Assembly: GCA_947630115.1 (NCBI GenBank)
Contig: CANRGG010000017.1
Span: forward strand, 1-40,676
From: an uncultured Clostridia bacterium
Lineage (GTDB): Bacteria > Bacillota > Clostridia > Christensenellales > Borkfalkiaceae
DNA length: 40,676 nt
Direction of reading: 5' to 3'
This document shows positions 1 to 40,676 of the stretch, in pieces; within the stretch, counting starts at the first letter, position 1, and each line of letters begins with the position of its first letter. Made by a program: the position numbers and the translations under genes. A model generated the notes under the pieces. It had not been told where the DNA came from and did no database searches. It worked only from the letters and a program-made list of their open reading frames with translations.

Positions 1-799
1 GGAGGGTTCTGCCCGTGCCGCCGCCCGAGGCGACCGAGAAGTACTTCACGCCGTTCTCGACGCACCACTTCTTATAAGTGCCCGCAACCGGGTGCTGAAA
101 GCGCGTGGGATTAGTCGAGTTGCCCGTGATCGAGACGCCGACCTTTTCGAGTTTCATGATCGCGACACCCTCCGGCACGTTGTCCGCACCGTAGCACTTG
201 ACTTTCGCACGCTCGCCGCTCGAAAACGCCGTCTCGCCGACCACTTTGACCGTCTCCGTATAGGGGTCGAAGGTCGTCTCGCAATAGGTGAAGCCGTTGA
301 TCCGGGAAATGATGAACGCCGCGTCCTTGCCGAGCCCGTTCAGAATGACGCGGAGCGGCTTTTTGCGCACGCGGTTCGCGTTCATCGCGATGGAGATCGC
401 CCCCTCCGCCGCCGCGAAAGACTCATGCCCCGCAAGGAAGCAGAAGCAGTCGGTGGATTCGGAGAGCAACATCTCGCCCAGATTGCCGTGCCCGAGCCCG
501 ACTTTGCGGTTCTCCGCGACGGAGCCCGGAATGCAGAACGCCTGCAAACCGATCCCGATCGCCGCCGCCGCGTCCGCCGCCCGTTTGCAATTCTTTTTGA
601 TCGCGATCGCCGCGCCCACCGTGTACGCCCAGACCGCATTTTCAAAGCAAATCGGCTGGGTGCCGCGCACGAGTTTCTCGCAGTCCACCCCCTTTTCAAG
701 GCAGATCTTCCGGCACTCCTCCACCGAGGAAATGCCGTATTCCTTCAAAACGGCGTCGATCTTTTGGATCCTTCTCTCATAACCTTCAAACAATGCCAT
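1..799 (-). CDS. GGGtGRT family protein (3' end cut by window edge)
   Basis: Visible are 266 codons from the ATG at 799; the C-terminus runs off the left edge. Close to the edge the translation reads ASGGGTGRTL, the signature that names the GGGtGRT family, found in many Clostridia. The start is supported by an AGGAGG ribosome binding site about 8 bases upstream, inside the end of the preceding gene. It follows the NifU-like gene with a 12-base gap, so the two are almost certainly co-transcribed and probably work together. The biochemical role of the family is not established as far as I know; a link to iron-sulfur cluster metabolism is inferred only from the neighbour. The N-terminal part has a Cys-containing stretch (residues about 20-40) and no signal peptide or membrane segment, so it is probably cytosolic. 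Confidence 0.85.
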   Translation of the reverse strand, partial: MALFEGYERRIQKIDAVLKEYGISSVEECRKICLEKGVDCEKLVRGTQPICFENAVWAYTVGAAIAIKKNCKRAADAAAAIGIGLQAFCIPGSVAENRKVGLGHGNLGEMLLSESTDCFCFLAGHESFAAAEGAISIAMNANRVRKKPLRVILNGLGKDAAFIISRINGFTYCETTFDPYTETVKVVGETAFSSGERAKVKCYGADNVPEGVAIMKLEKVGVSITGNSTNPTRFQHPVAGTYKKWCVENGVKYFSVASGGGTGRTL

Positions 800-811
800 C
801 GCTGCGCCTCC

Positions 812-1513
812 TTATTCCTGGCGGGGGTCGATGTACTTCACCGCGCCCTGTTCTTCTTCAAATCTGCCGTAGTGCCCCGTCGCCTTCTTCCATGCCTCGT
901 TGGGCTCCATGCCCTTCTTGATGAAGTCGGTCATCTTGCCGAGCGAAACGAATTCATAGCCGATGACCTGATCGTCCTTGTCGAGCGCAAGACGGGTGAC
1001 GTACCCTTCCGCCATTTCGAGGTATCTCACCCCTTTTTTCGCGGTGCCGTACATCGTCGCGACCTGCGAACGCTTGCCCTTGCCGAGATCTTCGAGCGCC
1101 GCGCCCACCGTGAGCCCGTCGTCCGAAAACGCCGACTGCGTTCTGCCGTAGACGATCTGGAGAAAGAGCTCGCGCATCGCGGTGTTGATCGCGTCGCACA
1201 CAAGGTCAGTGTTGAGCGCTTCCAGAATGGTCTTATGGGGCAGGATCTCCGCCGCCATCGCCGCGGAATGGGTCATGCCGGAGCAGCCGATCGTCTCGAT
1301 GAGCGCCTCCTCGATGACCCCGTTTTTCACATTGAGCGTGAGCTTGCAGGCGCCCTGCTGGGGGGCGCACCAGCCGACGCCGTGGGTAAAGCCGCTGATA
1401 TCGGTGATCTGTTTTGCGCAGACCCATTTCCCCTCTTCGGGAATGGGCGCGGGATCATGCTTGGGACCCTTCGCCACGCAATACATTTCCTCTACTTCGG
1501 GTGAATACTGCAT
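812..1513 (-). CDS. NifU-like iron-sulfur cluster assembly scaffold protein
   Basis: This 233-aa cytosolic protein resembles the NifU/IscU-like scaffold proteins on which Fe-S clusters are built before transfer to apoproteins. The ligand-type cysteines are visible in the order WCAPQQGAC, IGCSGM and LVCDAI, the spacing expected of an IscU-like fold. It is longer than IscU (about 130 aa): after the scaffold part comes about 100 extra residues including YGTAKKGVRYLEMAEGYVTRL. The ATG at 1513 has a GGAGGA ribosome binding site 6 bases upstream. It is the first gene of a two-gene operon with the GGGtGRT protein. A minus-strand promoter lies 40-70 bases upstream. No cysteine desulfurase is visible in the window, so the sulfur donor must be encoded elsewhere. 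Confidence 0.85.
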   Translation of the reverse strand: MQYSPEVEEMYCVAKGPKHDPAPIPEEGKWVCAKQITDISGFTHGVGWCAPQQGACKLTLNVKNGVIEEALIETIGCSGMTHSAAMAAEILPHKTILEALNTDLVCDAINTAMRELFLQIVYGRTQSAFSDDGLTVGAALEDLGKGKRSQVATMYGTAKKGVRYLEMAEGYVTRLALDKDDQVIGYEFVSLGKMTDFIKKGMEPNEAWKKATGHYGRFEEEQGAVKYIDPRQE

Positions 1514-1553
1514 TTATCTCCTCCATGTTCCTAAAAATAAGATTTCAAAGTAT

Positions 1554-1582
1554 AGTTTACCATATTTTCCGCGATTTTGCAA
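1554..1582 (-). promoter_or_regulatory. Putative sigma-A promoter of the NifU-like/GGGtGRT operon
   Basis: On the minus strand TTGCAA (1582-1577) and TAAACT (1559-1554) are separated by 17 bases, with a TG one base before the -10 box. An alternative -10, TATACT, overlaps at 1554-1549. Both lie 35-45 bases upstream of the ATG. Matches are 4/6 in each hexamer, so the call is moderate. Confidence 0.45.
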
Positions 1583-1621
1583 GGAATTCCAAGCAATTTT
1601 ACCAATTTGTTCGCCAAAGGA

Positions 1622-1650
1622 TTGACAAACAAAAAAATCCGTGATAAAAT
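1622..1650 (+). promoter_or_regulatory. Consensus sigma-A promoter of the 78-aa protein gene
   Basis: TTGACA (1622-1627) and TAAAAT (1645-1650) are separated by exactly 17 bases. The predicted transcript starts near 1657, about 30 bases before the ATG, and includes the GGAGAG ribosome binding site. It is divergent from the NifU-like operon promoter. Confidence 0.85.
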
Positions 1651-1687
1651 ATTTATAAATCTTATATTTATAAAGGAGAGAAACCCT

Positions 1688-1924
1688 ATGTCAAAGAACG
1701 TCTACCAAGACCCGTGGCTGAACAACAAACAGAACATGATGAAGTTTCGTGCAGACGTTGTGGAAGAACAATGCGCCGCAAACGGAGACCGTTCAAAAGA
1801 TTTGAAAGCCGCGCGCAAAGCATTGAAAGAGAAAAAGCTGTATGAAAAGCAAAGAAAAAAGGAGCAAAAAGAAGAACTCAAGCGGTTAAAACAAGAAAAA
1901 CGCGAGAAATCTCCCAAAGAATGA
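1688..1924 (+). CDS. Small highly charged protein of unknown function (78 aa)
   Basis: I do not recognise this protein. The start is the ATG at 1688, which has a GGAGAG ribosome binding site at 1675-1680; a longer in-frame reading would begin upstream of the promoter and is not credible. The N-terminal 35 residues are of mixed composition (MSKNVYQDPWLNNKQNMM). Residues about 38-78 are almost entirely Lys, Arg, Glu, Gln and Leu, predicting one long charged helix or coiled coil, possibly RNA-binding or ribosome-associated. It has no signal peptide or membrane segment. It is a single-gene unit with its own strong promoter and an intrinsic terminator, which strongly supports expression. Confidence 0.75.
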   Translation: MSKNVYQDPWLNNKQNMMKFRADVVEEQCAANGDRSKDLKAARKALKEKKLYEKQRKKEQKEELKRLKQEKREKSPKE

Positions 1925-1940
1925 TTTGAATTTTTATAAT

Positions 1941-1980
1941 GCCGCCCGCGCGCCAAATGGCGCGCGGGCGGCTTCTTTTT
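1941..1980 (+). terminator. Intrinsic terminator after the 78-aa protein gene
   Basis: A perfect 14-bp GC stem (1941-1954 with 1959-1972) closes a 4-base AAAT loop and is followed by TTCTTTTT. Confidence 0.95.
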
Positions 1981-2052
1981 CGCCGTTTTTCTTTTCTTAT
2001 TTCGATTTTAATCGAATCAATCTTGGTAAAACGGACGGCGCGGCGGCCTCTT

Positions 2053-2346
2053 TCAAAACTCAAGATGTTCGAAATCGGGACGGGAAGATCTGCGGTACAA
2101 AATCGCCTTTCGCCCGATCACCGCCACGAGTTCCGCCCCGAGAAGGTCGGCAAGATTGAGGGCAAGGTTCTCCCCGTCCTCTCCCGCCGCCTGCAAAAGG
2201 GTGATTTTGATGAGTTCCCGCGCTTCGAGCGCCTCCGAAAGCCCTTTGAGAAGGGAATCGGTGATCCCTTCTTTGCCGACTTGCCCGACCGGCTTCATGA
2301 CGCTTGCGAGCGAACGCAGCTTGGCACGCTGTTTGGATGTGAACAT
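2053..2346 (-). CDS. yhbY: YhbY-family (CRM domain) RNA-binding protein
   Basis: This 97-aa protein matches the single-domain CRM/YhbY family, which associates with pre-50S ribosomal particles in bacteria. The opening (MFTSKQRAKLRSLA) and the GKEGITDSLL stretch are characteristic, followed by the helical LIKITLL segment and a C-terminal strand with AVIGRKAILYRRS. The start chosen is the ATG at 2346, with an AAGGAG ribosome binding site about 8 bases upstream; a longer in-frame reading has no family similarity before this Met. It lies 49 bases downstream of obgE, a conserved neighbourhood that joins two ribosome-assembly factors in one operon. A palindrome-like AT-rich stretch (2368-2393) lies between the two genes. 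Confidence 0.9.
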   Translation of the reverse strand: MFTSKQRAKLRSLASVMKPVGQVGKEGITDSLLKGLSEALEARELIKITLLQAAGEDGENLALNLADLLGAELVAVIGRKAILYRRSSRPDFEHLEF

Positions 2347-2395
2347 TTTTCGTCTCCTTGTATGATCTTTATTTCGATGAGAATCAAAATAGGGG

Positions 2396-3676
2396 TTATT
2401 CCACGAAATCGAACTCAGTCTCGCCGACGACAACGGTGTCCCCTTCCCGGCAGCCCATTTCGGACAGCGCTTTGAGGACGCCTCTCTTTTTGAGAATGCG
2501 CTGGAAATAGGTCATGGAGTCGGGATTGTTGAGCACGACGTTGCGGCAGAGCATATCGATGAGCCCGCCCACGAGGACAAAGGCGCCGTTTTCGTCGCGG
2601 AAAATCTCGAAAGACAGATCGCTCCCGTCCTCGAGCAAAAATTCCTCATCCGCGGGAATGCGCTCCTGCGGCGGAAGGGTTTTCAGAAGAGCAGCACAGG
2701 CGCGCACGAGCTCCTCCGTCCCCTCTCCTTTGAGCGCGGTGATGGGAAAGATCGCGTATTTTTTTCCGTACTTTTTGCGAAAACGTTTCAGGTTTTCCTC
2801 CGCGCCGAAGCAATCGCATTTGTTCGCGGCGACCAGCATGGGCAGCGCGGAAAGTTTTTCGGAATAAGCCGCAAGTTCCTCGTTGATCTTCTGGAAATCT
2901 TCGAGCGGGTCTCGCCCCTCCATGCCCGAAATATCGAGGACGTGGACGATCATACGGGTGCGCTCGATGTGGCGCAGGAAATCGTGCCCGAGTCCCGCGC
3001 CCTGCGACGCGCCCTCGATGAGTCCCGGGATGTCCGCCGCGACGAAGGAATCGTCGAAGCAGCGCACAACGCCGAGATTTGGCGAAAGGGTGGTAAAATG
3101 ATAGTCGGCGATCTTGGGTTTCGCCGCGGAGATCTTGGAAAGAAGGGTGCTCTTCCCGACGTTGGGGAATCCAACCAGCCCGACGTCGGCGATGACCTTC
3201 ATTTCGAGAATGAGGATATGGGGCTTTGCGAGCGTTCCCTTCTGCGAAAAGTTGGGCGCATGGCGGCGCGCGGTCGTAAAGCGGGCGTTGCCCTTGCCGC
3301 CCCTTCCCCCCTCGAGAAGGCGGATCCTCTCCCCGTCCTCGAAGGCGTCGCAGACGATTTTGCCCGACTCAAAGTCGCGCACGACCGTTCCGCAGGGCAC
3401 TTTGAGCGTTACATCCTCGCCGCGTTTCCCCGAACAAAGATTGCTGCCGCCGCGTTCGCCGTTCCCCGCAAAATATTTGGAGCAAAAACGGTAGGCGAGC
3501 AGATCGTGCACGTTCTTGTCGGCGACGACGTAGACCGAACCGCCGTCTCCCCCGTCTCCCCCGTCGGGACCGCACGCGGGCTTGCCCTTGTAGGCCTTGA
3601 AGGAATTCATGCCGTCGCCGCCGTCCCCCGCCTTCACGGTGACTTTGACTTTATCGGTAAAAGGTTTGTTGTCCAT
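2396..3676 (-). CDS. obgE: GTPase Obg (ribosome assembly / stringent response)
   Basis: This 426-aa protein is a complete Obg GTPase, which binds 50S precursors and ppGpp. Residues 1-158 form the glycine-rich Obg fold (ACGPDGGDGGDGGS; GGRGGKGN). The GTPase domain follows, with G1 GFPNVGKS (169-176), G3 DIPG (215-218) and G4 NKCD (about 287). Residues about 350-426 form the OCT domain, which is present in Firmicute and Thermus Obg. The ATG at 3676 has no ribosome binding site, but an extended -10 promoter ends only 6 bases upstream, so the mRNA is predicted to be leaderless. yhbY follows in the same operon. Confidence 0.97.
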   Translation of the reverse strand: MDNKPFTDKVKVTVKAGDGGDGMNSFKAYKGKPACGPDGGDGGDGGSVYVVADKNVHDLLAYRFCSKYFAGNGERGGSNLCSGKRGEDVTLKVPCGTVVRDFESGKIVCDAFEDGERIRLLEGGRGGKGNARFTTARRHAPNFSQKGTLAKPHILILEMKVIADVGLVGFPNVGKSTLLSKISAAKPKIADYHFTTLSPNLGVVRCFDDSFVAADIPGLIEGASQGAGLGHDFLRHIERTRMIVHVLDISGMEGRDPLEDFQKINEELAAYSEKLSALPMLVAANKCDCFGAEENLKRFRKKYGKKYAIFPITALKGEGTEELVRACAALLKTLPPQERIPADEEFLLEDGSDLSFEIFRDENGAFVLVGGLIDMLCRNVVLNNPDSMTYFQRILKKRGVLKALSEMGCREGDTVVVGETEFDFVE

Positions 3677-3682
3677 AAAAAC

Positions 3683-3711
3683 AGTATAACAGATTTTTCA
3701 GAAAATCACAA
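3683..3711 (-). promoter_or_regulatory. obgE promoter with extended -10 element
   Basis: On the minus strand TTGTGA (3711-3706), a 17-base spacer and TATACT (3688-3683) preceded by TGT form an extended -10 promoter. Only 6 bases separate the -10 box from the obgE ATG, placing the expected transcription start at or next to the A of the start codon. Confidence 0.7.
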
Positions 3712-3856
3712 TCAAAAGCGGGGCTTGCCCGTTTGATTTTTTCAGGCGCAAGTTCCTTGCCGCAAAAGATTTCGGGGCATGCTTTTTTCGGGCGCAAAAC
3801 CCTCGCTGAAAGCGGTTTTCGAGCAGGATTTTTTACATAATTCTTCTTCATTCTTG

Positions 3857-3915
3857 CCGCCGCCCGCGGCGCAAAAAGGGAAAATTCCCTCCAAAATGCG
3901 CGCCGCGGGCGGCGG
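3857..3915. repeat. Large GC-rich inverted repeat in the obgE/giant-1 intergenic region
   Basis: A perfect 16-bp inverted repeat (3857-3872 with 3900-3915) encloses a 27-base loop that itself contains a small AGGGAA/TTCCCT hairpin. No T-run follows on either strand, so it is not a classical terminator. It lies in the 370-base gap between obgE and the first giant gene and would be transcribed into the leader of any upstream-initiated transcript. Confidence 0.75.
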
Positions 3916-3985
3916 ACGGGACCGATCCAACGCAAATCCGCACGATCCTTTGAAAATTGAAAACATTTGTGCGGATTTTACTTCG

Positions 3986-4809
3986 CATAACTTGCAGTTA
4001 TGGAGCTTCAAAGATTCGAAAAAAATAAAGGAAAGGAGAATCATTTATGGAAAAACAATCAACCAGTAAACTCCTGAGACTGATGGTTGCTGTGTTCGCA
4101 TTGTTCTTGCTCGTAATGACCGGTTCTGTGCTTTCCGCGTGCGGCGGCAACGTTGCACACGAGCACAAGTACGGTTCGCCCGAGCATACGAACCCTTCGA
4201 CATGCGGCTCCACAGGCTACGATGTTTACACGTGCAGCGAGTGCGGCGACAAGTATGCAGTCGTTACCGCTGCAACCGGCAAGCATACCTTCACAGATGG
4301 GATCTGCACGGTATGCGGTGTCAGCAATGGCGACAACTTGAAGGCGATCCTTGATCAGATCAACTCCAAGGTCGGCACCACGACGTCCCCCGAGAATGTG
4401 CACAAGCATAATTTCACGCAGGAAGTCAAGAAACTTGATCCTACTTGCCTCACGTTTGGCATCACGGTGATGAAGTGCGACTGCGGAAGCACTTCCGTGA
4501 CGAGCCTCGTTCAGGCGACGGGACATAAGTATTCCAAGGCGGGCGAAACCGGTAATCGTATCCCCTCCACCTGTACGACGAACGGACAGATCGAGGTCGT
4601 TTGCAGCCAGTGCGGCGATACATACTGGGAACCCAACAAGGACGACATGGCGCCCGGTCATGACTTCACCTACCGCACGAAGGAATTCGCGGAGAAGAAT
4701 GACCAGCCGGCAAACTGCGTTTCTCCCGCGCGCATTGCCTATAAGTGCACGCGCTGCGACGAGATCCAGTATGTCAATGTTGGCGACACCCTCGGCGGCC
4801 ACTTCTATG
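3986..4809 (+). repeat. 824-bp near-identical inverted repeat, left arm
   Basis: This segment is repeated in inverted orientation at 15980-16803. It spans the leader palindrome, the ribosome binding site, the signal peptide and codons 1-254 of the giant lipoprotein gene. The two arms give identical translations on the sense strand, and an antisense translation that differs by one residue, which fits a single substitution (T at 4778 versus C in the other arm). Identity stops abruptly at both ends. Confidence 0.95.
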
Positions 4810-7800
4810 AGAAGGACGAGAAGGGCAACGAAGTTTGGACGAAGGTCGAGGGCGAAAACACCGAGAGAGGAACAACTTCCGAAGAAGATATCGACGAAAA
4901 TCTGAAGAATTATGTTTCTATCGGTGAAGTCCTGAAGGAACGTGCTTGTATCTACTGCGGTGAGAAAGAGCAAAAGTGGTTCCCGAAGGAGCATGAACAC
5001 AACTTCATTCACACGACGAGCGAATTCAACCGTCTGACGGAAGTCACCTACACGGTGAAGAACGAGGACGGCACCGAAAAGACCTACAAGGAGACCCTTA
5101 CCAAGGAAAACTGCACGGAAGAGGGCGCGGAGAACTGGCATTGCGTATACGCGGGCTGCGACGCGCTTGAAAACGAAGCAGGTAAGTGGGAAAAGGTTGA
5201 AACGAAGAAGAAGGATGAGGCAGGCAAAGAGACCGAAGAGGTTGAAGTTACCTACGAGTATCGTCCTTCCGGCTGGGATAAAGATCCTACCAAGTGCAAG
5301 GAAGAGGAAACGGTTGATGAAGTCAAGCACACCTATGAATGGCGCGCGAAGCTCAACCACACCTATGCGGACAAACTGAAGACCTCCGACGGCAAGTACA
5401 CGAAGGAATCCGAAATCGAGTACATCACCGAAATCGACAAGGAAAACGGTAAGGTCGTGACCTCGCGCGGTGAGCACGAGACAAAGAACAACACCTCCTC
5501 CTGGTGGGGACAGACCTGCGAACTCTGCGGACATGAGATCGCATTCCAGACGAAAGATGAGGACGGCAAGAAGGTCCCCGATGTCACGAAAGAGATCCTC
5601 GTTATCGAAAGAGACGAGAAAGGCGAAGTAGAATTCACGGATAACGAAGAGTGGATCACGCGTGAGTGGCACTCCTGGGTGCTTTACACCGAGAAGAGTG
5701 ATACTGCTACGGATACCACGACTGCTAGTGGAACGGGAACCGGAACTGAGACTGAGACCACCGGCAAGAAACCGGAGAAGATCGATCCTCCTCAGACCCC
5801 CAGTGGGTATGAAAAGAACAAAGCTGCGACCTGCACGGAAGCAGGTTGGGACTGGTACTGGTGCCAGGATTCGCAGTGCAAGCAGATCCCGCTTTGGGTG
5901 AAGGTGATCCTGCCTCCGCTTGGCCATGATTGGGCGATTGAGAAGTTGGATGATCCTACCTGCGAAGGTGCGGGCGAGCTTGAACTTAAGTGCCAGAGAA
6001 AGGATTGCGGCGCAACTCTTACCCTGACGGTTGACAATTACAACGACGTCACCGACGCAGACGGCTGGACCTGGAACCGCCACACTCTGAAAACGCCTGA
6101 GTGGCCCGAAGCAACCAAGCCCGAAGGCTCCGAAGCAAAGGCAGAATACGCGGACGAATACGTCGATCTTTGGACGCTTGGCATCGAGGCGAGCGACGAC
6201 GATGACGCAGACAACGACGCTACGCCCGCGGCGGACGCAATCCGCAGGCTCAACAAGCTCAGCTGGAAGCAAAAGGCTGATAAAGAAAGCGGCGAAGGCG
6301 GCGGTGACGGCGACGAAGACAATAAATCGAAGGAATACACCCTTCGTCAGGCTCTTGAGCTCATCATTCCCACCGGTCACCACTGGAAGAAGATCCAAGA
6401 AGTTGATAAGAAGCTCTGCTACAACGACAAGGGCACCTCTTATTACTGCACCTGCGAGATGGAGAACTGCCACGAAGAGGGCGGCGCAACTCCGTCCACC
6501 GAAGCAAACAAAGACAAGGTTAAGTGCACGGCTATTTGGCTCGATGTTACGATGACCGGCCACCTTGTCGGCGAAAAAGAGACCGAAAAGAGCTTCAAGA
6601 CCTTCACGCTCTACGGTTTCTGCGGCACGAACAACCACGGCAATGTTGAAAACAACTTCTGCCACAACACTTACACGGTCACCTACTGCCCTGTCTGCTA
6701 TGCGATCATCAAGGTCGAGAAGTCGGGCGACAACTTCCGTCACTTCCCGTTCGACCGCGAGAAGCTGTTCGGTCACATGATGGCAAGCGCGCCCGTTGGC
6801 AAGCACACCTTGCAGGAAGTCATGGAAGATCCGACGCTCCTTCAGGAAGAAGAGGGCAACTATGCGGATTACGCGGCGGAATGGAACAAGACCCAGCGCG
6901 AGAAGTTCGTCAAGACCTGGATCGAGATCGACTCCTACTGGTTCAAGAAGGAAGGCGGCACGGCTGCTTCGCACAACCTCATTGACTACATCTGGCTGCG
7001 CGACGGCGACTTCGAGTGCTTCGACTGCTACAACCATGTCGGTCAGTTCAACGAGATCGAAGATCTTGTCAAGAACTACAAGACCGAACAGATCAAGTGG
7101 AGCCTGCTCTACTATGTCAAGGGCGCGAGCGGCGAGATGATCCTCGTTGAGGAGTCCAACCGTTACACCTATAATCCTTGCGAATATCAGTACTATTCGC
7201 AGTACAAGATCTGGTGCGAGACCGAGGGCAAGCAATTCACCTGGTACAGCACCATGAGAGACATGACCAATACCGAGTGGCAGAAGGTCGAAGGTAAGGA
7301 AGAAGGCGGCGACGTCACAATCGACGACGTGCTCGACGCAATCGGCAAGTACAAACTTGAAACCGTCAAAGACGGCAAAGAGTTGCAGCCGGATGGCAAG
7401 CACTATCTGGTTCCCGCGAACAAGTATTGGGAGCATGAGAACTTCAAACTTTCGAGCGACAACACCGTCACGATGGATTGGGTCTGCGCATTCTGCGGTT
7501 CGACGTTCGAACTTGAGGTCAAGTATGTAACGCCCGCGGCGGGAGCAGCGCAGGAAGAGCCTGCCGCTTACAAGGAGAACGTTTCCCTTGTCCATGAGGA
7601 CGCGAACAAGATCCTTCTGGTTGACATGACCGGCGTGAAGTTCAGCGACACGACGCTCAACAAGAGAAACGGCAAAGACAAGACCCCTATCTTCCAGCTT
7701 GGCGACCACCCGATCTATGGGAAGGACACGAAAGACGGGAAAACAACCGTCGGCGAAGGCATGATGGCTTACTATGCAAATGGCACCGTCATTATCACGG

Positions 7801-9668
7801 AGCTGGAAGGCAGCACCGATATCTGCGTGGCACACCGTGAGACCAATGGTTGGACTGCTGGCGGCAACTACTTCGAAGGTGGGCTGTGGAAGTGCAATGA
7901 CACGGTTCTTGGCAGCAAACTTCGTCCTCAGGACTTTGCGGATCCCAACGCGACGCCCGAAGACGGCAAACCGACCCTCTTCCAGACGATCTGGGCGGCA
8001 AACTACAGCAATGCTGGCCTTACCGACAGCAATGACGGCAACGGCGACGCGCGCAAGGCAGTTGCGTACCGTCTTGACAACCTGCTTCGTGAGGGCGGCG
8101 AGATCGTCGTCGGCGGCAACCTGTCCGATCAGCGCAAGATGAACGAAAAGACCGGTTCCAACTTCAAGTGGGATACGATCACGCCGGCAGCTCCTGCAGT
8201 TTCGTCGTTCATGCCTTTGGTTGGCGACACCCCTGCGGCTTCGATCCATCCTCTTGGATCGCTCAATCAGAAGGACGGCGGCGTTTACAGCTACCATGTG
8301 AAGGAAGATGGAACGGATTGCAAGGGCTATGCAGAGAAAAAGTGCGAGAGCGGGGACAACTGCTCCTGCGAAGGCTGCAAAGTGGACGGTACCTGCCACT
8401 GCGTGATTGTGCCGGTTCTGAACCTTGACGCGGGCACCGTGCTCGATCTGAACGGCAACACGCTCTATGCGAACATCTTCATCGGCGCGGTTGGCACAAG
8501 CGGCGAGGACGTTGCATTCGGCAACGACGGCTACGGCCACGAGATGACGGCGGGCGAAGTGACGGTCAAGAACGGCAAGATCGTCATGTCCCCGGCTGCG
8601 AAGATCCAGGTCGAGGGCGCGAAGGCTCATCTCACGCTTGAAAACGTCGAGATTTCCGGCGCGGTAGAGGGCATTCAGGCTTACAACGGCGCGACCATCA
8701 CGATCAAGAACTCCAGCCTGATCACGAAGGGCTTTGCGCTGACCTCGAACAACTGCAAGCAGACGGACAAAGGAAATGGCACGGCGGGCGACGGCGAAGC
8801 GAACTTTGAACTGTACAATTCGGCGTTCATTTCGACGGAACACACGGCGTTCTTCATGCCGGCGAAGGGGAATGTGCTTGCCGAGGGCTGCGAATTCTAC
8901 GGCTACGACATGGGCGTGTACCTGCGCGGTCACGACCTTGAGGAGAAGGCTGCGGCGGAAGGCACGGCTGCGACCCATGCGAAGTTTACGGATTGCTTGT
9001 TTGCGAAGGGCGACCAGTCCAGCGGCGCTGAGGCGACCTCGAGCGGCACGAACACGAAGCACTACGGCGCTCTGACGATCGGAAATGACAATCAGAACGG
9101 CAAGAGCTATGGTTCGATCAAAGATCTTGTCTTGCAGAATTGCGATTTCGAGATCGTGAAAGTTAACAAGACTAGCGAGAGCAGTGTTGGAGGGGCTTGG
9201 ACACCTGGATTCTGCGAAGCGAATGACGGCTTTGACCTTAACGGCGAGGTTGCTTCCCCTGGCTGCGATCTCAGCAGCGGGGATGGTCATACCAAATGCA
9301 CCGAAGAGAACTGCTGCCATAGAGCAATCGTTATCAACATCTATGGATGTTCGAAGATCGAAGGCGGCGCTTGCATGACTTCTGACAACGAGTGCAATGA
9401 GAAGTGCAAGCAGGATACGAACGGCAAAGTGACGATCCATATGGATACGGCTACGTTCAACCACCTCAAAGAGCACGCTCAGCGCTTCTCGCACGAGAAT
9501 ACGCAGGGCGAGAGCGCGACGGCGACTCTGACGAACCCGTTCCTTGGCTGCACGTTCTCTGACAGCAAGGTGCTGAAGGGTCAGTGCCAGAAGCTCCAGA
9601 TCTTTGTCGACGGCTCTGAAAAGTGTTTTGAGTGGCTGAAGCCTGACGAAGCGAAGTCTGGTTCGTAA
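4047..9668 (+). CDS. Giant Cys-rich surface lipoprotein A (1873 aa)
   Basis: The function is unknown. Residues 1-31 form a lipoprotein signal peptide with lipobox LSAC (lipidated Cys32), so the protein is probably anchored on the outer face of the membrane. Residues about 38-450 and several later stretches carry repeated modules of the type H-x-H...TC...G...Y.C..CG...GH, with many CxxC pairs. These resemble the TCTEEG/CSxCG repeats of gut Firmicute surface proteins and may bind metal or form disulfides. Acidic, Lys/Glu-rich linkers separate them. Residues about 1455-1710 look like a right-handed beta-helix (LDLNGNTLY, ITIKNSSL, FYGYDMGVYLRG). The C-terminal 150 residues are again Cys-rich. 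The start has an AAGGAG site 9 bases upstream. Its nearest relative is the inverted gene at 11502-16742. No convincing promoter is visible in the left flank. Confidence 0.9.
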   Translation: MEKQSTSKLLRLMVAVFALFLLVMTGSVLSACGGNVAHEHKYGSPEHTNPSTCGSTGYDVYTCSECGDKYAVVTAATGKHTFTDGICTVCGVSNGDNLKAILDQINSKVGTTTSPENVHKHNFTQEVKKLDPTCLTFGITVMKCDCGSTSVTSLVQATGHKYSKAGETGNRIPSTCTTNGQIEVVCSQCGDTYWEPNKDDMAPGHDFTYRTKEFAEKNDQPANCVSPARIAYKCTRCDEIQYVNVGDTLGGHFYEKDEKGNEVWTKVEGENTERGTTSEEDIDENLKNYVSIGEVLKERACIYCGEKEQKWFPKEHEHNFIHTTSEFNRLTEVTYTVKNEDGTEKTYKETLTKENCTEEGAENWHCVYAGCDALENEAGKWEKVETKKKDEAGKETEEVEVTYEYRPSGWDKDPTKCKEEETVDEVKHTYEWRAKLNHTYADKLKTSDGKYTKESEIEYITEIDKENGKVVTSRGEHETKNNTSSWWGQTCELCGHEIAFQTKDEDGKKVPDVTKEILVIERDEKGEVEFTDNEEWITREWHSWVLYTEKSDTATDTTTASGTGTGTETETTGKKPEKIDPPQTPSGYEKNKAATCTEAGWDWYWCQDSQCKQIPLWVKVILPPLGHDWAIEKLDDPTCEGAGELELKCQRKDCGATLTLTVDNYNDVTDADGWTWNRHTLKTPEWPEATKPEGSEAKAEYADEYVDLWTLGIEASDDDDADNDATPAADAIRRLNKLSWKQKADKESGEGGGDGDEDNKSKEYTLRQALELIIPTGHHWKKIQEVDKKLCYNDKGTSYYCTCEMENCHEEGGATPSTEANKDKVKCTAIWLDVTMTGHLVGEKETEKSFKTFTLYGFCGTNNHGNVENNFCHNTYTVTYCPVCYAIIKVEKSGDNFRHFPFDREKLFGHMMASAPVGKHTLQEVMEDPTLLQEEEGNYADYAAEWNKTQREKFVKTWIEIDSYWFKKEGGTAASHNLIDYIWLRDGDFECFDCYNHVGQFNEIEDLVKNYKTEQIKWSLLYYVKGASGEMILVEESNRYTYNPCEYQYYSQYKIWCETEGKQFTWYSTMRDMTNTEWQKVEGKEEGGDVTIDDVLDAIGKYKLETVKDGKELQPDGKHYLVPANKYWEHENFKLSSDNTVTMDWVCAFCGSTFELEVKYVTPAAGAAQEEPAAYKENVSLVHEDANKILLVDMTGVKFSDTTLNKRNGKDKTPIFQLGDHPIYGKDTKDGKTTVGEGMMAYYANGTVIITELEGSTDICVAHRETNGWTAGGNYFEGGLWKCNDTVLGSKLRPQDFADPNATPEDGKPTLFQTIWAANYSNAGLTDSNDGNGDARKAVAYRLDNLLREGGEIVVGGNLSDQRKMNEKTGSNFKWDTITPAAPAVSSFMPLVGDTPAASIHPLGSLNQKDGGVYSYHVKEDGTDCKGYAEKKCESGDNCSCEGCKVDGTCHCVIVPVLNLDAGTVLDLNGNTLYANIFIGAVGTSGEDVAFGNDGYGHEMTAGEVTVKNGKIVMSPAAKIQVEGAKAHLTLENVEISGAVEGIQAYNGATITIKNSSLITKGFALTSNNCKQTDKGNGTAGDGEANFELYNSAFISTEHTAFFMPAKGNVLAEGCEFYGYDMGVYLRGHDLEEKAAAEGTAATHAKFTDCLFAKGDQSSGAEATSSGTNTKHYGALTIGNDNQNGKSYGSIKDLVLQNCDFEIVKVNKTSESSVGGAWTPGFCEANDGFDLNGEVASPGCDLSSGDGHTKCTEENCCHRAIVINIYGCSKIEGGACMTSDNECNEKCKQDTNGKVTIHMDTATFNHLKEHAQRFSHENTQGESATATLTNPFLGCTFSDSKVLKGQCQKLQIFVDGSEKCFEWLKPDEAKSGS

Positions 9669-9704
9669 ATCTACACATGTATCCTATCCCTTGGGATTGG
9701 GGTA

Positions 9705-9767
9705 CAAACAGGCGGCGATCATTTAACTAACTACAGTCTGGTTGATTGATAGTCCAATAGCAAGGAA
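9705..9767 (+). repeat. 63-bp 3'-UTR repeat, left copy
   Basis: This segment is identical, in inverted orientation, to 11393-11455. It lies just after the stop of the first giant gene and runs into its terminator stem. Similarity continues weakly back to about 9683 (the GTATCCT and CCCTTGGGA words). Confidence 0.95.
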
Positions 9768-9806
9768 ACCCTTGGGAGGGAACTCCCAAGGGTTTCCTTA
9801 TTTTTT
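9762..9806 (+). terminator. Intrinsic terminator of giant gene A
   Basis: A perfect 16-bp stem (9762-9777 with 9784-9799) with a 6-base loop is followed by ATTTTTT. The matching terminator of the second giant gene is its mirror image. Confidence 0.95.
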
Positions 9807-9809
9807 GTG

Positions 9810-11350
9810 TTTTGTGTGATTTTCCCCCGTTTTGCCCGTGCTTTGCCCCGTTTGCGTTATCCCGTGCGGTTTTTTGGGAAGCCCCCGCTTGCGGAATTTG
9901 GGCGCGCCGAAAGAGCAGATCGTTTTTCCCCCGTTTTGCGAGCCCCCGTGCATTCTGCCTGTCGTCCGCGCGTTTTAGCGGCGTTTTGCGCCCCGTTTGC
10001 GTTATCCCGTGCGGTTTTTTGGGAAGTCCCCGCTTATGGAATTTGGGCGCGCCGAAAGATCGCTTTTTCCCCCGTTTTGCCCCGTGCTTTTCCCCGTTTT
10101 GCTCCGTGCTTTTCCCGTTTGCCCCGTGCTTTCCCCAGCATTCTGTGTGCCTTTTTCCGCGCGTTTTAGCGGACTCGCAACTTCTGTTTTTCGCCTGCCC
10201 GCGCTGTGCTTGAGCCCCCGTGCATTCTGCCGTCTGCACGGTATGCGGCGCGCAGGAAGGACGAGCCCCCGCTTGCGCTTGTCCCGCCCCCCGTTTTGGA
10301 ATTGACGAGGGGTTAGCCTCCGCCCGCCGTTTTATGCGCATTATTGGGCGGCGCGAACCGTTTGCTTGCGGAATGCTCCTGCCCGCGGGGTTTTAGGCGA
10401 ATTTGGGAAGCCGCGCTTGCGGAACACTGCGTGCAGAAAGGGCAGACGCTTTTCCCCCGTTTGCGTTATCTCCCGCATTCTGCGTGCCTTTTTCCGCGCG
10501 TTTTAGTGGGTTCCGGCGTGGACCCGAGCTGTTTACTCGTTTTAGCGGGCTGGCAGTTTCTGTTCGCCGCCTGCCCGCGCTGTGCCTGAGCTTTCCCCAG
10601 CATTCTGCGTGCCGTCCGCGCATTATGCTGCGCGCTTGCCCGTTTGCGTTATTCCGTGTTTTCCCCGTTTTGCCCCGTGCTTTTCCTAGCATTCTGCACG
10701 CCGTCCGCGCGTTTTAGTGGGCTCCCGCGTGGACCCGAGCTGTTTACACGTTTTAGCGGGCTGGCAGTTTCTGTTCGCCGCCTGCCCGCGCTGTGCCTGA
10801 ACCTTTCCTCACGCGTTCTGCCGTTCGCGCGTTTTAGCGGCGTTTTGCGCCCCGTTTGAGCTATCCCCAGCGGTTATGGAAGCGGCGAGCCGTTTGATCT
10901 CGCCCGCGGTTTGGAAATGGGCGAGCCGGGGCGGACCGGCTCGTTTTTGACACTTGGGCGAGCCGTGTGCCCCGCTCCCCCTTTTTGGAATTGGCGAGCC
11001 GGGGCGGGCCGGCTCGTTTTTGACACTTGGGCGGGCCGTTTATCCAACCGCCGTTTTGGTTATGTTGCCGCGCAAAATCCCTCTGCCCGCGGTTTTGGAA
11101 AGTCCCCGCACGTGCCGTTTGGGGGATCGGCCCTGTTTGCGTCCGATCAAAAAAAGAATAAATTCAAAAAAATGTGACAAAATAGAGTTTGAATCCAATT
11201 TTCGGCACAGAGGCGCGACGGACGAGCCGCACAGAGGCTCGGCGAACGAGCGAGGGAAAATTAACTTTGCGCCGGGGCATGGCGGACGAGCGCGGCAAAA
11301 ATTTTCGGCGCCAGGGCGCGGCGGAAAAGCGGGGGAAAAGCATAAAAAAC
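9810..11350. repeat. Non-coding repeat-rich spacer between the two giant genes
   Basis: No credible gene is seen in this 1.5 kb; the open frames here have low-complexity Lys/Arg/Pro translations and no ribosome binding sites. Imperfect tandem and interspersed copies are visible. A unit of about 145 bp starts at 9846 and again at 9991. A block of about 90 bp occurs at 10501 and 10712. Short C/T-rich units built on CCCCGTTTTG fill 10070-10135. A 73-bp unit at 10922 and 10995 carries a CGAGCCGG/CCGGCTCG hairpin followed by TTTTT in both copies. Words such as GTTTTAGCGG and CATTCTGC recur throughout. The region is strongly biased to C and T on the plus strand. Confidence 0.8.
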
Positions 11351-11354
11351 CCAT

Positions 11355-11398
11355 AAAAACAAGGAAACCCTTGGGGGTTTCCCCCCAAGGGCTTCCTT
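11355..11398 (-). terminator. Intrinsic terminator of giant gene B
   Basis: Read on the minus strand, a 17-bp stem (11398-11382 with 11377-11361, one G-U pair) with a short loop is followed by a T-run (11359-11355). It is the counterpart of the terminator at 9762-9806. Confidence 0.9.
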
Positions 11399-11455
11399 GC
11401 TATTGGACTATCAATCAACCAGACTGTAGTTAGTTAAATGATCGCCGCCTGTTTG
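11393..11455 (-). repeat. 63-bp 3'-UTR repeat, right copy
   Basis: This is the inverted, identical copy of 9705-9767, just downstream of the second giant gene. It is better conserved than the neighbouring 3' coding sequences, which suggests a conserved RNA element or a recombination endpoint. Confidence 0.95.
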
Positions 11456-11501
11456 CACCCCCTCCCAAGGGAAAGGATACAGTTGTGTGTTTGCCTTAAG
11501 G

Positions 11502-14500
11502 TCAGCTCTTCGTGATCTCCAGCTTTTCGCCATCCTCGACCGTCCAGTTCAACTCAAGTTCGCTCTGTCCGATGAGGAAGATCTTAAGCTTGCAGCACTT
11601 GCCCTTCAGCTCCGCGCCGTCCGTGAATGTGCAACCAAGGAACGGGTTCGTAACTTCTTCAGCATCCTCATGAGAGAATTTCTGAGCATGCGTGATCAGG
11701 TTCTTGAGCGTCGCGTCGTCAAGATAGATTGTGACCTTGCCGTTGTCATCTTGCCCGCACTGTGTGTTGCACTCGTCGGTACCGGTCATGCAATTTCCGC
11801 CCTCGATATCGGAGCAGCCGCAGATGTTGATGACGATCGCTCTATGGCTGCACTTATCTTTGTCGCACTTGGTATGACCTTCCCCGCTGCTGAGATCGCA
11901 GCCAGGGGAAGCAACTTCGTCCTTGAGATCCCAACCCTCGTCAGCTTCGCCAACTGCAGGCGTCCAGTCGCCACTACCAGGCGTACCAACACCCTCCTCG
12001 TTCTTCGCAACCTTCACGATTTCGAAGTCGCAGTTCTTGAGCTCAAGCTTCTTAATCGAGCCGTAACCGTCCTTCGCACTCTTGTTGTCGTTACCAATCG
12101 TGAGTGCGCCGTAGTGCTTCGTGTTCGTGCCGCTCGTCGTGGACTCAGCGCCGCTCGCCTGGTCACCCTTTGCGAACAAGCAGTTCACAAAGCGTGCGTG
12201 GCTGCTGCCGTCGGCCTTCTCTTCGAGGTTGTCGCCACGGAGGAACACGCCCATGTTGTAGCCGTAGAACTCGCAATCCTTCGCGTCCACAGAACCTTCG
12301 CCAGGCATGAAGAACGCAGTATCCGTCTTGGAGATGAACGCGGAGTTCTCAAGCACCCAAACCGTGCTCTTGCCCGTCGTCTCGGCGTTGTTCGCCTCGA
12401 TCGCACGGCCGCTCTCCGCCACGATGCAGGAATTCTTGATCGTGATCGTGCTGTTCTGGCCTGCGAACAAGCCCGTCTCGCCCGCCGTCACTTCCACGCC
12501 GTCGAGCTCAAGGCTCACGTCCTTGCTGCTATTATCGCCAACGACCTGAATTCTGCCTTTGTCCTCAAGGACGATCTTGCCGTTCTTGATGACGGAGTGG
12601 CCGCCCTTCACGCCTGCGATCGTGCCCGTGTTGACAAACAGGTTGCCGTAGAAGGTGTTGTCATTGAGGTCGATCGTCGTATCCGCGGGAACAACAAAGA
12701 CATTGACTGCGTTGTCGCCCTGCGTCTGGACACAGCCGTCGCCCGTCGTTCTCTGAGTACCAAAGCCGCAGCTCTTGTTTGCGCCGTCGCCAGTGGTCGG
12801 GACGGGTTCGCCGACGTTGCCGCCAAGGACGATCTCGCCGCCACGCTTGAAGTATGCATCAAGCAATTTGTTCGTTTCTTTCTTCTGTTCTTCGCCGTAA
12901 GTGTCGCCGGTGCCGATCTTGAACATGTCGTTCCAGACTGCCGTGTAAGCGTCCTTATCGGTCGGGTCAACGAAGTCTTCCGGACGAAGAACGCTACCGA
13001 TTCTCATTCTGTCCACAGCCCAGACCCAAGTATCGCTCTTTCCTGCCTCGAAGTAGCCTGTGGTGTACTTCGCGGGTCCGCGACGACCGATAACGATATC
13101 CTTTGTATCATTTTCCCAAAGTTTCATGAGGACAGTTGCCTGCTCGGAATAGAAGGCCGTCTCGCCGCCCGTAATGGTGACGTTCGAGTCAATACCGTTA
13201 CTGACGACCGTCTTGTAAACATCGTTCCAAGCCTTGTTCTCGCCATAGTACCAACGATCGTCGATCTCGAAGATTCTATCGCCCGTATTACCCGTTCTCT
13301 GGTTCAAACCGTACTTCTCATCGAACTTAATGCCGCTCATGTCAACAAGAAGGATGAGCTTCTCGTCCGCGTTCACGAGCTTGACGTTGCTCGGATCGAC
13401 CGTCGTCTCGCTATCTGCTGCCGCGGGCTCAGACTTCGGAGCTTCGTACTTGACCTGAAGCTCGAACGTCTTGCCGCAGAACACGCAGATCCAATCCATG
13501 GTCGCTTCGCCGTTCGCGCCGCGCTCGTAGTTCTCTTTCTCCCAATATTCCTTCACAGGAATGAGGTAATGCACGCCGTCAGGATGAACTTCGTTGCCGT
13601 CCGCGTCCTTCTGGACCTGCTCGATGTACTGGCCTGCGCCATAGCGCGCCTCGGGATCGGACCCGATGTACTTCATGCCGCACTTGCAGACAACCTCGTA
13701 CTGCAAATAGTACTGGTATTCGCAGACGTTGTAGGTGAGTTTGTTGAGATCGCTGATCTCCATCATCGCGCCGCTGTCAAGCTTGACATAGTAGTGCATG
13801 GTCGCGGTCATGGTGTGATCATTCGCCTCAGGCTTATGCGTTGCCACATACTGGTGGAGATTGTCGAAGCAGTCGAAGCAGTACAGCGAGAAGCCGCCGC
13901 CGTCTTCCTTGTCGCCGCTCTTGAAGTAGAAGTAAGGACGGATATCCTCTTCGAGGGCGCTCGAGGTCTGGTTGTTGAACCACCATTCCTCAATGCCGAT
14001 CCAAACTCTTGCATACTCAAGACGAGCCGCGCGCGCCTCGTCGCTCATGCAGCGAGCCGTCTCCTCCGCGCCGTAAACTTCGAGGAATTTCTCGCCGTTT
14101 TCGACCTTGTAGTCTGCGGGGATGTAGGTGTTGTAAAGCGCTTCGATGTTCTTTCTGTCGAACGGGAAGTGACGATAGTTCTGACGATCTTCGACCTTCT
14201 CGCGGCTGAGCTGCAGACCGCAGGTCTTGCAGTAGGTTACCTTATAAATGTCGTGGTTGAGCCCGAACGCCGTGCCGCAGACGCCGTATTCATAGTAGAT
14301 ACCGGTGTCGATCTTACCGTCAGCGTTCTTCTTGTGCTCTTGTTTCGGGTTTTCATCGCGCCATTCGTTCTTGCAGCCCTCGTCGGTGCATTTGCCGTCC
14401 ATCTTGCAATCGCACTTGTAGAGCTGGCTGGGAACGCCGAAGCAGTAGTCAGCAGTGACCGTCGCGTCGCCGCTGGTCGATTTCTTCCAATGATGTCCCG

Positions 14501-16742
14501 TCGGGATGAGCATTTTCAGAGCGTCAGCCAAGGTGTAGGTCTTGGGCGCGTTGGTATCTTCTTCGCCCTCGTCGCTATCGGTTCCGTCAACGGGCTTCTC
14601 TCTCCAAGCAAGGGAGCCGAGCTTTCTCACCGCGTCATCCGCGTCCTCGTCACTGCTTGCGTCGATTCCGAGTTCCCAAAGTTTGAGATAATCTTCAGCG
14701 TACTCGATCTCGCCTTCTTCCGACGGCCATTCGCCGGGGGTCTTCAGGGTGTGGCGGTTCCAGGTCCAGTCGTCAGCCGTCGTGACCTCGCTGTAATTCT
14801 CAACCGAGAGGGTCAAGCTTGCGTTGCAGCCATTTCTCTGGCATTCGAGCTTGAGCTCGCCTGCCTTCTCGCAGGTAGGATCCTTAAATTCCGCGATAGC
14901 CCAATCATGGCCGAGCGGAGGCAGGATCACTTTGACCCAACGAGGAATAGATTTGCACTCGGAGTCCTGGCACCAGTACCAGTTCCAGCCTTCTTCCGTG
15001 CAGGTCGCAGCCTTGTTTGCTTCGTATCCATCGGGCTCTGCCGGGGGTTCGATCTTTTCTTTCTTGGGTTGTTCGGGAGTCGCGGTATCCGCTGCATCTT
15101 TCCCATTGTAAAGCACCCAGGAGTGCCATGCGCGGGTGATCCAAGCGTCATTTCCATCAAAAACAACTCCGCCATTATCGTCTCTTTCGATGACAAGAAT
15201 TTCCTTCGTGACATCGGGAACTTTCTTGCCTTCCTCTTCCTTGGTCTGGAACGCGATCTCGTGTCCGCAGATCGAGCAGGTCTGTCCGAACCAGGTAGAG
15301 GTGTTGTTCACAGCCTCGCCTTCCTTATGGCTGACGATGACGTTGCCCTCTTCGTCCTTGTCGATTTCCGTGATCTCTTTGATCTCGTCTTCGTGCTCGA
15401 ACTCGCCGTCGTCGTTCTTCAGTTTGTCCGCATAGGTGTGGTTGAGCTTCGCGCGCCATTCATAGGTGTGCTCAACGCCGTCAACCGTATCCTTCTCTTT
15501 GCGGTCTTTGAGCTCTTCAGCCCAGCCGGACGGACGATATTCATAGGTAACTTTGGTTGTAGCCTCTTCACCTTCCGCAGGCTCTACCGTTGTTTCAACC
15601 TTTTCCCACTTACCTGCATCGTTTTCAAGCGCTTCGCAGCCCGCATAAACGCAGTGCCAGTTCTCCGCGCCCTCTTCCGTGCAGTTTTCCTTGTTAAGGT
15701 CTGCTTCGAACGTCTTTTCGACGCCGTCGATCGTAGCCGTGTAGGTGACTTTCGTCAGACGGTTGAATTCCGTCTTCGTGTGCTGGAAGTTGTGGTCATG
15801 ATCTGCCGCAACGGTCTTGACCTGCTTCTCACCGCAGTAAATGCAAGCGCGCTCCATGTCCACGGTGCCGACATCAATATAGCTCTTCAGATTTTCGTCG
15901 ATGGTAGGCTTCTCGGCCGCGCTGCCTTTCTCGCTGCCTTCGACCTTCGTCCAAACTTCGTTGCCGTTTTCATCTGTCGCATAGAAGTGGCCGCCGAGGG
16001 TGTCGCCAACGTTGACATACTGGATCTCGTCGCAGCGCGTGCACTTATAGGCAATGCGCGCGGGAGAAACGCAGTTTGCCGGCTGGTCATTCTTCTCCGC
16101 GAATTCCTTCGTGCGGTAGGTGAAGTCATGACCGGGCGCCATGTCGTCCTTGTTGGGTTCCCAGTATGTATCGCCGCACTGGCTGCAAACGACCTCGATC
16201 TGTCCGTTCGTCGTACAGGTGGAGGGGATACGATTACCGGTTTCGCCCGCCTTGGAATACTTATGTCCCGTCGCCTGAACGAGGCTCGTCACGGAAGTGC
16301 TTCCGCAGTCGCACTTCATCACCGTGATGCCAAACGTGAGGCAAGTAGGATCAAGTTTCTTGACTTCCTGCGTGAAATTATGCTTGTGCACATTCTCGGG
16401 GGACGTCGTGGTGCCGACCTTGGAGTTGATCTGATCAAGGATCGCCTTCAAGTTGTCGCCATTGCTGACACCGCATACCGTGCAGATCCCATCTGTGAAG
16501 GTATGCTTGCCGGTTGCAGCGGTAACGACTGCATACTTGTCGCCGCACTCGCTGCACGTGTAAACATCGTAGCCTGTGGAGCCGCATGTCGAAGGGTTCG
16601 TATGCTCGGGCGAACCGTACTTGTGCTCGTGTGCAACGTTGCCGCCGCACGCGGAAAGCACAGAACCGGTCATTACGAGCAAGAACAATGCGAACACAGC
16701 AACCATCAGTCTCAGGAGTTTACTGGTTGATTGTTTTTCCAT
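11502..16742 (-). CDS. Giant Cys-rich surface lipoprotein B (1746 aa)
   Basis: This is the paralogue of the gene at 4047-9668, in convergent orientation. Residues 1-254 are identical to A, including the signal peptide and lipobox LSAC (Cys32). From residue 255 the proteins diverge into a mosaic: conserved islands (KENCTEEGAENWHCVYAGC, YEYRPSGW, HTYEWRAKLNHTYADKLK, HEIAFQTK) alternate with unrelated acidic linkers and indels. The middle keeps H...C..C modules. A beta-helix-like region (ATVLMKL, TIDLNDNTFYGNLF, STITIKNSCIV) and the Cys-rich end (VASPGCDLSSG...HRAIVINICGCS) are shared with A. The function is unknown; a cell-surface adhesin or shield is an inference. Two consensus promoters precede it, so this is the copy most likely to be expressed. 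Confidence 0.9.
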   Translation of the reverse strand: MEKQSTSKLLRLMVAVFALFLLVMTGSVLSACGGNVAHEHKYGSPEHTNPSTCGSTGYDVYTCSECGDKYAVVTAATGKHTFTDGICTVCGVSNGDNLKAILDQINSKVGTTTSPENVHKHNFTQEVKKLDPTCLTFGITVMKCDCGSTSVTSLVQATGHKYSKAGETGNRIPSTCTTNGQIEVVCSQCGDTYWEPNKDDMAPGHDFTYRTKEFAEKNDQPANCVSPARIAYKCTRCDEIQYVNVGDTLGGHFYATDENGNEVWTKVEGSEKGSAAEKPTIDENLKSYIDVGTVDMERACIYCGEKQVKTVAADHDHNFQHTKTEFNRLTKVTYTATIDGVEKTFEADLNKENCTEEGAENWHCVYAGCEALENDAGKWEKVETTVEPAEGEEATTKVTYEYRPSGWAEELKDRKEKDTVDGVEHTYEWRAKLNHTYADKLKNDDGEFEHEDEIKEITEIDKDEEGNVIVSHKEGEAVNNTSTWFGQTCSICGHEIAFQTKEEEGKKVPDVTKEILVIERDDNGGVVFDGNDAWITRAWHSWVLYNGKDAADTATPEQPKKEKIEPPAEPDGYEANKAATCTEEGWNWYWCQDSECKSIPRWVKVILPPLGHDWAIAEFKDPTCEKAGELKLECQRNGCNASLTLSVENYSEVTTADDWTWNRHTLKTPGEWPSEEGEIEYAEDYLKLWELGIDASSDEDADDAVRKLGSLAWREKPVDGTDSDEGEEDTNAPKTYTLADALKMLIPTGHHWKKSTSGDATVTADYCFGVPSQLYKCDCKMDGKCTDEGCKNEWRDENPKQEHKKNADGKIDTGIYYEYGVCGTAFGLNHDIYKVTYCKTCGLQLSREKVEDRQNYRHFPFDRKNIEALYNTYIPADYKVENGEKFLEVYGAEETARCMSDEARAARLEYARVWIGIEEWWFNNQTSSALEEDIRPYFYFKSGDKEDGGGFSLYCFDCFDNLHQYVATHKPEANDHTMTATMHYYVKLDSGAMMEISDLNKLTYNVCEYQYYLQYEVVCKCGMKYIGSDPEARYGAGQYIEQVQKDADGNEVHPDGVHYLIPVKEYWEKENYERGANGEATMDWICVFCGKTFELQVKYEAPKSEPAAADSETTVDPSNVKLVNADEKLILLVDMSGIKFDEKYGLNQRTGNTGDRIFEIDDRWYYGENKAWNDVYKTVVSNGIDSNVTITGGETAFYSEQATVLMKLWENDTKDIVIGRRGPAKYTTGYFEAGKSDTWVWAVDRMRIGSVLRPEDFVDPTDKDAYTAVWNDMFKIGTGDTYGEEQKKETNKLLDAYFKRGGEIVLGGNVGEPVPTTGDGANKSCGFGTQRTTGDGCVQTQGDNAVNVFVVPADTTIDLNDNTFYGNLFVNTGTIAGVKGGHSVIKNGKIVLEDKGRIQVVGDNSSKDVSLELDGVEVTAGETGLFAGQNSTITIKNSCIVAESGRAIEANNAETTGKSTVWVLENSAFISKTDTAFFMPGEGSVDAKDCEFYGYNMGVFLRGDNLEEKADGSSHARFVNCLFAKGDQASGAESTTSGTNTKHYGALTIGNDNKSAKDGYGSIKKLELKNCDFEIVKVAKNEEGVGTPGSGDWTPAVGEADEGWDLKDEVASPGCDLSSGEGHTKCDKDKCSHRAIVINICGCSDIEGGNCMTGTDECNTQCGQDDNGKVTIYLDDATLKNLITHAQKFSHEDAEEVTNPFLGCTFTDGAELKGKCCKLKIFLIGQSELELNWTVEDGEKLEITKS

Positions 16743-16803
16743 AAATGATTCTCCTTTCCTTTATTTTTTTCGAATCTTTGAAGCTCCATAACTGCAAGTT
16801 ATG
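15980..16803 (-). repeat. 824-bp near-identical inverted repeat, right arm
   Basis: This is the inverted counterpart of 3986-4809. The distance between the inner ends of the arms is about 11.2 kb. Outside position 16803 the sequence differs completely from the left flank: here a consensus promoter abuts the repeat. Confidence 0.95.
16789..16803 (-). promoter_or_regulatory. Palindrome at the start of the giant-gene leader (possible operator)
   Basis: On the minus strand ATAACT-TGC-AGTTAT is a perfect inverted repeat about 8-10 bases after the transcription start predicted from the nearer promoter. The same palindrome is at 3987-4001 before giant gene A. A related one, sharing TAACTTGC and GTTA, sits at the same place relative to the farther promoter (16998-17015). 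Confidence 0.55.
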
Positions 16804-16817
16804 ACACTTTGGAATAA

Positions 16818-16846
16818 ATTTTAGCACAGTCGGGGAACGCTGTCAA
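16818..16846 (-). promoter_or_regulatory. Consensus promoter P2 of giant gene B
   Basis: On the minus strand TTGACA (16846-16841) and TAAAAT (16823-16818) are exactly 17 bases apart, with TGC before the -10 box. The predicted start is near 16811, giving a leader of about 70 bases with a strong AAGGAG site. This promoter lies only 15 bases outside the repeated 824-bp arm, so it belongs to the right flank alone. Confidence 0.9.
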
Positions 16847-16869
16847 GCAAATTCAAGCATTTAAGAAAC

Positions 16870-16928
16870 GAATTTTGAAAAAAATTACAAAATAACCCAA
16901 AGTCGGCGAAAAACACCGCCAACTTCGG
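16870..16928 (-). terminator. Putative terminator/attenuator hairpin between P1 and P2
   Basis: On the minus strand a 12-bp stem (16928-16917 with 16908-16897, two G-U pairs) is followed by a T-rich but interrupted tail. Transcripts from P1 would end here after about 130-150 bases. Confidence 0.6.
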
Positions 16929-16997
16929 CGTGCGTCTCCGCTTATACATGGAAGGCTCGGTTTCGTTTCCCTTCTGTATTCAATTTTCCAAATGTGT

Positions 16998-17022
16998 CTT
17001 AACCCGCAAGTTAAGTAACTTG
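16998..17022 (-). promoter_or_regulatory. Overlapping palindromes at the P1 start (possible operator)
   Basis: CTTAAC-6-GTTAAG (16998-17015) overlaps CAAGTTA-2-TAACTTG (17007-17022). They cover the expected first transcribed bases from P1. The core TAACTTGC is shared with the palindrome behind P2, at the same distance from the -10 box (14 versus 16 bases), which points to a common repressor. Confidence 0.55.
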
Positions 17023-17027
17023 TGACT

Positions 17028-17056
17028 ATTATAACAAAACAAATTTGTCCTGTCAA
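17028..17056 (-). promoter_or_regulatory. Perfect consensus promoter P1 upstream of giant gene B
   Basis: On the minus strand TTGACA (17056-17051), a 17-base spacer and TATAAT (17033-17028) preceded by TGT form a full consensus plus extended -10. There is no convincing gene directly behind it: a hairpin with a T-rich tail follows within 150 bases. It therefore makes either a short RNA or an attenuated leader of giant gene B. Confidence 0.9.
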
Positions 17057-17129
17057 GATTTTCGGCGAAAATTTTTGCGATTTTTCTTGCCTTTTTGTGC
17101 CTTTTTTCAGGTTCTGTGCCTTTTTTGTC

Positions 17130-17937
17130 AAATTTTTCTCGATTGCACTCGGTTTTTTGTAAATTTAACCGTGTGAAACCGCGAAGGGGGACTTTTTTTG
17201 CGGATTTTTTCTTTTCGCCGGTTTTTCTCCGTTCGGCGCGGTTTTGAAACGAGGATCGCCGGGGTTTTTGAGGATCGCCGGCTTTTTATTGGCTTCCGGC
17301 GAGGATTTCGTGCCTTGCGGCGGTATTTTCGGCCGCGACGGGGGGATCGCCAGTTCCCTGCGAGGGCGTGTGGAGCCTCCAAACCTTTCGGTAGGCGGAT
17401 TTGGGCGACATTCTCGAGCTTTTATCAGCTTTTCGATGAGGATTTCGTGCCTTGCGATGAAATTTCGGCCGCTGCGGGGCTTTGCCCATGCTCTAAATTA
17501 TGCGCGTGCCGCCCGCGATATGAAACAAGCCCCGCAAAATCGCCCGCCGAAATGTGCGCAGCCGGAAGCGCGCCGCCGATACGCCCGTTTTCGCCGCGTT
17601 GCGACAAATATCGCCTCGGAATATTGCGTTGCGCCGCGGAATTTTCGCCTCAGAGCATTCCGCCACTTTACAACACATTTTGCCCCTGCCGCCCCCCGCG
17701 CATATGTTGCCCACGCGTTTCGGCCTGCACCCCGACGCATATGTCGCCCTGAAAATCCTTTCCGAGTTTTTCCTTATATATTCTATTATGTTCGCGCGCG
17801 CACGTGCGCGCGAGGGCACTTCCTTTCATTTGATTTTCATTTTCTTTTCATCTTTTTATTTCGAATTTCATCGAAATAAAGCGTTTTATTATTTCGAATT
17901 TCATCGAAATAAATGGTTTTTGGCCGTTTTTGGCGGT
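17130..17937. other. Long intergenic region with degenerate repeats, no gene seen
   Basis: I see no credible gene in about 800 bases. A direct repeat of about 35 bp beginning GAGGATTTCGTGCCTTGCG occurs at 17301 and 17438. An 18-bp palindrome of alternating CG with a central ACGT lies near 17792-17810. Two tandem copies, 33 bases apart, of a hairpin with stem TTATTTCG/CGAAATAA (17856-17879 and 17889-17912) lie just after the end of ddl. The latter could act as weak 3' ends for the ddl transcript, although no T-run follows. Confidence 0.6.
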
Positions 17938-19065
17938 TTAGCGCGAAAGTTTGCGCCGTTTCCCGCCGACGCTCTGCGTGGAAAGGATCCCGCTCGAGAC
18001 AAGCTGTTTTTTCGGGAGCTCCCGCTCGATCGCGTCGCGCAGCAGGCTCTCGAGGAGATTTTTCGCGGCAAGCAAACTTTCGCCGCCGAAGAGGTAGGTC
18101 GCAAGCGTCCCCGGCACGGTGTTGAGCTCATTGAAATAGAGCTCGTCGCCGCTTAAAAGAAAGTCCGCCCGCACAATGCCGTTCATGTCGAACGCGTCGA
18201 GGATTTGGCGCAAAATCTCCTTGATCTTCTCCGCCGTTTCTTCGGGGATCTCAGCGGGCTGCCGGGAAGTTCGCCCACCCGTCGACTCATACTTTTCCTC
18301 GAAGGAGAGAATGGGCGCCGCGGAAAAGACCTCCTCCACTTCGGACAGGACCACCTCGCCGCCCCGGCGGAATGCCGCGCAGTTCAAGTCCCGCTTTGAC
18401 GGAAGATATTTTTCAACGAGCGCCGCGCCGTCCAAGGAAAAACACAGCGAAAGGGCAGAACGAAGGGCGTCCTCGTTTTCGGCGACCGAAATGCCGATAC
18501 TCGAGCCGAGCTTCGAGGGCTTCACGATGACGGGAAATCCGAGATGGGAGGAGATCCGCCCGATCTGTGCAGCAGGATCTTGCCGCCATTCCTTTTCGCG
18601 CACGATGAGATCGTCCACGACGGGGATCTCCATTCCCCGCAGGAAAATTTTGGAGAGGGTCTTGTCGAGGAAGAGCGCGGATTCCGCCGCCGCGGGCGAA
18701 GCGGAGACGATCTCGTGCCATTGAAGGAGCGCGGAGAGCCCCCCGCCCTCGCCGAGTCCCCCATGGCAGCAGTTGAGCGCGCAGTCGATCGGGTACTGTT
18801 TCTTTTGCCGCTTCTTCTCGCACAGCCCGCCGCGGGTCAGACGGACGGGCAAAAACCCCTTTTGATCTTTTCTTCCCTTGGGGGGATCGACAAAATCCGC
18901 GACCTCGCGCGCCGAGCGGACGAGAAACATTTCATTTTGCTCGTCGAGATAGACCGGCAGGACCTCGAAAGTGCCGCGCAGAAGATTGACGGCGTAGATC
19001 CCCGTGATGACGGAGATCTCACGCTCGTTTGATCTGCCGCCGAAAAAAACCGCTGCTGTTTGCAT
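17938..19065 (-). CDS. ddl: D-alanine--D-alanine ligase
   Basis: This 375-aa ATP-grasp enzyme joins two D-Ala residues in the cytosol for the peptidoglycan stem peptide; the product is the substrate of the MurF-type ligase encoded next to it. N-terminal FFGGRSNEREISVITG, ATP-grasp KPSKLGSSIGIS and the metal-binding C-terminal motif RADFLLSGDELYFNELNTVPG are all present. The length is close to the family norm. The ATG at 19065 has a GGAGG site 8 bases upstream and an AT-rich TATATAAAAT stretch before it that may be a -10 box. The gene is separated from murF by a terminator and a long inverted repeat, so it is probably transcribed on its own. Confidence 0.95.
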   Translation of the reverse strand: MQTAAVFFGGRSNEREISVITGIYAVNLLRGTFEVLPVYLDEQNEMFLVRSAREVADFVDPPKGRKDQKGFLPVRLTRGGLCEKKRQKKQYPIDCALNCCHGGLGEGGGLSALLQWHEIVSASPAAAESALFLDKTLSKIFLRGMEIPVVDDLIVREKEWRQDPAAQIGRISSHLGFPVIVKPSKLGSSIGISVAENEDALRSALSLCFSLDGAALVEKYLPSKRDLNCAAFRRGGEVVLSEVEEVFSAAPILSFEEKYESTGGRTSRQPAEIPEETAEKIKEILRQILDAFDMNGIVRADFLLSGDELYFNELNTVPGTLATYLFGGESLLAAKNLLESLLRDAIERELPKKQLVSSGILSTQSVGGKRRKLSR

Positions 19066-19093
19066 AACATTGCCTCCGAATTTTATATAGATT

Positions 19094-19178
19094 CGCGTCC
19101 GCCGCAGCGGGGCCTTGGCGGCGATCGTTTGAATTTACAGCGATCATCTCAAAAGGGAAACGCGCTGCGGCGGACGCG
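19094..19178. repeat. 16-bp perfect inverted repeat upstream of ddl
   Basis: The arms at 19094-19109 and 19163-19178 are perfect complements around a 53-base loop with a further GCGATC/GATCGC pairing. They lie between the murF terminator and the ddl start, so they could fold in the ddl leader or affect its promoter. Confidence 0.7.
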
Positions 19179-19192
19179 GGAAAATGAAGCCG

Positions 19193-19223
19193 AAAAAAAC
19201 ACCGAAGCATTTTTCTTCGGTGT
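19193..19223 (-). terminator. Intrinsic terminator of the tsaE-murF operon
   Basis: On the minus strand a 9-bp stem (19223-19215 with 19207-19199) and 7-base loop are followed by a run of at least six T, 34 bases after the murF stop. Confidence 0.9.
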
Positions 19224-19256
19224 ATTATATGAAAATCTGAAATTTTTCGCGCCCGT

Positions 19257-20846
19257 TTAGCGGTAAAGATCGGGCAGATCGTTCAAAAACAGCACGCTGT
19301 CACCTGCGGAGAGCTCGGCGGACAAGATCTCCTGCGCCTTTTGCAGCGTCGGCACAATGCGGATCCGCTTTTCGTCGCCGCCTGCGTCGGAATAGCCCTT
19401 GCGCACAGGCAGAACAAGCGTTTCACCGACGAGCAGGACGTCGAGCCCCACGAGCGCCCCACCGAGCTCGGCGTTCAGTTTTTCCTCGAGCTGGCCGAGC
19501 TCCACGAGCCCCGGCGTCACGACCATCTTCTTCCCCGGGAAGAGGCGGAGGGTCTCGACGGCGTCCTTCGCCCCCGCGATATTCGAATTGTAGGAGTCGT
19601 CCAGGATGAAAAGCCCATTCGCCTCGATCTTTTGCAGGCGGTGCGGCACGGGCTGCAAGTTCCGGGCGGCGCGGGCGATCTCCTCCGCGCTCATTCCGAG
19701 CAGCAGGCAGAGCGCCGCGGCAAGCGCGACGTCCTCGGCGGCGTTTTTCCCGAGAAGCGACGTCTCGATCCCGATCCGCTCGCCTTGGAGCAGCAGATCG
19801 AACGAACTGCCCTCACAGGTGCAGACGAGGTTTTCGATCCGGAAGTCCTCTCCTTCGCGCAGAGCGTCCTTGGCGGAAAGATCTGCGACGGTTTTCCCGA
19901 GGACGCACCTCTCCGCACGGGCGGCGAGCACCCCCTTCTCGCGCTTGATATTTTCAAGGGTTAAAAAGGTTTCGATGTGCTGTTCGCAGACCCCCGTGAC
20001 GACGCCGTATCCGGGCTGTACCAGATCGCAGAGCTCCCCGATGTCGCCTTCATGCCGCGCGCCCATCTCGGCGAGAAAGACGTCACAGTCGAGCCCCTCT
20101 TCAAACACCGTTCGGGCGATCCCCATGGGCGTATTGAAGGAGGCGGGCGTCGCGACGACTTTGTACTTTTCGGAGAGCAGCTGCGCCGCGAAGTGCTTGA
20201 CGCTCGTCTTGCCGAAACTTCCCGTGATCCCGACCTTTTTGCATGAACTTGTGGACAAAAGTTTCGCCGCACGACGCACAAAACGGCGGTTGTGCGGAAT
20301 TTCATACGCCTTCATGAGGCCGTTCGCGATCGTCATCACAAACGGGAGCAGGAGGGTGAGCAGGGTGACGGGAACAAAGCGCAAAAGGGCGAACCATTCC
20401 GCCTCTACCGCAAGCGAAAGCGCGAAAAACGCAAAGCCGAGCCCCACGGAAAAGAGCAAAAGCAGGACAAACTCGGCGGCTTTGAGCCGCAAAAGACGAG
20501 CGGTTTTTTTCGCGGGAACTTTGAGCGCGTACTTTCTTTCGGAAAAAAGGTACAGGAAAACCAGCAAAAAGACGGGCGCCGCGGAAATGAGATTGGCAGC
20601 CCAAACGCCCGCAAAGGAAAAGCAGACGTTCAAAAGCGCCGTCAGAAGGACCAGCGAAAGGGTAAGCAACGAGAGTCGCTTGCGCTGGATATTGTCCTTC
20701 GAAAAATACCATTTGAGAAAGCGGCGCCCCTCGTATCCACACTGCTGCATGAGCGCCGCAAGCCTTGCCGAAACGAGAAAGAGAAGCACGGCAAACACCG
20801 CCCCTCCGCCGCAGATCAACAGGATCGAAGAAAGTTCAAACTTCAT
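19257..20846 (-). CDS. murF: Membrane-anchored MurF-type Mur ligase
   Basis: This 529-aa protein combines an N-terminal membrane part with a Mur ligase. Hydrophobic segments are seen at about 5-28, 58-80, 84-102, 124-148 and 152-178. A Mur ligase follows with ATP loop GITGSFGKTS (206-215), the NTPMGIARTVFEEG stretch, AEMGARHEGDIGEL, and in the third domain DDSYNSN and GLVELG. MurF adds D-Ala-D-Ala to the UDP-MurNAc-tripeptide; DDSYNAN-type and EMG motifs are MurF-like. Ordinary MurF is soluble and about 450 aa, so the membrane domain is unusual. Another Mur ligase-family role is possible. The gene overlaps the upstream hydrolase by 11 bases and ends the tsaE operon; ddl follows. Confidence 0.85.
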   Translation of the reverse strand: MKFELSSILLICGGGAVFAVLLFLVSARLAALMQQCGYEGRRFLKWYFSKDNIQRKRLSLLTLSLVLLTALLNVCFSFAGVWAANLISAAPVFLLVFLYLFSERKYALKVPAKKTARLLRLKAAEFVLLLLFSVGLGFAFFALSLAVEAEWFALLRFVPVTLLTLLLPFVMTIANGLMKAYEIPHNRRFVRRAAKLLSTSSCKKVGITGSFGKTSVKHFAAQLLSEKYKVVATPASFNTPMGIARTVFEEGLDCDVFLAEMGARHEGDIGELCDLVQPGYGVVTGVCEQHIETFLTLENIKREKGVLAARAERCVLGKTVADLSAKDALREGEDFRIENLVCTCEGSSFDLLLQGERIGIETSLLGKNAAEDVALAAALCLLLGMSAEEIARAARNLQPVPHRLQKIEANGLFILDDSYNSNIAGAKDAVETLRLFPGKKMVVTPGLVELGQLEEKLNAELGGALVGLDVLLVGETLVLPVRKGYSDAGGDEKRIRIVPTLQKAQEILSAELSAGDSVLFLNDLPDLYR

Positions 20847-21540
20847 GGAAAAACTCCTCTGCCGCCAGATTAAAAGCCAGCGGATCGTCGAGATGTGCGA
20901 AATGTCCGCAGCCGCCGAGCACCAAGAGCCGGCTGCCCTTCACGCAGGCGTGATAGACCTTTGTCGAGGAGACGGGCGTCTCCCGATCGTTCTCCCCCGT
21001 CACAAAGAGCACCGGACGGGCGATCTTCCCGGCGTCCGCGCGCAGGTCCTCGTTGACGATCTTTTTATAACTTTCGCGCATAAGCGGGGAAAGTGAACGG
21101 TATTCCGCGCTCCCGAAATGTTTGGCCGCAAATTTCGGCGCGGCGCGTCTGACAAGCCGGTAGAGCTTCACGCGCGCCCGATAGGAAAATCCGCGCGGCG
21201 GCACAATCCCCGCACAGCCGCACAGCACCGCCCGATCGAACAGATCCCCGCGCGACAAGCACTTCACCGCCACCCGCCCGCCGAAGGAATGGGCGATGAC
21301 AAGGGGCTTTTCGATCTTGCGTTCCCTCAAAAAATTTTGTGTGAAATCGGCATAATCCCCCACCGACCAGGCGGCGGGAATGGGGTCGCTCTGCCCGAAC
21401 CCGGGAAAATCGAAGGCGGTCACGCGGTAAAACGCCGAAAAATAGTCGATCTGCGGAGTAAAGCTCTCTTTGGTGGAAAGATAGCCGTGCAGGAACACGA
21501 GATCGCGTCCGCTGCCCCTTTGCAGAACGGAAATATTCAA
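20836..21540 (-). CDS. Alpha/beta hydrolase
   Basis: This 234-aa protein has the alpha/beta-hydrolase fold: the oxyanion loop FLHGYLSTKESF (17-28), the DFPGFGQSD strand-turn, a nucleophile elbow AHSFGG with Ser85 (Ala replaces the usual first Gly of GxSxG), the acid-containing TGENDRETP (about 190-198) and the histidine in GCGHFAHLD. No signal peptide is present, so it is cytosolic. The substrate cannot be told from sequence. It sits between rimI and murF with overlapping ends (4 bases with rimI, 11 with murF), so it is translationally coupled to both. Confidence 0.88.
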   Translation of the reverse strand: MNISVLQRGSGRDLVFLHGYLSTKESFTPQIDYFSAFYRVTAFDFPGFGQSDPIPAAWSVGDYADFTQNFLRERKIEKPLVIAHSFGGRVAVKCLSRGDLFDRAVLCGCAGIVPPRGFSYRARVKLYRLVRRAAPKFAAKHFGSAEYRSLSPLMRESYKKIVNEDLRADAGKIARPVLFVTGENDRETPVSSTKVYHACVKGSRLLVLGGCGHFAHLDDPLAFNLAAEEFFHEV

Positions 21541-21974
21541 ATGAGCTCCTTTTTCATCACAATCGCGTCCTCGCCGTCGGGATAATAGCGGGACCGCGCA
21601 TAGACCCCCGAAAAGCCGTCATTCAGATACATCAGCAGGGCGGCGCTGTTCGAGACGCGCACTTCGAGAAACATCTTCTTGGCGCCCCGCCTCCTCGCTT
21701 CCGCCATCAGATCTTCCATGATCTTCTTGGCGCGCCCGCAGCGGCGGTACATCTCCGCCGTCGCGATCAGTTCGAGCTCCGCCTCGTCCTCCGTGACCGA
21801 GATCGCCCCATACGCGGTGATCATGCCGTCCTCTTCGAGCAGCGAGCCGAAAAATCTTCCCGAAAGAAAGGATTCGGCGAGCATTCGAACGTTCCACGGC
21901 TCCACCGAAAAACATTCTTTTTCAAGTTCCGCGATGGCGTTCAGGTCCTGAAAAGTCCATTCTCTGCCGTTCAT
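21537..21974 (-). CDS. rimI: Ribosomal-protein-S18-alanine N-acetyltransferase-like GNAT protein
   Basis: This 145-aa GNAT acetyltransferase matches RimI: an N-terminal IAELEKECFSVEPW motif, the acetyl-CoA loop MYRRCGRAKKIME, and the C-terminal RVSNSAALLMYLNDGFSGVYARSRYY segment typical of the family. RimI acetylates the N-terminus of S18 in E. coli; in Firmicutes the gene commonly sits next to tsaB, as here. The ATG overlaps the end of tsaB by 4 bases. Confidence 0.92.
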   Translation of the reverse strand: MNGREWTFQDLNAIAELEKECFSVEPWNVRMLAESFLSGRFFGSLLEEDGMITAYGAISVTEDEAELELIATAEMYRRCGRAKKIMEDLMAEARRRGAKKMFLEVRVSNSAALLMYLNDGFSGVYARSRYYPDGEDAIVMKKELI

Positions 21975-22609
21975 TTTCTGTTCTCCTCCGCCGAAGATCT
22001 CCGTAAATACAGGGCTTTGAGTGCCGACGGCGGCACAATCCGATCAGATTTTGCGAGTGCCGCGCGGACCAGCCCGCTGCCAGGCGAAACAATCCGACAG
22101 CCCTCGAAGAGCGGCTCGGACGCGATCGGGACGAACCCTTCGCGGATCCGCGCCTCCGTCTCTTCCCGGTCGGTAAAGGCGGGCGGCAGGACGATCTCGT
22201 TCTTTTCATCATAGCCGCAACTGTAAAAACAGCCGTGGCCCGCGTCGATCAGCGCAAGACGCCGCGCCGGGAGAGCCGCTTCCCCCCGTTCGGGACACGG
22301 TTCAGTATATGCGAGCGCGTCGAAAGAGGTGACGGCAAGGGCAGGCTTGTCCGAGGCAAGACAGAGCCCCTTGACGGTGGAAATGCCGATCCGGATCCCC
22401 GTAAAGGAGCCGGGGCCGATCGCCGCCGCGAAGAAATCGCAGTCGGACGGACGCATGTTCGCCTCTTCGAGCACATTTGCGACCTCATCCATGAGCCGCA
22501 CCGAATGCTGCAAGGCGCAATCGGGGCTAAAACGCTGAAACATGCGCCCCTCGAAATATGCGGCGACGCTCAAATATCTGCCGCCGGTGTCGATCGCAAG
22601 AAATTTCAA
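21971..22609 (-). CDS. tsaB: tRNA t6A biosynthesis protein TsaB
   Basis: TsaB is the non-catalytic partner of TsaD in making N6-threonylcarbamoyl-adenosine on ANN-decoding tRNAs. The start chosen is TTG at 22609, giving the canonical opening M-KFLAIDTGG; no ATG fits, and a longer reading would overlap deeply with tsaE. A GGGAG ribosome binding site lies about 8 bases upstream. The TTG overlaps the tsaE stop codon (TTGA), so the genes are translationally coupled. The conserved IGPGSFTGIRIG loop and KGLCLA helix are clear. The length is 212 aa, as usual. TsaD is not in the window. Confidence 0.93.
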   Translation of the reverse strand: MKFLAIDTGGRYLSVAAYFEGRMFQRFSPDCALQHSVRLMDEVANVLEEANMRPSDCDFFAAAIGPGSFTGIRIGISTVKGLCLASDKPALAVTSFDALAYTEPCPERGEAALPARRLALIDAGHGCFYSCGYDEKNEIVLPPAFTDREETEARIREGFVPIASEPLFEGCRIVSPGSGLVRAALAKSDRIVPPSALKALYLRRSSAEENRK

Positions 22610-23007
22610 AATTTGATCTCCCTGATCTCGTCTCCGCTGCCCGAAATCTTGATTCGTTTGCAGTTTTCGGGGAGCAGCGAGGCGATATTTTCGCTCCATT
22701 CGATCACGCAGATCCCGCCCGCATCGAAATAATCGGCGAGCCCCAGCTCATACGCCTGCCGCTCGCTGCCAATACGGTAGCAATCGAAATGAAAGAGCCT
22801 GTCCTCATAGCTGTTGACGTAGGCATAGGTGGGGCTTGTGATCTCGCCGTCGATGCCGAGCCCGCGCGCAATCCCCTTGGCGAGGACGGTTTTTCCGGCG
22901 CCCAAATTCCCGAAAAGCAGAACGACGTCGCCCGCTTCGAGACACTTTGCATAATTTTCGGCCCACCGGACCGTCTCTTCCGCGGAGTGGGAAAGAAAAA
23001 CGCCCAT
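22606..23007 (-). CDS. tsaE: tRNA t6A biosynthesis ATPase TsaE
   Basis: This 133-aa P-loop ATPase is TsaE, which resets the TsaB-TsaD complex. Walker A is GNLGAGKT (33-40), followed by TSPTYAYVNSY and the DCYRI motif near residue 75, with VIEWSENI after it; all are characteristic of the family. It is the first gene of the operon tsaE-tsaB-rimI-hydrolase-murF. The ATG at 23007 has a G-rich ribosome binding site and a good promoter 24 bases upstream. Confidence 0.95.
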   Translation of the reverse strand: MGVFLSHSAEETVRWAENYAKCLEAGDVVLLFGNLGAGKTVLAKGIARGLGIDGEITSPTYAYVNSYEDRLFHFDCYRIGSERQAYELGLADYFDAGGICVIEWSENIASLLPENCKRIKISGSGDEIREIKF

Positions 23008-23030
23008 ACCGACCCCCTATTTTTTTCTAT

Positions 23031-23059
23031 ATTTTAACACGTTTTCCGAAAATTATCAA
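23031..23059 (-). promoter_or_regulatory. Promoter of the tsaE-murF operon
   Basis: On the minus strand TTGATA (23059-23054), 17 bases and TAAAAT (23036-23031) preceded by TGT. The predicted leader is about 17-20 bases and contains the ribosome binding site. Confidence 0.8.
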
Positions 23060-23084
23060 GCAATGCGCTGCCCGTTTGCAACGA

Positions 23085-23541
23085 TTTTTGGGAACAAGCT
23101 CATTTCGCGCGTCGAACGGTTTTATTTCCCCTTCAGCAGCTTTTGGAGATTTTACCGCACTTGGAACGCAAATTAATTTTACATGTATCAGATTTTCATT
23201 CTCGCCAGGCAGTTTTTGAAATGTTTTCCTCGGGCGTGGAACGTGAATTGATTTCGCGCGTCGAACGGTTTTTATTTCCTCTTGGTAGATTTTGGATCGT
23301 TCACCCTGCACTTGAAAAAGCGAACCGAATTCACATGTCAAGCGCATTTTCATTTCCCATGGCAACTTTTAAGCCTTTCACCTCGCACTTGGACCGTGAT
23401 TTGATTTCGCGCGTCGAACGGATTTTCATTTCTTCTCGACAGCGTTTGAGCCTTCCACCTCGCACTTGGAACGCGGCCGATTTCGCACGTCGAGCGGATT
23501 TTCATTCTCCATCGGGTAACATTTAATGCGCCCCACCTCGC
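23085..23541. repeat. Degenerate tandem repeat, about six copies of a 75-77-bp unit
   Basis: Successive units carry the ordered words CGCACTTGGAACG, GATTTCGCGCGTCGAACGG, TTTTCATTTC and a TTT-GCCT-TTCACCTCG end. Copies begin near 23085, 23152, 23235, 23309, 23387 and 23464. Units are about 60-80% alike. No reading frame stays open across them on either strand, so they look non-coding. They fill most of the gap between the tsaE promoter and the surface-protein terminator. Confidence 0.8.
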
Positions 23542-23574
23542 ATGCTGATTCTTTCCCTACTTTTTCTCAACCCT

Positions 23575-23705
23575 CCGCGCCGCGCTTGTAACCTGCCGCA
23601 TTTTCGATTGCGTTTGCAATCTATCGCATTTGCCGTGTTTACAGCCCGCTCCATTTTTAATTTGTCGTGTTTGTAGTTCATTGCATTTGCAGCCTACTCG
23701 CGCAA
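23575..23705. repeat. Short degenerate tandem repeat (about 25-28-bp unit)
   Basis: About four to five imperfect copies of a unit with TTTGTA/CAxxCxxTCGCATTT follow one another. This is a second, different repeat next to the 77-bp array. The remaining bases up to 23827 show nothing I can interpret. Confidence 0.55.
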
Positions 23706-23825
23706 AAATTATTCTCATTTTTTCCTTCAAAACTGCCTGCTTTTTTTCCAAAACTGCATACAGGTCGCAAAAAACGCGCATGCGGCTTACTAAATCAAGC
23801 AAAGTACGCACAAACTTTTTTCACT

Positions 23826-23861
23826 AAAAGAGGCGGAAACCAAGTCCGGTTTCCGCCTCTT
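23826..23861 (-). terminator. Intrinsic terminator of the 828-aa surface protein gene
   Basis: A perfect 14-bp stem (23828-23841 with 23848-23861) and 6-base loop lie 33 bases after the stop. On the minus strand it is followed by a TTTTAGTG tail, and an A/T-rich tract also follows on the other side. Confidence 0.85.
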
Positions 23862-23893
23862 TCTCTACTGCTTTATGCTTTTTCGTTCCTTTT

Positions 23894-26380
23894 TTAGTTC
23901 TTGCTCTTGCGCTTGATCGCCACGAACGCCGCAGCCGCACCGCCGCAAAGCACCAGCGCTCCGCCGACGCAACCGAGAATGATCGCAAGCGCATTGTCCT
24001 CTTCGGGCGCCGCCGCGTTTTCGATCACGCCGCTCGCCGTTGCGCTGCCGTTTCCGTTCGCGCTCTCAAGCGTTCTCTCCTGCTTCGCCTCGGGCGCAGC
24101 GGGAACTTCCGCGGATTCGACTTTCTCTTCTTCCTGCGCCTTGGGAGCGGGCGCCGCATTGGGATCGACAGGAGCCGCCAGCGCGGGCTCTTTCGCCTCT
24201 TTCTTCTCTTCGGGCTTGGTCTCGGGCGCTTTCACCTCGGGTTCTGCCTCGATTTCAGGCTCAACCTCGATCTCGGGCTCCTTCTCTTCCTCGACAGGAG
24301 GCAGAGTCTCTTCTTCCTCCGCTTCCTGCTCCGCAGCCTTCAGAGCCTCTTCCTGCGCCATCTTCGCTTCAAGTTCCGCTTTTGCGGCAGCTTCCGCCGC
24401 CTCTACGCGAGCCGCTTCCTCCGCTCTTTCAGCTTCTTCCGCTTCACGAGCCGCGAGTTCCGCCTCTCTTGCAGCCTCTTCCGCCTGGCGAGCCGCTTCC
24501 TCCGCAGCTTTGCGCGCGCTCTCATCCGCCTGCGCAGCCGCAGCTTTGCGCGCTTCCTCGGCCTTGCGAGCCGCTTCTTCCTGTGCTTTTCTTGCTTCGT
24601 CTGCAGCTTTCTTCGCAGCTTCCGCCTTTCTTGCGGCTTCCTGCTTCTGCGCCTCGGCAGCCTTGCGAGCCTCTTCCGCTCTCTGAGCCTCTTCCTGCGC
24701 TTTCTTTGCTTCGGCAGCCTTCTTTGCCGCTTCCGCTTCGGCGCGGCGCTGAGCCTCGAGACGATCCGCCTCTTCGTCGATCATCGGGCCCTGCTGTTTG
24801 GGCGCGGTCTGCTGTTCGACTTTCTTATTGGGATCCTGCGCGCCGCAGACGGTGCAAACGCCGTTCCGATAGGTATGCTCTGCAACGGGGGTCGTGTAAT
24901 CGGTGAGCTCTTCCTTGCAGTCTTGATCTTTGAAAACTTTGCCGCAGGTCGGGCAGACGTAACGATTCTGCGAACCCTGCCGCGTGCAGGTTGCCGCCAA
25001 GCCCTTCACGTACACGACGTTATGCTGTTTCGGCGTCGTAAGATCTGTGCCTTCTTCAATCGGCTGCGTGCAGCGGTAGTCCCAGAACTTCTGTCCGCAG
25101 GAGCATTCATAGTGAACTTTGATACCTTCTTCCTTGCAGGTTGCGGTCTTGAGGGTGATCACGCCCTGATGAACGTGTTCTTTCTCAATAACGCCGTTTC
25201 CGGAGGATTTGAGCGTGCTCTTCTTTCTCTGTGCGCTTTCCTGCTCCTCTTTCTCTTGCTCAACTAACTTGCTTGTATCTTCGTTCTGATACATGGCCAC
25301 CAAATCAAGCGACCAATCGAACTTCGTGCTATAATCTGTTTGACCGGGCGTGTTTGTCACAAAGCCTTCTTTCAAAGCCTTCGGGCACCACCAATATTGC
25401 ATATTATCATGCTGGCTCCATTGTCCTACCGTCTTGCAAAGCTCATTTTCTTGTCCTTCAACACGCCAACCATTGAGGGTACGCCCCAACTGCATGCCGC
25501 CGATGTTCGTGAAAAGTTCCCCAAGAGGCGTGCCGTACTGACGATAAATTCTGATATATTCGCTGCGCTCGCCATAAAAGATCCCGGGACGATTCGGATT
25601 TGCCGCGTCCTTTTCTTTTTGTTCCTCCGACTTGTTGGAAAGGAAGCGGATCTGAACGGTCTGCGGCTTCAAACGCGCGTAAAGAGTGACAGTTCCTTTG
25701 CACTCCTCTTCCTTGCACTTCTCAGTGACCGTTTGGGAAAGATTGTCTTGGGTAACTTTCTTTTCCTTGATATTCTTTTTAGTCTCTTCAATGATCTTTT
25801 TATCTTTGTCGAAGCAGTTGTCCTGTTTTACGCACTTTTCTTTCTCGCAGTCCTCGTCTTTGAACTTCGTCAGCCATCTGCCGAAACATTCCTTAAACAA
25901 ATAACGGGTGCTGGTGCTGCTCGACGAATCCGCATAGGTGTTGCCTTCTACGCCTTTAATGCATTTATCTCCATAATATTCGGCAAATTCGAGGGCGCAT
26001 TTCCAATCCTGGTTAGGATAAAGGACAGAGTCCTCCGAGGTGCCGAAAACTTCATCCTTGTCGCCCCAATACTTATATTCGAGTTCGCTGGTATACCAAC
26101 CCTCAAAAACCCAACCTGTGCATTTTACTTTTTCCGCAGCAGCTTGAAGCGTCTCCCAACTCGTATCTTTATCGGCAGTATAAGTGTACGTTTGGCAGGG
26201 ACCATTTTTATTATAACCGGTATCTTTATCGCACTCACAGTTGGTTGTGCACTTCAATTTCGTGTCAACTTCCGACGCGGAAGCGGTCAGAAGCGGCGTG
26301 AAGGCGGACAGCGCCATGCCAGCCATGCAAGCAGTCAGCGCGAGCGCGAAAACTGTTTTCCCTTTCCGATTGAATTTCAT
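23894..26380 (-). CDS. Cys-rich surface protein with coiled coil and C-terminal membrane anchor (828 aa)
   Basis: The function is unknown. Residues 1-35 are a Sec signal peptide (cleavage predicted after TASA). Residues 36-390 are Cys- and Lys/Glu-rich with internal-repeat-like stretches (FEGWYTSELEYKYWG). Residues about 400-535 hold three modules of the TC.EEG...Y.C.CG...H type (LKTATCKEEGIKVHYECSCGQ; YVCPTCGKVF; NGVCTVCGAQ), the same kind as in the two giant lipoproteins. Residues about 545-690 are an Ala/Glu/Lys/Arg coiled coil like TolA, then a Glu/Pro/Ala spacer. Residues about 793-822 are a single membrane segment rich in Gly/Ala with the basic tail KRKSKN. It therefore probably stands on a long stalk, anchored by its C-terminus. 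It has its own promoter and terminator. Confidence 0.88.
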   Translation of the reverse strand: MKFNRKGKTVFALALTACMAGMALSAFTPLLTASASEVDTKLKCTTNCECDKDTGYNKNGPCQTYTYTADKDTSWETLQAAAEKVKCTGWVFEGWYTSELEYKYWGDKDEVFGTSEDSVLYPNQDWKCALEFAEYYGDKCIKGVEGNTYADSSSSTSTRYLFKECFGRWLTKFKDEDCEKEKCVKQDNCFDKDKKIIEETKKNIKEKKVTQDNLSQTVTEKCKEEECKGTVTLYARLKPQTVQIRFLSNKSEEQKEKDAANPNRPGIFYGERSEYIRIYRQYGTPLGELFTNIGGMQLGRTLNGWRVEGQENELCKTVGQWSQHDNMQYWWCPKALKEGFVTNTPGQTDYSTKFDWSLDLVAMYQNEDTSKLVEQEKEEQESAQRKKSTLKSSGNGVIEKEHVHQGVITLKTATCKEEGIKVHYECSCGQKFWDYRCTQPIEEGTDLTTPKQHNVVYVKGLAATCTRQGSQNRYVCPTCGKVFKDQDCKEELTDYTTPVAEHTYRNGVCTVCGAQDPNKKVEQQTAPKQQGPMIDEEADRLEAQRRAEAEAAKKAAEAKKAQEEAQRAEEARKAAEAQKQEAARKAEAAKKAADEARKAQEEAARKAEEARKAAAAQADESARKAAEEAARQAEEAAREAELAAREAEEAERAEEAARVEAAEAAAKAELEAKMAQEEALKAAEQEAEEEETLPPVEEEKEPEIEVEPEIEAEPEVKAPETKPEEKKEAKEPALAAPVDPNAAPAPKAQEEEKVESAEVPAAPEAKQERTLESANGNGSATASGVIENAAAPEEDNALAIILGCVGGALVLCGGAAAAFVAIKRKSKN

Positions 26381-26476
26381 ATTTCCTTTCTCCCAAACCG
26401 CTGCCGTTCTCGGCGCGGCTTTATACCTATTATATTATTCGGCGCAGACCCCAAAATGACTGTTTATACTCGGTTT

Positions 26477-26506
26477 TATACAAAATATTAAGCGACGTTT
26501 TGTATA
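26477..26506. promoter_or_regulatory. 9-bp inverted repeat in the surface-protein leader
   Basis: TATACAAAA (26477-26485) and TTTTGTATA (26498-26506) are perfect complements around 12 bases. They lie 30-60 bases downstream of the predicted -10 box and could be an operator or leader hairpin. Confidence 0.45.
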
Positions 26507-26535
26507 TCTTCTGCCCCGATTTTATTTTCGCACGC

Positions 26536-26564
26536 ATTATACCACGAATTTTTATAAAATGCAA
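26536..26564 (-). promoter_or_regulatory. Promoter of the surface protein gene
   Basis: On the minus strand TTGCAT (26564-26559), 17 bases and TATAAT (26541-26536) preceded by TGG. The -10 is perfect and extended; the -35 is weak. The leader is about 150 bases and ends in an AAAGGA ribosome binding site. The stretch 26565-26680 toward mgtE is T-rich on the plus strand and shows no gene. Confidence 0.7.
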
Positions 26565-26680
26565 GTACTTTCTGAAAAATTTTTCGCCATTTTTCGGATT
26601 TTTTTTCGGTTTTTTCCGGTTTTTTTCCGCGATTTATTCACCCTTTTGAAATCAATCGGAAATCCCCTTTTTCCGCCCTC

Positions 26681-28339
26681 TCAGCCGAGGATCAGGACTG
26701 ACAGTCCGCAAAATATAATGAGCGAAACGGCGTCCACGATCGTCGTGATGAACGGGCTTGCGACGGCGGCCGGGTCGAGGTGACATTTCTTCACAAAGAG
26801 CGGCAAAAGACAGCCCACGAGCTTGGCGACGATCACCGTGCAGAAGAGCGCAAGCGAGACGACCGCGCAGGTGAGGAGCGTGTAGCCCTCGAAGCCGAAG
26901 AGCAGTTTGTCGATGAGAATGAGCTTCAAAAAACAGGCGGCGGCAAGGGTCGCCCCGAGCAGGATCGCCGCGCGGATCTCCTTCCAGACGACTTTCAAGG
27001 TGTCCTTCGTCTGCAATTCGCCGAGGGCGAGCGCACGGATGACCGTGACGGAGACCTGCGAGCCGGAGTTCCCGCCCGTGTCCATGAGCATGGGCACGCA
27101 GGCGAGCATGGCGGTCGAGAGCAGGCTCTCGAAGCGGTTCAGAATGAGCCCCGTGAACGTTGCGCTGACGAGCAGGATCAAAAGCCAGGGAATGCGGCTC
27201 TTCCAGATCGAAAAGACCCCCGTTTTTAAGTACGGTTTGTTGTTTTCGGGCAAAATTGCCGCCATTTTCGCGATATCTTCGGTCGTTTCCTCTTCGATGA
27301 CGTCCATTGCGTCGTCGACCGTGACAATGCCGACGAGCCGCCGTTCGCGGTCGGTGACAGGCAGCGCCAGAAAGCCGTAATCGGTGATCTTTCGTGCGGC
27401 TTCCTCCCGGTCGTCGAGCGTGTTGACGTAGATGACGTTGTCCTCCATGATATCGCCGATCTTCGCGTCCTTTTTGGCGAGCATGAGATCTTTCGCGGTC
27501 ACGAGCCCGATGAGCTTGTTCGCCTCGTCGGTGACGTAGCAGGTATAGATGGTCTCCTTGTCGATCGCCTGCGCGCGGATCCGGTCGAACGCCTCTTCGA
27601 CCGTCATATTGGGACGGAGAGAGACGTATTCGATCGTCATAATGCTGCCCGCGCTGTCCTTGGGGTATTTCAGGATCTCGTTGATGTAGGCGCGGGTCTC
27701 GCTGTCGCTCTGTGCGAGCAGCCGCTTGACGACGTTTGCGGGCATTTCCTCGACAAGATCGACGGTATCGTCGAGGAAGAGCTCGTCCATGACGTCTTTG
27801 ATCTCTCGGTCGGTCAATTTTTTGAGGAGCTTCGCCTGGGTGTCCGACTCGAGCTCGACGAAAGTCTGCGCGGCAAGGTCCTTGGGCAGAATGCGGAAGA
27901 GCAGCGGCAGATCCTCCTCGCGGACCTCGTCAAAGACCTCCGCAAGGTCGGTCTCGTTCATGGAGGAGAGGAGGGGCTTTAAGACGGAGAATTTCTTTTC
28001 TTCGAGAAGTTTTAAGATCTCGTCCTCTTCCGCGATCCGAAGGGCGATCGTCTCGGGCATTTCCTGGATGATCTCCACGGTGTCGTCCACCGAGACGTCC
28101 TCCATGACCTCCTGGAGCTCGTCGTCATGCAGACCGGAAACGATCTTTTTCTGCAGATCGGAGTCAAGCAGGACGAGGACGCTGGCAAGGAAGTCACTCT
28201 CCAAGGCGCGCGCAAAGGGCAGGACCTCCCCTTCGGGAAGTTCCGCAAACACTTTCGCCGCCTCTTCGGGCTCTTTCAACGCCGCGGCGGCGCTTTCATA
28301 GTCCCGCGTCTGCAGGAATTTTTCGAGCTCCTCGTCCAT
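26681..28339 (-). CDS. mgtE: Magnesium transporter MgtE with duplicated N domain
   Basis: This 552-aa inner-membrane Mg2+ channel is about 100 residues longer than usual MgtE (about 450 aa). The extra length is a second copy of the cytosolic, Mg-sensing MgtE_N domain: QEVMEDVSVDDTVEIIQEMP (about 77-96) is matched by KDVMDELFLDDTVDLVEEMP (about 182-201). A CBS pair follows (about 225-350; YVSLRPNMTVEEAFD, GIVTVDDAMDVIEEE), then a linker helix and five membrane segments with the pore signature VPMLMDTGGNSGSQ. A consensus promoter ends only 9 bases before the ATG, overlapping a GGAGGG ribosome binding site. It follows ribU by 47 bases and may also be read through from it. Confidence 0.95.
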   Translation of the reverse strand: MDEELEKFLQTRDYESAAAALKEPEEAAKVFAELPEGEVLPFARALESDFLASVLVLLDSDLQKKIVSGLHDDELQEVMEDVSVDDTVEIIQEMPETIALRIAEEDEILKLLEEKKFSVLKPLLSSMNETDLAEVFDEVREEDLPLLFRILPKDLAAQTFVELESDTQAKLLKKLTDREIKDVMDELFLDDTVDLVEEMPANVVKRLLAQSDSETRAYINEILKYPKDSAGSIMTIEYVSLRPNMTVEEAFDRIRAQAIDKETIYTCYVTDEANKLIGLVTAKDLMLAKKDAKIGDIMEDNVIYVNTLDDREEAARKITDYGFLALPVTDRERRLVGIVTVDDAMDVIEEETTEDIAKMAAILPENNKPYLKTGVFSIWKSRIPWLLILLVSATFTGLILNRFESLLSTAMLACVPMLMDTGGNSGSQVSVTVIRALALGELQTKDTLKVVWKEIRAAILLGATLAAACFLKLILIDKLLFGFEGYTLLTCAVVSLALFCTVIVAKLVGCLLPLFVKKCHLDPAAVASPFITTIVDAVSLIIFCGLSVLILG

Positions 28340-28348
28340 AGTCCCTCC

Positions 28349-28377
28349 ATTATATTCGAGTCAAGGAAAATTGTCAA
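28349..28377 (-). promoter_or_regulatory. Perfect consensus promoter of mgtE
   Basis: On the minus strand TTGACA (28377-28372), 17 bases and TATAAT (28354-28349). The transcription start is expected near 28342, only about 3 bases before the ATG, so this promoter would make a nearly leaderless mRNA that lacks the GGAGGG site. Confidence 0.85.
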
Positions 28378-28386
28378 CCGCTTTTT

Positions 28387-29142
28387 TCAGGATTCAAAGA
28401 CGAAATACCGGAGCAGCGCGAACAAAACGAGCAGCGCGATGAACAGGGCGAGCGCGGAAAAGGCGATCGCCGTCCGCTTCTTCGCCGCGCCGTCCTGTGC
28501 GCCCTGCGGGGAGAGTTTTTCGCTCAGACGGTTGATGAGGCGGGAAACATGCTTGTAGACAAAGAAGCAGAGCAGGCTCGCAATGAGACAGCGCAGGACG
28601 TTGAAGGGCAGCACGGAGACCCAGAGGTAGAAGGAATAGAAATTCGCCTCCGTGATCGCGGGGAAGAGCGGCTTCATCATGCCGAGAAGGGGCTGGAAAC
28701 TTCCGCCGAACATGATCTCGACGTAAAAGGGAATGAGGAGGAAGCGATTCGCGAAGATCGCCGCGACGACCGAACAGACGGAGCCCGCGACAAGCGAGAG
28801 CACGGCGCCCTTCAGGGTGCGGAACCGCCGATAGAGCAGCCCCGCGGGGATGACGAACGCCCAGCCGATCAGAAGATTGGCAAGCTCGCCGACGAACATA
28901 TTCGCCGTTCCGAGGCAGACGAGCTTGATCAAAATCTTCACGACGACGATGAGACAGCCCGAGAGCGGTCCGAGCGCGAACGTGCCGATGAAGAGCGGGA
29001 TGTCCGAAAAATCGAACTCGAGAAAGCCCGGGAACGCAAAGGAGAGCGGAAACTTCGCGATATGCAGAAGCCCGGTGAGCGCCCCGAACAGCGCGATCAT
29101 GACGATCCGCGTGGGATTGAAAAAGGAACGATCGTTTGACAT
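28387..29142 (-). CDS. ribU: Riboflavin ECF transporter substrate-binding subunit RibU
   Basis: This is a 251-aa membrane protein of the RibU family, the S component that binds riboflavin and works with the shared ECF energizing module, which is not in this window. The start chosen is the ATG at 29142 with a GAGGGAG site; a longer in-frame reading would begin inside the riboswitch. About six hydrophobic segments form the usual S-component core (IVMIALFGALTGLLHIAKFPL; LEFDFSDIPLFIGTFALGP, where the FDxSDxP motif is typical of RibU). An added C-terminal stretch with a basic linker (AAKKRTAIAF) and one more membrane segment ends the protein. The FMN riboswitch in the leader confirms the vitamin. 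Confidence 0.93.
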   Translation of the reverse strand: MSNDRSFFNPTRIVMIALFGALTGLLHIAKFPLSFAFPGFLEFDFSDIPLFIGTFALGPLSGCLIVVVKILIKLVCLGTANMFVGELANLLIGWAFVIPAGLLYRRFRTLKGAVLSLVAGSVCSVVAAIFANRFLLIPFYVEIMFGGSFQPLLGMMKPLFPAITEANFYSFYLWVSVLPFNVLRCLIASLLCFFVYKHVSRLINRLSEKLSPQGAQDGAAKKRTAIAFSALALFIALLVLFALLRYFVFES

Positions 29143-29198
29143 AAAAATATCTCCCTCGAAAAGCATTGGATTTTGCAAGCGCGAAAGGTTTTCGGCTG

Positions 29199-29225
29199 AA
29201 AAAAAGCCCCGCAAAAATGCGGGGC
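29199..29225 (-). terminator. Riboswitch-controlled terminator in the ribU leader
   Basis: On the minus strand a 7-bp GCCCCGC/GCGGGGC stem (29225-29219 with 29212-29206) with a 6-base loop is followed by seven T. It lies between the FMN aptamer and the ribU start, as expected for transcriptional OFF control by FMN. Confidence 0.9.
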
Positions 29226-29254
29226 GAAGCACTTGCGCGTTGCAAATGCTTTTC

Positions 29255-29370
29255 GATCTTTTCTCATCCGGACTATACCGTCGGTACGGGAATTTCACCC
29301 GTTCGGGAAGCGCGACGCTTCTTCGCAGACTTTAACTGCCGGTGGAGAATTTCACTCCGCCCCAAAGATT
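29255..29370 (-). ncRNA. FMN riboswitch (RFN element)
   Basis: On the minus strand the conserved RFN blocks occur in order: AATCTTTGGGGCGGAGTGAA, ACCGGCAGTTAAAGTCTGCG, GTGAAATTCCCGTACCGAC and GGTATAGTCCGGATGAGAAA, closing with AAGATC that pairs with the opening. The aptamer binds FMN; the downstream terminator gives the expression platform for ribU. Confidence 0.95.
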
Positions 29371-29587
29371 TCCTCACCGATTTTCCGACAGAAAATCGAT
29401 GAGATTCAATTTTTTGATTTTATAATTCACAGCGCGGAGCAAAACCACGCTTTTGCGGCAGCGCACACAATTTGCCGCATTCCTGCGGCTTCATGTCCAT
29501 AGAAGCGACCGCGACGACCGTACTAAACAAGGCAAATAAGCCCGTTTCCTCACGGAAATTTGTCGCAAGACAAATTTCGTGAACTTT
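29371..29587. other. Intergenic region between glyA and the FMN riboswitch
   Basis: No gene is seen. It contains GC-rich TTGCGGCA/TGCCGCA hairpin words near 29455-29490 and the dispersed hairpin at 29550-29582. A TATAAA -10-like box for the riboswitch transcript is visible near 29420 on the minus strand, without a clear -35. Confidence 0.5.
29550..29582. repeat. Dispersed hairpin element, copy after glyA
   Basis: Outer TCAC (29550-29553) pairs with GTGA (29579-29582). Inside are a one-base bulge and a perfect 10-bp stem (29555-29564 with 29569-29578) around a 4-base loop. On the minus strand it reads TTCAC, stem, CCGTGAGGAAA. Copies with the same flanks but other stems occur at 34048-34080, 34220-34260 and 34389-34428. 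Confidence 0.75.
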
Positions 29588-30838
29588 TTACTTGATGTCG
29601 TTCTCGTAGATCGGGAAGTCCTTGCAGAGCGCGCCGACCTTCGCGGAGACCGATTCGACTGCCTCTTCCTTGCCGCGGATGATCTCGGTGACAAGATCGG
29701 CGATCTTGACCGCTTCCGCTTCCTTCATGCCGCGCGAAGTGATCGAAGGGGTCCCGATCCGCACGCCGCTCGTGATGAACGGAGACGTCGTCTCAAAGGG
29801 AATGGTGTTCTTGTTCGCCGTGATGTGCGCCTTGTCGAGAAGGGCCTCGAGCTCCTTGCCCGTGAGGTTCTCCTTGCGGAGATCGACGAGCATGAGATGG
29901 TTATCGGTGCCGCCCGAGACAAGCCTGACGCCGTTTTCGGTGAAACGCTTCGCCATCGCCGCCGCATTCTTGACGACCTGCTTCTGATATTCCTTGAATT
30001 CGGGCGAAAGCGCCTCTTTGAACGCGACTGCCTTCGCCGCGATCGTATGCATCAAAGGTCCGCCCTGTGTGCCGGGGAAGATCGCCTTGTCGATCGCCTT
30101 CGCATACTGTTCCTTGCACATGATGATGCCGCCGCGCGGGCCGCGAAGGGTCTTATGGGTCGTGGAAGTGACGAAATCGGCATACGGGACGGGAGACGGG
30201 TGCACGCCCGCCGCGACAAGTCCCGCGATGTGAGCGATGTCCACCATCATGAGCGCGCCGACCTTGTCGCAGATCGCGCGGATCCGCGCAAAATCGATGA
30301 AACGGGGATATGCGCTGGCGCCCGCCACGATGAGCTTGGGCTTGCTTTCAAGCGCGATCTTCTCCATTTCGTCATAGTCGATCGTCTCGGTCTCGGGAGA
30401 GACGCCGTAAGGGACGATATTGAAATAGGTGCCCGAAATGTTGACGGGCGAGCCGTGCGTCAAGTGTCCGCCGTGGGAGAGGTTCATGCCCATGATCGTG
30501 TCGCCCGGCTTGATCGTCGCAAAATAGACGGCGAAGTTTGCCTGCGCGCCGCTGTGGGGCTGAACATTGCAGTGCTCGCAGCCGAAGAGCTCCTTCACGC
30601 GGTCGCGCGCCAAATTTTCCGCCATATCGACGAACTCGCAGCCGCCGTAGTAACGCTTTCCGGGATAGCCCTCGGCATATTTATTGGTAAGATGGCTCCC
30701 CATCGCCGCCATGACCGCGGGAGAGACAATGTTCTCGCTCGCGATGAGCTCGAGATTGCCGCGCTGGCGCGCGAGCTCCAAGTCCATGACATGGGCGATC
30801 TCGGGGTCGGTATTTCTGATACAGGACAAATCAATCAT
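29588..30838 (-). CDS. glyA: Serine hydroxymethyltransferase
   Basis: This 416-aa PLP enzyme converts serine and tetrahydrofolate to glycine and methylene-THF in the cytosol. Features are the opening [19 protein letters not shown], the substrate loop [28 protein letters not shown], and the PLP lysine in [14 protein letters not shown]. The start chosen is the ATG at 30838 with an AAGGAG site 7 bases upstream; a longer in-frame reading lacks family similarity. The gene stands alone with its own promoter and a leader of about 100 bases. No T-run terminator was seen; the dispersed hairpin lies 6 bases after the stop. Confidence 0.97.
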
Positions 30839-30948
30839 AATAATCTCCTTATATAAAACTTCCTTTCCGAAAGTTCTTTTCCGTCCTTCCCGATCGCAGG
30901 CGGGCGCCGACGCGCCGAAAAGATCCCGCAAACGGAATTTCGTGCTAT

Positions 30949-30977
30949 ATTATATCATCTGTCCGAAAATTTGGCAA
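30949..30977 (-). promoter_or_regulatory. glyA promoter
   Basis: On the minus strand TTGCCA (30977-30972), 17 bases and TATAAT (30954-30949) preceded by TGA. The predicted leader is about 104 bases with a GC-rich GGCGC hairpin; I recognise no known riboswitch in it. Confidence 0.8.
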
Positions 30978-31027
30978 GCGTTTGTTCCGAAAAATCGTGA
31001 AATTCTCCCAAGCAGCGTTTATTCGGC

Positions 31028-31070
31028 AAAAAGGGGCGCCGCCGCAGCGTTTCTTCTGCGGCGGCGCCCC
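31028..31070 (-). terminator. Intrinsic terminator after trxA (end of the long operon)
   Basis: On the minus strand a perfect 15-bp GC stem (31070-31056 with 31047-31033) and an 8-base loop are followed by TTTTTT, 16 bases after the trxA stop. Confidence 0.95.
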
Positions 31071-31085
31071 TTCATCGTTCTGCGC

Positions 31086-31400
31086 TTACAGATTCTTTTG
31101 GAAAAATTCCCGCATTTGTTCCTCGGGAAGATAGCCGAGATTGTGCGTCTTGACCTGCCCGTCCGCGAAGATGAACACGTCGGGAATGGAAAAAATGCCG
31201 AGCGACGCGGCAAGGTCGCCGTTCTCGTCCACATTCACCTTGGCGAAGGTCGCCTTGCCCTCGAATTCTTCGGAGAGCTTGTCAAGGACCGGTCCCAGCA
31301 TGCGGCAAGGGCCGCACCACTCCGCCCAGAAGTCGCACACGACCGTCCCGCCTTCGGACACGAGTTCGTCAAGTTCTTTGCCTGTCATGATCTTTACCAT
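31086..31400 (-). CDS. trxA: Thioredoxin
   Basis: This 104-aa cytosolic thioredoxin has the redox motif WCGPC (28-32) within FWAEWCGPCRMLGP, the cis-proline loop SIPDV and a normal C-terminal helix. The start chosen is the ATG at 31400 with a GAGGTG site; a longer in-frame reading would run into hisS. It lies 4 bases after the hisS stop and is the last gene before a strong terminator. Its redox partner, thioredoxin reductase, is not in the window. Confidence 0.95.
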   Translation of the reverse strand: MVKIMTGKELDELVSEGGTVVCDFWAEWCGPCRMLGPVLDKLSEEFEGKATFAKVNVDENGDLAASLGIFSIPDVFIFADGQVKTHNLGYLPEEQMREFFQKNL

Positions 31401-31404
31401 AATT

Positions 31405-32658
31405 TCACCTCTTCGATAAGTATTGTGCAAGTTCTTCGAATTTCACCCGGACGGAGCCCGAACTTTTCATATCTTTGAGCTCCGCCTCGCCCGAAAGGAG
31501 CTCGCTCTCCCCGATGACGGCGACATATTCCGCGCCGAGCTTGTCCGCATATTTGAACTGCGCCTTGACGGAGCGATCCAAAAGATCGGTCTCGCAGGAG
31601 ATCCCCTTCCCGCGCAGCTCTTCCGCGAGCAGGAACGCCTTTTCGCGTCCCGCGGCGTCCAGCCCCGCCAGATAGCATTTCACTCCCCGCGGCTCCGGGA
31701 TCGGGACGTTCTCCGCTTCGAGGACCATCAAGAGCCGTTCGATCCCCGCCGCAAAGCCGACCGCCGGCACCGATTTTGCGCCCATCTGCGCGAGCAGCCC
31801 GTCATACCGGCCGCCGCCGAGGACGGTCCCTTGTGCCCCCGCCGCCTTCGAAGTAAATTCGAACACGGTTCGGCTGTAATAATCGAGCCCGCGGACGATG
31901 GAAGGATCGACCGTGAAGGCGACCCCCGCACCCGAAAGGAGACGTTTGACCTCTTCGAAGTGCGCGCGGCAGTCATCGCAGAGATATTCGAGCATATGCG
32001 GCGCGCCCGCTGCGATCTTCTTGCATTCCTCGACCTTGCAATCGAGCATGCGCATGGGATTCTTTTCGAAGCGCACCCGGCAGTCGGGACACATTTCGGA
32101 AAGATGAGGCCGGAAATAGTCTCTGAGCGCGTCCTGATACTTTGCCCGGCATTCGGGACAGCCGATGGAGTTGATCTGCAGGGAGATCTCTCTCAGCCCC
32201 AGCCGTTTGAGAAACCGGTCGGCAAAGGCGACGGTCTCGGCGTCCGCGGCGGGCGAGGAAGCCCCGTAAAGTTCCGCGCCGAATTGGTGGAACTCCCGCA
32301 GCCGTCCCGCCTGCGGCCGCTCATAGCGGTAGGCGGAATAGAGATAATAGGCGCGGAAGGGCAGCGCGCCCCCCTGCAAGCCGTTCTCGAGAAAGGCGCG
32401 CGCAACGCCCGCCGTCCCCTCGGGACGGAGCGTCACCGACCTGCCCCCCTTGTCGAGAAAGGTGTACATTTCTTTGGTCACGATGTCGCTCGTCTCCCCG
32501 ACGCCGCGCGAAAACAGCTCGGTATGCTCGAAAACGGGGGTGCGGATCTCCTTGAACCCGTATTCCTCCGCCGTCTTTCGGGCGACGTTTTCGATATAGT
32601 GCCATTTGTAAACTTGGGAAGGAAGCACGTCCTTCGTTCCCTTGGGAATGTTGATCAT
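31405..32658 (-). CDS. hisS: Histidine--tRNA ligase
   Basis: This 417-aa class II aminoacyl-tRNA synthetase shows the HisRS signatures: the GTKDVLPSQ opening, motif 2 YRYERPQAGRLREFHQFGAE, the histidine-binding RGLDYYSRTVFEF, motif 3 GGGRYDGL, and a C-terminal anticodon-binding domain (about 320-417). The length is normal. A small Cys cluster (CPECR; CPDCR; LCDDCR) lies in the insertion domain. The start has an AAGGAG site 5 bases upstream. It follows hslU by 58 bases; no T-box leader is visible. Confidence 0.97.
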   Translation of the reverse strand: MINIPKGTKDVLPSQVYKWHYIENVARKTAEEYGFKEIRTPVFEHTELFSRGVGETSDIVTKEMYTFLDKGGRSVTLRPEGTAGVARAFLENGLQGGALPFRAYYLYSAYRYERPQAGRLREFHQFGAELYGASSPAADAETVAFADRFLKRLGLREISLQINSIGCPECRAKYQDALRDYFRPHLSEMCPDCRVRFEKNPMRMLDCKVEECKKIAAGAPHMLEYLCDDCRAHFEEVKRLLSGAGVAFTVDPSIVRGLDYYSRTVFEFTSKAAGAQGTVLGGGRYDGLLAQMGAKSVPAVGFAAGIERLLMVLEAENVPIPEPRGVKCYLAGLDAAGREKAFLLAEELRGKGISCETDLLDRSVKAQFKYADKLGAEYVAVIGESELLSGEAELKDMKSSGSVRVKFEELAQYLSKR

Positions 32659-32716
32659 CTCTGCTCCTTGTCTTTTTGGGGAGAGGCGGAAACCCGCTCC
32701 CCGCCGAACTGCGAAA

Positions 32717-34024
32717 TTACAGCACGTATTTTTTGAGATCCCGATCGCGCGTGATCTTGCTCAGATGTTCTTCGACATAGGCGCGGTTGATCTCCACCGT
32801 GACGGGCGGATAGTCGCCGCCCGCGTTGAAGGAAATATCTTCGAGCAGGTATTCCATCACCGTGTGCAGCCTTCTTGCGCCGATGTCCTCGCTCGTGAGA
32901 TTGATCTCCTCGGAGATCTCCGCGATCGCGTCGATCGCGTCGGGGGTGAACCGAAGGTCGATGTGATCGACCGCGAGCAAAACGGCGTACTGCTGGGTGA
33001 GCGAGTGCTCGGTATTCGTGAGGATGTTGACGAAATCCTCCTTCGTGAGCGATTGCAGCTCCACCGAGACGGGGAACCGGCCCTGAAGTTCGGGGATGAG
33101 GTCCTCCACCTTTGCGACATGGAATGCGCCCGCTGCGATGAAGAGGATATAGTCGGTCTTGACCGCGCCGTACTTCGTCATGACGGTGCTGCCCTCGACG
33201 ATGGGCAGGATATCGCGCTGGACTCCCTCGCGCGAGACGTCCGCGCCCGAGGTGTTCTCCTTGCCCGCGATCTTGTCGATCTCGTCGATGAAGATGATCC
33301 CATCGTTTTCCGCGCGGCGAAGCGCCTCCTCTTTCACCGCGTCGTCGTCGATGAGTTTATCGCTCTCCTCTTCGATAAAGCACTTCATCGCCTCTTTCAC
33401 GCTGATCTTGCGTTTGCGCTTTCTCTGGGGAAGCATTTCGCCGAAGATCGAGCCGAGGCTGATCGCCGCGCCGCCCGGGATAAGTTCCATATTTTTGGGT
33501 TCGTCCTTGATCTCCGTCTCAATGATCATGGAGTCAAAGACCCCCTTGCGCAAACTTTCGAGCAAGTTGGCCTCGAAGATCTCGCGGGGCGTCTCGCCGC
33601 GGTCGGCTTTTTTGATCTCGGCGAGGAGATTGACCATCTTCCGCTCGGCGACGTCGGTCGCTTTGACGGAAACTTCCGCCGTTTTTTCGTCCTTGACGAG
33701 GCGGAAGGCGCACTCGACGAGGTCGCGGACCATGCCCTCGACGTCCTTGCCGACATAGCCGACTTCGGTGTACTTGGTGGCCTCGACTTTGATGAAGGGC
33801 GCCTTGACGAGTTTGGCGAGGCGGCGGGCGATCTCCGTTTTTCCGACGCCCGTCGGACCCTTCATGATGATGTTTTTGGGGGTGATCTCCTCCCGGAGTT
33901 CGGGGGAGAGCTGGGCGCGGCGGTAGCGGTTCCGGAGCGCGATCGCGACCGCTTTTTTCGCCTCATCCTGCCCAATGATGTGCTTATTGAGTTCGTTTAC
34001 GATCTGTTTGGGTGAAAGATCCAT
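32717..34024 (-). CDS. hslU: ATP-dependent protease ATPase subunit HslU (ClpY)
   Basis: This 435-aa AAA+ unfoldase feeds substrates to the HslV peptidase. Walker A is GPTGVGKT (56-63), the pore motif is GYVGKD, Walker B is IIFIDEID, and the sensor region ELQGRFPV follows. The C-terminus ends LKKYVL, the tail that docks into HslV. The intermediate domain (about 110-235) is present. The ATG at 34024 has an AGGAGG site. Unusually it is separated from hslV by 715 bases of repeat DNA; the two genes normally touch. Confidence 0.97.
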   Translation of the reverse strand: MDLSPKQIVNELNKHIIGQDEAKKAVAIALRNRYRRAQLSPELREEITPKNIIMKGPTGVGKTEIARRLAKLVKAPFIKVEATKYTEVGYVGKDVEGMVRDLVECAFRLVKDEKTAEVSVKATDVAERKMVNLLAEIKKADRGETPREIFEANLLESLRKGVFDSMIIETEIKDEPKNMELIPGGAAISLGSIFGEMLPQRKRKRKISVKEAMKCFIEEESDKLIDDDAVKEEALRRAENDGIIFIDEIDKIAGKENTSGADVSREGVQRDILPIVEGSTVMTKYGAVKTDYILFIAAGAFHVAKVEDLIPELQGRFPVSVELQSLTKEDFVNILTNTEHSLTQQYAVLLAVDHIDLRFTPDAIDAIAEISEEINLTSEDIGARRLHTVMEYLLEDISFNAGGDYPPVTVEINRAYVEEHLSKITRDRDLKKYVL

Positions 34025-34047
34025 AAAGCCTCCTTAATTCACGACGT

Positions 34048-34080
34048 TCACAGATTTTTCCTCGCGGAAAAATCTCGTGA
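34048..34080. repeat. Dispersed hairpin element upstream of hslU
   Basis: Outer TCAC (34048-34051) pairs with GTGA (34077-34080). Inside are a bulged C (34076) and a perfect 10-bp stem (34052-34061 with 34066-34075) around TCGC. The architecture matches 29550-29582 exactly, but the stem sequence is different. Confidence 0.75.
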
Positions 34081-34219
34081 GGATTTTTATTTGTTGATTT
34101 CATGTAACTTTTCTCGCCCGCCGCTTTATCTGCCTTGCCCGGACAAGAAGCGTACCGTAGTTCGCAAACAGGGTGCGCTGCCGCAAAAGCGTGATTTTGC
34201 TTCGCGCCGTGGGTTTATA

Positions 34220-34260
34220 TTCGCGAAATTCTTTGCTGGCGTAAAGAATTCCGCGAGGAA
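34220..34260. repeat. Dispersed hairpin element, tandem-repeat copy 1
   Basis: A 13-position stem with one mismatch (34222-34234 with 34243-34255) lies between TT and AGGAAA, giving TTCGCG, stem, CGCGAGGAAA. Confidence 0.7.
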
Positions 34261-34387
34261 ACCTTCCTCCTGCATAAATGAAGTAGTTTCTCAAATTCGC
34301 TTTGCCCGACAATGTGCGTGCGGTGGCGCGCAAATTGCGTCGTGCGGCGAAGAATTGTGATTCTTCTTGCACCGCGGAGTTTTATAT

Positions 34388-34428
34388 TTCGCGGAATTCT
34401 TTGCTGACGAAAAGAATTCCGCGAGGAA
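34388..34428. repeat. Dispersed hairpin element, tandem-repeat copy 2
   Basis: A perfect 13-bp stem (34390-34402 with 34411-34423) with an 8-base loop is followed by AGGAAA. Relative to copy 1, the single mismatch is repaired to a G-C pair. Confidence 0.75.
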
Positions 34429-34739
34429 ACCTTCCTCCTGCATAAATGAAGTTGTTTCTCAAATTCGCTTTGCCCGACAATGTGCGTGCGGTGGCGCGCA
34501 AATTGTGTGGAGCGGAGCCATTTCTGTTCAACAGCCCGGTGGGCTGTGAACGGCGGAGCAACAGCCGAGCTGGTGGCGAGGCGGGCTTGCGGCGGGGGCA
34601 ACCGCCACAAGTGCTGCGCAGGGAAACCCTGCTTGCGCCGTTGAGTTTTATATTTCGCAAAAATCTTTGCAGGTTTCGCGAGGGAAACTTCACGCACCGT
34701 AAATTTTAGGCGCGCGCCGGTCTTTTTGTTCGAAAATTT

Positions 34740-35273
34740 TTATACCGTTTCGCAGATGATGTGGTCGTTCGTATAGACGCAGATCTCCGAGGCGATCTTT
34801 AAGGATTTTCTTGCAATCTCCTCGGCCGAAAAATCGGTGTTCTGACAAAGCGCGCGCGCCGCCGCCAACGCATAGTTGCCGCCGCTGCCGATCGCGCAGA
34901 TCCCTTCATCCGGTTCGATCACTTCCCCCGTGCCCGAAAGGATCAAAAGAGTGTCCTTGTCCGCGGTGATCATCATCGCGTCGAGCCGTCTGCCGATCTT
35001 GTCGCTCCGCCAAAGATCGGCAAGCTCCACGGCAGAGCGCATGAGATTGCCTGCAAATTTATTGAGCATTCCCTCAAACCGCTCGGACAGCGAGAACGCG
35101 TCCGTGACCGTGCCCGCAAATCCCAAGATCACTTTGCCGCCGTAGATCCGTCTCACTTTCACCGCCGTGTTCTTGAAAACGACGTGCTCCCCCATCGTGA
35201 CCTGTCCGTCGCCGGCGATCGCCGTCACGCCGTCCTTTTTGACGGCGCAGATCGTTGTTCCGTGAAATTCCAT
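34740..35273 (-). CDS. hslV: ATP-dependent protease peptidase subunit HslV (ClpQ)
   Basis: This 177-aa proteasome-like N-terminal-threonine hydrolase would be processed after MEFHG to expose Thr6 (HGTTICAV). The body shows [22 protein letters not shown], the [16 protein letters not shown] loop and [19 protein letters not shown], all typical. It assembles into dodecamers capped by HslU. It lies 13 bases after trmFO in the same operon and has a ribosome binding site (GGAGAA) before its ATG. Confidence 0.97.
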
Positions 35274-35286
35274 ACCGTTCTCCTTT

Positions 35287-36570
35287 TCAAATGCTGTCTT
35301 TGAATTTTTCGATCTCTTTAAGCGCGCGCTCCGCGATCAGCCTGCGCTTTTCCTTTTTGTCTTTGACTGCAAGATCTCCCCGCATAACGCCGTAATTGGC
35401 GTTCATGGGCTCAAAATGGGCGTTTTTCGCGGCGATATACCGCGACAGTGCGCCGCAAACGCAGGTGTCCTCGGGAATGAGCGGCGCTTTTCCCCGCAGC
35501 CTTCGATATACATGGATCCCCGCGAGCAGCCCGCTCATCGCGCTTTCGACATAGCCCTCGACGCCCGTGATCTGCCCCGCAAAATACAGCCCTTCCTGCG
35601 TTTTGACCGAAAAATCGGCGTTCAGGATCTGGGGCGATTGCAGGTAAGTATTGCGGTGCATGACGCCGTAGCGTTCAAATTCGGCGTTTTTGAGCGCGGG
35701 AATGAGCGAAAACACCCGCTTTTGCTCCGAAAATTTGAGATTGGTCTGGCAGCCCACGAGCCCATAGCTCGTCCCCTCCGCGTTTTCTCTTCTCAGCTGT
35801 AAAACGGCGTAAGGCCTTCTGCCGCTCCCGTCGAGAAGCCCGACGGGCTTGAACGTCCCGAAGCGCAGGGTGTCGATCCCGCGCGCCGCCATCGCCTCGA
35901 CGGGCATGCAGCCCTCAAAGATCTCCCCCTTCTCGAACGAATGCAGCTGCGCCTTTTCGGCGGAGAGCAGCTCTTGGACGAACCGTTCGTACTCCTCTTT
36001 CGTCATGGGGCAATTCACATAGTCTCCCGTGCCCTTCCCATAGCGGTCGGCGGAAAAAGTCTGGGAAAAGTCCACGCTCTCGGCCGAAACGATGGGCGCG
36101 CTCGCGTCGAAAAAGTGCAGCGCCCCGCCGAATCTGCGCTCGATCGCCTCGTAAAGTTTTCCCGAGGTGAGCGGTCCCGTCGCGATGATCCCCTCTTCGG
36201 GCAGCTCTTCCGCCTCTTGACAGGTTATGTGGATCTTCGGATCGTTTTTGATCTGTTCTGTGATGAAGGAAGAAAATTTCCCCCGATCCACGGCCAACGC
36301 GCCGCCCGCCGGAACTTTGGAAGCCTCCGCCGCCTCCATCGTGAGCGAACCGAGCCGCCGCAGCTCCTCTTTCAGAAGGCCGCAGGCGTTCCCGTACACG
36401 TCGTCGCTCTTCAAAGAATTGGAGCAGACGAGCTCGCCGAAGTTTTCGTCCGAATGGGCGGGGGTGAACTTGGCGGGCTTCATGTCGATCAGTTCGACTT
36501 CGACGCCGCGGCCTGCAAGAAACCGGGCGGCTTCCGAGCCCGCGAGCCCCGCGCCGACGATCTTGATCAT
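35287..36570 (-). CDS. trmFO: Methylenetetrahydrofolate--tRNA-(uracil-5-)-methyltransferase TrmFO
   Basis: This 427-aa FAD enzyme methylates U54 in the T loop of tRNA using methylene-THF, which glyA in this window supplies. The N-terminal FAD-binding motif is [15 protein letters not shown] (about 4-18), followed by the family block [14 protein letters not shown]. The C-terminal [25 protein letters not shown] contacts FAD. The length is typical. The start overlaps the topA stop by 4 bases (ATGA), so the two are translationally coupled. Confidence 0.97.
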
Positions 36571-38813
36571 GCCTCTTCCTTTTTCCCCTTCTTATTCTCT
36601 TTCTTATTCTCGCCCTCCGCCTTATAGTGGCAGTCCTTGTTGGAGCATTTCAAAACGCCCTTGGCGGTCCGGACGATCGCGCCGCCGCAGAGCGGACATT
36701 TCTCGCCCGTCGGGTCGTCCCAACTCATAAAGCGGCAGGCGGGATAGCCGGTGCAGCCGAAGTACGCCTTTCCGGTGCGCGAGAAGAGTTTTTTCGTGGG
36801 TTTTCCGCACTGCGGGCAGACGCCGGCGCTCTCCGGAGTTTCCGCACTTTGCGGGGGCGTCTGTTCATAGGGCAGGGTGGATTTGCAGGTGGGATAATTG
36901 GGGCAGGCGAGGAATTTCCCATAGCGCCCCGTCTTGACCGTCATCATCGCGCCGCATTTGGGGCAGGGCACGTCGGTCGTCTCGACCGTCCCCTCGCTCA
37001 CGATGTTGGAGCAGGCGGGATAGCCCGAGCAGGCGAGATATTTGCCGTATTTTCCGTTCTTTCTCACCATCGGCCTGCCGCATTTGGAGCAGAGGATGTC
37101 CGTCATCTCGTCCCCGTCGGTGCCTGCAAAGCGCAGCCGCTCCTCAAACGACGGATAGAACGCCGCGATGATGGAATGCCAATCCTTGCCGCCCTCCTCG
37201 ATGTCGTCGAGCTTCTCCTCCATATCGGCGGTGAATCCGACGTCCATGACGTCGGTGAAATATTTGACGAGCATATCGGTAATGCGGTAAGCGACGTCGG
37301 TCGGAACCATGTATTTGCCCTCTTTCGTGACGTATTTGCGCTTGTTGAGCACCGAAATGATGGACGCATACGTCGAAGGTCTGCCGATCCCCTTGTCCTC
37401 CATCGCCTTGACGAGGGAGGCGTCGGTATAGCGCACGGGAGGTTTGGTAAACTTCTGCTCCCCCTTTTCGCCGAGGGACAAAAGCCCGTCCCCCTCTTTG
37501 AGCGGCGGCAGCAGGCGGGCATTGCCCTCCTCCTCGTCCTCTTTCTTCACCTCCTGATAGACAGCGGTGAAGCCCGCAAAGCGGAGCGTCTTGCCGCTTG
37601 CGCGCAGGGTATAGCCCCCGTTTGCGATCTCGATCTGCATGCTGTCGTAGAGCGCTTCCGCCATCTGCGAGGCGAGGAACCGTTCATAGATGAGTTTATA
37701 GACGTTGAAATGCTTTTTATCGAGCATTTTTTTGGCGCGCTCGGGGGTGAGCGTCACGTCGATGGGACGGATCGCCTCGTGCGCGTCCTGCGCCCCCTTC
37801 TTGGAGGCGTAAAAATTGGGTTTTGCGGGATAGTACTCCTTCCCGTATGTCTCGACGATAAAATCGCGCGCAAACGCCTGCGCGTCGGACGAAATGCGGG
37901 TCGAATCGGTTCGGATATAGGTGACAAAGGCGATGTGCCCCTCCCCCTCGACGTCAATGCCCTCATAGAGGTGCTGGGCGATGAGCATGGTCTCGGGCGC
38001 GGTCATGCCGAGCTTGTTGGAGGCGTCCTGCTGCAAGGTGCTCGTCGTGAAAGGCGCCGGCGCGTGAGACTTTGCGACCGAATTTTTCACCGAAAAGACG
38101 CGGTATTCCCCCTCTTTGAGCTCCGAAAGGACCTTGTCCGCCTGCTGTTTGCTGCCGATCTTGACTTTCTTGCCGCCCGACTTTTCGAGCGTCGCCTTAA
38201 ACGGCGGGAATTTTCCGTCCTTTTCCTTCAACTCCGCCGTGATCGTCCAATATTCCTCCGGCTTGAAGGCCTGGATCTCCCGCTCCCGCTCGACGACAAG
38301 CCGCAGCGCGACCGACTGCACCCTGCCCGCCGAGAGCCCGTTCTGGATCTTATTGTTGAGAAGGGGAGAGAGCTTGTAGCCCACGAGCCGGTCGAGCACG
38401 CGGCGCGCCTGCTGCGCGTCCACGAGATTATAATTGACCTTGCGCGGATTTTCGAGGGCGCGCGCCACCGCCTTCGGAGAGATCTCGTTGAATTCGATCC
38501 GGTTCTCGGCGTCCGAGTCCAGCCCGAGGACGGTCTGCAAATGCCAGGAGATCGCCTCCCCCTCGCGGTCGGGGTCGGTCGCCAGAAAGACCTTGCCCGC
38601 CTGCTTTGCCTCCTCCGAAAGCCGCTTGATCGTCTCCTCCTTTCCGGGAAAGATGACATAGCGCGGCTCGAAATTCTTCTCGATCGAAACCCCCAGAGAT
38701 TTCTGGGGCAGATCGCGGATATGTCCGCCCGAAGCGTCCACGCGGTATTTTCCTTTGAGATATTTGGAGATCGTCTTTGCCTTGGAAGGCGACTCCACGA
38801 TGATCAGATCCAT
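36567..38813 (-). CDS. topA: DNA topoisomerase I (type IA)
   Basis: This 748-aa enzyme relaxes negative supercoils. The TOPRIM domain is at 1-110 with IVESPSKAKTI (Glu7) and the metal site ATDPDREGE (Asp80, Asp82). The active-site tyrosine is Tyr299 in YIRTDSTR. Four Cys4 zinc-ribbon modules follow from about residue 570 (CSKCGRPM, CPKCGAMM, CPQCGKPT, CPLCGGAI), and a Lys/Glu tail ends the protein. It is part of the dprA-topA-trmFO-hslV order typical of Firmicutes. Confidence 0.97.
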   Translation of the reverse strand: MDLIIVESPSKAKTISKYLKGKYRVDASGGHIRDLPQKSLGVSIEKNFEPRYVIFPGKEETIKRLSEEAKQAGKVFLATDPDREGEAISWHLQTVLGLDSDAENRIEFNEISPKAVARALENPRKVNYNLVDAQQARRVLDRLVGYKLSPLLNNKIQNGLSAGRVQSVALRLVVEREREIQAFKPEEYWTITAELKEKDGKFPPFKATLEKSGGKKVKIGSKQQADKVLSELKEGEYRVFSVKNSVAKSHAPAPFTTSTLQQDASNKLGMTAPETMLIAQHLYEGIDVEGEGHIAFVTYIRTDSTRISSDAQAFARDFIVETYGKEYYPAKPNFYASKKGAQDAHEAIRPIDVTLTPERAKKMLDKKHFNVYKLIYERFLASQMAEALYDSMQIEIANGGYTLRASGKTLRFAGFTAVYQEVKKEDEEEGNARLLPPLKEGDGLLSLGEKGEQKFTKPPVRYTDASLVKAMEDKGIGRPSTYASIISVLNKRKYVTKEGKYMVPTDVAYRITDMLVKYFTDVMDVGFTADMEEKLDDIEEGGKDWHSIIAAFYPSFEERLRFAGTDGDEMTDILCSKCGRPMVRKNGKYGKYLACSGYPACSNIVSEGTVETTDVPCPKCGAMMTVKTGRYGKFLACPNYPTCKSTLPYEQTPPQSAETPESAGVCPQCGKPTKKLFSRTGKAYFGCTGYPACRFMSWDDPTGEKCPLCGGAIVRTAKGVLKCSNKDCHYKAEGENKKENKKGKKEEA

Positions 38814-38866
38814 ATTGACCTCTTTTTACTTGGTTGGTTTCTATTTTCGGAAGATCGGCGCCGCAT

Positions 38867-39958
38867 TTAAGGCGTCTTGATCATGAGCGTATATCGGTTG
38901 GCGCCCGCCTTGACGACCGCTCCTTTGAGTTCGAGCATCGAAAGGGTCGCCGAGACTTCGAAAACGGGCAGTCCCGTCTTTTCGGCGATGAGCGCGGTGT
39001 GGATCGCCTCCTCGCCGCAGAGCGCCCCGATCACCTTCAGCTCCGCCGCGGTGAAATCGTCCGCCCTTATATGTTCCTCTTCGGAAATGCCGTAGACGCC
39101 CAAAATGTCCCGAAGTTCGGTGACGAGATACGCCCCCTTCTTGATGAGTTCGTTGCAGCCCTCGCCCTGTTCGGCGTTCGCATTATAGGGAAAAGCAAAG
39201 ACGTCCCTGCCAAGGTCCACCGCCTGATAGGCCGTGATGAGGGCACCGCTCTTTTTCCCCGCGGAGACGACGAGCGTGCCCGCCGAGATCCCCGCCAGAA
39301 TGCGGTTGCGGTAATGGAAGGAGAATTTGCCCACTTTTTCGCCGTCCCGGCATTCGGAAAGGAGCAGCCCGTGTTCGGCGATCCGTCTTTTCAGGGCAAG
39401 ATGGGCGGCGGGATAGCATTCGTCGAGCCCGCAGGGCAGAACGCAGATCGCCTTCCCGTTTTTGAGCGCACCGCGCACGGCGGCGCTGTCTCCCCCTTCC
39501 GCCAAGCCCGAAACGACCGCAAACCGTTCCGAGAGCTTTTCCGAAAAGCGCTCCCCGAGCGCTTCCGCCCAGGGCGGCGTGCGGCGGGATCCGACGATAC
39601 AGAAGATCTTCTCTTTCAGCAGGTTCCGGTCCCCCTCGCCGAACAGGACGAGCGGGGGCAGCTGGACCGCTTTGAGCGCTTCGGGATAGTCCGAAGAGGA
39701 GAGCGTGACGGCGAACCGCCCCGTTTCCTCCATTTTTTGCAGATATTTTCCGAGTTTTTCCCGCCGCGCGGAGAGATCTCCCTCTTTATATACACATTTT
39801 CGGCGTTTCAATATCACTTCGCCGAAAAATTTTTCGAAATCGCGAAAAAGCTCCGCCGGCGACGGCGCCGCGGCATACAGCGCGCTCCGCTCGCGCAGGT
39901 CGAAACCGGTGCAGGCGCAAAGATAGATGAGCGCCTCCTCGTCCGCGGTGTATCCCAT
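38867..39958 (-). CDS. dprA: DNA-processing protein DprA
   Basis: This 363-aa protein loads RecA onto incoming single-stranded DNA during natural transformation. The Rossmann-fold core has VGSRRTPPWAEALG and SGLAEGGDSAAVRGAL, followed by GGCGLDECYP-like CGLDECYPAAH and SAGKKSGALITAYQAVDLGRDVFAFP. A C-terminal winged-helix domain (about 300-360) is present, and an N-terminal helical part precedes the core. The start chosen is the ATG at 39958, which overlaps the upstream comM stop (ATGA). With comM it suggests at least a remnant of competence functions. Confidence 0.95.
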   Translation of the reverse strand: MGYTADEEALIYLCACTGFDLRERSALYAAAPSPAELFRDFEKFFGEVILKRRKCVYKEGDLSARREKLGKYLQKMEETGRFAVTLSSSDYPEALKAVQLPPLVLFGEGDRNLLKEKIFCIVGSRRTPPWAEALGERFSEKLSERFAVVSGLAEGGDSAAVRGALKNGKAICVLPCGLDECYPAAHLALKRRIAEHGLLLSECRDGEKVGKFSFHYRNRILAGISAGTLVVSAGKKSGALITAYQAVDLGRDVFAFPYNANAEQGEGCNELIKKGAYLVTELRDILGVYGISEEEHIRADDFTAAELKVIGALCGEEAIHTALIAEKTGLPVFEVSATLSMLELKGAVVKAGANRYTLMIKTP

Positions 39959-40676
39959 CAGAATTTCTCCTCCAGCCGGTACGACACGGCCTCGAGAATA
40001 TGTTTGGGCAGGATCCTCTCGCTCAGATCGAGATCGGCAATGGTCCGCGCGACCTTGATGACCCGCGCCCTTCCCCTTGCGGAAAGGTGCAGCCGGTCGA
40101 AGGCGCTGCGCAAGATCTTGTCCGACGCCTCGTCGAGAGGGCAGAACTCGTCGATCTCCCGCTCCCCCATGCCCGCGTTCGAGGAGATCTCTCTGCCTTC
40201 GAAGCGGAGCCTCTGGATCTTCCGCGCCGAATTCACCCGCTTTTTCACCGTCTCCGAACTCTCGCTGCAAGCGTCGGAGGTGAGCTCGTCATAGGAGAGA
40301 TTGTCCACTTCGACTTGCAGATCGATCCGGTCGAGAAGCGGGCCACTCACCTTTTTGCGGTAGCGCCGGATGTCGGCGGGCGAGCAGGTGCAAACAAGTT
40401 TTTCGGAGCCATAGTTGCCGCAGGGGCAGGGATTCATGCTCGCGCAGAGCATGAACCGTGCGGGATAGGTGACCGTTCCCGCAGCGCGGGAGACAGAAAC
40501 CTTCCCATCCTCGAGGGGCTGGCGGAGTGCTTCGAGGGAAGAGCGCTTATATTCGGGCAGCTCGTCCAGAAAGAGCACGCCGCCGTGGGCGAGCGAAATC
40601 TCGCCCGGATGGACGACGCTCGTACCGCCGCCGCAGAGGGAGACGGTGGTCGCCGTGTGGTGGGGCGTGCGGAAGG
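39958..40676 (-). CDS. comM: YifB/ComM-family Mg-chelatase-like ATPase (5' end cut by window edge)
   Basis: Only the C-terminal 238 residues are in the window; the frame stays open to the right edge, where it reads FRTPHHTATTVSLCGGG. Visible AAA+ features are the Walker B region VLFLDELPEY, the family motif SMNPCPCGNYG followed by CTCSPADIRRYRKKVSGPLLDRIDLQ, and the C-terminal Mg_chelatase_C domain. ComM helicases drive branch migration during recombination of transformed DNA. It is coupled to dprA by a 4-base overlap, the usual arrangement. Confidence 0.95.
   Translation of the reverse strand, partial: FRTPHHTATTVSLCGGGTSVVHPGEISLAHGGVLFLDELPEYKRSSLEALRQPLEDGKVSVSRAAGTVTYPARFMLCASMNPCPCGNYGSEKLVCTCSPADIRRYRKKVSGPLLDRIDLQVEVDNLSYDELTSDACSESSETVKKRVNSARKIQRLRFEGREISSNAGMGEREIDEFCPLDEASDKILRSAFDRLHLSARGRARVIKVARTIADLDLSERILPKHILEAVSYRLEEKF

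Follow-up and report, generated by a model that had tools for sequence, protein, structure and literature searches.

A candidate inversion switch between two giant lipoprotein genes in an uncultured gut Clostridia bacterium

The window (the whole 40,676-nucleotide stretch of DNA that was analyzed, contig C17 of a 1.61-Mb genome in 54 contigs) carries two giant lipoprotein genes, A and B, which face each other between obg and ddl and begin with inverted copies of the same 824 bp, with 1 mismatch (Table 1). The best explanation is that the locus probably consists of an expression site and a silent cassette, switched by inversion at these arms, an event that we infer rather than observe. The ddl-side gene would be transcribed from a promoter (P2) just outside its arm; the obg-side gene repeats the leader and start of that gene, along with its first 254 codons, and appears to lack a promoter of its own. 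Crossing-over between the arms by general recombination would invert ~11 to 12 kb and place the other body under the fixed P2 in frame, switching the surface lipoprotein. Gene conversion between the arms would keep them alike, and the bodies may serve as alternative surface antigens or adhesins.

Table 1. Features of the locus, in window coordinates
Feature	Position	Strand	Description
obg, left flank	2396..3676	-	Pfam GTP1_OBG, 2.3e-49; transcribed away from gene A
Left arm (obg side)	3986..4809	+	Codons 1-254 of gene A, with its start and signal peptide, behind a 61-nt leader
Gene A	4047-9668	+	1873 aa; putative silent cassette; no promoter-like site toward gene A in the obg gap
Conserved 3′ element of gene A	9738..9761	-	Written on the strand opposite gene A
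Terminator-like hairpin behind gene A	9762..9799	+	Hairpin and T-run, by eye
Terminator-like hairpin behind gene B	11361..11398	-	Hairpin, by eye
Conserved 3′ element of gene B	11399..11422	+	Written on the strand opposite gene B
Gene B	11502-16742	-	1746 aa; putative expressed copy; promoter-like site just outside the gene B arm
Right arm (ddl side)	15980..16803	-	Leader identical to that of the left arm and codons 1-254 of gene B
P2	16818..16846	-	Consensus match: TTGACA-17-TAAAAT, -10 box preceded by TG; separated from the right arm by 14 bases
P1	16895..17056	-	Second predicted promoter (TTGACA 17051-17056, TATAAT 17028-17033) with a leader and a terminator-like hairpin, all conserved; lies between ddl and P2
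ddl (D-Ala-D-Ala ligase), right flank	17938..19065	-	Pfam Dala_Dala_lig_C, 4.2e-37; same direction as gene B

Arms, bodies, and predicted promoters

The inverted-repeat comparison matched 3986-4853 with 15936-16803 (868 nt, 99% identity). Identity is exact over 3986-4777 (792 bp), a single mismatch falls at 4778 (T/C), and the copies are identical on to 4809, beyond which mismatches are frequent; on the outer side, the match ends at 3986. This comparison agrees with an earlier note on the same DNA, which had described facing giant lipoprotein genes with 824-bp inverted arms and one difference, and the arm alignment confirmed its claim that the arms reach through codons 1 to 254 of both genes. 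No third copy of the arm was found across the 54-contig genome, and the window sequence contains no N letters. Behind the arms, the bodies of genes A and B are ~44% identical. Codon alignment of the two genes gave 100% nucleotide identity over columns 1 to 200, then 87, 77, 76, 72, and 75% per hundred columns, a minimum of 46%, and a return to 72% near the 3′ ends. The mosaic divergence that the earlier note had seen in the bodies is thus borne out (87%, then ~75%, 46%, and 72%), and its picture of a constant head joined in frame to a variable body is supported.

An assembler might have copied one sequence into both arms, and short reads do not easily resolve an exact repeat of 792 bp. However, the arms contain a mismatch, the bodies have diverged, other assemblies show an equal layout, and many database proteins have shared heads. 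Such an artifact, a concern of the earlier note, is scarcely credible: the arms are real, and since the arrangement recurs in other genomes, neither chance nor a one-off assembly error accounts for it.

Long open frames of 1811 codons (4059-9494, minus strand) and 1747 codons (11487-16730, plus strand) run antisense to genes A and B, probably as an effect of codon use. The region between the genes (9830-11330) is GC-rich with many short repeated phrases, as judged by eye, and a 204-amino-acid open reading frame (ORF) between the genes (9727-10341) has no Pfam match.

Promoters were predicted by sigma70-like consensus scoring with weights of our choosing; the scores refer to predicted sites, not measured starts. 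For all nine facing pairs found in the genus (see below), the ddl side scored 14.5 to 15.5, with TTGACA (TTGACC in G110), a 17-nt spacer, and TG followed by TANAAT. The same range was obtained for single genes at this site (8 of 8 scored). Scores on the obg side were 8.8 to 10.9 in 9/9 pairs, and 32 to 98% of shuffles reached such scores. Sites scoring at least 12 in the obg gap pointed toward the giant gene in 0/9 pairs and toward obg in 9/9 (scores of 13.5 to 13.6); the latter detections indicate that the scan was able to find sites in this gap. Because obg is transcribed away from gene A, read-through from obg cannot serve gene A. The right-hand promoter proposed in the earlier note corresponds, in this consensus scan, to a promoter-like site found on the ddl (right) flank only, in 9/9 pairs.

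The P1 region was defined in an alignment of 12 genomes, all of which conserve it and from which its window coordinates are derived. Its consensus fold contained helices without both-sided changes, and Rfam gave no match in the leader and hairpin region. The P1 leader and hairpin are possibly an attenuator or a small RNA.

Behind the stop codon of every complete gene examined, a conserved element is followed by a terminator-like hairpin. On the opposite strand, this 3′ element reads CTATTGGACTATCAATCAACCAG; with at most 3 mismatches, the 103 genomes contain 19 such sites, spread over 14 of them (those on G104 C126, G111 C54, and G117 C96 are not tied to a complete gene), and 0 for the reversed control. 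Viral contigs yielded 0 matches to the 3′ element. In G117 (C96, L105; 4-27 and 1463-2737), the element is found past the obg 3′ end, so that the usual order is reversed, through either a local rearrangement or a misassembly. The string CAATCAACCAG also occurs in sense at the gene start, in codons 4 to 7, so that the mRNA has a 3′ end complementary to its own start; eleven bases at 4056-4066 and 16723-16733 (codons 4 to 7 of genes A and B) are exactly complementary to the 3′ elements. The gene start in G091 reads CAATCAACCGG, with which a G-U pair is still possible. Predicted duplexes between start and 3′ end, computed for six genes, were 0.9 to 3.4 SD better than the mean of 200 shuffles, and the best shuffle was better in every case. 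Since some shuffle beat each predicted duplex, pairing of the mRNA start with the 3′ end is only a suggestion.

The same locus in related genomes

We searched 103 genomes of the genus with the head alignment, Obg, and Ddl. Of the 101 genomes that matched Obg or Ddl, 59 had both on a single contig, and a facing pair between ddl and obg was found in 9 of the 103: G000 (the window), G035, G111, G036, G104, G110, G125, G027, and G062. Two of these pairs are contiguous, one has both sides resolved, one consists of flanks plus an 18.1-kb loop contig, and five are represented by flank contigs only. The contiguous pairs are those of G000 and G035; the G035 arms are 401 bp long and 100% identical, begin with a head different from that of G000, and were assembled across in one orientation. 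In G111, the two sides are on separate contigs and have positions -62 to +101 (164 bp) in common, with one mismatch, before they diverge. The G111 bin (L078, L079, L080) contains two Ddl genes and three full heads, the third gene being of the single type, and so mixes two organisms.

For 12 genomes, the end of the Obg contig was compared with the end of the Ddl contig, both read outward. Terminal bases were shared in six (77 bases in G036, G104, G110, G125, and G027; 130 in G062) and absent in the other six (G123, G117, G001, G076, G087, and G013). A head was present at the Obg-contig end only in G001 and G076 and at the Ddl-contig end only in G117. Identical 77-base ends are the expected break of a two-copy inverted repeat in an assembly with k = 77, and the NODE-style record names fit a SPAdes-type assembler. 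The two ends of the G110 loop contig (C31, 18,121 bp), followed inward, agree over exactly 77 bases before diverging, and the contig carries two open frames (2881 and 2752 codons) that face each other. Searches of the G036, G125, G027, and G062 bins turned up no body. The Obg of G036 is almost the same as that of G111, so the independent pair lineages may number eight.

A single gene occupies the ddl-obg site in 8 genomes; it is contiguous with obg in G007, G121, G081, G068, and G091, and obg is on another contig in G006, G024, and G114. Pairs and singles are intermixed on an Obg tree of 25 chosen genomes, on which the pair label changes 4 times. G085 has a ddl-obg gap of 16.8 kb; the matches listed by the head search include no strong one for this genome. 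A family-wide search of 398 genomes with protein P0155 (E value of 1e-25) revealed no further pair. The order-wide pattern search matched 0/396 genomes; its pattern was without the extra T of G000 and so missed even the window. An initial scan of genome contigs confirmed no relative.

A dedicated site-specific recombinase might instead flip the segment at a short site in the leader or start region, with the long arms as a by-product, and the strong conservation of the start region between genomes and the position of the G000 arm, which begins exactly at a palindrome, would fit such a site. Yet single-gene genomes share the start-region conservation, the palindrome of G035 falls beyond the arm that its two genes share, and the arms vary in length (824, 401, and 164 bp in G000, G035, and G111). 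The earlier note had seen no recombinase nearby, and a Pfam search of 26 window translations found none of the site-specific type. We consider this mechanism very unlikely. The palindrome itself, CATAACTTGCAGTTATG at the outer end of the arm, was rejected as a recombination site; as its position in G035 indicates, it is not general, and it is not kept in the single-gene genomes shown.

Separate exchange of heads and bodies

To compare proteins, we collected 243 sequences from the window and three protein searches, one of which contributed the 120 best of 6586 matches; this list leans toward relatives of the query. The 85 retained were at least 1200 amino acids long with the family QST near the start and included the window's two. 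The first 75 residues were clustered at 90% (heads) and the part after residue 350 at 80% (bodies). Among the matches listed, these 85 proteins combine 15 head types with 35 body types in mixed fashion: head 3 (13 proteins) occurs with 6 bodies, head 2 (14 proteins) with 11, head 1 (17 proteins) with 4, and heads 4, 5, and 6 with three each. Conversely, and again among the matches listed, some bodies carry more than one head: heads 3, 4, and 5 for body 3; heads 3 and 4 for body 4; heads 3 and 5 for body 8; and heads 12 and 13 for body 7. Head 0, with 22 proteins and one body type, and seven single-protein heads in the same list count against free mixing.

Heads are alike within a genome and different between genomes. 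Besides the window, four pairs among the matches listed have a longest contig of equal size (98,671 bp for P0158/P0162 and 20,421 bp for P0087/P0102) and presumably share that contig; their heads are 100% identical in P0158/P0162 and P0087/P0102, 74% identical in P0156/P0168, and 79% identical in P0167/P0190. Gene A of G035 and P0144 are 89% identical overall, with 54/76 identical residues over columns 1 to 120, 817/835 over columns 121 to 1000, weaker agreement around columns 1001 to 1280, and near-identity after that. The change of head is located where G035's own two genes part, at the arm boundary. P0144 in turn matches P0087 at 229/231 residues over columns 1 to 280 and is 55% identical to it overall. 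In a quartet (P0162, P0158, P0160, and P0161), identities over columns 1 to 250 were 206/241 and 164/168 within head groups and 89/163 and 90/163 between them; over columns 1001 to 1600, they were 173/518 and 178/514 within head groups and 495/554 and 427/552 for orthologous bodies, and the middle of the alignment is a mosaic. One body with two heads, switching at the arm boundary, and the mixed combinations of heads and bodies make recombination at the arms well supported by these sequence comparisons.

Gene conversion could act without any switch, on stable tail-to-tail paralogues whose 5′ ends are converted, with the obg-side gene as a silent store and an orientation that hardly changes. 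It accounts for identical heads and sharp boundaries no less well than inversion. Neither comparison of the G000 bodies with G111 and G035 nor the three protein searches revealed a flipped locus, and the obg-side genes of G000 and G111 are alike: where the bodies are comparable, the G111 obg-side gene is closer to gene A than to gene B, in keeping with a fixed orientation too. However, occasional expression would make it easier to see why a long, open silent gene stays in frame across several genomes, and crossovers, too, are expected where recombination converts long inverted repeats. We regard conversion without a switch as unlikely. Against the expressed/silent switch, we also count the single-orientation assembly of G035, the eight single-gene genomes, the four bins in which no body was found, head 0 with its one body, and the heads of only 74 and 79% identity in two presumed same-contig pairs. 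Two of the three protein searches found the window's head in no proteins beyond the window's own two, and neither they nor the initial scan of genome contigs revealed a second strain of this species.

A broader proposal, which we offer tentatively and think doubtful as a whole, is that the shared head serves much of the genus as a platform for recombination. Arriving bodies would be taken in behind related heads, the heads would be homogenized, the pair would flip, and complementarity between the mRNA start and 3′ end would add control at the RNA level, yielding a combinatorial, population-wide repertoire of giant lipoproteins. The window also carries dprA and a comM-like (Mg chelatase) gene at 38867-40674 (minus strand). 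Families of the dprA/comM type are linked to DNA uptake in other bacteria, and these genes could bear on the import of new bodies.

Products and comparison with known switches

The products of genes A and B have a lipoprotein-type signal at the N terminus, as judged by eye, 3.5 to 3.7% Cys, and 9 to 10 CxxC motifs. Pfam and NCBIfam gave no match above the cutoff for P0001, P0002, or six relatives, and naming the family by a known entry was given up. For NCBIfam NF058595 (lipo-invert tail domain; curated cutoff, 37 bits), P0003 reached 16.5 and P0001 and P0002 were unlisted. As to an S-layer identity, neither product of genes A and B had a Pfam or NCBIfam match above the cutoff. The AlphaFold model of the C-terminal 560 residues of gene A was weak (mean pLDDT of 50.1), and Foldseek matches to this predicted part were largely beta-helix proteins (0/60 at an E value of 0.001; best, 0.065); PDB sequences gave no match. 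A beta-helix fold for the C-terminal part is a hint only. Our literature search on antigenic variation, on invertible lipoproteins and lipo-invert, and on sap and intragenic inversion listed nothing recognized as this giant Cys-rich lipoprotein family, which is weak evidence that the family is not yet in print.

Elsewhere in the window, an FMN riboswitch (29252-29373, minus strand; 102.7 bits) lies upstream of an ECF transporter component (28387-29298), and an 828-amino-acid ORF (23894-26380, minus strand) has no Pfam match and lies in a stretch of strong AT skew.

If the flip is true, a group of uncultured gut Clostridia varies a giant surface protein without a dedicated recombinase, and protein databases already hold a wide range of bodies joined to few heads. 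For measuring surface variation directly in gut metagenomes, P2, the arm, and the 3′ element offer ready markers, and they account for short-read assembly breaks at such loci.

Hin/Gin, shufflons, and hsdS inversion use short sites and a dedicated recombinase that is usually encoded nearby. The present locus is like them in that alternative coding ends or promoters would be swapped by inversion and unlike them in having no recombinase among the 26 window translations tested. In the sap S-layer system of Campylobacter fetus, conserved 5′ ends are the homology for inversion, and the promoter is on the invertible element. Conserved 5′ ends of surface-protein genes are likewise available as homology here, but P2 is outside the arm.

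The slpA and slpB genes, reportedly described by Boot et al. in 1996, are said to lie in opposite orientation with a shared 5′ region and a promoter outside the segment. In Lactobacillus acidophilus, slpA and slpB are an active and a silent surface-protein gene that are interchanged by inversion of their chromosomal segment, as described in two publications (PMC6176008, PMC7858073). As in that system, the locus here has a pair of related, oppositely oriented genes whose 5′ regions are shared, and the consensus scan points to a single promoter outside the segment with the second gene lacking one (9/9 pairs). Inversion has been observed in L. acidophilus, whereas here it is inferred from sequence. 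The L. acidophilus genes encode S-layer proteins and those here giant Cys-rich lipoproteins without a Pfam match; the shared part here reaches 254 codons, and the pair recurs across the genus, with heads and bodies recombining between lineages. On present evidence, the architecture works like that of slpA/slpB, in a new protein family and a new taxon and with new head-body combinatorics.
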